A DNA stretch of 64,000 nt from Rhodocyclales bacterium (GTDB taxonomy: Bacteria > Pseudomonadota > Gammaproteobacteria > Burkholderiales > Rhodocyclaceae). The position numbers and the translations under genes were made by a program. The notes under the pieces were generated by a model that saw only the letters and a program-made list of their open reading frames with translations, was not told the origin of the DNA and ran no database searches. The DNA lies in NCBI GenBank assembly GCA_026399475.1, contig JAPLQY010000069.1:62001-126000 (forward strand). The letters run 5' to 3'. Shown here one piece after another: positions 1 to 64,000 of the stretch; positions within the stretch are counted from its first letter, which is position 1, and every line of letters starts with the position of its first letter.

Positions 1-63
1 AAACTGAATGTACCCCCATCTGGGGGTAGCTTGCAATAGATCGATCTAAACTGCTATGGACGT

Positions 64-106
64 GAAAAAGGCCAGAAGCCTTGATGTTGCTGGGCTTACT
101 GGCCTT
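64..106 (-). terminator. Rho-independent terminator after tRNA-Val
   Basis: Read on the minus strand, a long stem made of aaggccagtaagcc and a near-perfect complement is followed by a run of five T. It lies just downstream of the minus-strand tRNA-Val. A second short hairpin (taccccc/gggggta, 11-28) lies further out and has no T tail; its role is unknown. Confidence 0.7.
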
Positions 107-131
107 CTTCGGACTGCTTTGGACTATCTAA

Positions 132-206
132 TGGTGGGCGGTACTGGGATCGAACCAGTGGCTTCCACCGTGTGAAGGTGGCACTCTACCGCTGAGTTAA
201 CCGCCC
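132..206 (-). tRNA. tRNA-Val (anticodon CAC)
   Basis: The minus strand folds as a full cloverleaf. The acceptor GGGCGGT pairs with ACCGCCC, the T-loop is GGTTCGATCCC, and the anticodon stem CCACC/GGTGG encloses the loop TTCACAC with anticodon CAC. The 3' CCA is encoded (132-134). Confidence 0.95.
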
Positions 207-304
207 GGCAAAGAGGCGCGCATTTAACCACAAGGGCCCGGGCACGGTCAATCGGGCGCTTGCCGTGGCGTAGAATTCACGCCTTTCCCCGACTTCGAAA
301 CGCC

Positions 305-1702
305 ATGACGGTCCGCACCCGCTTCGCCCCCAGTCCCACCGGTTTCCTGCACATCGGCGGCGCCCGCACCGCGCTGTTTTCCTGGGCCTATGCCCGCCGC
401 CATGGCGGTGCCTTCATCCTGCGCATCGAGGACACGGACGTGGCACGCTCGACGCCGGAGGCGGTGCAGGCGATTCTGGACGGCATGCAGTGGCTGGGGC
501 TGGCGCACGACGAAGGCCCGTTCTACCAGATGCAGCGCATGGAACGCTACAAGGAGGTGATAGCCGAGATGCTGGCTGCCGGCACGGCCTACCACTGCTA
601 CATGTCGATAGCGGAACTCGACGCCCTGCGCGCCGAACAGGAGGCCCGCAAGGAAAAGCCCCGCTACGACGGTCGCTGGCGGCCCGAGCCGGGCAAGACA
701 CTGCCGGTGGTGCCGGCCGGTGTACCTCCCGTGGTGCGCTTCTGCAATCCGCGGGAAGGCGTGGTGGCGTGGGAGGATCAGGCCAAGGGGCACATCGAAT
801 TCGCCAACAGCGAGCTTGATGACTTCATCATCGCTCGGGCCGACGGCACGCCGACCTACAACTTCTGCGTGGTGGTCGATGATCGCGACATGGCGATTAC
901 CCATGTGATTCGCGGCGACGACCACGTCAACAACACGCCGCGCCAGATCAACCTGCTGCAGGCGCTGGGCGCGCCGGTGCCGGCATATGCCCACCTGTCG
1001 ATGATCCTCGGCGATGACGGGCAGAAGCTGTCCAAGCGCCACGGCGCGGTGTCGGTGATGCAGTACGACGAGGAGGGCTACCTGCCGGAGGCGGTGCTCA
1101 ACTACCTGGCGCGTCTGGGCTGGTCGCACGGCGACGAGGAAGTGTTCAGCATGGAGCAGTTCGTGCAGTGGTTCGACCTCGATCACATCACGGCCTCCGC
1201 CGCCCAGTTCAATACCGAAAAGCTTAACTGGCTCAACGCGCACTACCTCAAGCTGGCCGATCCGCAGCGACTTGCCGCCGAGGCGACACGCCGGTTGGCG
1301 CGGCAGGGCGTGGCTGTCGTCGGAGGCCCCGACGTGGCAAGTGTGGTCGCCTTGTACCGGGATCGCGCCGGCAACCTGAATGAACTGGCCGATGCCGTGC
1401 ATCCATTCTTTGTTGCACCGAAGCCGACGGTAGAACTGGTGGCCCAGCATTTGACCGAGGCTACGCTCGCAGCCTTGAGCAGCTTGCGCGAGCGCTTGTC
1501 GGCGTGCACCTGGCAGGCCGGCGAGTTGGGGCAAGCCGTCAAGCAGAGCGCGGTCGGGTCGGGCCTGAAAATGCCGCAGTTGGCGATTCCCCTGCGGGTG
1601 GCCCTGCTGGGTCTACCCCAGTCACCTTCGATCGATGCGGTGCTGGAAGTGCTGGGGCGCGAGCGCGTGCTGGCGCGCCTGGCCGCGGTGCTGCCTGCCT
1701 GA
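305..1702 (+). CDS. gltX: Glutamyl-tRNA synthetase
   Basis: This cytoplasmic class I aminoacyl-tRNA synthetase charges tRNA-Glu with glutamate. The protein has 465 residues, the usual bacterial length. The HIGH-type signature HIGG is at residues 16-19 and the KMSKS-type loop KLSKR at 241-245. The start at 305 gives the canonical N-terminus [12 protein letters not shown]; an in-frame upstream ATG at 260 would add 15 atypical residues. The gene reads away from tRNA-Val and is followed 32 bp later by the lipoprotein gene. A long antisense ORF covers it and is a coding shadow. Confidence 0.97.
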
Positions 1703-1734
1703 AAATCGCCCGGCCTCGGGGGAGAGTGGTCTTC

Positions 1735-2676
1735 ATGCCGCGAATCCTGTTTTCCCTGGTCATGGTAATTTTCCTGACTGCCTGTGCCACCTCGCCCGAG
1801 GGGCGCACTCAGTTGCTGGCGCCGTCACCTTTGCAGGGCTTCAGCGCGGTTTATTCCGAATTCGACATGCACTTGAAGCTGGTGACAGCCGCGGATGCGC
1901 CTTCCTGCCGCGAAGCGGAATGCGCTGCCGACCGGTCCTTCGATCAGCGGATACTTGCGCTCGGACGGCGTCTTGCCGAGGTCGCCTATCGCCAGAATGC
2001 AGACCTGTATCTGCGTTTCCCGCGCTTCGAGTTCATCGTTGCCGACAAGGCTGACGCGGGGGCCACCTCCAGCGCTGGGGGGGCTGTGGTGATCTATCGT
2101 GGTGTGCGGCGGCTGGATCTGGATGACGCGGCACTGGCCTTTGTTCTGGCGCGAGAAATGAGCCACGTGATTGCCGGTCATCACGATGAGAACGTGACCA
2201 CCAGCGTTCTGGTTGCCGTGGCCGCACAGATCCTGCTTCCCGTGCTCAATGTGGCGCGCGGCGCGGCAGCGGCTTTTTCAGGCAGCGCGGCGACGACTGC
2301 CGCGACAACGACTGCAGCCAGCGCGGCGGTGACGACCACGGCGATGGCTTCGGCCGCCTCGTTTGCCGGTTCGCGTGCGCTGCGCGCCAGCTATCGCCCG
2401 CAGCAGGTGAGGGAGGCTGAAACCATAGCCATGAAACTGTTGGCGGCAGCCGGCTGGGACGGGCGCGAGGTGAGCGACCAGTTGCAAGCCTTGCGCCCCG
2501 CCTTGCCTGAAGAACCGGACTGGACAGAGGAACTGCGTGAATCCACGCGGCGTATCGCAAGTGCGATGCAGGGTCCGGTTCTCCCGGAAACTCCAGGAAC
2601 CATGGGCGCCCTGGGTCAGATCGCGCCAGCCTTGCCCTCCGATCTGCCGCCACCCCTGGTCAGCAGGCCGTATTAG
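1735..2676 (+). CDS. M48-like lipoprotein with a degenerate zinc site
   Basis: The 313-residue protein begins with a lipoprotein signal whose lipobox LTAC puts the lipidated cysteine near residue 14, so it should be membrane-anchored outside the cytoplasm. The region around residues 136-152 (LAREMSHVIAGHHDEN) aligns in pattern with the HExxH helix of M48 metallopeptidases, but the first zinc-binding His is Arg (REMSH). A low-complexity Ala/Thr/Ser stretch that could be membrane-associated follows at about 170-220. The upstream in-frame extension from 1504 lies inside gltX and lacks a signal, so 1735 is preferred. It may be a pseudoprotease or use other ligands. Confidence 0.75.
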   Translation: MPRILFSLVMVIFLTACATSPEGRTQLLAPSPLQGFSAVYSEFDMHLKLVTAADAPSCREAECAADRSFDQRILALGRRLAEVAYRQNADLYLRFPRFEFIVADKADAGATSSAGGAVVIYRGVRRLDLDDAALAFVLAREMSHVIAGHHDENVTTSVLVAVAAQILLPVLNVARGAAAAFSGSAATTAATTTAASAAVTTTAMASAASFAGSRALRASYRPQQVREAETIAMKLLAAAGWDGREVSDQLQALRPALPEEPDWTEELRESTRRIASAMQGPVLPETPGTMGALGQIAPALPSDLPPPLVSRPY

Positions 2677-2697
2677 TTTCGGACGCTGCGCTTCATT

Positions 2698-4617
2698 TTA
2701 GTTTCGGCCGCGGCGCAGGGCGCGCAAATGGAAGCGGGCGGGATCAACGGCCCTGGCGAGTTCGCGTTCTATCGGCAGGGGATCACCTTCCAGTTGGCTG
2801 GCGAGCAGTTCCGCGGCCAAGGGCGCCCAGACCATGCCGCGGGCGGAAAGCCCCAGCAGGGCGTGCAGTCCGGCCCGGCGCGGCAGGCTGTCCAGTGTCG
2901 CTGCGTTGCCGGCGACTGCCTCCGTGTCGGGCAGGGTACCGATCAGCGGCAGTCGATCGGGGGCCGCCGTGCGCAGGCCGACGCGGCCATCAAGCAGTGC
3001 CGCATCGATGTCTTGCGCTGCGCCGGGCAGCAGTTCATCCAGTCGTTGCAGATTGCCGACATGGTCGGCGCTGCGAATCTGCAAATCTGTGTCGCCGCTG
3101 TCGAAGCTGGCACCGACGCAGATTGTGCCGGCGGCCGGCGGCGTGATGTATCCGGCGCGGCAAACCACGTGACGCAGGGGCGGCCGCATGCTTTCCTGAA
3201 ATTGATCCGGCAGATAGCTGATCTGGCCGCGGATCGGAATCAGGGGCAGTGCCTTGGGCAGCAACTTGTTGGCGGCATGGGCATTGGCGAGGATGACGTG
3301 AGGTGCGCTGGCCAATAGCTTGCCATTGACATCAAATGCCAGCCAGTCCTCTGCCGTCTGCCGCAGTGCGGTGACCTCGGTGCTGAAATGCGGATGCACA
3401 AGTGGGCCGCCCGCACCGAGCAGGGCGGCACAGACGCTGCCCGGGCTGACCCAGCCGCCGCCGGGGAACCACCATCCGCCGTGCGCCAGTTTGCGGCCGA
3501 TCAGGGCTTCCGCTGCGTCCTGTTTGAGAAAGGCCACAAAATCGGTGGGCAGCTTGAGCTGTTGCATCGTGGCGCGCTGCAAAGTCTCATGGACTGCGTC
3601 GCGTGCGACCTGCAACACGCCGCAAGGCGACCAGCGCACGTCGGTTAGATCGGCCAATCGGCGCAGGGCATACAGATAGCAGGCGCGGGACAGTCGTGCC
3701 GCAAGGGCATCGTCCTTCGCCAGATGCGGCAGCAGTATGCCGGCCGGGTTGCCAGAGGCTTCCTGGGCCGGTGTGGCGTGGCGCTCGAAGAGCTCGACCT
3801 GCCAGCCCCGGTTGGCCAGCCGCTCGCTGATGGCGGTGCCGGCGAGCCCGGCGCCGATGACAATGGCTTTGCGCCGGGGTGGCGAAGCTGGGGACGCGCT
3901 GCGCAGCACCGGGAGATTCTCAAGTTGACCGACCAGCATTTCGCGCTTGTTCGCAAAGCCGGGGCGGCGTTGCAACTGCCATCCGCTGTCCTCCAGAGCG
4001 CGGCGCAATTCGCCGGTGACGCTCCAGGTTGCCAGAGTGGCCCGGGTCCTGCACAGGCGGGTAATTGTCGCGAGCAGGACAGGTGACCACAACTCCGGAT
4101 TCCTCGAGGGGGTGAAGCCGTCGAGATAAACGGCATCGACCTTCGCCACCAGTTGCGGCAGCAATACCTGGGCGTCGCCAAGCAACAGCGTCAGGGTGAC
4201 TTGTCCGCCGTCGAAATGCAGGCGGTGAAAGCCGGGCGTGAGCGGCGGCCACTGCTGCAGCAGTTCGGCGGACAGGGATGCAAGCTCGGCATGAGGCGCC
4301 AGCAGTCCGGTCAGATCATCACGGCGAAAGGGATGTTTTTCTACCGACACAAAGTGCAGCCGGCCGCGCGGCTTCGATTCGCGCCAGGCCTGCCATGTGG
4401 TGAGGAAATTCAGTCCGAGGCCGAAGCCGGTTTCGCAGATGACGAAGTTGTCGGCGCTGTTCCAGCGCGCCGGCAGATCGTTGCCGGCGAGGAATACGTG
4501 GCGGGCCTGCGTCAGCGCTCCGTGTGTCGCGTGATAGACGTCGTCGTAAAGCGCCGAATATGGCGTGCCGTCGCCGGCTGCCGCCGGTTCGGCGGGAACC
4601 AGCGGAGATGACATCAC
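2698..4617 (-). CDS. mnmC: Bifunctional tRNA wobble-uridine modification enzyme MnmC
   Basis: MnmC completes the mnm5(s2)U34 modification of tRNAs. An FAD domain removes the carboxymethyl group and a SAM-dependent domain methylates the resulting amine. The N-terminal methyltransferase part shows the SAM loop GFGLGLNF and the DGFTPSRNPELW motif. The C-terminal oxidoreductase starts near residue 248 with the FAD-binding KAIVIGAGLAGTA and the typical SGNPAGILLP segment. At 639 residues it is a full-length fusion. It lies 7 bp downstream of lysS on the same strand and convergent with the lipoprotein gene, with only 21 bp between their ends. Confidence 0.95.
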   Translation of the reverse strand: MMSSPLVPAEPAAAGDGTPYSALYDDVYHATHGALTQARHVFLAGNDLPARWNSADNFVICETGFGLGLNFLTTWQAWRESKPRGRLHFVSVEKHPFRRDDLTGLLAPHAELASLSAELLQQWPPLTPGFHRLHFDGGQVTLTLLLGDAQVLLPQLVAKVDAVYLDGFTPSRNPELWSPVLLATITRLCRTRATLATWSVTGELRRALEDSGWQLQRRPGFANKREMLVGQLENLPVLRSASPASPPRRKAIVIGAGLAGTAISERLANRGWQVELFERHATPAQEASGNPAGILLPHLAKDDALAARLSRACYLYALRRLADLTDVRWSPCGVLQVARDAVHETLQRATMQQLKLPTDFVAFLKQDAAEALIGRKLAHGGWWFPGGGWVSPGSVCAALLGAGGPLVHPHFSTEVTALRQTAEDWLAFDVNGKLLASAPHVILANAHAANKLLPKALPLIPIRGQISYLPDQFQESMRPPLRHVVCRAGYITPPAAGTICVGASFDSGDTDLQIRSADHVGNLQRLDELLPGAAQDIDAALLDGRVGLRTAAPDRLPLIGTLPDTEAVAGNAATLDSLPRRAGLHALLGLSARGMVWAPLAAELLASQLEGDPLPIERELARAVDPARFHLRALRRGRN

Positions 4618-4624
4618 CCCGCCA

Positions 4625-6166
4625 TTACTCCGGGCGCATTTGCGGGAACAGGATCACGTCGCGGATCGAGGCCGAGTTGGTCAGCAACATGACCAGGCGA
4701 TCGATGCCGATGCCGCAGCCGCCGGTCGGCGGCAGCCCGTATTCCAGCGCGCGAATGTAGTCGGCGTCGTAGTACATGGCTTCTTCGTCGCCGGCGTCCT
4801 TGGCCTTGGCCTGCTGCATGAAGCGTGCGGCCTGATCCTCGGGATCGTTCAGTTCGGAAAAGCCATTGGCGATTTCGCGGCCGACGATGAACAGTTCGAA
4901 GCGTTCGGTGATCTCGGGATTGTCGTCACTGCTGCGCGCCAGTGGCGAGACTTCAGCCGGGTAGTCGATGATGTAGGTCGGTTCCCACAGTTCGGCTTCG
5001 GTGGTTTCTTCGAACAGTGCCAGTTGCAGGCTGCCAAGGCCTGCCCGCGCCATGTGCGGTGCATTGAGGTCGACCCGGAGATCCTTGAGCTTCTGCCGCA
5101 GCCAGTCGATGTCGTTCAATTGCTCGAAGCTGTAACCGGGGTGGTAATGATGAATGGCACCGACGATGGTCAGTCGGGCGAAGGGCTTGGACAGGTCCAG
5201 CGTGCGTCCCTGATATTCGAACACTTCGGTACCCAGTGCCTCGCGCGCCGAGTGGCGCAGCAGGCCTTCGGTGAAGTCCATCAGCCGGCGGTAGTCGGTA
5301 TAGGCCTCGTAGAACTCCATCATGGTGAATTCGGGATTGTGGCGCGGGCTGAGGCCTTCGTTGCGGAAATTGCGGTTGACCTCGAATACCTTCTCGAAGC
5401 CACCGACCACCAGGCGCTTCAGGTACAGCTCCGGTGCGATGCGCAGGAACAACTGCATGTCCAGCGCATTGTGGTGCGTGGTGAAGGGCTTTGCCGTAGC
5501 GCCTCCCGGAATCGGATGCATCATCGGCGTTTCCACTTCGAGGAAGCCGTGATGCATCATGTAGTTGCGGATCGACTGGATCATGCGGCTACGGGCGACG
5601 AAGGTGAAGCGCGTCTGTTCGTTGGTGATCAGGTCGAGTTCGCGGCTGCGGTATTTCTGTTCGACGTCGGTCAGGCCGTGGAACTTTTCGGGCAGCGGGC
5701 GTAGCGACTTGGTGAGCAGGCGGATGCTGCTGCAATGCACGGTCAGCTCATTGGTTCTGGTCTTGAACAGCGTGCCGACACAGCCGACGATGTCGCCCAT
5801 GTCCCAGCCCTTGAACTGCTTGTGCACTTCTTCGCCGGTGACATCGTTGCTGACGAAGACCTGGATCCGTCCGGAAACATCCTGAATGCTGGCGAAGCTG
5901 GCCTTGCCCATGACGCGCTTGAGCATGATGCGACCGGCGACCTTGACCTCGATCGGCGCGGCTTCGAGTTCTTCGCGCGTTTTCGCGCTGTAGAGATCGT
6001 CGAGACGCTCGGCGAGGTTCTCGCGCGAGAAATCGTTGGGGAAGGCGCGGCCGGTGGCGCGCCACTGCGCCAGCTTTTCACGGCGTTCGGCAATGAGGCG
6101 GTTTTCGTCGGCAGGCGCCGGGGTGGGTGTTGTGTCGGTCATGGTCGTGATCTCGGGTTCTGGCAT
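4625..6166 (-). CDS. lysS: Lysyl-tRNA synthetase (class II)
   Basis: Charges tRNA-Lys. The protein has an N-terminal OB-fold anticodon-binding domain (about residues 65-175) and a class II catalytic core with motif 2 ([14 protein letters not shown]) and motif 3 ([13 protein letters not shown]). The longest frame gives 513 residues. An alternative ATG at 6142 ([10 protein letters not shown]) gives 505, which is closer to the usual length, and no strong ribosome site separates them. In many proteobacteria lysS directly follows prfB; here a repeat and a toxin-antitoxin pair sit between them. Confidence 0.95.
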
Positions 6167-6236
6167 TTCATATCATCCGCCCGTCAGGGTGGAACTGGAA
6201 TGGATGGAAGTGTCGTCTTGCTGGCGGTGGCGGGCT

Positions 6237-6387
6237 TAGCGTGAAATAGCTCATTCGGAGCGACTGGTGACAGTCGAGCGAAGCGAGCCGATCAGTAGCC
6301 TCCCGTGAGGGGGGATGGGGGGCGGGCCTTCAATTTGCCTTTCGCGTGTTTCATCATCGGTGGGTGGAGCTTGCTGGCATGAGCGTT
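6237..6387. repeat. Dispersed intergenic repeat, copy A
   Basis: This stretch starts ttagcgtgaaa and ends catgagcgtt. It aligns along its length with 31922-32078, sharing blocks such as ttcggagcgactggtga, tcgagcgaagcgagccga, ttcgcgtgttt and tgagcgtt. A C-rich/G-rich hairpin in the middle differs in sequence between the copies but is kept as a hairpin. No transposase is present. Confidence 0.75.
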
Positions 6388-6395
6388 AGTGGTGC

Positions 6396-6794
6396 TTACC
6401 ACAACGCGTTGGGACAATGTTTGCGGATGCTGCGATCTTTGGTGACCAGAATTGCTTCATCGCAGATCGCCTGGGCGGCGATCAGTCGGTCGAAGGGGTC
6501 ACGGGTCCAGTCGAGCGGCAGAGCGGCCAGAACGACCAGCGAAAAGTCGGTGCGAGATTCGTCCAGGCCAAATTGTGCCCGCATGGTATCCAGCACCGTG
6601 CGCGCATCAGTTTCGTTGCGACCGATCTCGAACATGTACTGGAGTTCCAGCCGAACCATCGGCGAAATCGCGCACCGCCCGGCTTCGATGGCTTCGCGGG
6701 CCGCTGGCGAAAACTGCTCCAGCGCACCTTCGTAAAGCCAGATGACGGCGTGCGTGTCGAGCTGGGTCAGGTGAGCTTGTTCGGTTCCTGCCAT
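6396..6794 (-). CDS. vapC: PIN-domain toxin VapC
   Basis: A 132-residue PIN-domain protein. VapC toxins are Mg-dependent RNases that cut tRNA or rRNA. Visible family marks are the N-terminal LDTHAVIW with the first acidic residue, a central conserved Glu in VRLELQYM, and the C-terminal DRLIAAQA and ILVTKD segments that complete the acidic site. The start overlaps the end of vapB by 28 bp, as in coupled toxin-antitoxin genes. Both lie between lysS and prfB. Confidence 0.88.
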   Translation of the reverse strand: MAGTEQAHLTQLDTHAVIWLYEGALEQFSPAAREAIEAGRCAISPMVRLELQYMFEIGRNETDARTVLDTMRAQFGLDESRTDFSLVVLAALPLDWTRDPFDRLIAAQAICDEAILVTKDRSIRKHCPNALW

Positions 6795-7036
6795 TCCGAA
6801 AATTCCCAGACTTTGAATTCGGCGAGATCATCGGGATCGCCCTTGAACAGCTTCCGGCGCGGCAGATTATCCAGCTTTCGCTGGTGCGTACCGGACTTCG
6901 CCGCCTGTGCCGATTCGGCCACCAAGGCCAAACGGCGACCGTGGCGCTCGATGATCACGGGTTCGCCGGTAGCCAGCACCTGATCGGCCACCTGAAAGAG
7001 ATTTTTTCGTAGCGCAGTGAGGGTCAGATTTTGCAT
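6767..7036 (-). CDS. vapB: VapB/Phd-type antitoxin
   Basis: An 89-residue protein beginning MQNLTLTALRKNLFQVADQV, with the Phd/YefM-like pattern of an N-terminal DNA-binding fold (through ..GEPVIIERHGRRLALV) and a charged C-terminal tail that would wrap the toxin. The 7036 start is chosen because the upstream extension of the frame is a shadow of prfB. It lies directly upstream of and overlaps vapC. The leader carries two ATGTACAT palindromes suited to autorepression. Confidence 0.82.
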   Translation of the reverse strand: MQNLTLTALRKNLFQVADQVLATGEPVIIERHGRRLALVAESAQAAKSGTHQRKLDNLPRRKLFKGDPDDLAEFKVWEFSEWQEPNKLT

Positions 7037-7053
7037 TTCCAGCTCATCACAAG

Positions 7054-7088
7054 TATGTACATATATCCCAGTATAGCATGTACATGCT
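7054..7088. promoter_or_regulatory. Putative vapBC autoregulatory operator
   Basis: Two perfect palindromes share the core ATGTACAT: tatgtacata (7054-7063) and agcatgtacatgct (7075-7088). Their centres are 23 bp apart, about two helical turns. A wider inverted repeat, gtatagca (7071-7078) with tgctatac (7091-7098), encloses the second one and reaches the prfB stop. The site lies 18 bp upstream of vapB, the expected place for VapBC repression. Confidence 0.6.
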
Positions 7089-7092
7089 GATG

Positions 7093-8197
7093 CTATACGC
7101 CCTGCTTCAGGCTGGCTTCGATGAACGGGTCGAGGTCGCCATCGAGCACCTTCTGCGTGGCGGAGATTTCGACATTGGTACGCAAGTCCTTGATGCGGGA
7201 GTTGTCGAGCACATAACTGCGAATCTGGTGGCCCCAGCCGACGTCGGTCTTGCCGGCTTCGAGCTTGTCGGCCTCGGCCTGGCGCTTGCGCAGTTCGAGT
7301 TCGTAGAGGCGTGACTTCAGCATGGCCATGGCTTCGGCGCGGTTCCTGTGCTGCGAGCGGTCGCTCTGGCATTGCACGACGATGCCGGTGGGGACGTGGG
7401 TGATGCGGATCGCCGAGTCGGTCTTGTTGATGTGCTGGCCGCCGGCGCCCGAGGCGCGGAAGGTGTCGGTGCGCAGGTCGGCGGGATTGATCTCGACCTC
7501 GATCGAATCGTCGATCTCGGGATACACGTAGAGGCTGGCGAAGCTGGTGTGTCGGCCGCCCGAGGAATCGAAGGGTGATTTGCGCACCAGGCGATGCACG
7601 CCGGTTTCGGTGCGCAGGAAGCCGTAGGCATAGTCGCCCTCGACTTTGAGCGAGGCGCTGCGAATGCCGGCCACGTCGCCGTCGGTCTGTTCCAGCAGTT
7701 CGGTCTTGAAGCCCTTGCGCTCGCAGTACTTCAGGTACTGGCGCAGCAGCATCGAGGCCCAGTCGCAGGCTTCGGTGCCGCCGGCACCGGCCTGGATGTC
7801 GATGAAGCAGTTGTTGGGGTCGGCCGGGTTGTTGAACATGCGGCGGAACTCGAGGTCGGCCACAAGTTTTTCGGCCTCGTCGAGATCCGTCTCGACGGCT
7901 TCCATGGTGTCTTCGTCGTCTTCCTGCTTGGCCAGTTCAAACAGGTCGCGGCCATCGGCAAGTTTTGAACCGACGCCGGCAAGCGTGCCGACCACGGCTT
8001 CGAGGGATTTCTTCTCGCGCCCCAGGGCTTGGGCGCGCTCGGCGTCATCCCAGAGCTTCGGGTCTTCGAGAACCTGATTCAGTTCGGCGAGCTTTTCCGC
8101 TTTTCCGTCGTAGTCAAAGATACCTCCGCAGTTGCTCGCCACGACCGGAAAGGTCGGCGATACGGTTGGCGACGGCGTTGATGCGTTCGGCTTCCAT
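7093..8197 (-). CDS. prfB: Peptide chain release factor 2 (with programmed +1 frameshift)
   Basis: RF2 terminates translation at UGA and UAA. The first frame encodes 27 residues from the ATG at 8197 ([13 protein letters not shown]...RRYL) and meets a UGA. A +1 shift continues into DYDGKAEKL... to give about 367 residues. The UGA-recognition tripeptide SPF (in [11 protein letters not shown]) and the catalytic GGQ ([10 protein letters not shown]) are present. Treating the second frame as a gene starting at 8142 would lose the real N-terminus. Confidence 0.96.
8114..8127 (-). promoter_or_regulatory. prfB programmed +1 frameshift site
   Basis: On the minus strand the sequence GGAGG-TAT-CTT-TGA-C carries an internal Shine-Dalgarno-like GGAGG three bases before the slippery CTT, followed by the in-frame stop TGA (8114-8116). 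This matches the known RF2 autoregulation signal, in which low RF2 favours the shift. Confidence 0.93.
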
Positions 8198-8331
8198 GAC
8201 TATTCCTGCGCGGGGCGAAAGACGGCAATTATACGCCCTGCGCACGTCACCTTCAGTGCCAACGGGTGTGTCCGGGCTTGTCCTGGCGCTGATGTGATAG
8301 CCTCGATACTTTCCGCTTCGGGAACAATGCA

Positions 8332-9072
8332 ATGTCCGAAATGATCTTCTACGAGCGCGTCGTGGCGCTCAACGACAACATCCACGCCAGACTGAAGGTG
8401 CGCCCCGCAACCAGTTTCGCCTATGCTGCGAGGACCAATTCGGTGCCGGTGGTGGCCAGCGAGTTTTTTGAGGCCGCGCGCGAATATCCGATCATTTTCG
8501 CTCGCGGCGAGAATGGCCCGGTACCGGCGGCCTTGCTCGGCCTGCGCGAAGCTGAAAACCTTTACGTAGACAGCGAGGGCAAATGGGATGCGCGCTATGT
8601 GCCGGCTTTCGTGCGGCGCTATCCGTTTGTCCCCGGCAAAGGCGCACAGGGCGAATTGCTGGTGTGCATCGACGAGGCGTCGCAGTGCTTTGGCACCGAA
8701 GAAGGTGAGGCCCTGTTTGCAGACGGCAAGCCGACCGCGCAACTGGAGCATGCGATGAAATTCCTCTCCGAGTTTCATCAGTCGGCAACGGCGACCGAAC
8801 TGATGGGGCGCCGGTTGCAGGAACTGGGCCTGTTGCGGCAGGCGGATTCGGTGGCCCAGCTCATCGACGGCAGCCAGTTTCGCCTTAACGGCCTGAATGT
8901 TGTGGACGAGGCCAAATTGCGTGCCCTGGATCGCGATACGGTGCAGGAACTGTTTGCCAATGGCACGCTGGCCGTGGTCTATGCCCATCTCATGTCGCTG
9001 GGAAACCTGGGAGCGCTGGTTGATCGTTTGAGTCGGCGCAGCCCTGGCGGCAGGGCGGCTGCTCGCAGCTGA
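8332..9072 (+). CDS. SapC family protein
   Basis: The 246-residue protein matches the SapC family (named for the Campylobacter S-layer-associated SapC) in length and in the N-terminal pattern MIFYERVVALN and the FVRRYPFV segment. The biochemical function of the family in proteobacteria is not settled. No signal peptide or membrane segment is visible. The gene stands alone between prfB (divergent) and pyrG. Confidence 0.75.
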   Translation: MSEMIFYERVVALNDNIHARLKVRPATSFAYAARTNSVPVVASEFFEAAREYPIIFARGENGPVPAALLGLREAENLYVDSEGKWDARYVPAFVRRYPFVPGKGAQGELLVCIDEASQCFGTEEGEALFADGKPTAQLEHAMKFLSEFHQSATATELMGRRLQELGLLRQADSVAQLIDGSQFRLNGLNVVDEAKLRALDRDTVQELFANGTLAVVYAHLMSLGNLGALVDRLSRRSPGGRAAARS

Positions 9073-10812
<1,740 letters not shown>

Positions 10813-10843
10813 AGCTGTGCGGCCCAACATGGAAAGCCGCACC

Positions 10844-11674
10844 ATGAATCTGTGCGGCTTCGAGGTCGGACTGGATCAGCCGCTGTTCCTGATCGCCGGC
10901 CCCTGCGTGATCGAATCGCGCGACATGGCGCTCGATACCGCCGGACAACTGCGCGAGATATGCCGCAAGCTGGGTTTGAACTTCATCTACAAATCGTCCT
11001 ACGACAAGGCCAATCGAAGCTCCGGCAAGTCGTTTCGCGGCCTGGGCATCGAGCAGGGGCTGGATATCCTGGCCGACGTGAAGAAGAAACTCGGTGTGCC
11101 GGTACTGACGGATGTGCACGCTGAACACGAAGTCGCGGCCGTCGCATCCGTCGTCGATGTGTTGCAGACCCCGGCCTTTCTGTGCCGCCAGACGGACTTC
11201 ATCCAGGCCTGCGCCGCATCGGGCAAGCCGGTGAATATCAAGAAGGGCCAGTTCATGGCGCCGGGCGACATGAAGCAGGTGGTGCTGAAGGCGAAAGAAG
11301 CCAACGGTGGCGCTGACAGCATCATGGTCTGCGAGCGCGGCGCGTCATTTGGCTACAACAACCTGGTGTCCGACATGCGCAGCCTGGCGATCATGCGCGA
11401 AACCGGCTGCCCGGTGGTGTTCGATGCCACGCATTCGGTGCAACTGCCGGGCGGGCAGGGCGACAGGAGCGGCGGCCAGCGCGAATTCGTGCCGGTGCTG
11501 GCGCGCGCCGCGGTCGCGGTCGGCGTCTCCGGATTGTTCATGGAAACCCATCCCGATCCGGCCAAGGCAATGTCGGACGGTCCCAACGCCTGGCCGCTGG
11601 GTCAGATGTCGTCGCTGCTCGAACAACTGGTGGAACTCGACGCGCTGGTCAAGCGCAAGGGAATGGCGTCATGA
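10844..11674 (+). CDS. kdsA: KDO-8-phosphate synthase
   Basis: Condenses arabinose-5-phosphate with phosphoenolpyruvate to make KDO-8-phosphate for lipopolysaccharide. The protein is about 276 residues and starts MNLCGFEVG; another ATG at 10829 would add five residues. The segment AGPCVIESR carries Cys where the E. coli enzyme has Asn, which by family knowledge marks the metal-dependent class. DKANRSS and the C-terminal METHPDP are conserved. It lies between pyrG and eno. Confidence 0.95.
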
Positions 11675-11717
11675 ACGCCGCCGGGCCGTCCCAAGGCGTC
11701 ATAGCCAAAAACATGGA

Positions 11718-11764
11718 GCCGCGTCAGCGGCGAACCGCGGTCAGCCCCTTCCATGGGGCGGGGG
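11718..11764. repeat. GC-rich hairpins in the kdsA-DUF1330 spacer
   Basis: The 109-bp spacer holds a perfect hairpin, gccgc-gtca-gcggc (11718-11731), and a second C-rich/G-rich one, cccc-ttccat-gggg followed by cgggg (11745-11764). The second resembles the central hairpin of the dispersed repeat at 6237 and 31922, so it may be a decayed fragment of the same family. Confidence 0.4.
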
Positions 11765-11783
11765 TTGGGCGGAGGGTAGTCCA

Positions 11784-12077
11784 ATGAGCAAGCCGGCCTA
11801 CATGGTGGTGGATGCGCGCTCCAGTGATCCGGAGCGCATGTTGGAATACCGCAAGCTCGCGCAGGTCGCCGTCGCGGCCTATGGAGGCAGCTATCTGGTG
11901 CGCGGTGCCGCCTACGAAACCCTGGAAGGCGGCTGGCAGCCGCAGCGCCTGGTTGTCCTTCAGTTTCCAAGCATGGACGCCGCGCGGAAGTTCTATGATT
12001 CTCCCGAATACGCTGCCGCGCGTGCGGCGCGGGCCGGTGTGTCGGATTTCGACATGCTGCTGGTCGAAGGCTATTGA
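11784..12077 (+). CDS. DUF1330 family protein
   Basis: A small 97-residue protein of the dimeric alpha/beta-barrel DUF1330 type. Typical features are GGSYLVRGA near the middle and the W-x-P-x-R-LVVLQFPS strand followed by AARKFYDSPEY. The molecular function of the family is unknown. It starts at the ATG at 11784; the frame upstream lies in the kdsA shadow. It sits 21 bp before eno and may be co-transcribed with it. Confidence 0.85.
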   Translation: MSKPAYMVVDARSSDPERMLEYRKLAQVAVAAYGGSYLVRGAAYETLEGGWQPQRLVVLQFPSMDAARKFYDSPEYAAARAARAGVSDFDMLLVEGY

Positions 12078-13385
<1,308 letters not shown>

Positions 13386-13405
13386 GCGCCAGCACACGTC
13401 CTGCG

Positions 13406-13741
13406 ATGAACTGGCCGACGCTGGTGCTGGTCGTCCTCGTCGCCCTGCTGCAGTATCCATTGTGGCTGGGCAAGGGCGGCTGGCTCCGCGTCTGGGAGTA
13501 CGACCGCCAGTTGCAGGCGCAGCGTGAGGTCAATCAGAAGCTGGAACAGCGCAATGCCGGGCTGGATGCCGAAGTGCGCGATCTCAAGTCGGGCTATGAA
13601 GCCATCGAGGAGCGTGCCCGCTATGAACTCGGCATGATCAAGGAAGGCGAGATCTTCGTCCAGGTGCCACAGAAAACACCGTTGGCACCCTCGCCAGCGC
13701 CATTGCCGCCGGCGGCAAAGCCCGTCGCAGCGACGAAATAG
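13406..13741 (+). CDS. ftsB: Cell division protein FtsB
   Basis: FtsB is a bitopic divisome protein that forms a complex with FtsL and FtsQ. The 111-residue product has one N-terminal membrane segment (about residues 5-21), a coiled coil rich in Q, E, L and R (about 30-70) and the conserved [12 protein letters not shown] block. A Pro/Ala-rich tail ends the protein. Its place directly after eno supports the call. It converges with the carbonic anhydrase-like gene, one base apart. Confidence 0.93.
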
Positions 13742-13742
13742 G

Positions 13743-14273
13743 TCAGGCGGTCTGCTGCAACCCGGTGCGGTAGCGCCGGGCATTTTCCACGTAGCCCTGC
13801 GCGGCCAGTTGCAGTCGCGCGACTTCCTCGTCGGTCAGCTGGCGCACAACCTTGCCCGGCGAGCCCATCACCAGCGAGCGTTCCGGGATCACCTTGCCCT
13901 CGGGGATCAGTGAATTGGCGCCGATGATGCAATGGCGGCCGATCACGGCGTTATTGAGGATCACCGACTTGATGCCGATCAGCGACTCGTCGCCGATGGT
14001 GCAGCCGTGCAGCATGACCAGATGGCCGACGGTGACATGGGCGCCGATGGTGAGCGGTACGCCGTCGTCGACGTGCAGCACCGAGCCGTCCTGGATGTTG
14101 CTGTTGGCGCCGATCGTGATCGTATCGTTATCGCCGCGCAGCACGGCATTCCACCAGACGCTGGCGTTGTCGCCGAGGCGCACATCGCCGATGACCGTGG
14201 CATTGGGGGCGACCCAGACATCGCGCCCGAGATTGGGCCGGCGGTCGCCGAGGCTGTAGATGGCCATATGCAC
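13743..14273 (-). CDS. Gamma-carbonic anhydrase family protein
   Basis: A 176-residue left-handed beta-helix protein of the YrdA/PaaY/CaiE group. Hexapeptide repeats run through most of the length. The three zinc-ligand histidines fit H-V-T-V-G-H-x-V-M-L-H-G-C (around residues 83-95). The true start may be the second Met (MAIYSLG). Family members are hydratases or thioesterase-like enzymes, so activity cannot be fixed here. Confidence 0.87.
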
Positions 14274-14302
14274 TCCTCGTCGCTATGAACTCTAGCTCGG
14301 GC

Positions 14303-16189
14303 TCAGTGTTCCCGCTTCTTCCAGACCGGCTTGGCGCCGTCGGGCTTCTTCCAGTCCGGCTTCTTGCGATCGCCTGCGGGCGGTGCACGGCGCGGCGGGC
14401 GGGTATCGACGAACTCGCCCGGCTCCATGACGCGGGTCTTGAGCGCGAACTGGCGCACCCGGATGCGGCGCAGGATGTCCATCAGGTCGTCCGACAGATT
14501 GGCCGGAAGTTCCACCGAACTGTAGTCTTCGAACAGGTTGATCTGGCCGATGTCCTTGCCGGCGATGCCCGCTTCGTTGGCGATGGCGCCGACGATTTCC
14601 TTTGGCAGCACGCCCTGGTTGCGGCCGATCTCGATGCGGTAGCGTTGCATCGTGCCGCCCTCGGCGAAGCTGCGCTGCTTGACCGGGGTGTCGCTGCGGC
14701 CTTCCTTCGCAGGGCGCTCGCGGCGCGGCTCGGAGGGTGCGTAGTCCCCGGCCGGCTTGGTCGTGGCGCCGGCGGCCTTCCGTTCCTTGCGCTCCTGCGC
14801 GGCTGCCGGCGCGGGAGCCGGAGTCGAGGCAAGCTCGCGCGGCGCGTGGTCGTTGGCACCGGGCATCTGCAGCGGCCGCTCGCGCGTCGCCAGCCAGGCC
14901 AGTGCAGCGGCGATCTCGCGGGCGGCAATATCCTGCTCGCCCTCCATGCGGCGTACCACGTCGAAGAAGAAGTCCAGCTTCTCCGTCTTGATGATGTCTA
15001 CTACCTGCTGCGTAAACTGTGCGACGCGGCGGTTCGCCACTTCGCCTGGCGTCGGCATGGTCAGCGCTGAAATCTTCTGCTTGGTGGCGCGCTCGATCAG
15101 CTTGAGCATGTACATTTCGCGCGGCGCCAGGAACAGGATCGCGCGGCCGGTGCGGCCCGCGCGGCCGGTGCGACCGATGCGATGCACGTAGGCCTCGGTG
15201 TCGTAGGGCACGTCATAGTTGATGACATGGCTGACCCGCGCCACGTCCAGGCCGCGTGCGGCGACGTCGGTGGCGACCACGATGTCGATGGTGCCGGCCT
15301 TGAGACGCTCGATGACCTGCTCGCGCAGGCCCTGGGTCAGGTCGCCGTTGAGCGCCGCGACCGAATAGCCGCGAGCCTCCAGCTTGTCGGCGAGCTCCAC
15401 GGTAGCGGTCTTGGTGCGCACGAAAATCAGCGCAGCGTCGAAATCGTCCTCGACTTCGAGGATGCGCGTCAGCGCTTCCAGCTTCTGCCCGGTGTGGGTC
15501 TGGCAGTAAGACTGGCTGGTGGCAACTACGGTGGAGGTGGCGGAACGAATCTTCACCTCGCGCGGTTCGCGCAGGTGGGCATGCGCCACGCGACGGATCA
15601 CGTCCGGCATGGTGGCCGAGAACAGCGCGGTCTGGCGCGTCGCGGGGGTGTGTTCGAGGATCCACTTGACGTCGTCGATGAAGCCCATGCGCAGCATCTC
15701 GTCGGCTTCGTCCAGCACCAGCATCGACAGATTGTTGAGCACCAGGCTCTTGCGCTCCAGGTGGTCCATGACGCGACCTGGCGTGCCGACGATGACGTGG
15801 GCGCCGCGCGAAAGCGCTCTCAGTTGCACCACCATGCTTTGGCCTCCGTAGATCGGCAGGACGTGGAAGCCGGGCATGTGGTGGGCGTATTTCTGCAGTG
15901 CTTCGGCGACCTGGATCGCCAGCTCGCGCGTCGGCGTCAGGATCAGGGCCTGCGGCACGGCGCGCTTGAGGTCGATCTTCTGCAGCAGCGGCAGGGCGAA
16001 GGCGGCGGTCTTGCCGGTACCGGTCTGGGCTTCGCCGAGCAGATCGTGGCCGGCCAGCAGCACGGGGATGCAGGCGGCCTGGATCGGCGAGGGCGTTTCG
16101 TAGCCGACGTCGGCGAGGGCCTGGAGCAATGGCTGGGCAAGCCCGAGGGTGTCGAACCCGGCGGCATTAAGGTCTGGGGAGGTAGTCAT
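14303..16189 (-). CDS. deaD: DEAD-box RNA helicase DeaD/CsdA type
   Basis: An ATP-dependent RNA helicase, probably acting in ribosome assembly and mRNA turnover at low temperature. The 628-residue protein shows the Q motif, AQTGTGKT (Walker A), PTRELAIQV, DEAD, SAT and HRIGRTGRAGRTG. A linker of low complexity follows, then a DbpA-type RNA-binding domain (about residues 515-590, RYRIEIGRNQGVLPKEIVGA) and a basic W/K/P-rich tail. Confidence 0.93.
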   Translation of the reverse strand: MTTSPDLNAAGFDTLGLAQPLLQALADVGYETPSPIQAACIPVLLAGHDLLGEAQTGTGKTAAFALPLLQKIDLKRAVPQALILTPTRELAIQVAEALQKYAHHMPGFHVLPIYGGQSMVVQLRALSRGAHVIVGTPGRVMDHLERKSLVLNNLSMLVLDEADEMLRMGFIDDVKWILEHTPATRQTALFSATMPDVIRRVAHAHLREPREVKIRSATSTVVATSQSYCQTHTGQKLEALTRILEVEDDFDAALIFVRTKTATVELADKLEARGYSVAALNGDLTQGLREQVIERLKAGTIDIVVATDVAARGLDVARVSHVINYDVPYDTEAYVHRIGRTGRAGRTGRAILFLAPREMYMLKLIERATKQKISALTMPTPGEVANRRVAQFTQQVVDIIKTEKLDFFFDVVRRMEGEQDIAAREIAAALAWLATRERPLQMPGANDHAPRELASTPAPAPAAAQERKERKAAGATTKPAGDYAPSEPRRERPAKEGRSDTPVKQRSFAEGGTMQRYRIEIGRNQGVLPKEIVGAIANEAGIAGKDIGQINLFEDYSSVELPANLSDDLMDILRRIRVRQFALKTRVMEPGEFVDTRPPRRAPPAGDRKKPDWKKPDGAKPVWKKREH

Positions 16190-16307
16190 GGCGTGCCTGC
16201 GCGGGGCAGGGAATTTCGAGGGAAAGGCTGGCCGGAATTGCGGGATGCGGCCGGAGAACCGCGCATTATGCCGGAGTTCGGTGAAAATAGCCAGTAAATA
16301 TCGGTAC

Positions 16308-17324
16308 TTAGACGCGTAGCAGGGCGATCTTCAGCGGCGGCTGGCCGTCGGAACTGGGGAAGTCGGCCTCCGGCATGATCCATTCGATTTCACGAATCGG
16401 CCGTCCGGCCTTGGCAGCGCTGCGCTGCAACTGGTCGAGCCACGTCTCGCGCTTCACGTCGGCGACGTTGTTGGTGCAGATCAGCGTGCCGCCCTCGGCT
16501 ACGCAGAGCAGGGCCGGCTTGAATACCGAGGCGTAATCATTGACCAGATCCACCACGCCGAAGGCGCTCTTGGCGAAACGCGGCGGATCGAGGAAGACCA
16601 GGTCGAAGGTCTGCGCCTCGAGCTTGGGGAAGGGCGGCATGACCTTGCCGCGTACCCGCTCCGGCTGGCCGATGCCGGCGTACTGGCGCATCGCGGCGAA
16701 GGCGTCGCACTTGACGAAGCGCGGGCGTACCGGCAGCTCGTTGAGGCGCATGTTTTCCTTGCCGATCGAGAGGCTGGAATCGGCGAAATCGACATTGACG
16801 ACAAAGCGCGCACCCGCCTTGGCCGCAGCGATGCCGACGCCGCAGGTATAGGCGAACAGGTTGAGCAGCGACTTGCCCGCCACCTCCTGCATCACCCGCC
16901 GCCGCGCCGCGCGCAGGTCGAGGAACAGCCAGGGGTCCTGCCCCGCATGCCGACCGGCGATGCGATAGGTGACGCCCATCTCGTGCATCTCGCGCGGCAG
17001 CATCGCCGCTTCGAGTTGATCCGGCGGCAGCGGATTGCCGATACGCGAATTGGCCTGGCTGCGATCGTTGTAGACCAGCGTCAGGCCGGGAGGCCGCGCG
17101 GCATAGAAGGTCTCCAGCGCCATCAGCGTTTCTGGTGTCAGTGGACTGTGGAAACACTGCACCAGCAGCAGGTCGCCATAGCGGTCGACGGTTAGCCCCG
17201 GATGGCCCTCGACGCTACCGTGGAACAGGCGGTAGGCGTCGGTCTGCTCGGCGTGCAGGCGCGGCAGGAGGTCGGCACGCGCATCGAGTGCGGCGGCAAG
17301 CAGGGGAATGAGGGCATCGGACAT
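16308..17324 (-). CDS. RlmI-like class I SAM-dependent rRNA methyltransferase
   Basis: A 338-residue methyltransferase resembling the RlmI (23S m5C1962) group. It has the RLFHGSVEGHPGLTVDRYGD block, the SAM-binding LNLFAYTCGVGIAAAKAGA and the catalytic-loop motif FLDPPRFAKS. The N-terminal PUA domain usual in RlmI (about 75 residues) seems missing. The start at 17324 is chosen because the upstream 16 residues of the frame look non-coding. Confidence 0.82.
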   Translation of the reverse strand: MSDALIPLLAAALDARADLLPRLHAEQTDAYRLFHGSVEGHPGLTVDRYGDLLLVQCFHSPLTPETLMALETFYAARPPGLTLVYNDRSQANSRIGNPLPPDQLEAAMLPREMHEMGVTYRIAGRHAGQDPWLFLDLRAARRRVMQEVAGKSLLNLFAYTCGVGIAAAKAGARFVVNVDFADSSLSIGKENMRLNELPVRPRFVKCDAFAAMRQYAGIGQPERVRGKVMPPFPKLEAQTFDLVFLDPPRFAKSAFGVVDLVNDYASVFKPALLCVAEGGTLICTNNVADVKRETWLDQLQRSAAKAGRPIREIEWIMPEADFPSSDGQPPLKIALLRV

Positions 17325-17495
17325 GGCGGCTTCTCGGCAGGGGCGGGGTGACGGCCGTCGGGCGGCGATCACGGAAAGGGCGCCATCTTACGCGGAACCA
17401 GGGTCGAGCGCTCCTGCCTGCATCAGGATGGTCGCGTGGTTCGGGATGCGAAGGGCGATGGATGGATCTGGGCGGGGTCGTTCGCTTCCGCAAAC

Positions 17496-17531
17496 AAAAA
17501 TCCCCGCAAGACCTCGTGGTCTCGCAGGGAT
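17496..17531 (-). terminator. Rho-independent terminator of the phasin gene
   Basis: On the minus strand the 14-bp stem atccctgcgagacc / ggtcttgcggggat (two G-T pairs) closes a loop of acga and is followed by TTTTTG. It lies about 50 bp after the phasin stop codon. Confidence 0.85.
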
Positions 17532-17583
17532 CGGTCCTGCTTGGTTTTCGAGTCCGGCTTTGCGACCGGCCCGTTCAGCCTGC

Positions 17584-18096
17584 TTACTTCTTCTTGGTCG
17601 CGGCGGCCATGTTGGCCTGGGCGGTTTCGGTCAGTTGCTTGGTCATCGCGGTCATGTTGCCGAAAGCCGAGTTGGCGGCGTTGATCGCGCTCTGCATGGC
17701 AGCCATGATGGTTTCCGATCCGGCGGGGGCAGCCTTGGTGGCCTGCGCGACCATGCTGGAAATCTGCTTCTGGAAATCGGCGAACTGGGCTTCGAGCATC
17801 TTTGCCAGTTGCTGCTGCGATTCGCTGGAAATCTCATACAGCGAACGGGAGTAGTCGACAGCCTTCTCGACGGCAGGTTTGAGAGTCGAAGTCTGAAGCG
17901 CGACCGCGTCCTTCGGGTTCTTCACCGCGAGAACGGCCTTGGCGGCTGAAGAGGTGTCTTCGAGCGCGTTACGTGCGGCACCCAGGTTCAGTGCGGCGAT
18001 GCGCTCGGCGGAAGCCAGGGCGGTATTTGCGACGGCCAGAAGGGAATCGACAGCGGCCTTGTTGGAGGCGGCGAATTGTTCGAGATTGATAGGCAT
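17584..18096 (-). CDS. phaP: Phasin (PHA granule-associated protein)
   Basis: Phasins coat polyhydroxyalkanoate granules. The 170-residue, Ala/Lys/Gln-rich, largely helical protein fits the granule-associated protein family, with the N-terminal NLEQFAASNKAAVDSLLAV and the Lys-rich end. The gene is monocistronic, with its own terminator and a palindromic operator upstream. No PHA synthase gene lies in this window. Confidence 0.92.
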   Translation of the reverse strand: MPINLEQFAASNKAAVDSLLAVANTALASAERIAALNLGAARNALEDTSSAAKAVLAVKNPKDAVALQTSTLKPAVEKAVDYSRSLYEISSESQQQLAKMLEAQFADFQKQISSMVAQATKAAPAGSETIMAAMQSAINAANSAFGNMTAMTKQLTETAQANMAAATKKK

Positions 18097-18148
18097 GGAA
18101 AGCTCCTGAAAGGGGTGGATTGCGGGATGTCGGAAGCCAGTATAACCG

Positions 18149-18173
18149 ATAAATGTTGCACTGCAACATTTAT
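18149..18173. promoter_or_regulatory. PhaR-like operator upstream of phaP
   Basis: A perfect 12-bp inverted repeat with a single central base reads ataaatgttgca-c-tgcaacatttat. It lies 52 bp upstream of the phasin start. The TGCA-rich core matches the kind of site bound by PhaR repressors on phasin promoters; this assignment is by resemblance. Confidence 0.6.
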
Positions 18174-18215
18174 ATCTTCCTGTATTTCACTCCTCTGTTT
18201 TGACCGGCCTCGCCA

Positions 18216-18956
18216 TCAGGCATCTCCATTCGATTGGAGGCCGTTCCAGCCCAGTGCGTCGACCACGCCGGCGAAGCTTGGCTCAAGCCGAGCGTTGATT
18301 GCGAGCGGCCTGCCATCTGCGGGATGGCGCAAGCTCAGTCCGGTGCAGGCCAGCAGCAAGCGTTCGCAGCCGAAGCGCTGCTGGAAGAAGCGGTTGTGGA
18401 CTCCCTTGCCCCAGGTGGCGTCGCCGATGATGGGGTGGGCGATGTGTTTCATGTGCCGGCGCAACTGGTGCTGGCGGCCTGATTTCGGCATGAGGATCAC
18501 CAGCGCGTAGCGCGATGAAGGGTAGCGGTCGACGGCGTCGGGAAGTTCGACGGTGGCGAGGCGGCGGTATTCTGTGACGGCGGGCAAGGCTTCGGCCCTG
18601 CTCTCCGGGCCGAGCTTGCGGCCATAGTCGTCGAAGCGGCGCGACAGCGCATGGTCGATCACGCCGGATTCCGGCGGCCAGCCGCGGACGATGGCGAGGT
18701 AGCGCTTTTTCACCTCGTCGCGCTGGAACTGCCCGCCGACCCCGCGCGCGCTGTCGGCGTCGAACGCGAACAGCAGCACGCCGGACGTGCCCCGGTCGAG
18801 CCGGTGCAGCGGATGCACGCGCTGCCCGATCTGGTCGCGCAGCAATTGCACGGCAAACCGCGTTTCGTGGCGGTCGATGTCGCTGCGATGGACCAGCAGG
18901 CCGGCAGGCTTGTGGATGGCGACGAGGAACTCGTCGCGGTAGAGGATGTCGAGCAT
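18216..18956 (-). CDS. truC: RluA-family pseudouridine synthase, TruC type
   Basis: Isomerises uridine to pseudouridine, in TruC at position 65 of tRNAs. The 246-residue protein has the catalytic Asp in HRLDRGTSG and starts at MLDILYRDEFLVAIHKPAGL, the TruC-like pattern without an S4 domain. The RQHQLRRHMKHIAHPIIGD block is typical of this branch. The frame extends upstream to 19118 but overlaps the next gene, so 18956 is used. Confidence 0.88.
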   Translation of the reverse strand: MLDILYRDEFLVAIHKPAGLLVHRSDIDRHETRFAVQLLRDQIGQRVHPLHRLDRGTSGVLLFAFDADSARGVGGQFQRDEVKKRYLAIVRGWPPESGVIDHALSRRFDDYGRKLGPESRAEALPAVTEYRRLATVELPDAVDRYPSSRYALVILMPKSGRQHQLRRHMKHIAHPIIGDATWGKGVHNRFFQQRFGCERLLLACTGLSLRHPADGRPLAINARLEPSFAGVVDALGWNGLQSNGDA

Positions 18957-19041
18957 GTCGGTGCCGGCGGCCCTCCGAAGGCAGTGCGGAGCAAAGCGAG
19001 CGCGGCGGGCGCGGCTCGCTGCCGTTTTGCCGGCGGGCGGC

Positions 19042-19851
19042 TCAGGCGCCGAGTCGCAGGTCGCGGGTGTAAGGCTCCGGCGGATAGTGGAAGGCCACGG
19101 GTCCGTCCGGCTCGGCATGAATGAACTGGTGCACCGACGGGTCCGAGGAATTCAGCAGGTCCTCCGGCGTGCCGCCGGCAACGACCAGGCCGCCATGGAT
19201 GAAGTAGGCATAGTCGACCACCTTCAGGGTTTCCGAAACGTCGTAGGTCACCACGATGGACGTGGCGCCGAGGGCGTCGTTGAGGCGGCGGATCAATTGC
19301 GCGATGACGTTGAGGGAAATCGGGTCGAGGCCGGCGAAGGGCTCGTCGTACATGGTCAGCATCGGGTCGAGGGCGATTGCCCGCGCCAGCGCGATGCGCC
19401 GTGCCATGCCGCCGGAGAGTTCGTTCGGCATCATGGCGCTGGAACCGCGCAGGCCCACCGCATGCAGCTTCATCAGCACCAGCTTGTGGATCAGGTCTTC
19501 GGTGAGGTCGGTCAGTTCGCGCATCGGGAAGGCGATGTTGTCGTAAACGGACATGTCGCTGAACAGGCCTCCCGCCTGGAACATCATGCCCATGTCGCGG
19601 CGCATTTCGTAGAGGCCCTTGTTGTCCAGTTCGTGAATGATGCGGCCATCGACGCGAACCAGGCCCCGGCTGGGCCGGCGCTGACCGCCGATGAGCTTGA
19701 GGATGGTGCTCTTGCCGGCACCGCTGACGCCGAGGATGCCGACGACCTTGCCGCGCGGCACGACAAGGTTGATGCCCTTGAGGACCTCATTGCTCCCGTA
19801 GGCAAAGTGCAGGTCTTCGATTTCGATGAGATTGCCGGATGTGCCCTTCAC
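19042..19851 (-). CDS. MlaF-like ABC transporter ATPase (H-loop His replaced by Tyr)
   Basis: The 269-residue ATPase resembles MlaF, which powers phospholipid transport to keep the outer membrane asymmetric. Walker A is GVSGAGKST, the Q-loop MMFQAGGLF, the signature LSGGMARR, and Walker B MLTMYDEPFAGLD. The H-loop His is Tyr (VVTYDVSE). No permease or MCE-domain gene follows; the downstream gene is unrelated. The C-terminal tail (PVAFHYPPEPY) is longer than in E. coli. Confidence 0.82.
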   Translation of the reverse strand: MKGTSGNLIEIEDLHFAYGSNEVLKGINLVVPRGKVVGILGVSGAGKSTILKLIGGQRRPSRGLVRVDGRIIHELDNKGLYEMRRDMGMMFQAGGLFSDMSVYDNIAFPMRELTDLTEDLIHKLVLMKLHAVGLRGSSAMMPNELSGGMARRIALARAIALDPMLTMYDEPFAGLDPISLNVIAQLIRRLNDALGATSIVVTYDVSETLKVVDYAYFIHGGLVVAGGTPEDLLNSSDPSVHQFIHAEPDGPVAFHYPPEPYTRDLRLGA

Positions 19852-19876
19852 GCTGCTTCCTTTTCCGTCGCTGATT

Positions 19877-20551
19877 TCAGTACTGTACTCCCTGCGCCTC
19901 GCAGAGGAATTTCATCAGCGGTGCGGCGGCGGCGAAGCGCTCTGCGGCGAGCTTGACCAGCCCGGAGCCCGTCACCTCTGCGGATGACAGGTCGGCAAGG
20001 CCGATGAAATCCTTGCGCTTGAGGTCTTCGATCGCCGGGTGGTCGGCGGCATAGCCGCGCGGTGGCCGCGTCAGGCTGTCGCCGGCCAGCGTCCAGTGCG
20101 CGGCGAACTTCTTGTCGTCGCGCACGGAAAACCAGCGCTTCGGATTTTCCGCGATGCGGTCGCGAACATGCCCCAGCATGCCGGCCTCGGGATGCCAGCA
20201 GCCGGCGCCGAAAAAGCATTCGTCAGTCGCGATGTGCATGTAGAAACCCGGTGCATGGACGTCCTTGCCCAACTCGTGGCGGAACTGGATGCCGATGTTG
20301 GTCTTGTAGGGGCTTTTGTCGCGGGCGAAGCGCGTGTCGCGGAACACGCGCATCAGCGAGCCGCCCATCTTGCGCGGCTCCGCGCGAAAATGCGGGGCGA
20401 ATTTTTCCAGTTGCGGTGCCATCGCGGCGATGAATTCAAGCGCCGGTTCGCGCACCAGCGCTTCGTAACGCGGCTTGTTTGCCTCGAACCAGGCGCGGTC
20501 GTTGTTGGCGGCCAGTTCGTCCAGGAAGTTGAAAGTGGCTTTGCTGAACAT
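19877..20551 (-). CDS. DUF2461 family protein
   Basis: A 224-residue protein matching DUF2461 in length and in the marks ATFNFLDELAANNDRAWFEANK (split over residues 5-26), the basic FRDTRFARDKSPYKTN block and a central FYMHI strand. The function is unknown. It lies 28 bp downstream of the hydrolase gene on the same strand and may be the last gene of the dehydrogenase operon or unrelated. Confidence 0.85.
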   Translation of the reverse strand: MFSKATFNFLDELAANNDRAWFEANKPRYEALVREPALEFIAAMAPQLEKFAPHFRAEPRKMGGSLMRVFRDTRFARDKSPYKTNIGIQFRHELGKDVHAPGFYMHIATDECFFGAGCWHPEAGMLGHVRDRIAENPKRWFSVRDDKKFAAHWTLAGDSLTRPPRGYAADHPAIEDLKRKDFIGLADLSSAEVTGSGLVKLAAERFAAAAPLMKFLCEAQGVQY

Positions 20552-20579
20552 GGCGGTTCCTCGGCGTGTCGCGACTGGT

Positions 20580-21401
20580 TCAGGCGACCGCTGCGACTTT
20601 CTGTCCGAGGCGGCGGTCCAGCCAGTTGTCGATCTTGTCCGCCGCCGCGGTCCATTGCGGCTCCATCATTAGCATGTGCCCGGCGCGGGGGATGATGCAG
20701 GTTTCGGCATTCCAGCCGGAGGCCGTGAAGTAAAGCTGGTTGGAGGGAAACAGCGCGTCGAGTTCGCCGCCCATGACCAGTGCCGGGATCTTCGGCCGGC
20801 GCGTCGGCGGGCGCCAGGCAAGTGCCATCATTTCGGTCACTGCGGTCATGGATTCGTCCTGTACCAGCGGCTTGAAGGCAGCAAACTGTTCATGCGTCAC
20901 GTCGGGTGAAAAGTACACTTCGCGCATGACCTTGACGGTGTTCGCGGTGTACTTGCCGCGCACGGCGTAGGCAGCCTCGCGCAGGAAATCCGGCTGCTTG
21001 TGCGCCATCTGGGCGCTGCAGCCGGCCAGCCCCGTAGTCGGCACCGGCGCCATCATGATGACTGCCGCTGCCGCTCCCTTCTCAAGGTAACGCTGCACAA
21101 CCAGCGCGCCCATTGAGTGTCCGATCAGCACCGGCGGGACAGGCATTTCGCCGACCAGTTGCGCGACGTCGGCGGCGTAGTGATCGAGGTCGTATGTGTT
21201 CAGATCCTCGCGCCCCTCGCTCCGGCCATGCCCGGAAAGATCGATGGCGTGGCAGTTGTAGCCCAGCTTGCTGAAGTGGGGCAGGAAGTTTACGTCCCAG
21301 CAACCGGCATGGACATAACCGCCATGCACGAAAATCAGCGGCGGATGCCCGTTATGTTTTTTAGCCGGACGATGAAGGGTGTGCAGTTTGCGGTGTGCCA
21401 A
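20580..21401 (-). CDS. Alpha/beta hydrolase with TTG start
   Basis: A cytoplasmic serine hydrolase of 273 residues. The oxyanion-hole HGG is at FVHGGYVHAGCW, the nucleophile Ser in GHSMGA, and the likely Asp and His in GGELDALFP and RAGHMLMMEP. No ATG or GTG start fits upstream of the HGG strand. A TTG at 21401 with gcagagg about 8 bases before it is the best choice; the frame upstream is a shadow of the dehydrogenase gene. The substrate is unknown; operon context suggests an ester or CoA thioester of the pathway. Confidence 0.75.
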   Translation of the reverse strand: MAHRKLHTLHRPAKKHNGHPPLIFVHGGYVHAGCWDVNFLPHFSKLGYNCHAIDLSGHGRSEGREDLNTYDLDHYAADVAQLVGEMPVPPVLIGHSMGALVVQRYLEKGAAAAVIMMAPVPTTGLAGCSAQMAHKQPDFLREAAYAVRGKYTANTVKVMREVYFSPDVTHEQFAAFKPLVQDESMTAVTEMMALAWRPPTRRPKIPALVMGGELDALFPSNQLYFTASGWNAETCIIPRAGHMLMMEPQWTAAADKIDNWLDRRLGQKVAAVA

Positions 21402-21430
21402 GGGTGGGCCTCTGCGATGCGTGATCGAGC

Positions 21431-22537
21431 TCAGAACAATATCACGCCGCGCGCATTCCTTCCCTCGGCCAGATCGGCGAAGGCCTGCGGCGCTTCCTCG
21501 ATGCTGTAGGTGCGCGTGATCAGTTCGTCGAGCTTGAGCCGGCCGCTGCGATACAGGCCGATCAGGCGCGGGAAGTCCTGCTGCGGGCGGGCCGAACCGA
21601 AGTAGCTGCCCTTCAGGGTCTTCTCCTCGAAGGTCAGGCTCGATGTGCGGATCGTGGTGGTGTCCTTGGGGCCGGCCACACCCACCACCACCGCCGTGCC
21701 GCCCTTGCGCAGGCAGCCGTAGGCCTGTGCCGCGATCTCGCCGAGGCCTACGCATTCGAAGGCATAGTCGGCGCCGCCTTCGGTCAGCTTCTTGAGCGCC
21801 TTGACGATGTTCTCTTCGTTCTTCGCGTTGATCGTGTGGGTGGCGCCGAACTGCTTTGCCATTTCGAGCTTGGCATCCGCCGTGTCGACGGCGACGATGA
21901 TGCGGGCGCCGGCGATGGCGCAGCCCTGGATGGCATTGAGGCCCACCCCGCCGCAGCCGAAGACCACGGTGGCCGAGCCCGCTTCGACCTTGGCCGTATT
22001 GACCGCGGCGCCGACGCCGGTCATCACGCCGCAGCCGATCAGCGCCGCCTTGTCGAGCGGCATTGCGGCGTCGATCTTGACCACGTTGTCGACGTGCAGC
22101 GTGGCGTATTCGGCCATCACGCCGCAGCCGGAAAAGATATTGAGCGGCTGGCCGGCGGCATCCCTGAACCGCGTCGTGCCGTCGGGCAGCGTGTAGCCGG
22201 CCTTGGCGGCCTGGTCGCAGAGCTGCGGGCGCCCGGTCTGGCAATAGCGGCACTTGCCGCACATGCTGACAAAGGAACTGACGACGTGGTCGCCCAGCGA
22301 AAAGCTACCGACGCCTTCGCCCACCGCGACGATCTCGCCGGCGCCTTCGTGGCCGAGCACTACCGGCAGCGGGAAGGGGATGGTGCCGTTGGTGGCCGAG
22401 AGATCGCTGTGGCAGACGCCGCATGCCGCCAGCTTGATCATCACTTCGCCGCGCTGCGGCGGATCGACGCTGACGGTTTCGACGACTACGGGCTTGCCGT
22501 ATTCGCGGCTGACGACTGCGCGGGCTTGTTGGGTCAT
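21431..22537 (-). CDS. Zinc-dependent alcohol dehydrogenase (MDR family)
   Basis: NAD(P)-dependent oxidation of a primary or secondary alcohol is likely. The 368-residue protein has catalytic-zinc residues in CGVCHSD and GHEGAG, the structural-zinc cluster CGKCRYCQTGRPQLC and the nucleotide-binding VFGCGGVGLNA. The sequence resembles the class III-like branch. It starts at ATG 22537 with gagga upstream. Its neighbours place it in the acyl-CoA degradation operon. Confidence 0.88.
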   Translation of the reverse strand: MTQQARAVVSREYGKPVVVETVSVDPPQRGEVMIKLAACGVCHSDLSATNGTIPFPLPVVLGHEGAGEIVAVGEGVGSFSLGDHVVSSFVSMCGKCRYCQTGRPQLCDQAAKAGYTLPDGTTRFRDAAGQPLNIFSGCGVMAEYATLHVDNVVKIDAAMPLDKAALIGCGVMTGVGAAVNTAKVEAGSATVVFGCGGVGLNAIQGCAIAGARIIVAVDTADAKLEMAKQFGATHTINAKNEENIVKALKKLTEGGADYAFECVGLGEIAAQAYGCLRKGGTAVVVGVAGPKDTTTIRTSSLTFEEKTLKGSYFGSARPQQDFPRLIGLYRSGRLKLDELITRTYSIEEAPQAFADLAEGRNARGVILF

Positions 22538-22575
22538 GATGACGTCCTCATGGAGTTGACGAAAATGCGGTGATG

Positions 22576-23370
22576 CTATTCCTTGTACCAGACCAGTTGC
22601 TGCGTCGTGGCCAGCAGCGTGCCGTCTGTGCTCCAGACGTGGCCGTGGTGGTCGAAGTGGCCGTCGCTGAAAGCCTGGGCCTGGGCGACGGCGAGCAGGG
22701 GCGAGGCGCCCTGGCGGACCAGGGCCTCTTCGCCGGCATGGAAGTAGATGTTGATCGATACGGTGCCGATCGGCACGAAATCCGGCCGGCGCAGGAAGAT
22801 GCGCGGCAGGAAACTGTCGCACAGCGCCGTCAGCGAGGCGAAATCGAGTCGGCGCGGCGGATTGTCGGAAACCCAGACCTGGCTCAGGCTGTCTGCATTC
22901 ACGGCGAAGGGCTTGCCGCGCACGATGCGAAATTCATAGCGCTGGAGAAAACCCGTTGCCTTGCGCGGTGGCGCAACTTCGCACTGCTCTGCGGGCGGCA
23001 CCTCGGGACGGGTCGCCTCGACACGGCCCCAGGTTTCGCGGCGCAGGGCGCAGATGGCGATCGCCTGGACCAGCACGCGCTCCGATTGCCGCAGGCGGAT
23101 CGCCCAGTGCTGGCTGCTGCGATTGGCGCGCACCAGTTCAGTCTCGATCAGGTAGTCGCCGGCCTCGATCGGCGCGATGAAATTGAGGGTGAAGGACAGG
23201 GGGCCGCCCCGGCGCTCGGGATGATCCAGCATCGCCTGCATCATCGCTGCGGCGGTCACGCCGCCGTAGGGGCTGACCATGTTCCAGTAGTCTTCGCTGG
23301 TATGGCCATGCCAGCGATTCGGCGGTTCCGCCGTCAGGGCAATCGCCGTGTCGAAGGGATGCGGGTCCAT
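22576..23370 (-). CDS. Acyl-CoA thioesterase-like protein (double hotdog)
   Basis: A 264-residue TesB-like/4HBT_3 protein with two hotdog halves. The first contains VSPYGGVTAAAMMQAML and the second ends in GHVWSTDGTLLATTQQLV, the typical terminal pattern. These enzymes hydrolyse acyl-CoA esters. The start is at 23370, where ATG follows the synthetase stop by four bases; the longer frame upstream is a shadow. Confidence 0.82.
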   Translation of the reverse strand: MDPHPFDTAIALTAEPPNRWHGHTSEDYWNMVSPYGGVTAAAMMQAMLDHPERRGGPLSFTLNFIAPIEAGDYLIETELVRANRSSQHWAIRLRQSERVLVQAIAICALRRETWGRVEATRPEVPPAEQCEVAPPRKATGFLQRYEFRIVRGKPFAVNADSLSQVWVSDNPPRRLDFASLTALCDSFLPRIFLRRPDFVPIGTVSINIYFHAGEEALVRQGASPLLAVAQAQAFSDGHFDHHGHVWSTDGTLLATTQQLVWYKE

Positions 23371-23374
23371 GGCC

Positions 23375-24856
23375 TCAGATTTTGCGAACACGGTCGCCCC
23401 AGTAGGCATCGCGAATCCTGCGTTTGAGCACTTTGCCATTGTCATCACGCGGCAGGGCCGTGACGATGTCGATGCGGCGCGGAACCTTGTAACCGGCGAT
23501 GCGTTCGCCCAGGTTGGCGCGGATTGTTTCGGCGTCGAGCGTCGCACCGGCTTCGGCGACCACCTGCGCCGCCAGCGCTTCGCCGTATTCCTCGTCGGGG
23601 ATTCCGACTACTGCACAGTCGGCCACGCCTGGCAGGGTAATCAGCACGTGTTCGATCTCGGCTGGGTAGATGTTGACGCCGCCCGAGATCACCATATCCG
23701 AGGCGCGGTCGCAGATGAACAGAAAGCCTTCGTCATCGAGGTAGCCCATGTCGCCGACACTGACCAGACCGTCGTGCTCGACTGCGCGGCGGGCGGCCTC
23801 ATTGCCGTGATAGGTGAAATCGGAATAGGCCGGCTGGTGCACGTAAATATTGCCGATTTCGCCGCTGGGCAGGCTGCGGCCGGCGTCGTCGAGGATGCGG
23901 ATCTCGGCGTTGCCGACGCGCTTGCCGGCGCTGCCTGCCTTGCGCGCCGCATCCTGTGGGGGCATGACGGTGATGTAGCCGGTTTCGCTCGAGGCATAGG
24001 CTTCGTAGATCACCGGCCCCAGCCAGGCGATCATGGCTTTCTTGACCTCGGGCGCGCAGGGCGAGCCGGTCGAGGCGACGAACTTGAGCGAGGAAAGGTC
24101 GTAGCGGCTGCGTACCTCTGCCGGCAGCCGCAGCAGGCGTACGTACATGACCGGCACCAGGTAGGCGGTATCGATGCGGTGGCGTTCGATCAGGGCCAGC
24201 GTGGCTTCGGCGTCGAATTTCTCCTCCAGTACGAACAGCGAGCCCTGCAGCAGCGACTGCTGGGCAAAGGAACTGGGGGCGCTGTGATACAGCGGCGCCG
24301 AAAGGAGGCTGCGGACGCCGGGGTAGATGCCCAGAGCATCCTTGGCCACTTGTGCTGCCAGCGACTGCTGTTCCGGTGTCGGGGGCAGGCGACGCACGCC
24401 CTTGGGCCGGCCGGTGGTGCCCGAGGTATAGGCCATGTGGCCGCGCGGAGTGCGCGGCGACCCGCCGTAGGACTCCTGCGCGGCGAGCCAGGTTTCGAAG
24501 TCGGCTTCGTCGCCTTGCGCTTGACCAACGACGATCACCCTGACCTGCGGCGGAATCGCGCCGGCGATCGCCGCCAGCAGGTCGGGCTGGATGAACAGCA
24601 CTTTCGCGCCGCAGTCGCCGAGGATGAAGCCGGCCTCGTCGCGCTTGAAGTGCCAGTTGATCTGACAGTACCAGGCACCCGCGATGCGGCAGCCCTGGAT
24701 GATGTCGACGTAGGCCGGGTCGTTCCTCAGCATTACGGCGACGGCATCGCCGTCAGCGACGCCCAGGCGGGCCAGGCCGCCGGCCAGTCGCGCCGCGCGT
24801 TGGTCGATCTCGGTGCCGGAACGTTCGAGCGGGCCGAAGACCAGGGATGCCGTCAT
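23375..24856 (-). CDS. AMP-dependent acyl-CoA synthetase
   Basis: Activates a carboxylic acid as acyl-CoA through an acyl-adenylate. The 493-residue protein shows the P-loop YTSGTTGRPKG, the A5-type YEAYASSETG, the hinge region DRASDMVISGGVNIYPAEIE and the C-terminal lysine in DNGKVLKRRIRD. It overlaps the dehydrogenase gene upstream by ATGA and is separated from the thioesterase by four bases. The acid activated is unknown. Confidence 0.93.
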   Translation of the reverse strand: MTASLVFGPLERSGTEIDQRAARLAGGLARLGVADGDAVAVMLRNDPAYVDIIQGCRIAGAWYCQINWHFKRDEAGFILGDCGAKVLFIQPDLLAAIAGAIPPQVRVIVVGQAQGDEADFETWLAAQESYGGSPRTPRGHMAYTSGTTGRPKGVRRLPPTPEQQSLAAQVAKDALGIYPGVRSLLSAPLYHSAPSSFAQQSLLQGSLFVLEEKFDAEATLALIERHRIDTAYLVPVMYVRLLRLPAEVRSRYDLSSLKFVASTGSPCAPEVKKAMIAWLGPVIYEAYASSETGYITVMPPQDAARKAGSAGKRVGNAEIRILDDAGRSLPSGEIGNIYVHQPAYSDFTYHGNEAARRAVEHDGLVSVGDMGYLDDEGFLFICDRASDMVISGGVNIYPAEIEHVLITLPGVADCAVVGIPDEEYGEALAAQVVAEAGATLDAETIRANLGERIAGYKVPRRIDIVTALPRDDNGKVLKRRIRDAYWGDRVRKI

Positions 24857-25938
24857 GCCGCGCGGGAAAGCCTTGCAAAGCGTTGCAGGTGGCTGTCCGT
24901 ATCGCCGAACGTCATTTCAATGGCGGTTAGGCGCTTGAACCAGTGGCTCAGCATCAACTCGTCCGTCATGCCCATGCCGCCGTGCAACTGCACCGCGTTC
25001 TGCGCGATGAAGCGGCAGGCCTGGCCGATGGTCACCTTGGCGGCCGAGATTGTCCGCTGGCGTGCGGCTGTATTCTTGTTGGTGCAATGCATGGCGGCGA
25101 GGTAGCTCATCGAGCGTGCCTGCTCCAGGTGCAGCAGCATGTCGGCCATGCGGTGCTGCAGGGCCTGGAAGCGGCCGATGGGCTGGCCGAACTGCTGGCG
25201 CGTCTTGAGGTATTCGGTGGTCGCGGCGACGGTTGCCTCCATGATGCCGACGGCCTCCGAACAGAGCGCGGCGAGGCCGATGTCCAGCGCGGCGTCGATC
25301 GCATCGAGGGCGCCGCCGGCGTCTATCCGCATGGCCGGCGCATTGTTCAGCACGACATCGGCCGCGCGCTGGCCGTCGAGCATCGGGTAGTCGCGCAGGC
25401 TGACGCCCTCGGCGCCCGAGGTCACGGCAAACAGTGCCGTATCGCCGCGCGCCGTTTGCGCGGAAACGAGCAGCAGGTCGGCGCAGCCGCCGTGGGCCAC
25501 CACCGCCTTGCGTCCGTTGAGGTTGCCGTTGAATTCCGTCACCGGTTCGCTGCGGGCGTCGCCATGCGCGAGCACGACAATCGTTTCGCCGGTGGCGATG
25601 TTCGGCAGCCATTGCTCCTGAAAGTCGGCGCTGGCGATACGGCGAATCAGTGCCGGGGCGACCACCGCGGCGGCGAGCCAGGGTTCCAGCAGCAGGCCGG
25701 CGCCGAAGGCGCCCATCACCAGGCCGGTTTCCTGCGGGCCGTAGCCGAGGCCGCCATAATTCTCGTCGATGTTGAGCGCCAGCACGCCGAGATCGGCCAG
25801 CGCCTGCCAGACCTCGCGGCTCCAGCCGGGAGCCGCATCGAAGATGGCGCGGCGTTTCTCGAAAGTGTAGTCCTTCGCAATGAAGCGCTGTACCGTGTCC
25901 TGCAGCGCTATCTGTTCTTCAGTGAAGTCGAAATTCAT
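24853..25938 (-). CDS. Acyl-CoA dehydrogenase, small (beta) subunit
   Basis: A 361-residue FadE-like subunit beginning MNFDFTEEQIALQDTVQRFI. It pairs with the gene one base upstream. In alpha2beta2 dehydrogenases known from mycobacterial steroid breakdown and in PimC/PimD, both subunits share FAD binding. The C-terminal AVQLHGGMGMTDELMLSHWFKR block is present. The small subunit lacks a clear catalytic glutamate at the usual C-terminal position. Confidence 0.9.
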   Translation of the reverse strand: MNFDFTEEQIALQDTVQRFIAKDYTFEKRRAIFDAAPGWSREVWQALADLGVLALNIDENYGGLGYGPQETGLVMGAFGAGLLLEPWLAAAVVAPALIRRIASADFQEQWLPNIATGETIVVLAHGDARSEPVTEFNGNLNGRKAVVAHGGCADLLLVSAQTARGDTALFAVTSGAEGVSLRDYPMLDGQRAADVVLNNAPAMRIDAGGALDAIDAALDIGLAALCSEAVGIMEATVAATTEYLKTRQQFGQPIGRFQALQHRMADMLLHLEQARSMSYLAAMHCTNKNTAARQRTISAAKVTIGQACRFIAQNAVQLHGGMGMTDELMLSHWFKRLTAIEMTFGDTDSHLQRFARLSRAA

Positions 25939-25939
25939 G

Positions 25940-27100
25940 TCACAGTCCCATGATCATCTGCGAGATGATGTTCTTCTGGATTTCGTTGGAGCCGCCGAAG
26001 ATCGACAGCTTGCGCAGGTTGCAATAGCCGGTGCCGAGATTGGTGGCGTAATCGGGGCCGACATCCGGCTGGCGGAAGGGCAGGGCATAGGGGCCGACGG
26101 CCTGCATCATCAGTTCGGAAATGGCCTGCTGGATTTCGGTGCCCTTGATCTTGAGGATCGAGGCTTCCGGTCCAGGCGCCTTCTTTTCGTGTTCCGCCGA
26201 CAGCACGCGCAGATTGGTGATTTCCAGTGCCATCAGGTCGATCTCGACCTGCGCCACGCGGGCGGCGAACAGCGGCTCGTCGAGCCGGCCTTCGGCTTCG
26301 GCGATGCGCTTGAGGCGCGCCAGTTCGCGCTTGGCGATGCCGATGCCGGCGATGTTGGTGCGCTCGTGGCCGAGCAGGAACTTGGCATAGGTCCAGCCCT
26401 TGTTCTCTTCGCCGACCAGGTTCTCCACCGGCACCCTGACATCTTCGAGCCAGACTTCATTGACCTCGTGGGCGCCGTCCAGGGTGATGATTGGGCGCAC
26501 CGTGACCCCGGGCGTTTTCATGTCGATCAGCAGGAAGGATATGCCACGCTGCGCCTTGGCCTCCGGGTCGCTGCGGACCAGGCAGAAGATCCAGTCGGCG
26601 TACTGGCCGAGCGTGGTCCAGGTCTTCTGGCCGCTGACAATGTAGTGATCTCCCTCTCTTGCTGCGCGGGTCTTGACCGAGGCCAGGTCGGAGCCGGCGC
26701 CGGGTTCGGAATAGCCCTGGCACCACCATTCCTCGGCTGACAGGATCTTCGGCAGGTAGCGCTGTTGCTGGGCCGCATTGCCGAAAGCCATCAGCACCGG
26801 CGCGAGCATCTTGAGGCCGAAGGAAATCAGGCGCGGCGCACCGGCCACCGCGCATTCCTCCTCGAAAATGTACTGCTCCGCCGGCGTCCAGCCGGGGCCA
26901 CCGAATTCCTTCGGCCAGCCGGGGCCGCCCCAGCCGCGCTGGTGCAGGGTGCGCTGCCAGAGCACATGTTCCTCGCGGTTCAGGTGTACGCCGTTCATCA
27001 CCTTGTCGCGGATGTGGGCCGGCAGTTTTTCTTTGACAAAGCTGCGCACTTCCTCGCGGAAGGCGCTTTCTTCGGGACTGAAATTGAGGTCCATGGGCAA
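25940..27100 (-). CDS. Acyl-CoA dehydrogenase, large (alpha) subunit
   Basis: A 386-residue subunit (or 384 from the second Met, MDLNFSPEE). The C-terminal motif is FGGSNEIQKN, so the MCAD-type Glu of YEG is replaced by Gly. A Glu lies at 246 in LLGHERT, close to the position used as base by the alpha subunits of mycobacterial heterotetrameric enzymes; I infer the same role. It is the first gene of its operon. A 29-bp conserved element ends about 37 bp upstream. Confidence 0.9.
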   Translation of the reverse strand: MPMDLNFSPEESAFREEVRSFVKEKLPAHIRDKVMNGVHLNREEHVLWQRTLHQRGWGGPGWPKEFGGPGWTPAEQYIFEEECAVAGAPRLISFGLKMLAPVLMAFGNAAQQQRYLPKILSAEEWWCQGYSEPGAGSDLASVKTRAAREGDHYIVSGQKTWTTLGQYADWIFCLVRSDPEAKAQRGISFLLIDMKTPGVTVRPIITLDGAHEVNEVWLEDVRVPVENLVGEENKGWTYAKFLLGHERTNIAGIGIAKRELARLKRIAEAEGRLDEPLFAARVAQVEIDLMALEITNLRVLSAEHEKKAPGPEASILKIKGTEIQQAISELMMQAVGPYALPFRQPDVGPDYATNLGTGYCNLRKLSIFGGSNEIQKNIISQMIMGL

Positions 27101-27136
27101 AATTCGTGATCTGGATGAGGCGCCAAAACGCGCCAG

Positions 27137-27165
27137 AAAGAACCGCAGTGCAGAATCGTGTTCTG
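27137..27165 (-). promoter_or_regulatory. Conserved operator-like element, site 1
   Basis: The minus strand reads CAGAAC-N4-TTCTGC-N2-TGCGGTTCTTT. Compared with 52065-52093, 22 of 29 positions are identical, including the inverted pair CAGAA-N5-TTCTG and a third half-like GTTCTTT. It lies between divergent units, close upstream of the dehydrogenase operon. Confidence 0.6.
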
Positions 27166-27347
27166 TAATATGCGTGCAGTGCGGATTGTTCTAGGACTTC
27201 GCCGGAAAGTCAATAAACATCCGATATTGCAGCGCAAAATGGGGTTTCGAGGCCGCCTTTTCGGCCTCTGCCGCGCTTGACGAGCCAAACGGCCTTGTGC
27301 CACCATTCGGAACATTCTCCCGGTTTTGGAATTCCGACTTGCACAGC

Positions 27348-28949
27348 ATGTCCGCCTCTCCCGCCCTGCCGTGCAGCACCGATTTCGTCCCGCGCGAGGA
27401 CTTGCCGCAGCGCATCCATCAGATCGTCGAAGCCTGGGTGGCGCGGCAACCGGGTGCTCCCGCCCTGCGCGAGGGGGACACGGTGATGAACTTCGGCCAG
27501 CTCGATGCAGCGGTGAGCGAAGCCGCCCGTCGATTTGCCGCGCAAGGTTTGCGCCCCGGCGACCGCCTGCTGCTGGTGGCCGAGAACAGCATTCCGGTAA
27601 TCGTATTGGCGCTGGCCTGCAGCCGGCTCGATGCATGGCTGGTACCGGTCAATGCGCGCCTGTCGCAACGCGAGATCGACACATTCATCGAGCACTCGGG
27701 CGCGCGCCTGGTCGCACTGACCACCGGGGTTTCGGCCGATGCCGAGGTCCACGCCCGGCGCCTGGGCGCAGCGGAAGTCGACTGGCCCGGTGTCGGCCGC
27801 TTCCATCTCGGCGCAGTCAATGTTGCCGCGCAGCCTGAGCCGGTTGCAGAGTCGGGCGCCGAGCAGGTTGCAGAGTCGGGCGCCGAGCAGGTTGCTGCGC
27901 TGATCTACACCTCGGGTACCTCGGGCGCGCCCAAGGCCGTCATGCTGACCCACCGCAACCTGCTGTTCATCGCCGAGAATGGTCGCTGCGCGCGGCGCCA
28001 GACGCCGGCCGACACGGTGTATGCCGTATTGCCGCTATCGCATATCTACGGTCTGGCGACCATGGCCCTGTCGGCCCTGAACGCCGGCGCGAGCCTGCTG
28101 CTGGTGCCGCGTTTCGATCCCGCTGCGGTGGCCGCTTCGCTCGAATCTGGCGGCGTGACCATCCTGCATGGCGTACCGGCGATGTATGCCAAACTACTGG
28201 AGTGGGGCCGCCGCCCCGGCCATCGCCTGCACGCTCCGATGCTTCGCATCGCCCAGGCCGGCGGGGCGCCGCTGGACCAGAATTTCAAGGACGATTTCGA
28301 GGCGATCTTCGGCCTCGTCCTGCATAACGGTTACGGCATGACTGAAGCATCGCCTTCGATTGCCCAGACGCGGCTCGATGCACCGCGTCGAGACTGCTCC
28401 GTCGGCCCGCCGATCCCAGGCATCGAGATCCGCATCGTCAAGGACGACGTCGCCCTCGCGCCGGGTAAAGTTGGCGAACTGCACGTACGCGGCCCGGGCA
28501 TCATGATGGGTTACTACAAGGCGCCGGAGCTGACACGCGACGCGGTCGACGCCGAAGGCTGGCTCAACACCGGAGATCTGGCGCGGCAGGATCAAGACGG
28601 TGCCCTGTTCGTCGTCGGCCGCTCGAAGGAGTTGATCATCCGTTCCGGCTTCAACGTCTATCCGATCGAGGTCGAACAGGCCATCAACAGCCATCCCGAT
28701 GTCGTGCATTGCGCCGTGGTGGGCCGCAGCGTGCCGGGCAACGAGGAGGTGGTGGCCTACGTTGAACTGGTGCCGGGGTGCCACCTGACGCCGCAGGTGC
28801 TGACAAGCTACCTGCACGACCTGCTTTCGCCCTACAAGATACCGTCGTACATCGAACTGCTCGAGCACCTGCCGGCCACGGCGACGGGGAAGATACTGAA
28901 AAACCAGCTGCGCCAGATGGCCGCGGCACAACCACAGGAGGCAACATGA
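27348..28949 (+). CDS. AMP-dependent acyl-CoA synthetase (long-chain/aromatic type)
   Basis: A 533-residue adenylate-forming ligase with IYTSGTSGAPKAV, NGYGMTEASP, LNTGDLARQDQDG and the terminal ATGKILKNQL with the catalytic Lys. The ATG at 27348 (MSASPALP) is preferred over the GTG at 27297. Residues 166-181 contain two exact copies of VAESGAEQ from a 24-bp DNA duplication just before the P-loop. The gene ends in an ATGA overlap with the solute-binding protein gene, so uptake and activation are translationally coupled. Confidence 0.92.
   Translation: MSASPALPCSTDFVPREDLPQRIHQIVEAWVARQPGAPALREGDTVMNFGQLDAAVSEAARRFAAQGLRPGDRLLLVAENSIPVIVLALACSRLDAWLVPVNARLSQREIDTFIEHSGARLVALTTGVSADAEVHARRLGAAEVDWPGVGRFHLGAVNVAAQPEPVAESGAEQVAESGAEQVAALIYTSGTSGAPKAVMLTHRNLLFIAENGRCARRQTPADTVYAVLPLSHIYGLATMALSALNAGASLLLVPRFDPAAVAASLESGGVTILHGVPAMYAKLLEWGRRPGHRLHAPMLRIAQAGGAPLDQNFKDDFEAIFGLVLHNGYGMTEASPSIAQTRLDAPRRDCSVGPPIPGIEIRIVKDDVALAPGKVGELHVRGPGIMMGYYKAPELTRDAVDAEGWLNTGDLARQDQDGALFVVGRSKELIIRSGFNVYPIEVEQAINSHPDVVHCAVVGRSVPGNEEVVAYVELVPGCHLTPQVLTSYLHDLLSPYKIPSYIELLEHLPATATGKILKNQLRQMAAAQPQEAT
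27843..27890 (+). repeat. In-frame 24-bp tandem duplication
   Basis: The unit gttgcagagtcgggcgccga(gcag) occurs twice in perfect tandem and adds one extra VAESGAEQ to the synthetase just before the P-loop. The identity implies a recent duplication. Confidence 0.9.
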
Positions 28950-30112
28950 CACCAATCAGAATCATGGCCGCAACGCTGGCGGCCGCTGCGCTCGGCACCA
29001 GCGGAACGGCAAGCGCCGAGGAATTCACGGTCGGCGTGCAGATCCCATTGACCGGCGCCATGGCGCGCTCGGGTGGCGGCATGGCGGAAGGCATCCAGAC
29101 CGCGGCCGAGTTGTTCAACAAGGGAAACGGCAAGCACAAGATCAAGCTGATCACGGTGGATGACGAATCAAACCCGGCCAAGGCCGTTGCCGCGGTCGAG
29201 AAGCTCGCTTCGCAGGGCGTCGTGGCACTGGTCGGCGGCTTCGGCTCGAACATCATCGGCCCGGCTTCGGATGCCGCCAACAAGCAGAACCTGGTGTACA
29301 TGACCGCCGGCGGCGTCGACAACGACCTCACCAAGCGCGGCTACAAGAGCTTCTTCCGCATCAACAACACCCAGGGTTACGAGCGCGCAGTGACCCAGAT
29401 GTTCGAGGAGCAGGGGGTCAAGTCGGTATCCATCGTGCATTCGACCAAGGAAGCCACGGCGGACCTGGCCAAGGACATGCAGAAGGCATTGACGCCGAAG
29501 GGCATCAAGGTCGTGCTGCATCCCTTCGACCCGGCCATCACCGACTTCAAGCCGATCATCAACAAGATCAAGCTGCAGGACAAGCCCGAAGTCATCCTGA
29601 TGTCGGCCTACGAAAACGACTATGTAGGCATCATCCGTGCGGCGAAAGTGCTGAAGCCCGAGATCAAGGCCATCGTCGGCGTCTGGTCGCTGGCCACCTC
29701 GAAGATGTGGAAGGACTTCCCGGACCTGATGCCCAACATCACCGGCACCTCGCTCTTGCCCTATCCGGTGGACTTCAAGCAGCCCGAGGGCAAGCTGTTC
29801 GCCGACACTTACAAGAAAATGTTCAACAAGGACGTCGACTACCTGGCCCAGTTCGGCTTCGTCAAGGCGCAACTGCTGTTCGAAGCCATCGCTCGCGCCG
29901 CGGACAGCGGCAGCCTGAAGAAGGGCGGCCTCGCCGACGAGTTGCGCAAGACCAACAGGGAAACCCTGATCGGCCGCGTGCAGTTCGACGCCAACGGCGA
30001 CAACCTCAACTTCCGCCACCGCATGGGCCAGCATCAGGAAGGCAAGATCGTCATCGTGTCGCCCAAGAGTGAGGCCACCGGCGCCATCGTCTGGCCCGGG
30101 CTGCCCTGGTAG
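28946..30112 (+). CDS. Liv-type ABC transporter solute-binding protein
   Basis: A periplasmic binding protein of the branched-chain amino acid family, 388 residues. The signal peptide runs to about residue 24 (GTSGTASAEE). The mature part starts FTVGVQIPLTGAMARSGG, typical of type I folds. Catabolic homologues carry aromatic or alicyclic acids rather than amino acids. It overlaps the synthetase gene by ATGA and is followed five bases later by the first permease. Confidence 0.9.
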   Translation: MTPIRIMAATLAAAALGTSGTASAEEFTVGVQIPLTGAMARSGGGMAEGIQTAAELFNKGNGKHKIKLITVDDESNPAKAVAAVEKLASQGVVALVGGFGSNIIGPASDAANKQNLVYMTAGGVDNDLTKRGYKSFFRINNTQGYERAVTQMFEEQGVKSVSIVHSTKEATADLAKDMQKALTPKGIKVVLHPFDPAITDFKPIINKIKLQDKPEVILMSAYENDYVGIIRAAKVLKPEIKAIVGVWSLATSKMWKDFPDLMPNITGTSLLPYPVDFKQPEGKLFADTYKKMFNKDVDYLAQFGFVKAQLLFEAIARAADSGSLKKGGLADELRKTNRETLIGRVQFDANGDNLNFRHRMGQHQEGKIVIVSPKSEATGAIVWPGLPW

Positions 30113-30117
30113 GTCCA

Positions 30118-30990
30118 GTGTCGGATCTGGTTCTTCAGGCGCTGTATTCCGGACTGCTGGTCGGCGGCGTCTATGCGCTGATCGCGCTCGGACTGGCGCT
30201 GACTTTCGGCACCATGCGGGTGATCAACCTCGCCCATGGCGAGCTGGTGCTGCTCGCCGCCTACATGGCCTATGTGGTGGAGAGCCGGCTGCAGCTCAAC
30301 CCGGTGTTCGCCATTCCGCTGGCGGTGCTGGTGGCCTGCGCCTGCTCGGCGCTGGTGTATTTGCTGGTGGATCGGATCCGCAAGAACCGCGAGCTGAATT
30401 CGCTGATGCTCACCTTCGCCATCGGCATCGTCATCACCAATGCCGTGCTGCTGATTTTTTCCGGCGACGTGCGCTCCACCAACTCGGCGCTGATGCAGGA
30501 CGCCGTGCAGTTGGGGCCGCTGTTCAGCATGAAGAGCGAACTGGGCGCTTTCGTCGTCAGCCTGGTGCTGGTCCTGGCGCTCTGGCAGTGGCTGTCGCGC
30601 AGCTGGTACGGGCGTGCCGTGCGTGCCGTGTCGTCCAACCGCGATGCGGCCAAGCTGATGGGCATCAACCCGGCCAGGACCGAGCTGATCTCCTTCATCG
30701 TCGCCGGCGCGCTGGCCGCCTGCGCCGGCGTCGCACTGTATTCGAGCAGCGTGGTACATCCGCCGCTGGGCCACGCGCTGACGGTCAAGGCCTTCATCAT
30801 CACCGTGCTGGCCGGCGTCGGCTCGGTGCCCGGGGTGCTGGCGGCGGCCCTGTTGCTCGGTGTCACCGAGGCGATGACGGTGACGCTGTGGAGCTCGGCG
30901 CTGCAGGAACTGGTGGGCATGACGCTGTTCCTGGTGGTGCTGCTGGTTCTGCCCAACGGCCTTTTCGGTTCCGCCAAGCGGCGCGGCTGA
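30118..30990 (+). CDS. Liv-type ABC transporter permease (LivH family)
   Basis: An inner-membrane permease of 290 residues with about eight membrane segments. The signature GLALTFGTMRVINLAHGE is near the N-terminus and ITVLAGVGSVPGVLAAALLLG is the conserved EAA-like loop. It starts with GTG at 30118 and overlaps the next gene by the shared TGATG. Confidence 0.92.
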   Translation: MSDLVLQALYSGLLVGGVYALIALGLALTFGTMRVINLAHGELVLLAAYMAYVVESRLQLNPVFAIPLAVLVACACSALVYLLVDRIRKNRELNSLMLTFAIGIVITNAVLLIFSGDVRSTNSALMQDAVQLGPLFSMKSELGAFVVSLVLVLALWQWLSRSWYGRAVRAVSSNRDAAKLMGINPARTELISFIVAGALAACAGVALYSSSVVHPPLGHALTVKAFIITVLAGVGSVPGVLAAALLLGVTEAMTVTLWSSALQELVGMTLFLVVLLVLPNGLFGSAKRRG

Positions 30991-31925
30991 TGAGACGCAA
31001 GGCCTGGCTGCTGTTGCCTGTCTGCTACCTCGCGGTGCCGCTCGCCTTCGGCGGCAACAACTATGTCATGGGCCTGGTGGTGTCCTCGCTGATCGTTGCC
31101 GGTGTCGCCGTGGCCTGGGCGCTGCTCGGCAACCTGGGCGGCATGGTCAGCTTTGGCCACGCCGCCTTCTTCGGCGTCGGCGCCTACGCTTCGGCGCTGC
31201 TGAGCATGAAACTCGGTGTGCCGGTGCTGCTGGCGATCCCGCTTGCCGGCCTGATTGCTGTGCTGTTCTCGGTCGCCATGCTGCCGGCATTGCGCCTGTC
31301 GGGGCCTTACTTCGCGCTGGCAATCCTGGCCTATGCGCAGATCTTCCGCATCCTCACCACCGAGATGGAATTCCTCACCCACGGTTCCGGCGGCATTTCG
31401 CAGATCCCGGTGTTGCCGACCATCGCCGGCTTCGACCTGTCGTCGCGCACGGGCCAGTTCCTGCTGCTGCTGACCCTGCTCGCGGCCTTCCTCGCTGCCT
31501 ACGACTTGATCCGCCGCAGCCATTACGGCATAGCCCTGCGCGCCATGCACGACAGCGAGGACGCGACGCGCGTGGTGGGCGTAAACAGTGTGCTCTTGAA
31601 GTCCTGGATGCTTTTCGTCTCGGCCTTCATGACAGGCGTGATCGGCGCCGTCAATGCCCACGTCATCAACTTCCTCGAACCCGACTACGCCTTCCATGGT
31701 AGCTGGAGCGTGCTGCCCATCGTTGCCGCGATTTTCGGCGGTTATCGCACGGTGACCGGCCCGGCCATCGGCGCCGTGGTGATTTATCTCGTGGATCAAC
31801 TGGTGTTCAAGGCGCTGGTCAGCACCGGGCACCAGATCATCCTCGGCAGCGTGCTGGCACTGATGATCCTGTTCGCGCCCGACGGCCTGCTGCCGCTGCT
31901 GCGCAACGCCCTGCGGCGGATTTAG
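30990..31925 (+). CDS. Liv-type ABC transporter permease (LivM family)
   Basis: The second permease, 311 residues and highly hydrophobic, with LGNLGGMVSFGHAAFFGVGAY near residue 45 and the cytoplasmic AIFGGYRTVTGPAIGA loop. Its ATG at 30990 overlaps the livH stop. Its own stop codon falls inside the first bases of dispersed repeat copy B, which separates it from livG by 166 bp. Confidence 0.92.
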   Translation: MRRKAWLLLPVCYLAVPLAFGGNNYVMGLVVSSLIVAGVAVAWALLGNLGGMVSFGHAAFFGVGAYASALLSMKLGVPVLLAIPLAGLIAVLFSVAMLPALRLSGPYFALAILAYAQIFRILTTEMEFLTHGSGGISQIPVLPTIAGFDLSSRTGQFLLLLTLLAAFLAAYDLIRRSHYGIALRAMHDSEDATRVVGVNSVLLKSWMLFVSAFMTGVIGAVNAHVINFLEPDYAFHGSWSVLPIVAAIFGGYRTVTGPAIGAVVIYLVDQLVFKALVSTGHQIILGSVLALMILFAPDGLLPLLRNALRRI

Positions 31926-32078
31926 CGTGAAACAATTCGTTCGGAGCGACTGGTGATGATCGAGCGAAGCGAGCCGAATGGTAGCCCCGCCCTGGGGCGG
32001 GGATGGGGGTGGGGAAGCCTTCAATTCGCATTTCGCGTGTTTGATTTTCAGCGGGTGGTGCTCGGTGTCATGAGCGTT
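31922..32078. repeat. Dispersed intergenic repeat, copy B
   Basis: About 157 bp homologous to copy A at 6237-6387, from ttagcgtgaaa to tgagcgtt. The middle hairpin here is ccccgcc-ctg-ggcgggg versus cctccc-gtga-gggggg in copy A, so pairing is kept while bases change. It provides the stop codon of livM and splits the liv operon. Confidence 0.75.
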
Positions 32079-32091
32079 CAGGGAGGCAGCC

Positions 32092-32800
<709 letters not shown>

Positions 32801-32808
<8 letters not shown>

Positions 32809-33538
32809 AGTAGACCAGTTGCGCGCTGGTTACGGCGCCATCAACGTGTTGTGGGACGTTTCGCTGACCTTCCCGCTCGGCGAACTGACGGCCATCATCG
32901 GTCCCAACGGTGCCGGCAAGAGCACGCTGCTCAAGGCGATGATGGGCCTGGTGCCGACCACGCAGGGCAGCGTCAGTCTCGATGGTATTGCGCTCACCGG
33001 CCGCGCCACCTGGGACATGGCGAGCCTCGGCCTGGCGCTGATTCCCGAAGGGCGCATGGTGTTCCGCGACATGACCGTGGAAGAAAATCTCGCCATGGGC
33101 GCCTTTCCCAAGCCGCACCGCGCCGCATTGGGGCGCAACCTCGAGCGAGTCTTCGGCCTCTTCCCCAGGCTCAAGGAAAGGCGCCGCCAGTTTGCCGGCT
33201 CGCTGTCCGGCGGCGAGGCGCAGATGCTGGCGATGGGTCGCGGCCTGATGTCCGAGCCGCGCGTGCTGCTGATCGACGAGCCATCGCTGGGCCTGGCGCC
33301 GGTGGTGGTGCGCGAGATTTTCGAGATCCTGGGCGGGCTTAAAGCTCAGGGCGTGACCATCGTCCTGGTCGAGCAGAACACCCACATGGCATTGAAGCTG
33401 GCGGACGGCGTGTACCTGATGCGTGCCGGCAAGGTCATTCTTGCCGAGCGTGCCGCGGCGCTTGATCTCGACCGCCTGCACGACCTGTATTTCGCTCGTG
33501 AGGGCGGCGCTGAGGGCCTTGCCGGTGTTGCCGAATGA
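32801..33538 (+). CDS. Liv-type ABC transporter ATPase (LivF family)
   Basis: The partner ATPase of 245 residues. Walker A is GPNGAGKST, the LivF-type IPEGRMVFRDMTVEENL is present, the signature is LSGGEAQM, Walker B LLIDEPSLGLAP and the H-loop-position residue is Gln in VLVEQNT, as usual for LivF. It overlaps livG upstream by 8 bp and the MFS gene downstream by ATGA. Confidence 0.93.
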
Positions 33539-34971
33539 GGAGCCTTGCCACCGATCAGCGCCAGGCCGAGGTGGCGGCGATGTTCGGGCGTCACGGCCCG
33601 GCCTATCGCTGGTGGGCGGTGCTCACCGTGATGCTCGGCACGGTCTCGGCGATCATGGAGGCGACGGTGGTCAATGTCGCACTGCCGGAAATCATTCGCG
33701 TTTTTCATGTCGGCCACGACCAGGTGCAACTTTTGTCCACCGGCTTTCTTGCCGCCACTACGGCCTCGATGCTGCTTGCGACTTGGGCCATGCAGCGCTT
33801 CGGCATCCGCCGCACCTATGTCGGCGCGCTGCTGCTGCTGGTGATGTTCTCGGTGCTGGCCACGCTCAGCGATCGCTTCGAGCTGCTGGCACTGTGCCGC
33901 ATCGGGCAGGGCAGCATCGCCGGCCTGATCCAGCCGCTGGCCATGCTGGTCATCATCGACGTCTTTCCGCTGCACGAACGCGGCCGGGCGATGGGCGCCT
34001 ATGGCCTCGGCATCGTGCTGTCGCCGGCCGTGGGCCCGGTGGCGGGCGGCCTGCTGGTCGACCACTTCGGCTGGCGCGCGGTGTTCCTGGTCACCGTGCC
34101 GCTGTGCCTCGCTGCCATTGCGCTGGCGCCGCGCTTCGTCATCGCCGGGCGGCCGCTGCCCGGCGCGCACAAGCGGCCCTTCGACCTGATCGGACTGCTG
34201 CTGGTAGTGGCTGCGCTGTGCGCCCTGCTCGGCGGCTTGGCGGCGCTGATCCGGCAGCCGGCGTTCGGTGCTGCCGGCGTCGCGCTCGGTCTTGCGCTGG
34301 CGGTGGCCTTCGTCGTCTGGGAGCGCAGCACCCTGCATCCGCTGCTGGATTTCAGCATCTTCCGCGAGGCGGGCTTCGGCGCAGCGGTGCTGGTAGCGGC
34401 CTCCTATGGCGTCGGCATTTACGGTTCGACCTACCTGGCGCCGGTTTTTGCCCAGATCGGTGCCGGCTTCTCGGCCTACGAGGCCGGACTGATGCTGCTG
34501 CCGGGTGGCGCCGTGCTGGCCATCGTGCTGCTGCAGGCCGGGCGGCTGGCGGATCGCTTCCCGCCCAACCGGGTGGCGATGGCGGGGCTGGCCTTCTTTT
34601 CCGTATCGGCCATCCTCATGGGATTTTCCTCCGCAGCCACCGGCTTCTGGCTGCTCGCGCTGTGGGTGGCGATCGGCCGTGTCGGCCTGGGCCTGATCAT
34701 TCCGGGCCTGAACGCCGGTGCCCTGCGCCTGCTGCCCCACGGCACCGAGGCCGCCGGCTCGGCCTCGATCAACTTCTTTCGCCAGCTCGGCGGCGCGCTC
34801 GGCGTCACGCTGCTGGCGCTGTTCCTCGAAGGACGCGAGCGCCAGCTGAATGCCGTGCATGGCCTGCAGCCGATGCAGGAAGGCTTCTTCCTGATCGCCT
34901 TCGTCTATTGCCTCGCCCTGATCCCCGCCTGGCTGATGACCGGCCGCGCGCAAGGTCCCCGATCCGTATAG
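33535..34971 (+). CDS. MFS transporter, DHA2/EmrB type
   Basis: A 478-residue, 14-segment-type drug:H+ antiporter-like protein. Marks are the motif C region GLGIVLSPAVGPVAGGLLVD and the first-helix TVVNVALPEI. It lacks the membrane fusion partner of EmrAB-like pumps in this operon. It is coupled to livF by ATGA and followed by the flavoprotein gene eight bases later. It may export a pathway by-product or toxic substrate. Confidence 0.88.
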   Translation: MRSLATDQRQAEVAAMFGRHGPAYRWWAVLTVMLGTVSAIMEATVVNVALPEIIRVFHVGHDQVQLLSTGFLAATTASMLLATWAMQRFGIRRTYVGALLLLVMFSVLATLSDRFELLALCRIGQGSIAGLIQPLAMLVIIDVFPLHERGRAMGAYGLGIVLSPAVGPVAGGLLVDHFGWRAVFLVTVPLCLAAIALAPRFVIAGRPLPGAHKRPFDLIGLLLVVAALCALLGGLAALIRQPAFGAAGVALGLALAVAFVVWERSTLHPLLDFSIFREAGFGAAVLVAASYGVGIYGSTYLAPVFAQIGAGFSAYEAGLMLLPGGAVLAIVLLQAGRLADRFPPNRVAMAGLAFFSVSAILMGFSSAATGFWLLALWVAIGRVGLGLIIPGLNAGALRLLPHGTEAAGSASINFFRQLGGALGVTLLALFLEGRERQLNAVHGLQPMQEGFFLIAFVYCLALIPAWLMTGRAQGPRSV

Positions 34972-34979
34972 GAGAATTC

Positions 34980-35951
34980 ATGCCCCTGCCCAAAGTCCTG
35001 CAAGACAACCTCGCGCTGCCGGTGATCGGCGCGCCGATGTTCATCGTCTCCCAGCCGCAACTGGTGCTGGCGCAATGCATGGCCGGCATCGTCGGTTCCT
35101 TCCCGGCCTTGAACGCGCGGCCGAAGGAGTTGCTCGACGAGTGGTTGTCCATGATGACGTCCGAGATCGACGCCGCTCGTCGCGCCAACCCGGGCCGCAA
35201 GATTGCGCCCTTCGCCGTGAACCAGATCGTGCATCACTCCAATGACCGGCTCGACCATGACATCGCGTTATGCGTCAAGCACCGGGCGCCGATGATCATC
35301 ACCAGCCTGCGTGCGCCCGGCGACGTGGTCAAGGAAGTGCATGGCTACGGCGGTATCGTGTTCCACGACGTGATCAACGTGCGCCATGCGAAAAAGGCGC
35401 TGGAGGCGGGCGTCGACGGCCTGATCCTGGTCGCCGCCGGCGCCGGAGGGCACGCCGGCATGCTCAGCCCCTTCGCGCTGGTGTCCGAAGTGCGGCGCTT
35501 CTGGGACGGACCGATCGCGCTGTCCGGCGCGATCACGCGCGGCAACCAGATACTCGCAGCGCAGGCCATGGGTGCCGACCTGGCCTACATGGGCACGCGC
35601 TTCATCCCGACACCGGAAGCCAATGCGGTGGACGGCTACAAGCAGATGATTGTGGACAGCACTGCGGCGGACGTCGTCTATACGCCATACTTCACCGGCG
35701 TAAATGGCAACTACCTGCGGCCGAGCATTACAGCGCAGGGGCTGGACCCCGACAACCTGCCGCTGCGCGACAAGACCAGCATGAGCTTCGGCTCGGATCG
35801 GACCAAGGCCTGGCGCGACATCTGGGGCGTCGGCCAGGGTATCGGTTCGATAGACGAAATTATTCCCGTAAGTGAAGTAGTGGCGCGGCTCGGTCGTGAA
35901 TACCGGGACGCCCGTGATGCGCTGTGCGCGCTGTATGCACTAGAGGACTGA
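34980..35951 (+). CDS. Nitronate monooxygenase-family flavoprotein
   Basis: A 323-residue FMN-binding TIM-barrel protein of the NMO/2-nitropropane dioxygenase family. It has the N-terminal LPVIGAPMF, the central LILVAAGAGGHAG phosphate-binding segment and GADLAYMGTRFI. In actinobacterial steroid pathways a family member (IpdC) acts as a reductase, so the family name may mislead. It starts with ATG 34980, with gga upstream, and ends one base before the IclR gene. Confidence 0.87.
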   Translation: MPLPKVLQDNLALPVIGAPMFIVSQPQLVLAQCMAGIVGSFPALNARPKELLDEWLSMMTSEIDAARRANPGRKIAPFAVNQIVHHSNDRLDHDIALCVKHRAPMIITSLRAPGDVVKEVHGYGGIVFHDVINVRHAKKALEAGVDGLILVAAGAGGHAGMLSPFALVSEVRRFWDGPIALSGAITRGNQILAAQAMGADLAYMGTRFIPTPEANAVDGYKQMIVDSTAADVVYTPYFTGVNGNYLRPSITAQGLDPDNLPLRDKTSMSFGSDRTKAWRDIWGVGQGIGSIDEIIPVSEVVARLGREYRDARDALCALYALED

Positions 35952-35952
35952 C

Positions 35953-36780
35953 ATGAGCAAACAGAACAAGGTCGCTGCTGTTCCCGCTGCGGTTGCAACC
36001 AAGGTCGCCGGCAAGGAGGATCGCCATTTCGTCACCGCCCTGGCACGCGGGCTCTCGGTGCTTTCGTGCTTCAGCTCGGGCGAGAAACTGCTCGGCAACC
36101 TCGACATCGCCAAGCGCTGCAAGCTGCCCAAGTCCACCGTCTCGCGCCTGACCTACACGCTGACCAAGCTCGGCTACCTGGTCTTCGTCGAGGAGAACGG
36201 AAAATACCGTTTGGGTACTTCGACGCTGGCGCTGGGCAGCGCCATGCTGGCGCGCCTCGACGTGCGCGACCTGTCGCGGCCGCTGATGCAGGAACTCGCC
36301 GACTTTTCCAAGGCCATGGTTTCGCTCGGCAGTCGCGATCGCCTGTCGATGATCTATGTCGGCAACGCGCGCAGCTCGGCGGCATTGACGCTCTCGCTGG
36401 ATGTCGGCTCGCGCATTCCGATCGCCACCACGGCGATGGGCCGCGCCTACCTGGCGCTGATCCCCGAGCGCGAGCGCGAAGACATCATGGAGCGCGTGCG
36501 CGAACTCGACGAAGTGGCCTGGCCGGCAATCCGTGCCGGCATCGAGCGGGCGCTGAAGGAATACCGCGAAACCGGCTGCGTCAGTTCCTTCGGCGAGTGG
36601 CAGACCGATGTCAATGCCATCGCCGTGCCGCTGCGTCCCGGCGGCGGCCTGCCGCCGATGGCGATCAACTGCGGCGGCCCGGCGTTTACGCTGTCGAAGG
36701 AATTCCTGCTGGGCGAAGTGCGGCCGAAGCTGATCGAGCTGGTGAGGCAACTGGAAGCTTCGTTGGGGATGCGGGGGTAG
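35953..36780 (+). CDS. IclR-family transcriptional regulator
   Basis: A 275-residue regulator. The N-terminal winged helix covers about residues 25-90 (ALARGLSVLSCF, LPKSTVSRLTYTL). The C-terminal effector-binding domain follows, with IPIATTAMGRAYLA. A Lys/Ala-rich leader of about 22 residues precedes the fold. It is the last gene of the import operon and the only regulator in the island, so it is the best candidate for control of its genes. Confidence 0.93.
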   Translation: MSKQNKVAAVPAAVATKVAGKEDRHFVTALARGLSVLSCFSSGEKLLGNLDIAKRCKLPKSTVSRLTYTLTKLGYLVFVEENGKYRLGTSTLALGSAMLARLDVRDLSRPLMQELADFSKAMVSLGSRDRLSMIYVGNARSSAALTLSLDVGSRIPIATTAMGRAYLALIPEREREDIMERVRELDEVAWPAIRAGIERALKEYRETGCVSSFGEWQTDVNAIAVPLRPGGGLPPMAINCGGPAFTLSKEFLLGEVRPKLIELVRQLEASLGMRG

Positions 36781-36801
36781 GTTCGCAATCCTGCCGGGAC
36801 T

Positions 36802-36863
36802 CGCCCCGGTGGGCGACCTACTTTCTTGTTCGCGCCAGCAAGTAAGCAAAGAAGCGTACCCCT
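36802..36863. repeat. Fragment of a common proteobacterial dispersed repeat
   Basis: The stretch contains ggtgggcgacctactttctt and, after a short spacer, aagtaagcaaagaagcg. I recognise this as a degenerate form of a palindromic intergenic repeat common in beta- and gammaproteobacteria. Just after it, near 36885-36915, gttcaaggacataggttacg resembles ends of some insertion sequences, but no transposase is left. Confidence 0.5.
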
Positions 36864-36969
36864 GTACGAGTAAAGCACATTTGTAACAGATCGGTTCAAG
36901 GACATAGGTTACGTTTATGCGCTCTGTCAAACCTAAATAAGTCAGTTTCGGATTAATTCCCGGTTAGCT

Positions 36970-38016
36970 ATGCTACGCACTCAAGAGTCCAATTCAATGA
37001 GTGAGCGACATGGATCTGATGCTGAGGCCAATAGTACTGTGACCCATTATGACCACTACGTCTCGCAGACCTACCTGACTCTGTTTTGCGGACGAGAGGG
37101 CACTCTGGTGCCGTACTACAAAGACGGCCACGTGATTGTCGGCAAGCCGAAATGGCCCAAGTCAATTTGCAGCGAGGTTGACGGAGACATGAACACGTAC
37201 TTCGATGACGCGAGGGTGCTGGACACCTACTTGCAGCCGATCGAGACGAGGTGGGCAGGGAACGTCAAGGCGCTACGCGAACGACGGTTAGATGCGAGAG
37301 GCAAGTACGAACTCGCTTCATACATCGCCTACCTCCGAGCCTGCAACCCGGTGGCGAAGAGACTCGGTCAGGGAATGATTGCCGCCATGATGCAACCTCA
37401 GGCAGACAAGGTGTTACGCGAGCATCTCTATGACCCACCGGCCGATTCGCCTCCGCTGGACGATGCTACGCGCGCGAAACTCCAACGCGAGTTCGAGAAA
37501 GGCGGTATCAAGACTGTCGTTGATCGGGACTACGCGCACGCTAGAGGAATCGCGTCGCTGACAGGGGTTTCTGATCGCCTGTACTGCTCCCATTGGTTGA
37601 AGCTGAGTAACGAGACGGACGTGCCGTTTATAACGAGCGACAACCCACCAGTGATCTATCCCCACGGCGACACCGATCTGACCGCGTCAATCTTCGTTCC
37701 TCTGTCGCCCACTGACGCGGTGCTTATCTCACCGAACAACGATCTTCCGAAGCCGTCGAAGGAGGACGTGCAGAGCTACGAGAGCGCAGGCGACAAGTAC
37801 GCGTCCGTGAAGCGTGAGGCCGCCAAGCGATTCAACGTCCTTGTCGTCAAATCGGCCGAGCGACTTGTGCTGTGCTCGACGGCAGAGCCATGGGTTGAGG
37901 ATCTGGTCTCAAAGTACCGCACGTGGCGCATGGAGCACGTATGTGACTCATTGCCACACGCAACCGGTGTCGTGCAAATTCATCGGCAGAGACCTGTCGA
38001 CAAAGTCGCGCCATAG
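36970..38016 (+). CDS. DUF4238 domain protein
   Basis: A 348-residue protein with the DUF4238 N-terminal pattern THYDHYVSQTYLTLFCG and a C-terminal FITSDNPPVIYP segment with LSPTDAVLISP. The function of the family is unknown. The codon use is less GC-rich than the neighbours', which fits horizontal transfer. A second Met (36997) could be the start. It stands alone after the IclR gene. Confidence 0.75.
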   Translation: MLRTQESNSMSERHGSDAEANSTVTHYDHYVSQTYLTLFCGREGTLVPYYKDGHVIVGKPKWPKSICSEVDGDMNTYFDDARVLDTYLQPIETRWAGNVKALRERRLDARGKYELASYIAYLRACNPVAKRLGQGMIAAMMQPQADKVLREHLYDPPADSPPLDDATRAKLQREFEKGGIKTVVDRDYAHARGIASLTGVSDRLYCSHWLKLSNETDVPFITSDNPPVIYPHGDTDLTASIFVPLSPTDAVLISPNNDLPKPSKEDVQSYESAGDKYASVKREAAKRFNVLVVKSAERLVLCSTAEPWVEDLVSKYRTWRMEHVCDSLPHATGVVQIHRQRPVDKVAP

Positions 38017-38181
38017 AATCGATAAGCGATAATGGGGCGGGTTCGACATAGTTTGAGCGGCATTGGCCTACCGTCAAAAGTAGGCGTTGGCGACAGGGCG
38101 AAACAGACACAGCGGTAGACCTAATCGGTTTGGTAGAGTTATTTCGTTGCATTGTTCGTTGCGGTTTTGTACTCTACGGGC

Positions 38182-39555
38182 ATGACGAAGCTTCGCCACG
38201 ATGATCTGCTGCATGCCCTTCGGACCCACCCTCGTGTCGGGAGTGCCGCCCTTTGCCGTTTGCTGGACGGCATCAACCGCTCGACGCTGGCTCGGGCCTT
38301 GCAGGCACTGGAGGGTCAGGTGGTCAGCCGGGGCGGCTCGCGTCGCGTCCGGTATTCGTTGCGGCGCGCCTTGCGAGGCCGCGAGGCCAGCCTGCCGCTT
38401 TACCGGATCGATGCATCGGGCCATGGCCATGAAGCGGGGCGGCTGGACCTGACCTGGCCGGCGGGTAGTGCCCTCGATTTCTCTGGTCCTTTTCCATGGC
38501 CGCTGGACGACGACATGGCGGATGGCTGGTTCGAGGGCTTGCCCTACCCGCTGGAGGACATGCGTCCGCAAGGCTTCATCGGGCGCAATTTCGCCCGCCG
38601 CCATGCGCTGGACCTGGGTGTCGCGGACAACCCCGATCAATGGTCGGAAGATGACATCCTTCACGTGCTGTCCCTTTGGGGCCACGACCAGCCGGGTGAT
38701 CTGATCCTTGGCGAGACGGCCTATCGGCGCTTTCTTGATGGTCGGCGGGAGAATGAGCGAGGTTTCCTGACCGATAGCCAGATCGGGACGGCCTATCCGC
38801 AGATGGCCGAGGCAGCCTTGGCCCACGGCGTGGCGGGTTCGTCCGCTGGCGGAGAGTTTCCCAAGTTCACCGTCGGCCGGCATTGGGACGACGGTGCGGG
38901 CCATGCGATCGTGAAGTTCTCGGGGGCCGATGATTCGCCAGCGGTGCGTCGCTGGTCGGACTTGCTGGTGTGCGAACACCTGGCACTTGAGGCGCTGCGC
39001 GAGCTGCTTGGCCTCGCCACGGTGCAAAGCGCGATCCATTGCTTCGGCGGCCGCTGCTTTCTGGAGGTGCGGCGCTTCGATCGGCATGGGCTTTTCGGCC
39101 GCTCGCCGGTCTGCACTCTCGGCAGCCTCAATGCCGCCTTGCTCGGACAGCGGGTGAGCACATGGCCCAGGGCGGCGCAGGCGCTGCAACAGGCTGGCTG
39201 GCTGGCGGCGGAAGATGTGGTGCGGGTGGCGTTGCTGTGGTGGTTCGGCAGGCTGATCGGGAATACTGACATGCATGAAGGCAACCTGGCTTTTTGCCCA
39301 CGCTCCGGCACAGGTCTTGTGCTCGCACCCGCCTATGACATGTTGCCCATGCATTACGCTCCCTTGCGTGGCGGCGAAGTACCGCAAAGGGCGTTTGCGC
39401 CGGAGTTGCCACTGCCTGCGGAAGCCGACGATTGGCGCAAGGCTGCGGATGCCGCGGCCCGCTATTGGCACCGCTGCGCCGGGGACGAGCGGATCAGTGT
39501 CGGATTCCGGCGGGTTTGCGCCGACAATGCGAAGGCGCTGGTACAGGCGTTGTAG
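38182..39555 (+). CDS. HipA-like serine/threonine kinase, YjjJ/HipH type
   Basis: A 457-residue solitary HipA-like protein with an N-terminal winged helix (about residues 1-60, HPRVGSAALCRLL, STLARALQAL), as in E. coli YjjJ. The kinase part shows the Gly-rich SSAGGEFPKF, the ATP-binding AIVKFSG, the catalytic GNTDMHEGNLAF and the metal-binding APAYDML. HipA kinases phosphorylate glutamyl-tRNA synthetase or other targets and slow growth. No HipB gene is adjacent. The start at 38182 (MTKLRHDD) is preferred over 38152. Confidence 0.85.
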   Translation: MTKLRHDDLLHALRTHPRVGSAALCRLLDGINRSTLARALQALEGQVVSRGGSRRVRYSLRRALRGREASLPLYRIDASGHGHEAGRLDLTWPAGSALDFSGPFPWPLDDDMADGWFEGLPYPLEDMRPQGFIGRNFARRHALDLGVADNPDQWSEDDILHVLSLWGHDQPGDLILGETAYRRFLDGRRENERGFLTDSQIGTAYPQMAEAALAHGVAGSSAGGEFPKFTVGRHWDDGAGHAIVKFSGADDSPAVRRWSDLLVCEHLALEALRELLGLATVQSAIHCFGGRCFLEVRRFDRHGLFGRSPVCTLGSLNAALLGQRVSTWPRAAQALQQAGWLAAEDVVRVALLWWFGRLIGNTDMHEGNLAFCPRSGTGLVLAPAYDMLPMHYAPLRGGEVPQRAFAPELPLPAEADDWRKAADAAARYWHRCAGDERISVGFRRVCADNAKALVQAL

Positions 39556-39605
39556 GCAAGCCGATTGCGCGGTAGATTTACTTGTAGCCTCTGGGGAGAA
39601 ATTAC

Positions 39606-40397
39606 ATGCGTGCCAAGCTTGAAGTCCTGCTCGTTTTCCTGACGGCATCGCTGGTATCAGGCGCTGGTCAGGCACAAGTCGAAGTCAGGGAGATCAGCGC
39701 GCGTCCGGGGGTTACCCTGCGCTTCGTCTATGCCAAAGCAGAAAATCCGGTGGCCAGTGCGGTGCTGTTCCAGGGCGGCGGCGGCAATATCGGAATCTTC
39801 CCCAATGGCTCGATGCGCAATGAAAACTTTCTTTCGGGCGGCGCTCGGCGGTTCACCGAAAACGGCATCAGTGTCGTGATTCCGGATGTTCCATCGGATC
39901 GCCGCAGCCTCGATAACTTTCGGGATACGCCCGAGCATGCCCAGGACAACGCCGCATTGATTGAATTTCTCAGGCAGCAATCCAGTGTTCCCGTATGGGC
40001 GATCGGCACCAGCAATGGCTCGCTGTCGGCGGCGTCGGCGTCGACCCGCCTGAAGGAAAAGGGGCCGGACGGCCTGGTGCTTACCTCGTCTGTCACGCTG
40101 GCCCCGTTTGCGGCCTTGCATCTGGTCACTCTGGCGCCGCTGCATGAAGTCAAGGTGCCGGTGCTGCTGGTTCACCACAAGCAGGATGGCTGCAAGTTCA
40201 CGCCCTACGAGGCAATGCCGGGACTGGTAGCGGCGCTCAAATCGGCGAAAAAAGTCGAGCTGATTTCGGAAGAAGGCGGCGTGGCAACCGGCAATCCCTG
40301 TCATACCGGCCACCATCAGTTTTTGGGGACAGAAGCAGCCGTCACCAAGGACATTGCCGACTGGATCAGGCGTTATCAGTCCGGACCTGTCCAGTGA
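39606..40397 (+). CDS. Secreted alpha/beta hydrolase-like protein
   Basis: A 263-residue protein with a signal peptide ending near GAGQAQ (residue 23). The oxyanion region reads VLFQGGGGNIGIF, the likely nucleophile Ser is in GTSNGS and the His probably in NPCHTGHHQFLG. Cys residues near the end could form a disulfide in the periplasm. The substrate is unknown. The neighbours are accessory genes. Confidence 0.75.
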   Translation: MRAKLEVLLVFLTASLVSGAGQAQVEVREISARPGVTLRFVYAKAENPVASAVLFQGGGGNIGIFPNGSMRNENFLSGGARRFTENGISVVIPDVPSDRRSLDNFRDTPEHAQDNAALIEFLRQQSSVPVWAIGTSNGSLSAASASTRLKEKGPDGLVLTSSVTLAPFAALHLVTLAPLHEVKVPVLLVHHKQDGCKFTPYEAMPGLVAALKSAKKVELISEEGGVATGNPCHTGHHQFLGTEAAVTKDIADWIRRYQSGPVQ

Positions 40398-40449
40398 TGG
40401 CAGTTCATATCACACTATTTTCCTGTCCCTGACCCGAAGGATTTCTCCC

Positions 40450-40929
40450 ATGTCCCATGACAAACAGCACAGCTACGCCACCCGCACCGAATGGACCGGG
40501 AACCTGGGCGAGGGCACGACGAACTACCGCGCCTATTCGCGCGACCATGTGATCACCGCGGTGGGCAGGCCGGGTCTCCTGGGTTCGTCCGATCAGGCGT
40601 TTCGCGGCGATGCGTCGCGCTGGAACCCGGAGGACTTGCTGATGGCCTCGCTGTCGTCCTGCCACATGCTGTGGTATCTGCACCTGTGTGCACAGGCGAA
40701 GATCATTGTGCTGGCTTACCACGACGATGCGGTGGGAACGATGGTGGAGGACGCCGGTGGCGGCGGACGTTTTACGCATGCGGTGCTGCGGCCGGTGGCA
40801 ACGCTGGCGGCGGGCGGCAATGCGGCGCTGGCGACGGCACTGCACGAAGAGGCGCATCGCCTGTGCTTCATCGCCAACTCGGTGAATTTTCCGGTGGCTA
40901 TCGAGCCGGCGGTGCTCGTTGCCGGCTGA
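40450..40929 (+). CDS. OsmC-family peroxidase-like protein
   Basis: A 159-residue OsmC/Ohr-fold protein. Both reactive Cys positions are present: the first in MASLSSCHMLWYL and the second in AHRLCFIANS. Family members reduce organic hydroperoxides. The end of the gene is three bases from the convergent hydrolase gene. It may protect against peroxides arising in flavoprotein-rich metabolism, but the position beside the operon is the only hint. Confidence 0.88.
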   Translation: MSHDKQHSYATRTEWTGNLGEGTTNYRAYSRDHVITAVGRPGLLGSSDQAFRGDASRWNPEDLLMASLSSCHMLWYLHLCAQAKIIVLAYHDDAVGTMVEDAGGGGRFTHAVLRPVATLAAGGNAALATALHEEAHRLCFIANSVNFPVAIEPAVLVAG

Positions 40930-40932
40930 GCT

Positions 40933-41829
40933 TTACTCTTCTGCCAGAAACTCCCGTATCGCCGCGCTGACTTGCTGCGGCTGCTCGTGGATCACCCAGT
41001 GGCTGCCTTCGGGGATGCGCCTGATGCGCAGGTCGGGTACGAGTTCTTCGAGGCCGTCGAGCAGCACGACGCCCAGCGCGGTGTCGGCTTCGCCCCAGAT
41101 CACCAGCGTTGGTACGCGCACCGTAAGCGCCACGGGATCGAGCTTGAGTGCGGCGGCGCCGGGGTCGTCGGGGGTCGGCGGATACAGCGGCGAGGCGCGG
41201 TAGAGGTTGAGCGCGCAAGTCAGTGCGCCGGGCTGTGACCAGGCTTCGCGATAAAGCGGGATTTCCTCGCCGGTCAGCGCGCAGTGGCCGTCTGCAGTGC
41301 GGCTGAACATCTTCAGCAGGCGCTCGTAGTCGTTGGCTTCGAGCACTCGCTCGGCCTTGGCATGGCGCAGCAGCAGCATGTAGTGGCTGGCTTGCTGCTG
41401 CACCGGGTCGCTCGCCAATGCGCGGGCGAAAGGCACGGTATGCGGTGCGTTGATGATGACCAGCTTTTTGACGTACTGCGGATAAGCGGCGGCGAAGGTC
41501 CAGGCGATGGCGCCACCCCAGTCGTGGGCGACCAGGATGCAGGACTTGTCGGCACGACCAGCCTGCAGATGCTCGATCAGTTGCCGCAGGTCTTCCATCA
41601 GCACCTTGGGCCGGTAGGCGGCGACGCCTTCGGGCTTGTCCGAGAGGTTATGGCCGCGCAGGTCGAAGGCCACGGCGCGGTGGTCGCGACCGAATTCCTC
41701 GAGCTGGCCGAGCCAGCAGTACCAGAACTCGGGAAAGCCGTGCACGAAGAGCATCAGCGGAGCGTCGGCCGATCCTTCCGCGACGCAGTGCAGGCGGATG
41801 TCGTTGACCGGCGCGAAGAAGCGTTCCAT
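40933..41829 (-). CDS. Epoxide hydrolase-like alpha/beta hydrolase
   Basis: A 298-residue hydrolase with HGFPEFWYCW, the nucleophile Asp in VAHDWGGAIAW and the terminal His in EGSHWVIHEQP. The HGFPE motif and Asp nucleophile fit epoxide hydrolases and haloalkane dehalogenases. It starts at 41829, five bases after the crotonase gene, and is the last gene of the long minus-strand operon. Confidence 0.85.
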   Translation of the reverse strand: MERFFAPVNDIRLHCVAEGSADAPLMLFVHGFPEFWYCWLGQLEEFGRDHRAVAFDLRGHNLSDKPEGVAAYRPKVLMEDLRQLIEHLQAGRADKSCILVAHDWGGAIAWTFAAAYPQYVKKLVIINAPHTVPFARALASDPVQQQASHYMLLLRHAKAERVLEANDYERLLKMFSRTADGHCALTGEEIPLYREAWSQPGALTCALNLYRASPLYPPTPDDPGAAALKLDPVALTVRVPTLVIWGEADTALGVVLLDGLEELVPDLRIRRIPEGSHWVIHEQPQQVSAAIREFLAEE

Positions 41830-41834
41830 GCGCC

Positions 41835-42647
41835 TCAGTCTTTGAAGACCGGGTCGCGCTTCTGCATGTTGGCGGCGCCGGCTTCGAACAGGTCTTTCGA
41901 CATCAGCATGGCCGCGTTCCAGGTGGCGATGTAGTTGAGGCCGTCGGCCACCGAATGGTCGCGGGCGTAGGTGATCATTTCCTTGCAGCCGCGGATCGAC
42001 AGCGGCGACTTGGCGGCGATGTTGTAGGCGATGTCCATGACGCCGGCCTGAAGGGCTTCGGGCGTCTCGAAGCAGCGGTTGATCAGGCGCATCTGCTGTG
42101 CTTCGGCGCCGTCCACCTTGCGACCGGTGTAGGCCAGTTCGCGCGCCATGCCTTCGCCGATCAGGCGCGGCAGGCGTTGCAGGGTGCCGACGTCGGCAGT
42201 CATGCCGACATCGATTTCCTTGACCGTGAACCAGGCATTGGCCGAGCAGTAGCGCATGTCGCAGGCGGTGATCAGGTCGATGCCGCCGCCGATGCAGGCG
42301 CCATGGACGGCCGCCAGCACGGGCTTGCGGCAGCGCTCGATGGAGCTCAGGGTGTCCTGCAGTTTGAGGATCAGGCGGCGCAGCTTTTCGCGGCGGCGGC
42401 CGTCGCAGTCGTCCTCGATCTTTGGGCCGAGGCCCATCAGCAGCGAGAGGTCGATGCCCGAGGTGAAATACTTGCCGCGCCCCACGAGCACACCGACGCG
42501 GGCTTCGGGCGTGCTGTCGAGCCATTCCATCGCCTGTTCAATTTCGTACCACATCGGCTCGCTCATGGCGTTGGCCTTGTCGGGCCGGTTGAGGGCGATG
42601 GTGGCGACGCCGGCATCGAGCGTGACTTCGAGGGTGGTGAATTCCAT
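41835..42647 (-). CDS. Dienoyl-CoA isomerase-like crotonase
   Basis: A 270-residue crotonase. The segment VKEIDVGMTADVGTLQRLP closely matches mammalian ECH1, in which the Glu and the Asp of this stretch catalyse the shift of 3,5- to 2,4-dienoyl-CoA. The oxyanion-hole regions are FTSGIDLSLL and GACIGGGIDL. Such an enzyme suits a pathway with conjugated or odd-position double bonds. A 51-bp gap separates it from the upstream flavoprotein gene. Confidence 0.85.
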   Translation of the reverse strand: MEFTTLEVTLDAGVATIALNRPDKANAMSEPMWYEIEQAMEWLDSTPEARVGVLVGRGKYFTSGIDLSLLMGLGPKIEDDCDGRRREKLRRLILKLQDTLSSIERCRKPVLAAVHGACIGGGIDLITACDMRYCSANAWFTVKEIDVGMTADVGTLQRLPRLIGEGMARELAYTGRKVDGAEAQQMRLINRCFETPEALQAGVMDIAYNIAAKSPLSIRGCKEMITYARDHSVADGLNYIATWNAAMLMSKDLFEAGAANMQKRDPVFKD

Positions 42648-42698
42648 AAATCCTCCGGGAGTGTGTTTGCGTGCTTGTACCGTTTTGTTGCAGCTATC

Positions 42699-43652
42699 TT
42701 AGTGCGACTTGTCGCTGCCGTAGCGGGCGTGCAGGCCGGCGATTGCCTGGTGAAAGTCGCGGATGGTTTCTTCGATGATCTGGCGCACCGGCAGGATGGC
42801 GTCGATGCGGCCGCAGATCTGGCCGGTGAGCGGCACGGCGGCTTCCATGTCGCCACCGAAATACAGTTGCTGCACACCGGCGAACTCCTTGCGAATGTCT
42901 TCCGGCAGGGTCAGTTCCAGTTGCGACGTGCGTTCGGTGCGCAGTGCGCGCAGTGCCGCGCCCTTGCCGCCGTGGTTGAGCAGGACGGTGTCGGTTTCCT
43001 CGGCGGCGACGATGGCATTCTTCCAGTTGGCATGCACCGGCGATTCGCTCGAACTGAGCATGCGGGTGCCCATCTGGATGCCCTCGGCGCCCAGCGCAAA
43101 CGCCGCGGCCATGGAAATGCCGTCAGAGAAGCCGCCAGCGGCCACGACCGGGATGCCTACCTTCGAGCAGACCAGCGGCAGCAGGACCATGGAGGCCACG
43201 TCGCGCTGGTTCTTGAAGCCACCGCCTTCGCCGCCTTCGACGATCAGCCCGTCGACGCCGGCTTCGACAGCTTTCAGCGCGCCCCTGAGCGTCGGCACGA
43301 CATGGAACACGGTGAGGCCGGCGGCTTTGAGCTGGGCGCAAAAACGCGTCGGATCGCCGGCCGAGGTGGTGACGAAGCGCACGCCCTGTTCGACCACGAA
43401 GTCGACGATCGAGGGATCGCGCACATAGGTCAGGGCGATGTTGACGCCGAAGGGCTGGTCGGTCAGGTCGCGCATCTTGCGGATCTCGTCGCGAATCGCC
43501 GTCAGATCGCCCGACGAGGTTTCGATGATGCCCATGCCGCCGGCGTTGGACACCGCCGAGGCCAGTTGGGCACGGGCGATCCAGCCCATCGGGGCCTGGA
43601 TGATCGGATGTTTGACGCCGAGCAGTCGGGTGACGCGGTTTTCGATGCTCAT
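42699..43652 (-). CDS. Nitronate monooxygenase-family flavoprotein (IpdC-like possible)
   Basis: A 317-residue FMN protein with the family marks KHPIIQAPMGWIA, SNAGGMGIIE, the GxEGGG turn (VEGGEGGGF) and ALGAEGIQMGTRML. In steroid C/D-ring pathways a relative (IpdC) is a reductase of a CoA ester; that role is possible here given the neighbours. It starts 17 bp after the acyl-CoA synthetase gene. Confidence 0.85.
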   Translation of the reverse strand: MSIENRVTRLLGVKHPIIQAPMGWIARAQLASAVSNAGGMGIIETSSGDLTAIRDEIRKMRDLTDQPFGVNIALTYVRDPSIVDFVVEQGVRFVTTSAGDPTRFCAQLKAAGLTVFHVVPTLRGALKAVEAGVDGLIVEGGEGGGFKNQRDVASMVLLPLVCSKVGIPVVAAGGFSDGISMAAAFALGAEGIQMGTRMLSSSESPVHANWKNAIVAAEETDTVLLNHGGKGAALRALRTERTSQLELTLPEDIRKEFAGVQQLYFGGDMEAAVPLTGQICGRIDAILPVRQIIEETIRDFHQAIAGLHARYGSDKSH

Positions 43653-43669
43653 GTTCGGGTTCCTCACAG

Positions 43670-45271
43670 TCACAATGTCGCCGCAGGGCGATACGCATCG
43701 CGCAGTTCGCGCTTCAATACCTTGCCGATGGCACTGCGCGGCAGGGCCTCGACAATCTCCACGGCAGCAAGACGCTGGGTCTTTCCGAGGCGCTCGTTGG
43801 CCCATTCCTTGATCTGCTCGACGTCCCGTAGAAGCGAGCTTGCTCGCGTTGGCGGGTGTTTCGCGAGCAAGCTCGCTCCTGCAACGACGAAGGCCACCGG
43901 GGTTTCGCCCCAGTGTTCCGAGGCGACGCCGACCACGGCCGCTTCCGCTACGTCGGGGTGCTGCAGCAGCACGGCTTCCAGATCGCTGGGATAGACGTTG
44001 AAGCCGCCGGAAATGATCATGTCCTTCTTGCGGTCCATCAGCGTCAGAAATCCGTCGGCGTCGAAGCGGCCGACATCGCCGGTGCGGATGAAACGCTTGC
44101 CGTCGGGCGCGTACCACTCGGCCTCGCGGGTCTTCTCCGGCTGGCGGTGGTAGCCGTTCATCATGGCTGGCGAATGGCCGACGATTTCACCAATTGCGCC
44201 GATCTCGCCGCGTGGCACTTCCCGGCCGGACTCGTCGATCAGGCGCATGTCGTGGCCTTCGGCCGGCGCGCCGACGGTGGCGAGTTTGTCCGGATGCTCA
44301 TGGGCGGCGAGGATGCAGGTGCCGCCGCCTTCGGTCATGCCGTAGTACTCGACCAGGCCGCCGGGCCAGCGCTTGAGGATGTCGGCCTTCAAGGCGGCCG
44401 AGAACGGCGCGCTGGTGCACAGCTTCATGCGGAAGCTGGAAAGGTCGTAGCGGTCGAAATCGGGGCGCGCCATCAGGCGCTGGTACTGTACCGGCACCAG
44501 CATGGTGTGCGTGGCGCGATACTTTTCGGCGAGCGCCAGATACTTCGCCGCATCGAACTTCGCCATCAGCACCACCGTACCGCCCAGCGTTACGGTGGGA
44601 AAGAAGCTGACCAGCGTGGTGTTGGAGTAGAGCGGCGTGGCGATCACGGTCACCGCATCGGGGCCGTAGCCTTGCAGCCGCGCGCGCTGCACATGCGCCC
44701 AGCGCATGCCGTGCGGCTGCACGATGCCCTTCGGCATGCCGGTGGTGCCCGAGGAATAGATGATGTTGAAGGGCCACTCGGGCCGGATGTCGACACCTGT
44801 CGGCGTGCTTCCGACCGGCGCCAGCCAGCGCGAGAAGGGCTCGCCACCTGAGCTGTCGTCAAGCGCGATGAAGCGCGCCTTGATGTCGGAACGAACCGGG
44901 CCGAGCTCTTGCGCAGTGGTGGCGTCGACGAACATCAATCGGGCTTCGGCGTTCGCCGCCATGTCGGCAAGGCTTTGCGCCGTCGAGGAGGGCGCCAGGG
45001 GCGCGACCGCGACCCCGGCGCGCAGGGCGCCAAGAAACACCGCGGCATATTCGAGCGAGGCGCCGGCGCAGATCGCCACCGCCTCGGTGGGGCGGACGCC
45101 GTTGCGTTGCAGCGTGGCGGCGACGCGATCCATCATGGCGTCCAGGGCGGCGAAGGAGACGGTGCGCTGGTCCTGGATCAGCGCCGGGTGACCGGGACGG
45201 GTCCGGGCCTGCTGCCGTATCAGCCCGGAATAGGTAGCAAAAGGCTGGTCGATGAGCTGCTCGGGGCTCAT
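43670..45271 (-). CDS. Acyl-CoA synthetase with REP-derived insertion
   Basis: A 533-residue ligase with YSSGTTGMPKG, EYYGMTEGGG, DRKKDMIISGGFNVYPSD and the terminal SAIGKVLKRELRD. Between VAFVVAG and DVEQIKEWANERLGKTQ it carries about 20 extra residues (ASLLAKHPPTRASSLLR) that are encoded by a REP-like palindrome (43827-43886). The reading frame stays open and the catalytic Lys is downstream, so the enzyme may still work. It starts in an ATGA overlap with the MaoC gene. Confidence 0.9.
   Translation of the reverse strand: MSPEQLIDQPFATYSGLIRQQARTRPGHPALIQDQRTVSFAALDAMMDRVAATLQRNGVRPTEAVAICAGASLEYAAVFLGALRAGVAVAPLAPSSTAQSLADMAANAEARLMFVDATTAQELGPVRSDIKARFIALDDSSGGEPFSRWLAPVGSTPTGVDIRPEWPFNIIYSSGTTGMPKGIVQPHGMRWAHVQRARLQGYGPDAVTVIATPLYSNTTLVSFFPTVTLGGTVVLMAKFDAAKYLALAEKYRATHTMLVPVQYQRLMARPDFDRYDLSSFRMKLCTSAPFSAALKADILKRWPGGLVEYYGMTEGGGTCILAAHEHPDKLATVGAPAEGHDMRLIDESGREVPRGEIGAIGEIVGHSPAMMNGYHRQPEKTREAEWYAPDGKRFIRTGDVGRFDADGFLTLMDRKKDMIISGGFNVYPSDLEAVLLQHPDVAEAAVVGVASEHWGETPVAFVVAGASLLAKHPPTRASSLLRDVEQIKEWANERLGKTQRLAAVEIVEALPRSAIGKVLKRELRDAYRPAATL
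43827..43886. repeat. REP-like palindrome within a coding sequence
   Basis: The arms gaagcgagcttgctcgcg (43831-43848) and cgcgagcaagctcgctcc (43862-43879) pair with one mismatch. The wording, (g)tag-aagcgagcttgctcgcg, matches the REP type abundant in Pseudomonas and also seen elsewhere. It sits in frame in an acyl-CoA synthetase. Confidence 0.85.
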
Positions 45272-45759
45272 GCTCGGATGTCGTCGGCCTTCGGGACATC
45301 CCGCCGCAGGAACATGCCATAGCCTTCCATCTGCATGACTTCCTCGTTGTTCTGGTTCAGCATCTCCCAGCGGTTGCGCACCAGGCCGACATGAGGTTTG
45401 CTGTCGAGGGGGCGCGCTTCGAGTACCACGGTGCGCACGTGCAGGGTGTCGCCGGGGCGCACCGGTTTCAGCCAGCGAATGTTTTCCAGCCCCGGCGAAC
45501 CGAGGCTCGCCGTTTCCAGCAGGTAGGCATCGCACATCATGCGCATGGCCAGCGCGCAGGTATGCCAGCCGCTGGCGCAGAGGCCGCCGAACAGGCTGTT
45601 CTTGCCACCTTCCTCGGAGAGGTGGAAGGGCTGCGGGTCGAACTGGCGGGCGAAGTCGATGATGGCTTCGGCGGTCAGGGTGACGCCGCCGAACTCGCGG
45701 ACCTTGCCGACAGGGAAATCTTCCCAGTAGTACTTGAAGGTCTTGGCCGGGATGTTCAT
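45268..45759 (-). CDS. MaoC-family dehydratase
   Basis: A 163-residue hotdog-fold protein with the hydratase 2 pattern: D-P-Q-P-F-H near residue 41 followed by FGGLCASGWHT. MaoC proteins add water to 2-enoyl-CoA. The start at 45759 is chosen because the longer frame upstream lacks a family match. It lies 16 bp after the ComB-like gene and overlaps the synthetase gene. Confidence 0.88.
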   Translation of the reverse strand: MNIPAKTFKYYWEDFPVGKVREFGGVTLTAEAIIDFARQFDPQPFHLSEEGGKNSLFGGLCASGWHTCALAMRMMCDAYLLETASLGSPGLENIRWLKPVRPGDTLHVRTVVLEARPLDSKPHVGLVRNRWEMLNQNNEEVMQMEGYGMFLRRDVPKADDIRA

Positions 45760-45775
45760 TGTGTTTTCCTCTGAT

Positions 45776-46495
45776 TCAAACCGGACGCAGGGCGCCGCCC
45801 TGCAGCAGCGGCACCACGCCGTAACAGCTTTCCTGTGCGGCGAAGGCGACCTCGGCATCGAGCCGGCGTGCCAGCATCATGCGACCTACGCGGGCGCGGC
45901 GCAGGGCGTCGAGGCCATCGCAGTGGTCGTGCAGCAGTTCGGCCGCGAGCGCCGCATCGGAAAACTCGGCGCTGGCGACGCGACCATGAAATAGCGAAAC
46001 CAGGTAACCGGCGCCGTAGAAATCTTCCAGGTTGAAATTGTCGGCCGAACCGGAGCAGACGATCAGGATCGTGCTGTCGGGATGGTGCGCGACGATGCGA
46101 TCCACCACGGCGCGGCCGTTGAGCAGCGCGGCGGCATAGACGTGGGCGGCGCCTTTCGACTTGGCCAGCGCGACGGTTCCGTTGGTGGTGCAGTAGATCA
46201 GGCGGCGGCCTTCGATGCCTTCTTTCAGCAGGGCTTGCGGTGTCGGATGGACGAAGCCGGGCAGGGTGTCGGCATTGAGTTCGCCGGACAGCACATAGGA
46301 GCCTTCCGGAAAGGCTTTGGCCGCCTCCTGTGCGGCGCGGCCGTCGAGCGTGGGGATGACTTCGGTTGCGCCGTGGGCCAGCGCGGTGACGATGGACGAG
46401 GTGGCGAACAGGATGTCGAGCACCACCACCACCTTGCCTTCGAGGCGTTGGGCGTCGAGTTCTTCCTTTTTCAGCAGGACGTGGATCTTTTGCAT
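45776..46495 (-). CDS. ComB-like 2-phosphosulfolactate phosphatase family protein
   Basis: A 239-residue protein matching ComB in layout: VVVVLDILFATSSIVTALAHGA near the N-terminus, IYCTTNGTVAL in the middle and CSGSADNFNLEDFYGAG later. ComB dephosphorylates 2-phosphosulfolactate in coenzyme M synthesis. No other coenzyme M gene is visible here, so a different phosphatase role is likely. It is the first gene after the MITE-like element. Confidence 0.8.
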   Translation of the reverse strand: MQKIHVLLKKEELDAQRLEGKVVVVLDILFATSSIVTALAHGATEVIPTLDGRAAQEAAKAFPEGSYVLSGELNADTLPGFVHPTPQALLKEGIEGRRLIYCTTNGTVALAKSKGAAHVYAAALLNGRAVVDRIVAHHPDSTILIVCSGSADNFNLEDFYGAGYLVSLFHGRVASAEFSDAALAAELLHDHCDGLDALRRARVGRMMLARRLDAEVAFAAQESCYGVVPLLQGGALRPV

Positions 46496-46501
46496 ATGTC
46501 T

Positions 46502-46647
46502 AGAGCCTGTGAAGAAATCGTAGCGAGCGGGCCGCAGCGGGGTGCGGCCGGAGCGCAGCTACCGGAGCGTATGTCGCTATACGTGAGGATAGCGAGCACC
46601 GCCCAATCCCTGATCCGGCACGCGCAGTAGATTTATTCATAGGCTCT
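46502..46647. mobile_element. MITE-like element with terminal inverted repeats
   Basis: The 146-bp segment is bounded by 18-bp inverted repeats, agagcctgtgaagaaatc (46502-46519) and the complement of agagcctatgaataaatc (46630-46647), with two mismatches. Inside are further hairpins (for example ggccgca-gcgggg-tgcggcc). It carries no ORF. The right end touches the stop codon of the thioesterase gene. No target duplication is obvious. Confidence 0.6.
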
Positions 46648-47099
46648 CAGCCGTCCGGCTGTTCGCGCGGCGTGACCGGCTTCATCAGGGCAAAGACGCC
46701 GCTACCGGTCATGATGGTGCGCGTCCCCGTCACCAGCCGGCAACTGGCATAGGCCAGGCGGCCGCCCATGCGGTCGATGTCGACATGGGCTTCGACCCAG
46801 TTACCGGGTTCTGCGCTGGTGATGAAGTTGGTGGTAAGGCTGACCGTGACGATGGGCTGCGGCGGCTCGCGCGAACTGGAGACGACGATGCCCAGCGCCG
46901 TGTCGACCATGGTGACGAGGAAGCCACCGTGGGCGATATGACGGATGTTGGTATGCCGGTCCTCGATGCGGATGGCGAGAATCAGCTGGCCGCGCTCGCC
47001 CTTTGTTTCGTCGAGGCGGTAGTACCAGGGGCCGAGACTGGTCAGGTAGCCGCCGCCGCGCTTGAGCAGCTTGAAGCCCTCGGGAATGTTGCTGCTCAT
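46647..47099 (-). CDS. PaaI-type hotdog thioesterase
   Basis: A 150-residue hotdog protein with RHIAHGGFLVTMVDTALG, the HGG motif of PaaI thioesterases that release CoA from dead-end acyl-CoA esters. It starts at 47099 and overlaps the crotonase gene upstream by ATGA. The stop codon abuts the MITE-like element. Confidence 0.88.
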   Translation of the reverse strand: MSSNIPEGFKLLKRGGGYLTSLGPWYYRLDETKGERGQLILAIRIEDRHTNIRHIAHGGFLVTMVDTALGIVVSSSREPPQPIVTVSLTTNFITSAEPGNWVEAHVDIDRMGGRLAYASCRLVTGTRTIMTGSGVFALMKPVTPREQPDG

Positions 47100-47878
47100 G
47101 GCTTGTGTCCGTGAATTTTCTCTGGATCGGGGCGGCGCTTTTCGAGGAAGGCGCTGAAGATTTCCTTGGCGGCGGGCTCGGCCACCAGGTCGGAGAAGAA
47201 AATGACTTCTTCGTCCATGGCTTCCAGCGCGCTGCGGTCGGGTGGTCGCTTCATCAGCGCCTTGGTCACAGCCAGCGAAGACGCCGGCAGGGCGGCGAGT
47301 TTCTTCGCCGCGGCCATGGCCGTGTCCATCAACTGACTGGCGGCGACGACGCGATTGACGAAGCCGGCTTCGCGCGCCGTCGCGGCGTCGAAGGGTTCGC
47401 CCAGCAACAGCAGTTCGGCCGCGCGCTGGTAGCCGGCGACGCGTGGCAGCAGGAGGCTGGAGCCGGCCTCGGGGCACAGGGCCAGGTTGACGAAGGGCAG
47501 CTGGAACAATGCATTTTCTGCTGCATACACCAGGTCGCAGTGCAGCAGCAGTGTCGTGCCGATGCCCACGGCATTGCCGGCGACGGCGGCCACCAGCGGC
47601 TTCTCGAAGGCCGACAGCAGGTGCAGGAAGGGAATTGCGGCACTCGGGTCGCCGGCCTTGCGCTGCAGGAAGTCGCCAAGATCGTTGCCGGCCGTAAACA
47701 GGTCGCTCTGGCCGCGAATCAGCACCGCCCTGACGTGGCGCTGCTCGCGGGCATGGCACAGGGCTTCGCTCATGGCGCGATACATGTCGCCGGTGATGGC
47801 GTTCTTCTTTTCGCGGCGGCTGATCTCGATGCTGACGATGCCGTCCTGATCGGTGACGAGAATGTGGGGATCGCTCAT
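47096..47878 (-). CDS. Enoyl-CoA hydratase/isomerase family protein
   Basis: A 260-residue crotonase. The oxyanion-hole regions FTAGNDLGDFL and AGNAVGIGTTLLLHCD are conserved. The LALCPEAGSSLLLP segment has a single Glu followed by SS, which resembles the 3,2-enoyl-CoA isomerase branch more than true hydratases with two Glu. It lies four bases downstream of the 599-residue dehydrogenase gene. Confidence 0.85.
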   Translation of the reverse strand: MSDPHILVTDQDGIVSIEISRREKKNAITGDMYRAMSEALCHAREQRHVRAVLIRGQSDLFTAGNDLGDFLQRKAGDPSAAIPFLHLLSAFEKPLVAAVAGNAVGIGTTLLLHCDLVYAAENALFQLPFVNLALCPEAGSSLLLPRVAGYQRAAELLLLGEPFDAATAREAGFVNRVVAASQLMDTAMAAAKKLAALPASSLAVTKALMKRPPDRSALEAMDEEVIFFSDLVAEPAAKEIFSAFLEKRRPDPEKIHGHKP

Positions 47879-47882
47879 GGGT

Positions 47883-49682
47883 TCAGAAGGATTCCGGGGG
47901 CATGGTCAGGGTCGTGTCGTCGAGGCTGCGCAGCAGTTCGTGCCATTGCCGGGTCTTGGGCAGTTCCCAGCGGTAGAACCAGCGGCAGGCCGCCAGTTTG
48001 CCACGATAGAAGGCAGCGTCGATCGCGACGCCCTGCCGCAAGCCGCGCTGCGCCACCAATGCCTGGCGCAGCCAGATCCAGGCGATGACCGTGTGGCCGA
48101 ATGCTTCGAGGAAGAGCACGGCATTGGCCAGTGCCAGTGTCGGATTGGTCGCCAGTACGGGGCCGAGCGCCTGCAGCGTGGCGGCCACGTCACCCAGCGC
48201 GGCGCCGAGCTCTGCGGCGTAGCCGGCGAGGGCTTCGTCTGCCTGCGCTTCGGCGATGGTCTTCCGTATTTCGGCGGCGAACAACTTCATCGCCGCGCCG
48301 TTGTTCATCACTGCCTTGCGTCCCAGCAGGTCCAGCGCCTGGATGCCGTGCGTGCCTTCGTGGATCGGGTTGAGGCGGTTGTCGCGGTAAAACTGCTCGA
48401 CCGGATATTCGCGGGTATAGCCATAGCCGCCATGGATCTGGATGGCGAGGCTGTTGGCTTCGAGGCACCACTGCGAGGGCCAGGATTTGGCGATCGGCGT
48501 CAGCAGGTCGAGCAGCAGGCCGGATTCCTGTATCGCCGCCTCGCCAGAGCCGACTTTTGTTTCATCGACCAGCCGCGCGCAATACAGGCACAGCGCGTAG
48601 CCGCCTTCGACATAGGCCTTCTGCGCCAGCAACATGCGTTTGACATCGGCATGCTCGATGATCGGCACTTGCGGTTCGGCCGGGTTCTTGTTGGTCGGCG
48701 CGCGGCCTTGCGGGCGTTCCTTCGCATACTCCAGCGAGGCCAGGTAGCCGCGGTAGCCCAGCATCACGGCGCCCATGCCGACACCGATGCGGGCTTCGTT
48801 CATCATGTGGAACATGCAGGACAGGCCCTTGTGCGGCTCGCCCACCAGTTCCCCGATGCATTGTCCCTGCTCGCCGAAAGCCAGCATGGTCGAGGTAGTG
48901 CCACGATAGCCCATCTTGTGGATCAGGCCGGTCAGCGTCACGTCGTTGCGTTGACCGAGCGTGCCGTCGTCATTGACGCGGAACTTGGGCACGATGAACA
49001 GCGAGATTCCCTTGACCCCCGGCGGCCCGCCGGGAATCTTGGCCAGCACCAGGTGAATGATGTTCTCGCTCAGATCGTGGTCGCCGGCGGAAATGAAAAT
49101 CTTGTTGCCGGAGAGCGAGTAGGTGCCGTCGGCATTCGGTGTGGCGCTGGTGGTGATGTCGGACAGGCTCGACCCGGCCTGCGGCTCGGTCAGCGCCATG
49201 GTGCCGAAGAAGCGCCCGGCCAGCAGAGGTTCGAGATACTTCCTGTGCTGCGCCTCGGTGCCGAAGCGGTGGATGACGTTGGCGTTGCCGATGGTGAGGA
49301 AGGGATAGGCGGCGGTGCCGACATTGGCGCTCTTGAACAGCGAGAAACTGGCCTGGGTCATGACCACAGGCAACTGCATGCCGCCGCGTTCGAAGTCGTG
49401 CGCCGCGGCGATGAAGCCTGCGTCGCAGAAGGCTTTCAGCGCTTCCTTGACCTCGGGAATCATGCTTACGCGCCGGCCGTCGAAAGTCGGCTCGTGCTCG
49501 TCGGCCTTGTGGTTGTGCGGCGCGAACTTTTCGGTGGCCATCGCCTCGGCCGTATCGAGTACGGCGAGGAAGGTTTCCTTGCTGTGCTCGGCGTAGCGCG
49601 GGCGGGAGGTCAGTGACTCGACATCGAGTACCTCGAACAGCTGGAATTCGAGATCCCTGCGATTGATTACCTGGCTGGTCAT
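47883..49682 (-). CDS. Acyl-CoA dehydrogenase, DmdC-like long form
   Basis: A 599-residue dehydrogenase of the long family that includes DmdC (3-methylmercaptopropionyl-CoA dehydrogenase). The catalytic Glu lies in NPIHEGTHGIQALDLLGRK, and LTEPQAGSSLSD is the FAD-contacting block. A C-terminal helical domain of about 130 residues follows. The start overlaps the small-subunit gene by ATGA. The substrate is probably a bulky or substituted acyl-CoA. Confidence 0.9.
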   Translation of the reverse strand: MTSQVINRRDLEFQLFEVLDVESLTSRPRYAEHSKETFLAVLDTAEAMATEKFAPHNHKADEHEPTFDGRRVSMIPEVKEALKAFCDAGFIAAAHDFERGGMQLPVVMTQASFSLFKSANVGTAAYPFLTIGNANVIHRFGTEAQHRKYLEPLLAGRFFGTMALTEPQAGSSLSDITTSATPNADGTYSLSGNKIFISAGDHDLSENIIHLVLAKIPGGPPGVKGISLFIVPKFRVNDDGTLGQRNDVTLTGLIHKMGYRGTTSTMLAFGEQGQCIGELVGEPHKGLSCMFHMMNEARIGVGMGAVMLGYRGYLASLEYAKERPQGRAPTNKNPAEPQVPIIEHADVKRMLLAQKAYVEGGYALCLYCARLVDETKVGSGEAAIQESGLLLDLLTPIAKSWPSQWCLEANSLAIQIHGGYGYTREYPVEQFYRDNRLNPIHEGTHGIQALDLLGRKAVMNNGAAMKLFAAEIRKTIAEAQADEALAGYAAELGAALGDVAATLQALGPVLATNPTLALANAVLFLEAFGHTVIAWIWLRQALVAQRGLRQGVAIDAAFYRGKLAACRWFYRWELPKTRQWHELLRSLDDTTLTMPPESF

Positions 49683-50803
49683 GCCGCGAGCAGAGTGTCG
49701 CTGAAGCGGCCGAGGTGGTAGTCCGCGTCGCCAAACGTCAGGCCGATCATGGTCAGGCGCTTGAAGTAATGGCTGACGTTGAGTTCGTCGACGACACCCA
49801 TGCCGCCGTGTAGTTGCACCGCCTGCTGGCCGACCAGACGTGCCGACTGCGTGACGTAGGTCTTGGCGGCGGCGACCGAACGGCTGCGCTCCGCGGCATC
49901 GGCCGAGTCGACGCGGACCGCGGCCAGCGTGGCCATGGAACGGGCCTGCTCGGTGGCGATCACCATGTCGGCCATGCGGTGCTGCAGCGCCTGGAACTTG
50001 CCGATCGGCACGCCGAACTGCTTGCGGGTCTTGAGGTATTCGAGCGTGATTTCATTCAGCGCCGACATGATGCCGACGGCTTCGGCACAGAGCGCGGCGT
50101 TGGCGTAGTCGACGGCGCGTTCGATGATGGGCAGTGCACCGCCGGCAGCGCCGATCAGTGCATCGGCGCCGACCGTGACGTTAGCGAATTTGATGTCGGC
50201 AGCCCGTGCGCCGTCCTGCGTCGGATAGCTGCGCAGCGTGACGCCGGGAGCCTTGGCATCGACCAGGAACAGGGAGATTCCCTGGCCGCTATTTGCTGAA
50301 ACGATCAGCTGGTCGGCGGACGGCGCCCCCAGTACCACGGTCTTGGTTCCGCTGATCTGCCAGTAGGCACCGTTGGCCGTAGCGGTAGTGGCGACATGAT
50401 CGAGCTGGTAACGGACGCCGGCCTCGAAGTGGGCCAGTGCCAGCATCAGCTCGCCGCCGGCAATCGCGGGTAGCAGAGCTTCCTTTTGGGTGTTGCTGCC
50501 CGCATCGCGGATCAGTCCGCCGCAGAGTACGACGGCGGAAACATAGGGCTCCAGTGCGAGGCCGCGGCCGAGCATTTCCATCACCAGCATGATGTCGACG
50601 GCGTTGCCGTTCAGCCCTCCAAAATCCTCATGGAAAGGCAGGGCGAGGATGCCGAAATCGGCAAAGGTCTTCCATGCGTCGCGATCGAAACCGTCGGCGG
50701 ATTTTGCCAGTGCGCGGCGATGTTCGAAGGGGTAGTCCTTCGCAATGAAACGGCGCAGGGTGTCCTGCAGCGCGAGTTGTTCTTCGGTGTAGTTGAAGTC
50801 CAT
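49679..50803 (-). CDS. Acyl-CoA dehydrogenase, small (beta) subunit
   Basis: A 374-residue subunit starting MDFNYTEEQLALQDTLRRFI and ending AVQLHGGMGVVDELNVSHYFKR then FGDADYHLGRFSD. It is the paralogue of the subunit at 24853-25938. It follows the large-subunit gene by two bases and overlaps the DmdC-like gene, so the pair is co-expressed. Confidence 0.9.
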   Translation of the reverse strand: MDFNYTEEQLALQDTLRRFIAKDYPFEHRRALAKSADGFDRDAWKTFADFGILALPFHEDFGGLNGNAVDIMLVMEMLGRGLALEPYVSAVVLCGGLIRDAGSNTQKEALLPAIAGGELMLALAHFEAGVRYQLDHVATTATANGAYWQISGTKTVVLGAPSADQLIVSANSGQGISLFLVDAKAPGVTLRSYPTQDGARAADIKFANVTVGADALIGAAGGALPIIERAVDYANAALCAEAVGIMSALNEITLEYLKTRKQFGVPIGKFQALQHRMADMVIATEQARSMATLAAVRVDSADAAERSRSVAAAKTYVTQSARLVGQQAVQLHGGMGVVDELNVSHYFKRLTMIGLTFGDADYHLGRFSDTLLAA

Positions 50804-50805
50804 GG

Positions 50806-52014
50806 TTACAGTCCCAGGATCATCTGCGAGATGATGTTTTTCTGGATTTCGTTGGAGCCGCCGTAGATGGTGGTCTTTCGGTAGTTGAAATAATGGCCGG
50901 AGAGCGCGGGGGCATGGTCGCCATAGGCCTCCATCAGCGCGTCGCCCGGCCAGTCGGCACTCAGCCCGTCTTCCACGTAGGGCAGGGCGTAATGGCCAAG
51001 CGCCTGCATTTGCAGTTCAGTCAGCATCTGCTGGATTTCGGAACCCTTGATCTTGAGGATGGAGGCTTCCGGTCCCGGCGCACGCTTTTTCTCGCCTTCG
51101 GCGGAAATTACTCGCAGGTTGGTGATCTCAAGCGCCATGAGTTCGAGTTCGACTTGCGCGATGCGGTCGCGGAAGCGCTGGTCCTCGATCAGCAGGCGGC
51201 CATTGGCGGTTTCCTTGCGCGCGATTTCCTTCAGCTTGTGCAGTTCGCGCTTCGAGCGGCCGACGCCGGCTATACCGGTGCGCTCGTGGCCGAGCAGGAA
51301 CTTGGCGTAGGTCCAGCCCTTGTTTTCTTCGCCGATCAGGTTCTGCACCGGTACTCTGACGTCCTCGAACCAGACCTCGTTGATCTCGTGTTCGCCGTCC
51401 ATCATGATGATCGGGCGCACCGTAATGCCCGGCGTCTTCATGTCGATCAGCAGAAAGGAAATGCCTTCCTGCCGGCGGCCGGAGGTAGAGGTGCGCACCA
51501 GGCAGAAAATCCAGTCGGCGTATTGCCCGAGGGTGTTCCAGGTCTTCTGTCCATTGACCACGTAATGCTCGCCTTCCCTGACAGCGCGGGTCGTGAGCGA
51601 AGCCAGGTCGGAGCCCGAACCGGGCTCGGAATAACCCTGGCACCACCAGTCGGTGCCGTCGATGATGCGCGGCAGATAGCGTTGCTGCTGCGCCGAGTTG
51701 CCAAAAGCCATGATCACGGGCGCCACCATCTTGAGGCCGAAGGGCAGTTGCATGGGTGCCCCCGCTTCGGCGCATTCGTCCTCGAAAATGTGCTGTTGCA
51801 CGGCATTCCAGCCTGTGCCGCCAAAGGCGGTGGGCCAGGCCACGGCGCCCCATCCCTGCCCGTTCAGTATCTGTTGCCAGCGAACGAAATCGCTCTTCTC
51901 CATGCGCTTGCCGCCGAGGACCTTGCGACTGATTTCGGCGGGCAGCCTGGCGCGCAGAAAGCCGCGCACTTCTTCGCGGAATGCCTGCTCTTCGGCAGTG
52001 AAATTGAGATCCAT
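50806..52014 (-). CDS. Acyl-CoA dehydrogenase, large (alpha) subunit
   Basis: A 402-residue paralogue of the large subunit at 25940-27100. It shares MDLNF, EGEHYVVNGQKTWNTLGQYA and LLGHERTGIAGVG with the putative catalytic Glu, and again GGSNEIQKNIIS at the end. An extra loop of about 15 residues (SADWPGDALMEAYGD) lies before the C-terminal block, possibly changing the substrate pocket. It leads the long minus-strand operon. Confidence 0.9.
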   Translation of the reverse strand: MDLNFTAEEQAFREEVRGFLRARLPAEISRKVLGGKRMEKSDFVRWQQILNGQGWGAVAWPTAFGGTGWNAVQQHIFEDECAEAGAPMQLPFGLKMVAPVIMAFGNSAQQQRYLPRIIDGTDWWCQGYSEPGSGSDLASLTTRAVREGEHYVVNGQKTWNTLGQYADWIFCLVRTSTSGRRQEGISFLLIDMKTPGITVRPIIMMDGEHEINEVWFEDVRVPVQNLIGEENKGWTYAKFLLGHERTGIAGVGRSKRELHKLKEIARKETANGRLLIEDQRFRDRIAQVELELMALEITNLRVISAEGEKKRAPGPEASILKIKGSEIQQMLTELQMQALGHYALPYVEDGLSADWPGDALMEAYGDHAPALSGHYFNYRKTTIYGGSNEIQKNIISQMILGL

Positions 52015-52064
52015 GGATGTTCGGTCCTTTGGTGGGTGCGTGATCGCAGTCTGGGGGGGGGCTT

Positions 52065-52093
52065 AAAGAACTGCATAGCAGAACAACGTTCTG
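52065..52093 (-). promoter_or_regulatory. Conserved operator-like element, site 2
   Basis: The minus strand reads CAGAAC-N4-TTCTGC-N2-TGCAGTTCTTT, the counterpart of 27137-27165. Here the core is a perfect inverted repeat, gcagaac-aac-gttctgc on the plus strand (52078-52094). It ends 50 bp upstream of the dehydrogenase ATG. A run of nine G (52053-52061) separates it from the gene. Confidence 0.62.
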
Positions 52094-52225
52094 CAAAGAG
52101 TTTACGCGAGTTCATCCTGGGTGACAAGCTCGGGAAGGCTGATGGCTTGATTCTTTTTCTGCCATCTCCCATAATTCGCCCCCTGCCCAACCGGGTTTTC
52201 TTTCCGGACGGCGTGCAGTTTCGGT

Positions 52226-52302
52226 GGTGGCCGTAGCTCAGTTGGTAGAGTCCTGGATTGTGATTCCAGTTGTCGTGGGTTCGAGCCCCATCGGTCACCC
52301 CA
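52226..52302 (+). tRNA. tRNA-His (anticodon GTG)
   Basis: The acceptor GTGGCCG pairs with CGGTCAC, with the extra G at -1 (52226) facing C73 as expected for tRNA-His. The anticodon stem CTGGA/TCCAG encloses TTGTGAT with anticodon GTG. The T-loop is GGGTTCGAGCCCC and CCA is encoded (52300-52302). Confidence 0.96.
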
Positions 52303-52310
52303 CCCATTCA

Positions 52311-52347
52311 AGCATCTAGCCCGGTTATGGCTAGGTGCTTTTTCTTT
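52311..52347 (+). terminator. Rho-independent terminator of tRNA-His
   Basis: The stem agcatctagcc / ggctaggtgct (one mismatch) around a short loop is followed by tttttctttt. It starts nine bases after the tRNA. Confidence 0.88.
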
Positions 52348-52402
52348 TGCGGGACACCGACGGAACATTTCCCACCCGCAATTGATGTCCCGGTTCTACC
52401 GG

Positions 52403-52966
52403 TCAATTGTTGCAGGCGGAGGATGGGGAAAGTCCTTCCTTGTCGAACGACAGTACCGCCTTGCCTTCCGGGTAAGTGATGATCCAGATGCTGTCGAAAT
52501 CATTGTCGTGCCAACGTGGCGGACTATCGATACCCAGGCTTTTGACAAGCGCTGGCAAGTAGCTGTGATTCCAGACCATAAGAACCGTACCGGTTTTCTT
52601 CAGAACACTTTCGGAAATATTTTTGTAATCATGCCCAGCGTATTCCTTGTTGATCGACAGATCGTGCTTGGTAGCGACTGGAAGGGCGGTCTGGAACATT
52701 CTGCCATGTACTGGCGGGTTGCCTGAACCCAGCGCAGGGACATAGATATAGTCCGGTTTATTGAATTTTCGGTAAAGAACTTCAGGAAGTTCCCGAGCCC
52801 GATTCTCTCCTGTACAGGATAAGCCTTCGCCTTTTTTTGGTTTCTCGCCATGCCGAATGATGACCACCTTCAAGTTGTGATCCGGTTCGTCTGCGGCGAA
52901 GCAGGGCAATGAAACGAAGAATACCGCGAGGCTGGCAAGAACGTCCAAGTGCATTGGCATTTTCAT
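52403..52966 (-). CDS. Periplasmic histidine phosphatase family protein
   Basis: A 187-residue protein with a signal peptide ending near LPCFAAD (residue 26). The catalytic motif RHGEKP follows and the second active-site His is in MVWNHSYLP. The branch acts on phosphate esters of unknown identity. The start at 52966 has ggagaaacc before it. Its base composition is more AT-rich than its neighbours'. The mature product has Cys residues near both ends of the domain. Confidence 0.83.
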   Translation of the reverse strand: MKMPMHLDVLASLAVFFVSLPCFAADEPDHNLKVVIIRHGEKPKKGEGLSCTGENRARELPEVLYRKFNKPDYIYVPALGSGNPPVHGRMFQTALPVATKHDLSINKEYAGHDYKNISESVLKKTGTVLMVWNHSYLPALVKSLGIDSPPRWHDNDFDSIWIITYPEGKAVLSFDKEGLSPSSACNN

Positions 52967-53109
52967 CAGGTTTCTCCGGGGGGATTGTGATTCAAGGTCT
53001 GTGGTGGAAATTTCAGAGTTGATATGTCCCCGCCGGGCATGTCGGGGACTGTATGCAGGGATGGACATCGTTGCCCTGACGGATTGGTGCGGCTCGGGTT
53101 CGCAGACTC

Positions 53110-53877
53110 TCAGGCACCGCTGCGCTTGATCAGCGGGTCCTGGCAGTAAAAGTCGCGCAACTGCTCATAGACCTCCGGGTACTCTCCCCTGAGCATTTCC
53201 GGCGTCTGAAAAAAGGCCTCGCTGGCGACGGCGAAGAACTCGGTGGGCAGCTCCGCAGCGTAGGGGTCGAGCAGCGTATCTTCGCCGCTATCGACCCGCT
53301 GCTGGAAATGCTCGAAGGCACGGCTCATGACTTCGATCCAGCGCTGCTTCGACATGTCGCCATGCAGCGGCGGCAGGCCATCGGCCTCGCCGCTTTTCAT
53401 GTCCAGCTTGTGGGCGAATTCGTGGATCACCACGTTGATGCCATCGGCGTCCTGCGGATGCTCGAACCAGGAGATCAGCACCGGCCCGCCATACCAGGCT
53501 TCACCCATGACCTCGTCGTCGAATTCATGCACAACGCCATCCTCGTCCATCATCCGGCGCGGAATGAGGAAGTCCCCCGGATAGACCACGATGCCGACCC
53601 AGCCGGCATACCAGTCGAGACCCAGATGCAAAACCGGCAGGCAGGCCTGCAGCGCAATGGCTACCTGGATGCGTGGTGTCAGTTGCAGGCCCTGCGCACC
53701 GCTCCATTCCTTTGCGGCGATGAACTCGCGGGCCAGCTGGCGCAGACGTGCGCGCTCGTCCGGGGTCAGGTGGCCAAGAAAGGGCAGGGCGGCTTCGGCT
53801 TCATGCCACAGTGCATCGGGAATTTCGAGGCGTTCGCCCCGACGCTGACGCCACCATGCGCGAAGCTTGCGGATCAT
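53110..53877 (-). CDS. mtfA: MtfA-family zinc peptidase (M90)
   Basis: MtfA binds the regulator Mlc in enterics and has aminopeptidase activity. The 255-residue protein has HEFAHKLD (zinc motif) near residue 150 and the N-terminal IPDALWHEAEAALPFLGHL typical of the family. It begins in an ATGA overlap with the permease gene; the longer frame upstream is a shadow. Confidence 0.93.
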   Translation of the reverse strand: MIRKLRAWWRQRRGERLEIPDALWHEAEAALPFLGHLTPDERARLRQLAREFIAAKEWSGAQGLQLTPRIQVAIALQACLPVLHLGLDWYAGWVGIVVYPGDFLIPRRMMDEDGVVHEFDDEVMGEAWYGGPVLISWFEHPQDADGINVVIHEFAHKLDMKSGEADGLPPLHGDMSKQRWIEVMSRAFEHFQQRVDSGEDTLLDPYAAELPTEFFAVASEAFFQTPEMLRGEYPEVYEQLRDFYCQDPLIKRSGA

Positions 53878-54764
53878 CTTGCGCGCCGTGTGTTGAGCCA
53901 GATGCCGGCAAAAATCAGGCCGATACCGACGGCGTGGTACGGGGCGGGTTTTTCGTCGAGAAAGATCATCGACAGCACGATGCCGAAGGCGGGAACCAGG
54001 TGCATGAACAGCCCGGCACGAGCCGCACCGACTTCGGCGACGCCGCGATTCCACAGGATGTAGCCGAGGAAGGCGGGGCCCACGCCGGTATAGACGATGC
54101 CGGCAATCGCCCCCGGCGTCGGCGTGATATGGCGGCCCTGGGCCATTTCCCAGAGGTAGAAGGGGAACAGGAAAAGCAGCCCGGTGACGCTGATGGCGGT
54201 CAGGAAGGACAGCGGATGGACCGCCGGCCGGTGCGACAGCAGCAGGGTGTAGGCCGACCAGGCCAGCACCGAAGCGAGGATCCAGAGGTCGCCCACGTTC
54301 AGCGCAAGTTCGCGCAGGTGTTGCAGGTCGCCGCGGGCGACGATGCCGAGGACACCGATGAAGGAGACCAGGATGCCCGCCGCCTCGCGTGCATGCAGGC
54401 GCTTGCCCAGCAGCAGCCAGGAAATCAGCACGATCATGATCGGCACGAAGGAATTCAGCAGCGTGCCGTTGATGGCGGTGGTGTATTGCAGGCCGAGGTA
54501 GGCCAGCGCGTTGTAGCCGCCGGTGCCCAGCGCGCCATAGAGCAGCAGCCACGGCCAGACGGCGTGCAGTTGCGGCCAGTCGCGGCGCACATGCGGCAAG
54601 GACAGCGGCAGCAGGCAGAGCAGGGCCACCACCCAGCGCCAGAACGACAGCGCGATCGGCGGCAGCTCGCCGCGGAAGGCGCGGCCGATGATCCAGTTGC
54701 CGGCCCAGAGCAGGTTGGCCAGGGTCAGCAGCAGATAGGGGGAGACATGCGGCAGCTTTTTCAT
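53874..54764 (-). CDS. EamA/DMT-family transporter
   Basis: A 296-residue inner-membrane protein with ten predicted segments in two EamA repeats. Marks are LANLLWAGNWIIGRA in the first segment and the second-repeat GDLWILASVLAWSAYTLLL. Substrates of such exporters are often amino acids or metabolites. The start at 54764 (MKKLPHVS) is preferred; the 27 residues upstream would overlap the relA promoter. Confidence 0.9.
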   Translation of the reverse strand: MKKLPHVSPYLLLTLANLLWAGNWIIGRAFRGELPPIALSFWRWVVALLCLLPLSLPHVRRDWPQLHAVWPWLLLYGALGTGGYNALAYLGLQYTTAINGTLLNSFVPIMIVLISWLLLGKRLHAREAAGILVSFIGVLGIVARGDLQHLRELALNVGDLWILASVLAWSAYTLLLSHRPAVHPLSFLTAISVTGLLFLFPFYLWEMAQGRHITPTPGAIAGIVYTGVGPAFLGYILWNRGVAEVGAARAGLFMHLVPAFGIVLSMIFLDEKPAPYHAVGIGLIFAGIWLNTRRAR

Positions 54765-54843
54765 GGACCGGGGAATTATGTCCCAGTGCGCCTGCGCCTG
54801 GGACGGTATCCACGCGGAAATCGCCGCATGGGATAATTGAACC

Positions 54844-57039
54844 ATGGTCTCCGTAGTGCATTCCCTCCGGCAGTCGAACGGCGAAGCCGACGCGCTGTCA
54901 CAGCTGTGCCTCGGTTTGCCCGAGGCCGCGGCGGCTCGTGCGGCTGCGGCGCTGGCTCTGGCGCGCGAGGCCTATGCCGAGAAAGTACTCGGTACCGGGG
55001 AATCCATCCTGCAGCACGCCATGGGCATGGCCCTGATCGTGGCCTCGCTCGATCTCGATGTCGATGCGCGCATCGCGGCCTTGCTGTTTGCCGCCAGCGA
55101 TCATGTGCCGGACTGCAGCGAACGCCTGAAAGTCAGTTTTGGCGATACCGTGGCCGGTCTGGTGGCCGGCCTGCACCGGCTGGGCAGCCTGCGTCCGCTG
55201 ACGCGTGCCGCGGCGGGCGTGGGCGAGGTGCGGACCGATGTGAAGACCCAGGCCGAGATCCTGCGCAAGATGTTGCTGGCGATGGTCGATGACATTCGCG
55301 TGGTTCTGTTGCGCCTGGCCAGCCGCGTGCAGACACTGCGCTTCCTCAACGACCAGCCGGGCGCCCTGCGCGAGGAAATGGCCAGGGAAAGCCAGTTGAT
55401 CTACGCGCCGCTGGCCAACCGGCTGGGCATCTGGCATGTGAAGTGGGAACTCGAAGACCTTTCCTTTCGCTATCTGGAACCGGATACCTACAAGCGCATC
55501 GCGACGATGCTGGACGAAAAGCGCTCGGAGCGCGAGGGTTTCATCGTTGCTGCGGTGGCTCGCCTCGAGGCCGAGATGGCCGCCGTCGGCGTCCGCGCCG
55601 AAATATATGGCAGGCCGAAACATATCTTCAGCATCTGGAACAAGATGCGCGGCAAGGACATCGACTTTGCCGAAGTGTATGACGTCCGTGCGGTGCGCAT
55701 CATCGTCGATGAAATCAGGGATTGCTATACGGCGCTGGGTGTTGTCCATCACCTGTGGCAGCCGATTCACGGCGAATTCGACGACTACATATCGCATCCC
55801 AAGGGCAACTTCTATCGCTCGCTGCACACCGCCGTGGAGGCCGAGGACGGCCGTGCGCTGGAGGTGCAGATTCGCACCCGCGAGATGCATGAGCATGCCG
55901 AGCTGGGCGTCGCTGCCCACTGGCGCTACAAGGAGTCGGGCAGTTCGGTCAATGCCGGTGGTGCTTACGAAGACAAGATTTCCTGGCTGCGGCAACTGCT
56001 GTCATGGCGCGATGAAATAGCGGATTCGGCGGAATGGGTGCAGCAGTTCAAGCGAGCCGCGCTGGACGACACCATCTATGTGCTGACGCCGCAGGACAAG
56101 GTGATCGACCTGACGCGCGGTGCCACGCCGCTGGATTTCGCCTATCGCCTGCATACCGATCTCGGCCACCGTTGCCGCGGGGCGAAGATCGACGGCCACA
56201 TGGTGCCGCTCAACACGCCGCTCGCCAACGGGCAGCGCGTCGAGATCGTCACCGCCAAGAGCGGCGGCCCGTCGCGCGACTGGCTGAATCCGGCGCAGGG
56301 CTATCTCGCCACGTCGCGCGCGCGGTCGAAGGCCAAGCAATGGTTCGCGGCGCAGGATGAAGCAGAGATGCTGGCACAGGGGCGCAGCCTGGTTACCAGG
56401 GAGTTGCAACGCCAAGGTCAGAGCCAGGCGAATCTCGATGAACTCGCGGTCAAGCTCGGGCTGAAAAGCGCCGAGGCGCTGTTCCTTGCCGCGGCGCGCG
56501 GCGAGGTCGGCATGCGGGCGATCGACGTGGCCTTGCGCGGCGGCGCGGAAGCCCTGCCGCCCGAGCCGGAAATCCACACGCGCAAGAGTCGCGCCGGCGA
56601 CAGCCGGATTCTGGTGGTCGGCGTGGACAAGTTGCTGACGCAAGTAGGGACGTGCTGCAAGCCGATGCCGCCGGACGCCATCATCGGCTTTGTCACGCGC
56701 GGCAAGGGAATATCGATCCACCGGATTGAATGCAGCAACTTCCGCAACATGGCGGCGCGCAATCCGGAGAGGGTCATCAGTACCGAATGGGGCGCCCAGT
56801 CAGGCGCCGTCTATCCGGTCGACCTGCTGGTCGACGCGGGGGACCGGCAAGGGCTGCTGCGCGACATATCCGATGTGCTGTCGCGCGAAAAGATCAATGT
56901 TACGGCGGTCAAGACGCAGTCCAGGGGCGGCATTGCACACATGGGCTTTGTCGTCGAGTTGATGGATAAGGGAGCCCTGAAGAAGGTACTATCCCTGCTG
57001 CATGAGGTGCCGGGCGTAATTCGCGCCGAGCGCCGCTGA
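54844..57039 (+). CDS. relA: (p)ppGpp synthetase RelA
   Basis: RelA makes (p)ppGpp on stalled ribosomes. The 731-residue protein has a pseudo-hydrolase domain at the N-terminus (LLFAASD replaces the HD motif, near 82). The synthetase domain follows with EVYDVRAVRI and the acidic EFDD at 311-314, the form of monofunctional RelA rather than RxKD. The TGS domain starts near 405 (IYVLTPQDKVIDL). A Cys-containing zinc-finger-like TCCKPMPPD region and an ACT domain end the protein. Confidence 0.95.
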   Translation: MVSVVHSLRQSNGEADALSQLCLGLPEAAAARAAAALALAREAYAEKVLGTGESILQHAMGMALIVASLDLDVDARIAALLFAASDHVPDCSERLKVSFGDTVAGLVAGLHRLGSLRPLTRAAAGVGEVRTDVKTQAEILRKMLLAMVDDIRVVLLRLASRVQTLRFLNDQPGALREEMARESQLIYAPLANRLGIWHVKWELEDLSFRYLEPDTYKRIATMLDEKRSEREGFIVAAVARLEAEMAAVGVRAEIYGRPKHIFSIWNKMRGKDIDFAEVYDVRAVRIIVDEIRDCYTALGVVHHLWQPIHGEFDDYISHPKGNFYRSLHTAVEAEDGRALEVQIRTREMHEHAELGVAAHWRYKESGSSVNAGGAYEDKISWLRQLLSWRDEIADSAEWVQQFKRAALDDTIYVLTPQDKVIDLTRGATPLDFAYRLHTDLGHRCRGAKIDGHMVPLNTPLANGQRVEIVTAKSGGPSRDWLNPAQGYLATSRARSKAKQWFAAQDEAEMLAQGRSLVTRELQRQGQSQANLDELAVKLGLKSAEALFLAAARGEVGMRAIDVALRGGAEALPPEPEIHTRKSRAGDSRILVVGVDKLLTQVGTCCKPMPPDAIIGFVTRGKGISIHRIECSNFRNMAARNPERVISTEWGAQSGAVYPVDLLVDAGDRQGLLRDISDVLSREKINVTAVKTQSRGGIAHMGFVVELMDKGALKKVLSLLHEVPGVIRAERR

Positions 57040-57097
57040 GAAATCCGTAGCGCGCGGGCAGGGTGCCTGTGATCTGGATGACAACCTGAACCGAATC

Positions 57098-58225
57098 ATG
57101 ACCGACTTCACAAAAACGCATCGATGGGTAGTGGCCAACGGCTACCGGGTACGAGTGGCGGCGTTTGCCCTGATCTGCGTGCCGATTGGTCTGCACATGC
57201 TGCCGAGGGGGCATGGCCCGATCGTCTGGACCTTGTTCGTCCTGCAATTCCTGATCTATCCGCACCTGATGTACTGGTTCACACGAAAAGCCGGGGATCG
57301 GGAGCAGAGCGAACTCAACAGCATGATCGTTGACGCCGTGGTGTCCGGTGCCTGGGTCGCCGGCCTCGGCTTCCCGCTGTGGATAAGCATTGCGCTGTTT
57401 CTCGCCAACTTGCTGAACCATACGATAACCCGTGGCGTGCCAGGTATTCTGACCTGCCCGCTGGCATTTGCAAGCGGCGCCCTTGCCTCCACCACTGTGA
57501 TCGCATTCCATGTTTCCGCGGATACCAGCGGTCTGGTGACCCTGTCTGCGATCATTGGCCTGGCGGTCTATCTGTCGTTGATAGGCATCGAGTTCTTCGC
57601 CTATATCAATCAACTGCATAACGTCCAGGATACGCTGGACAGTCAGAAAAAAACCCTCGAAGGGGCCAACGCGATCCTGCACGAACAGATCGGGAAGATT
57701 CACGACTTGCAGGAAAAACTGCGCGAACAAGCCAACCGCGATTCTCTTACGGGGCTCTTCAATCGCCGCTACCTCGAGGGCACGCTTGAACGCGAACTGG
57801 CGCGCTGCCGAAGGGAAGGAGCGCCATTGACCATGGTGCTGCTCGATGTCGATCACTTCAAGAAGGTGAACGATACCTATGGGCATCCGGCGGGTGATGA
57901 AGTGCTGCGGGCGCTTAGCCACCTGTTGTCGGAGAACGCGCGTATAGAGGACATTGTTTGCCGCTACGGCGGTGAGGAGTTTTTGCTGGTGTTGCCAAAA
58001 ATGCCACTGGATATCGCGATCGATCGCGCTGCGCAGTTGCTCAAGGCCTTTCGCGAGACGACCGTAACGGTCGGAGAAATGCGTATCCAGACCACGATCT
58101 CGATTGGAATCGCTGCGGCCCCGGAACATGCCGAGTCGGCTGAAGGCTTGATTCAATGCGCGGACCGCGCTCTCTATCAGGCCAAAGCGAACGGTCGGGA
58201 CCGGGCGGTGGCTTTCGCGACCTGA
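57098..58225 (+). CDS. Membrane diguanylate cyclase
   Basis: Makes cyclic di-GMP. The 375-residue protein has an N-terminal membrane region with about five segments (residues 15-175) resembling the MASE2 type, a short coiled coil (residues 180-212) and a GGDEF domain with GGEEF at 291-295. The inhibitory site RIED (282-285) lies five residues before it, so product feedback is expected. It follows relA by 58 bp. Confidence 0.93.
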   Translation: MTDFTKTHRWVVANGYRVRVAAFALICVPIGLHMLPRGHGPIVWTLFVLQFLIYPHLMYWFTRKAGDREQSELNSMIVDAVVSGAWVAGLGFPLWISIALFLANLLNHTITRGVPGILTCPLAFASGALASTTVIAFHVSADTSGLVTLSAIIGLAVYLSLIGIEFFAYINQLHNVQDTLDSQKKTLEGANAILHEQIGKIHDLQEKLREQANRDSLTGLFNRRYLEGTLERELARCRREGAPLTMVLLDVDHFKKVNDTYGHPAGDEVLRALSHLLSENARIEDIVCRYGGEEFLLVLPKMPLDIAIDRAAQLLKAFRETTVTVGEMRIQTTISIGIAAAPEHAESAEGLIQCADRALYQAKANGRDRAVAFAT

Positions 58226-58244
58226 GGCCCGGCAGCACTGCCGG

Positions 58245-59018
58245 CTAGACAGGCGAGGCGCTGACTCGCGCAGCGATGTGGCCGAGGCGCAGGGGCGGCA
58301 GCGCGGCGTAGAGGCGTTCCGGATATGCCGAGGCGTGCAGGTGCAGCCGGCCGGAGCCGAGCGCAAGTCCTCCCGCCAGGCGTTGCGCCTGTCGCGCCAC
58401 CGCATCGGCGACATCGACCAGTTCCGCGCGCGTGCCTATGACTTGCTTCAGCAGCGGCGCGAGAAAGCTGTAGTGAGTGCAGCCCAGAACGATCTGGTCG
58501 ACCCCCATGGCCAGCAGCGGTTCGACGCGGGCGCGGACGTCGGCGGCCAGCGCCGGATCGTCAAGTTGCAGCATTTCGACATGCGTGGCCCAGCCGGGGC
58601 AGGGCTCGACGAAGACCTCCGCATGGCCGGCGTGGTCGCGGATCAAGTGTTTCAGGCGCTGGCTGTTGGCGGTGGCCTCTGTCGCCAGCACCGCGATGCG
58701 GCCGCTTCTGCTCGCTTGCGCCGCCGGCTTGATGCCCGGTTCGACGCCGACCACCGGGATGCCGGGATGGGCAGCACGCAGGGCCTGCACCGCCGTTGCG
58801 GTGGCGGTATTGCAGGCCACCACCAGCAGGCCGCAACCGCGACTCGCGAGGTGTTCGCCGATGGCCAGCACGCGGCCCTGGATCTGTTCTTCGCTCTTGT
58901 TGCCGTAAGGGACATGGGCAGTGTCGGCGAAGTAGCTGAAGTCGGCCCGCGGCAACGCCTCGACCAGCGCGGCCAGAACGGAAAGCCCGCCAAGACCGGA
59001 ATCGAAGACTCCGATCAT
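58245..59018 (-). CDS. murI: Glutamate racemase
   Basis: Supplies D-glutamate for peptidoglycan. The 257-residue protein has FDSGLGGLSV near the N-terminus, the catalytic Cys in VACNTATAT and the second Cys in LGCTHYSFL, followed by DVADAVARQ. The gene converges with the diguanylate cyclase (19 bp apart). Confidence 0.95.
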   Translation of the reverse strand: MIGVFDSGLGGLSVLAALVEALPRADFSYFADTAHVPYGNKSEEQIQGRVLAIGEHLASRGCGLLVVACNTATATAVQALRAAHPGIPVVGVEPGIKPAAQASRSGRIAVLATEATANSQRLKHLIRDHAGHAEVFVEPCPGWATHVEMLQLDDPALAADVRARVEPLLAMGVDQIVLGCTHYSFLAPLLKQVIGTRAELVDVADAVARQAQRLAGGLALGSGRLHLHASAYPERLYAALPPLRLGHIAARVSASPV

Positions 59019-59261
59019 GGCCTTGTTGCGCGAGCAACTGCAGGGACGTTGGGCAGCGTAGCGATCATCGGGTCGGTGACTGGGATGGTTCAGCGGAAAG
59101 GGCGTGATGCAGTTTACCGCGTGATCGGCTGCTCGATGCCGGTATCGGGAGCTGGCCGGCGGGGTTACAATGCGTCTATTACCTAAGTAATGCTCAAGGG
59201 ATCGTGTGATCCGTCCGGGTGCGATGTTCTTGCGGCAATCGTCTCGCCGGCACTCTCAGTG

Positions 59262-61856
<2,595 letters not shown>

Positions 61857-62038
61857 TCGGGGAAGCGCTGGAGGTCGGCCTCGGCAGGATACCGGGTGCG
61901 GCGATGGAGACATCAGCGCAGGGGAAGAGTCGTGGCTCGCTACCCGCTTCAATGTCAGGCGCGTTACACTGAAGCGAGTCGTCGAGACACCCTTAACCGA
62001 CTTATTCATTTCAAGCTCAGCGCCGGACTTCATCAGCA

Positions 62039-64000
62039 ATGACAAAACAGAACGAGCCTGCTTCAAGTCCCGGCGACCAGATCGACAAGCCGCTTTCCTG
62101 GGAGCCTTCGCCGGCTTTCCTCAAGTTCGCCAGCGTGATCCTGTCGGTCGGTTCCGCCGCGGCCATGACGGCCACCCTTGTCCTTGCACCGGATCAGCCC
62201 CAGCGTGCTGCCGGCCAGGGCCTGATATTTCTGGTGGCAGTGGCAGGGTGGTATCTGCTTTCGGTCGGCAGGATGGGCGCTTCGGTCAAGATGCTGGTCT
62301 TCGGCTCCTGGACGGCGGTGACGGCAATAGCAATATTCACGGGCGGCGTGCGCGGGCCGATAGTCATTTCCTACCCGGCGATCATTGTCCTGATCGGCTG
62401 GCTGATCGGCGCACGAACGGCGCTGGCCATGGCCGTTCTGACGGGTGTGACGACCGCCGTGTTGGCTCTGGGTGAATCATGGGGTTTTCTGCCGGCGCCC
62501 CTGCCCACTTCGCCAGTGATGCATGCCGCTCTGCAAATCATCGTCCTGGCTCTGGCAGGAGCTCTTATTACCTTTCTTGCACGTTCCTATCAGGACCGGC
62601 TGACTGAACTGCACAGGGTCGGCAGCGATCTCGCCCGTCGCACGATCGACCTCGAGGCGAGCAAGGCAGAGCTGAACCGGGCACAAGCTGTCGCCCGAGT
62701 CGGCAGCTGGGTCTACGATCTGACCACCGACACGATGCACTTGTCCGCCGAGGCCTGCCGCATCTTTGGTCTGCCCGCAGGCGCGACGGGAAATCACGAT
62801 GCCTACCTGGCGCGCACCCATGCGCAGGATCGAAGCGCCGTCGACCGTGCCTGGCAGGCGGCACTCAAGGGTCAGGCCTTTGACCACGAACACCGCATCA
62901 TGGTGGCGAAAGCGGTTCGCTGGGTCCGTCAGAAGGCGGAGTTCGAATTTGCGCCGGATGGCACCCCGCTGCGTGCCGTCGGCATTACCCAGGACATCAC
63001 CGAGCGCAAGCGCAACGAGAACATTGCCGAGGAATATCGCGCCGTCGTCCAGGCCTCGCTCGATGGCTTCTGGGTCACCGATTCATCGACACGGATACTC
63101 GATGCCAATGAGTCCATCTGCCGCATGCTCGGATATTCCCGCGAGGAACTTCTGCGTCTGAGCATCCTCGATATCGAGGCGGACGAGGCTCCCGAGGAAA
63201 TCGCCGCGCATACCCGTCAAATAGTTGAAAACGGGCATGTTCAATTTGAGGCTCGGCACAGGCGCAAGGACGGCCGCATCATCAACGTGGAGGTCAGCGT
63301 CATGTACATGGCCGATCTGGATGAGCGCTTATTCGCCTTCGTAAGGGATATCACCGAGCGCAAGCAGGCGGACGCCGCACGTGAAGAGGCGCTGAGTCGC
63401 CTCCGAAAAATTTCTAGCCGGATCCCCGGAGTCGTCTATCAATATCGCATGCGTCCCGATGGCAGTTCCTGCTTTCCTTTTGCGAGTGAAGCCATCCGTG
63501 ACATATACCGGGTCAGCGCCGAGGAAGTCCGTGAGGATGCGTCCAGGGTGCTTGCCAATATCCACCCTGACGACTACGATCGCGTCCTCGCTTCGGTCCT
63601 GAAATCGGGGCAGGACTTGACTCCGTGGCGCGAGGAGTATCGGGTGAAGTTCGACGACGGTACGGTGCGCTGGCTGTTCGGCAGCGCACTGGCCGACCGG
63701 GAGTCGGACGGTTCCACCCTTTGGCACGGCTTCATCACCGACGTCACCGAGCGCAAACAGGCCGAAGCCGAACTCGATCAGCATCGCTATCACCTTGAGG
63801 AGCAGGTACTGGCTCGAACTTTCGAGCTGGCAGGAGCCAAGGAAGCCGCCGAAGCCGCCAACGTCGCCAAGAGCAGCTTCCTGGCCAACATGAGCCATGA
63901 GATCCGCACTCCGATGAACGGCATCCTCGGCATGGCGAACATCCTGCGTCGCGAAGGTGTGACGCCAAAGCAGGCCGAGCGCCTGGACACCATAGACCGG
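62039..64000 (+). CDS. Hybrid-type histidine kinase with PAS domains (paralogue 2, cut by window end)
   Basis: The first 654 codons of a kinase that is clearly a paralogue of its neighbour. It shares [18 protein letters not shown], the WEPSP start of the membrane region, GGVRGP and the DLEASKAEL linker. It has three PAS-type modules before HisKA (about 205-325, 330-450 and 455-575) where the neighbour has two. The phospho-His is near residue 620 ([11 protein letters not shown]). The frame is open to the last base, so the ATPase and any receiver domain lie outside. Confidence 0.92.

Follow-up and report, generated by a model that had tools for sequence, protein, structure and literature searches.

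A predicted three-box operator shared by two PimCD-like acyl-CoA dehydrogenase operons, and its probable link to an IclR-family regulator

Suvorova and Gelfand (2021; PMC8222616) describe two predicted operator layouts for regulators of the IclR family, GKTYCRYW3-4RYGRAMC and TGRAACAN1-2TGTTYCA, and report 32 orthologous groups in which both are combined as three boxes of alternating direction. The sites of PcaU, PobR, and HmgR, as cited in the same article, consist of a palindrome with an external third half-site. Two-subunit acyl-CoA dehydrogenases of the PimCD type are represented by PimCD of Rhodopseudomonas palustris and by homologues in Ralstonia sp. UNC404CL21Col (PMC12543098). RB-TnSeq data from Betaproteobacteria associate PimCD homologues, including those of the Ralstonia strain, with fitness defects on C8, C9, C10, and C12 dicarboxylates, and glutaryl-CoA dehydrogenase with defects on odd-chain dicarboxylates (PMC12543098). 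In the parts of that article considered here, PimCD is linked to neither an IclR regulator nor an operator, and the IclR protein under discussion is a PcaR-like repressor.

The locus described here resembles both systems. The window, by which we mean the whole 64-kb stretch of DNA analyzed, carries two probable operons, A and B, whose first genes encode the large subunit of a two-subunit PimCD-type dehydrogenase. Unlike the Ralstonia and R. palustris systems as reported in those parts of the article, each is preceded by a candidate operator of an IclR-family protein. The genes concerned are as follows.

50806..52014, minus strand: PimC-like acyl-CoA dehydrogenase large subunit, first gene of operon B (TIGR03204, 523.6 bits, below the cut-off of 623.85)
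49679..50803, minus strand: PimD-like acyl-CoA dehydrogenase small subunit, operon B (TIGR03203, 415.8 bits, below the cut-off of 652.7)
42699..49682, minus strand: rest of probable operon B (acyl-CoA dehydrogenase, 4HBT-domain protein, 2-phosphosulpholactate-phosphatase-domain protein, MaoC-like protein, CoA ligase, nitronate-monooxygenase-like protein)
25940..27094, minus strand: PimC-like acyl-CoA dehydrogenase large subunit, first gene of operon A (TIGR03204, 497.2 bits, below the cut-off of 623.85)
21431..25938, minus strand: rest of probable operon A (PimD-like subunit with 289.5 bits to TIGR03203, below the cut-off of 652.7; CoA ligase, acyl-CoA thioesterase, zinc-binding dehydrogenase)
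27348..35951, plus strand: divergent probable operon, reaching iclR (CoA ligase, branched-chain-type ABC transporter parts, MFS transporter, nitronate-monooxygenase-like protein)
35953..36780, plus strand: IclR-family regulator (PF09339 and PF01614), proposed from co-occurrence as the binder of both operators

The extents of these operons are predicted, for B from strand and spacing. No PimC or PimD score lies above its curated cut-off, and the dehydrogenase subunits are best called PimCD-like, with a presumed substrate. Amid the acyl-CoA genes of operon B, the gene with the 2-phosphosulpholactate phosphatase domain (PF04029; 45776-46495) is an unusual neighbor. A tRNA-His gene (52227-52302, plus strand) stands back to back with operon B and could be served by a predicted promoter-like sequence, TTGATT-17-CATAAT (52147-52175, plus strand). 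In several relatives, operator A and the pimC-like gene are separated by a gene for a small 4HBT (PaaI-like) thioesterase, as at 12332-12763 of locus L034, and similar N-termini follow the site in L079, L162, L171, and L177. The window has no 4HBT gene at 27094-27137, where operator A directly precedes pimC, and L041 may hold a remnant.

The shared element and its boxes

The initial annotation had proposed that a 29-bp element precedes both dehydrogenase operons. Both copies are present on the minus strand, at 52065-52093 and 27137-27165, and are identical at 22 of 29 positions. The degenerate pattern derived from them (CAGAAC-N4-TTCTGC-N2-TGC(A/G)GTTCTTT on the coding strand, with up to three mismatches) matches the window twice, at exactly these sites, compared with a mean of 0.00 in 100 shuffles, and has no other match in the 4.21-Mb genome. 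When the two 130-bp leaders were shuffled, an identity of 22 positions was reached once in 5000 trials, which is not a corrected probability given that the pair had been chosen from many promoters. The distance of 50 bp from element to start codon holds for site B. At site A the distance becomes 42 bp rather than 37 bp, since we take ATG 27094 (MDLNFSPEE...) as the start in line with the orthologues of this gene; the upstream TTG at 27100 would fit the shorter gap.

The first genes of the two operons are paralogous, as had been suggested, with 64.7% identity. Continued identity of the leaders beyond the element would point to a shared origin by duplication. Instead, only 0 to 5 of 10 positions are identical in the 10-bp bins that flank the element. 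The likeness therefore stops at the element edges, which argues against a recently duplicated leader.

The two elements can be divided into boxes as follows.

52065..52093, minus strand: operator B (box1 GCAGAAC 52094-52088, N3, box2 GTTCTGC 52084-52078, TAT, box3 GCAGTTC 52074-52068)
27137..27165, minus strand: operator A (box1 CAGAAC 27165-27160, N3, box2 ATTCTGC 27156-27150, ACT, box3 GCGGTTC 27146-27140)

The first G of box1 in operator B lies one base outside the 29-bp span originally delimited; with the preceding base included, box1 of site A reads ACAGAAC where site B has GCAGAAC. The consensus of the window sites is CAGAAC-N3-(G/A)TTCTGC-N3-GC(A/G)GTTC, in which the boxes alternate in direction (box2 is forward, and box1 and box3 are reverse). 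The inverted pair GAAC-N3-RTTC is made up of boxes 1 and 2, and boxes 2 and 3 form a 17-bp pair with 7-3-7 spacing, RTTCYGC-N3-GCRGNNC. At both window sites box3 is GCRGTTC rather than the symmetric GCRGAAC, so that its outer half has TTC in place of AAC. Of the KstR/KstR2 motifs, that of KstR, TnnAACnnGTTnnA, has half-sites that resemble box1 and box2, with N2 spacing and no third box; the sites described here differ from it by their N3 spacing and by the presence of box3.

The inverted-repeat core with a third half-like element at a fixed distance, as first noticed, corresponds to the published three-box layout of IclR operators, with the third element as box3. As in the operators of Suvorova and Gelfand, the boxes alternate, one pair has the group-1 spacing (7-3-7, 17 bp) and the other the group-2 spacing (N3, GAAC to GTTC), and the site centers there lie mostly 20-80 nt before the gene start, as they do here (PMC8222616). 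Unlike those operators, two of the three sites in the present genome carry the TTC outer half in box3, and the targets are acyl-CoA genes. The palindrome with an extra half-site is also shared with PcaU, PobR, and HmgR, and the best NCBIfam model of the neighboring IclR protein is TIGR02431 pcaR_pcaU (128.1 bits, below the cut-off of 284.75); the protein is assigned to the IclR family by Pfam and is not filed as PcaU. The PcaU motif itself is different, being TTTGTTCGATWATCGMACAMA (as cited in PMC8222616) compared with RTTCYGC-N3-GCRG here, and the operons in the window concern acyl-CoA beta-oxidation.

A third site and conservation among relatives

A genome scan had been suggested as a check on whether further copies lie near catabolic genes, and a search with the three-box core revealed one. 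This third site (G000:C20:23476-23497) reads AGAAC-TAT-GTTCCGC-TAA-GCGGAAC, and its box3 is symmetric (GTTCCGC-TAA-GCGGAAC). A gene for a periplasmic binding protein begins 58 bp after box3 and is followed by the permease and ATPase genes of an ABC transporter, a FadJ-like protein, and a thiolase. The thiolase scores above the NF005494 cut-off (677.3 compared with 615 bits), even though its gene is cut by the end of the stretch. The third conserved copy thus precedes a transport and beta-oxidation operon, in agreement with the regulon that the paralogous first genes had suggested. Between them, the three operons would supply functions from uptake and CoA activation through dehydrogenation and hydration/oxidation to thiolysis.

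Matches to the core formed by box1, box2, and half of box3 must be read with care. Among those listed, the C20 site and operator B have no mismatch, and operator A, C21, and C38 have one. The matches examined apart from the three sites (C21, C38, C78, C82, C92, and two at C40) each fall within a frame that stays open for 100-889 residues, which does not discriminate, given that the true sites likewise lie in open frames; they were put aside by eye, provisionally. Scans of the genome with short cores gave 877 and 894 matches with up to two mismatches (control 609 and 602) and 365 and 373 matches with up to three (control 311 and 321). Such scans are too permissive for listing additional regulon members.

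Comparison of promoter regions among relatives, which had also been proposed, shows that all three sites occur in 6 of 6 same-genus genomes sampled, where the third site precedes the same binding-protein gene each time. The elements are better conserved than their flanks. Invariant columns make up 16 of 27 inside the element and 31 of 207 outside it for the operon B promoters (seven genomes), 14 of 27 and 25 of 187 for operon A (six genomes), and 22 of 27 and 47 of 165 for the third operon (six genomes). Prominent among the other conserved blocks in these alignments are the -35 hexamers.

Association with an IclR-family regulator

A common regulator for both promoters had been postulated, with the IclR protein encoded in the window named as a candidate. 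The conservation just described and the co-occurrence of this gene with the sites both favor that idea. Homologues of the IclR protein at E <= 1e-30 are present in 35 of 199 genomes of the same family, and in 15 of these 35 the identity is about 70% or higher. The exact three-box pattern has 49 matches in 31 of the 199 genomes, compared with 9 matches of the reversed control in the same set. All 8 family genomes whose IclR is at least 79% identical carry at least two exact three-box sites (23 matches in all), and at least two such sites occur in 3 of the 191 others (G028, G041, and G198). Fisher's test for a close IclR and at least two sites yields 3e-12 by genome, a value inflated by relatedness, and 4e-4 by genus. 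In G198, one match lies about 0.1 kb from an IclR homologue with 47% identity, and the gene after the site is presumably related to glutaryl-CoA dehydrogenase, which its N-terminus resembles.

The association has exceptions. In 23 genomes without a close orthologue there are 26 of the 49 exact matches, which exceeds the reversed control (9) and suggests that chance or other regulators also yield such sites. Conversely, the seven family genomes with an IclR protein at 69-73% identity have no exact three-box match. Five of the seven have a weaker site near iclR by position weight matrix (PWM), with scores of 16.4-20.9; in the stretches examined near iclR, G078 has no PWM site and G091 none above 12.4. 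The maximum in five shuffles of the window was 10.2, and a chance-like match found genome-wide in L040 scored 18.7, so that the weak sites of the 69-73% genomes must be regarded as unproven.

In a further set, 80 loci around IclR orthologues of named records were kept from 463 confirmed, including representatives from Rhodocyclaceae, Rhizobacter, Azohydromonas, Aquabacterium, Caldimonas, Noviherbaspirillum, Paraburkholderia, and Undibacterium. They contain 36 strict palindromes and 47 three-box sites, and the reversed patterns give 0 and 0. At least one strict site is present in 52 of the 80 loci (reversed-pattern control, 0 of 80). Half of the 28 siteless loci are shorter than 15 kb and 14 are not, and 15 of the 52 site-bearing loci are equally short; shortness accounts for at most part of the absences. 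In small control sets, sites occur in 2 of 28 loci, in 1 of 5 loci of IclR homologues with 53-55% identity, and in 0 of 3 other loci of the own genome. The site precedes iclR itself in L092, L216, and L227, and in L080 and L082 the region separating iclR from a divergent PimC-like gene contains weaker sites. Overall, an IclR-family regulator is linked to the site in genomes that carry it, apart from the exceptions described above.

Two Azoarcus genomes carry sites of the form TGTCTGC-N3-GCAG instead of GTTCTGC-N3-GCAG (L085:951 and 9316; L088:7870 and 16309), and the recognition helix of their IclR protein is PRSTVAR instead of PKSTVSR, a possible case of co-evolution. TGTC-type half-sites are found in 4 of 4 PRSTVAR loci and in 4 of 84 PKST[VI]SR loci, a weak covariation in that the four PRSTVAR loci are two Azoarcus contigs each counted twice, which also have GTTC-type half-sites. 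The regular expression found no helix in 7 of the 95 loci of this survey, and the 95 include other contigs counted twice.

The first genes after sites in other loci code, among others, for PimC-type dehydrogenase, 4HBT thioesterase, CoA ligase, FadJ-like protein, MFS transporter, and IclR, as well as for a 601-residue acyl-CoA dehydrogenase and a 3-hydroxyacyl-CoA dehydrogenase that passes NF006124 (679.7 compared with 508 bits). One further target is an acyl-CoA dehydrogenase by Pfam, for which no NCBIfam model reached 1e-90, and which by its N-terminus we take to be similar to glutaryl-CoA dehydrogenase. This survey used crude ORF calling on 129 site rows, with palindromes counted on both strands, some loci counted twice, and some ORFs in the wrong frame, so its cluster sizes are not regulon counts. 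Taken together with the RB-TnSeq fitness defects (PMC12543098), the target genes suggest that the substrates are dicarboxylates of the pimelate type.

Promoter geometry and proposed repression

Both operators in the window begin downstream of a predicted promoter.

52099..52127, minus strand: predicted sigma-70-type promoter of operon B, TTGTCA-17-TAAACT (9 of 12 matches; hexamers partly conserved)
27185..27213, minus strand: predicted sigma-70-type promoter of operon A, TTGACT-17-AACAAT (9 of 12 matches; hexamers partly conserved)

The predicted -10 and the operator are separated by 18 bp at site A and by 4 bp at site B. In the interval from site A to the divergent CoA-ligase gene, the analysis called no promoter directed rightward. 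Among 84 non-redundant gene-facing sites, 33 have a strong sigma-70-like promoter whose -10 ends 11-31 bp before box2, including 23 of the 37 three-box sites; opposite-strand calls number 14 of 84, many of these regions being divergent, and shuffled upstream sequence yields a mean of 0.9 and a maximum of 5. The distances from -10 to box2 peak at 28-29 bp (14 sites) and at 18-19 bp (8 sites). When the distance is taken from the -10 to the operator edge nearest the promoter, and given the 11-31 bp required before box2, it is 18-19 bp at 22 of 34 promoter-linked sites, namely at 15 of the 24 that have box1 and 7 of the 10 that lack it. Under the same requirement, box1 is on the promoter side at 24 of 34 sites, on the far side at 1, and absent from 9, a distribution biased by the search pattern; for strict palindromes alone, the numbers are 9, 1, and 9. 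In the divergent intergenic regions of L197, L198, L208, L223, L229, L232, L233, and L237, two palindromes lie about 100-165 bp apart, apparently one for each divergent promoter.

A protein bound at the start or in the early transcribed region, downstream of the -10, is expected to block RNA polymerase, and the position of the operators downstream of predicted promoters therefore suggests repression. We are rather confident that the element is the operator of the IclR protein encoded at 35953-36780, which would block transcription just downstream of the promoters until released by an effector. From the computed sites, their conservation, the predicted promoter geometry, and the co-occurrence, we infer binding, sign of regulation, effector, and substrate as follows. 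The IclR protein would bind the three-box operator just downstream of each promoter and prevent transcription until released by an effector, for which a dicarboxylate or the corresponding CoA thioester is the most likely candidate. The two operons in the window and the third operon look like one regulon, most likely that of the neighboring IclR protein, comprising in this genome, by its three known sites, two PimCD-type dehydrogenase operons and one operon for an ABC transporter, a FadJ-like protein, and a thiolase. The best reading of the gene content is that this protein represses dicarboxylyl-CoA (pimelate-type) beta-oxidation and that the operon substrates are probably dicarboxylic acids. 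Among the papers listed by title and start of abstract in a literature search, none describes this regulator.

Could the IclR protein instead activate its targets, as a PcaU-like activator or as a dual regulator acting through the three-box site? The PcaR/PcaU/PobR family is its best NCBIfam model, at a score below the cut-off, but the operators start downstream of the predicted -10, by 18-19 bp at most promoter-linked sites, where a bound protein would be expected to obstruct the polymerase, and we consider activation unlikely. It is rather improbable, too, that another transcription factor binds the element and that IclR is simply a neighbor. Candidates of this kind exist, such as a TetR-type protein like FadP, described for fatty-acid degradation in Betaproteobacteria (PMC5343134), or a LysR-type regulator with dicarboxylate phenotypes in the same group (PMC12543098). 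However, the element follows the three-box arrangement that has been published for IclR proteins (PMC8222616), the sites track the IclR orthologue and precede or adjoin its gene in some taxa, and no other DNA-binding regulator was recognized among the 50 window ORFs (of 171 listed) that were scanned with Pfam.

Two further explanations may be considered. Many sites lie within predicted leaders, and strict palindromes are able to fold into stems of 7 bp and loops of 3 bases, so the element might act as a 5' leader RNA structure in which box1-box2 and box2-box3 form mutually exclusive hairpins. We consider this very improbable: GCRGTTC in box3 of both window sites breaks the outer pairs of the box2-box3 stem, the predicted start of operon B falls at about the edge of box1, and such a structure would leave the IclR gene link and the IclR layout unexplained. 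Scarcely credible is a functionless remnant from duplication of the dehydrogenase operons. The first genes are indeed paralogues, but the leader likeness ends at the element, which also precedes unrelated genes and in three promoters exceeds its flanks in conservation. Duplication of the leader was rejected on its dissimilar flanks, and the third site, which stands before a non-homologous gene, contradicts the remnant explanation.

Returning to repression by IclR, we offer a broader speculation, toward which we lean less than not. The operators may be modular, with two or three boxes and a promoter-side edge fixed at 18-19 bp after the -10 with or without box1, so that the extra box would displace the core by roughly one turn of the helix. 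The number of boxes may set the strength of repression or allow two dimerization modes, and across Burkholderiales and Rhodocyclaceae the IclR protein may serve dicarboxylyl-CoA beta-oxidation as its dedicated switch.

These findings tie an IclR protein found widely in Betaproteobacteria to a concrete predicted operator and a set of operons that cover transport, activation, dehydrogenation, hydration, and thiolysis. Its substrate and effector are now directly testable. The two-box and three-box sites with their common promoter geometry provide a natural test set for two dimerization modes of IclR proteins, a question raised in PMC8222616, and a dicarboxylate-responsive repressor, if this is what the protein proves to be, would be useful as a sensor.
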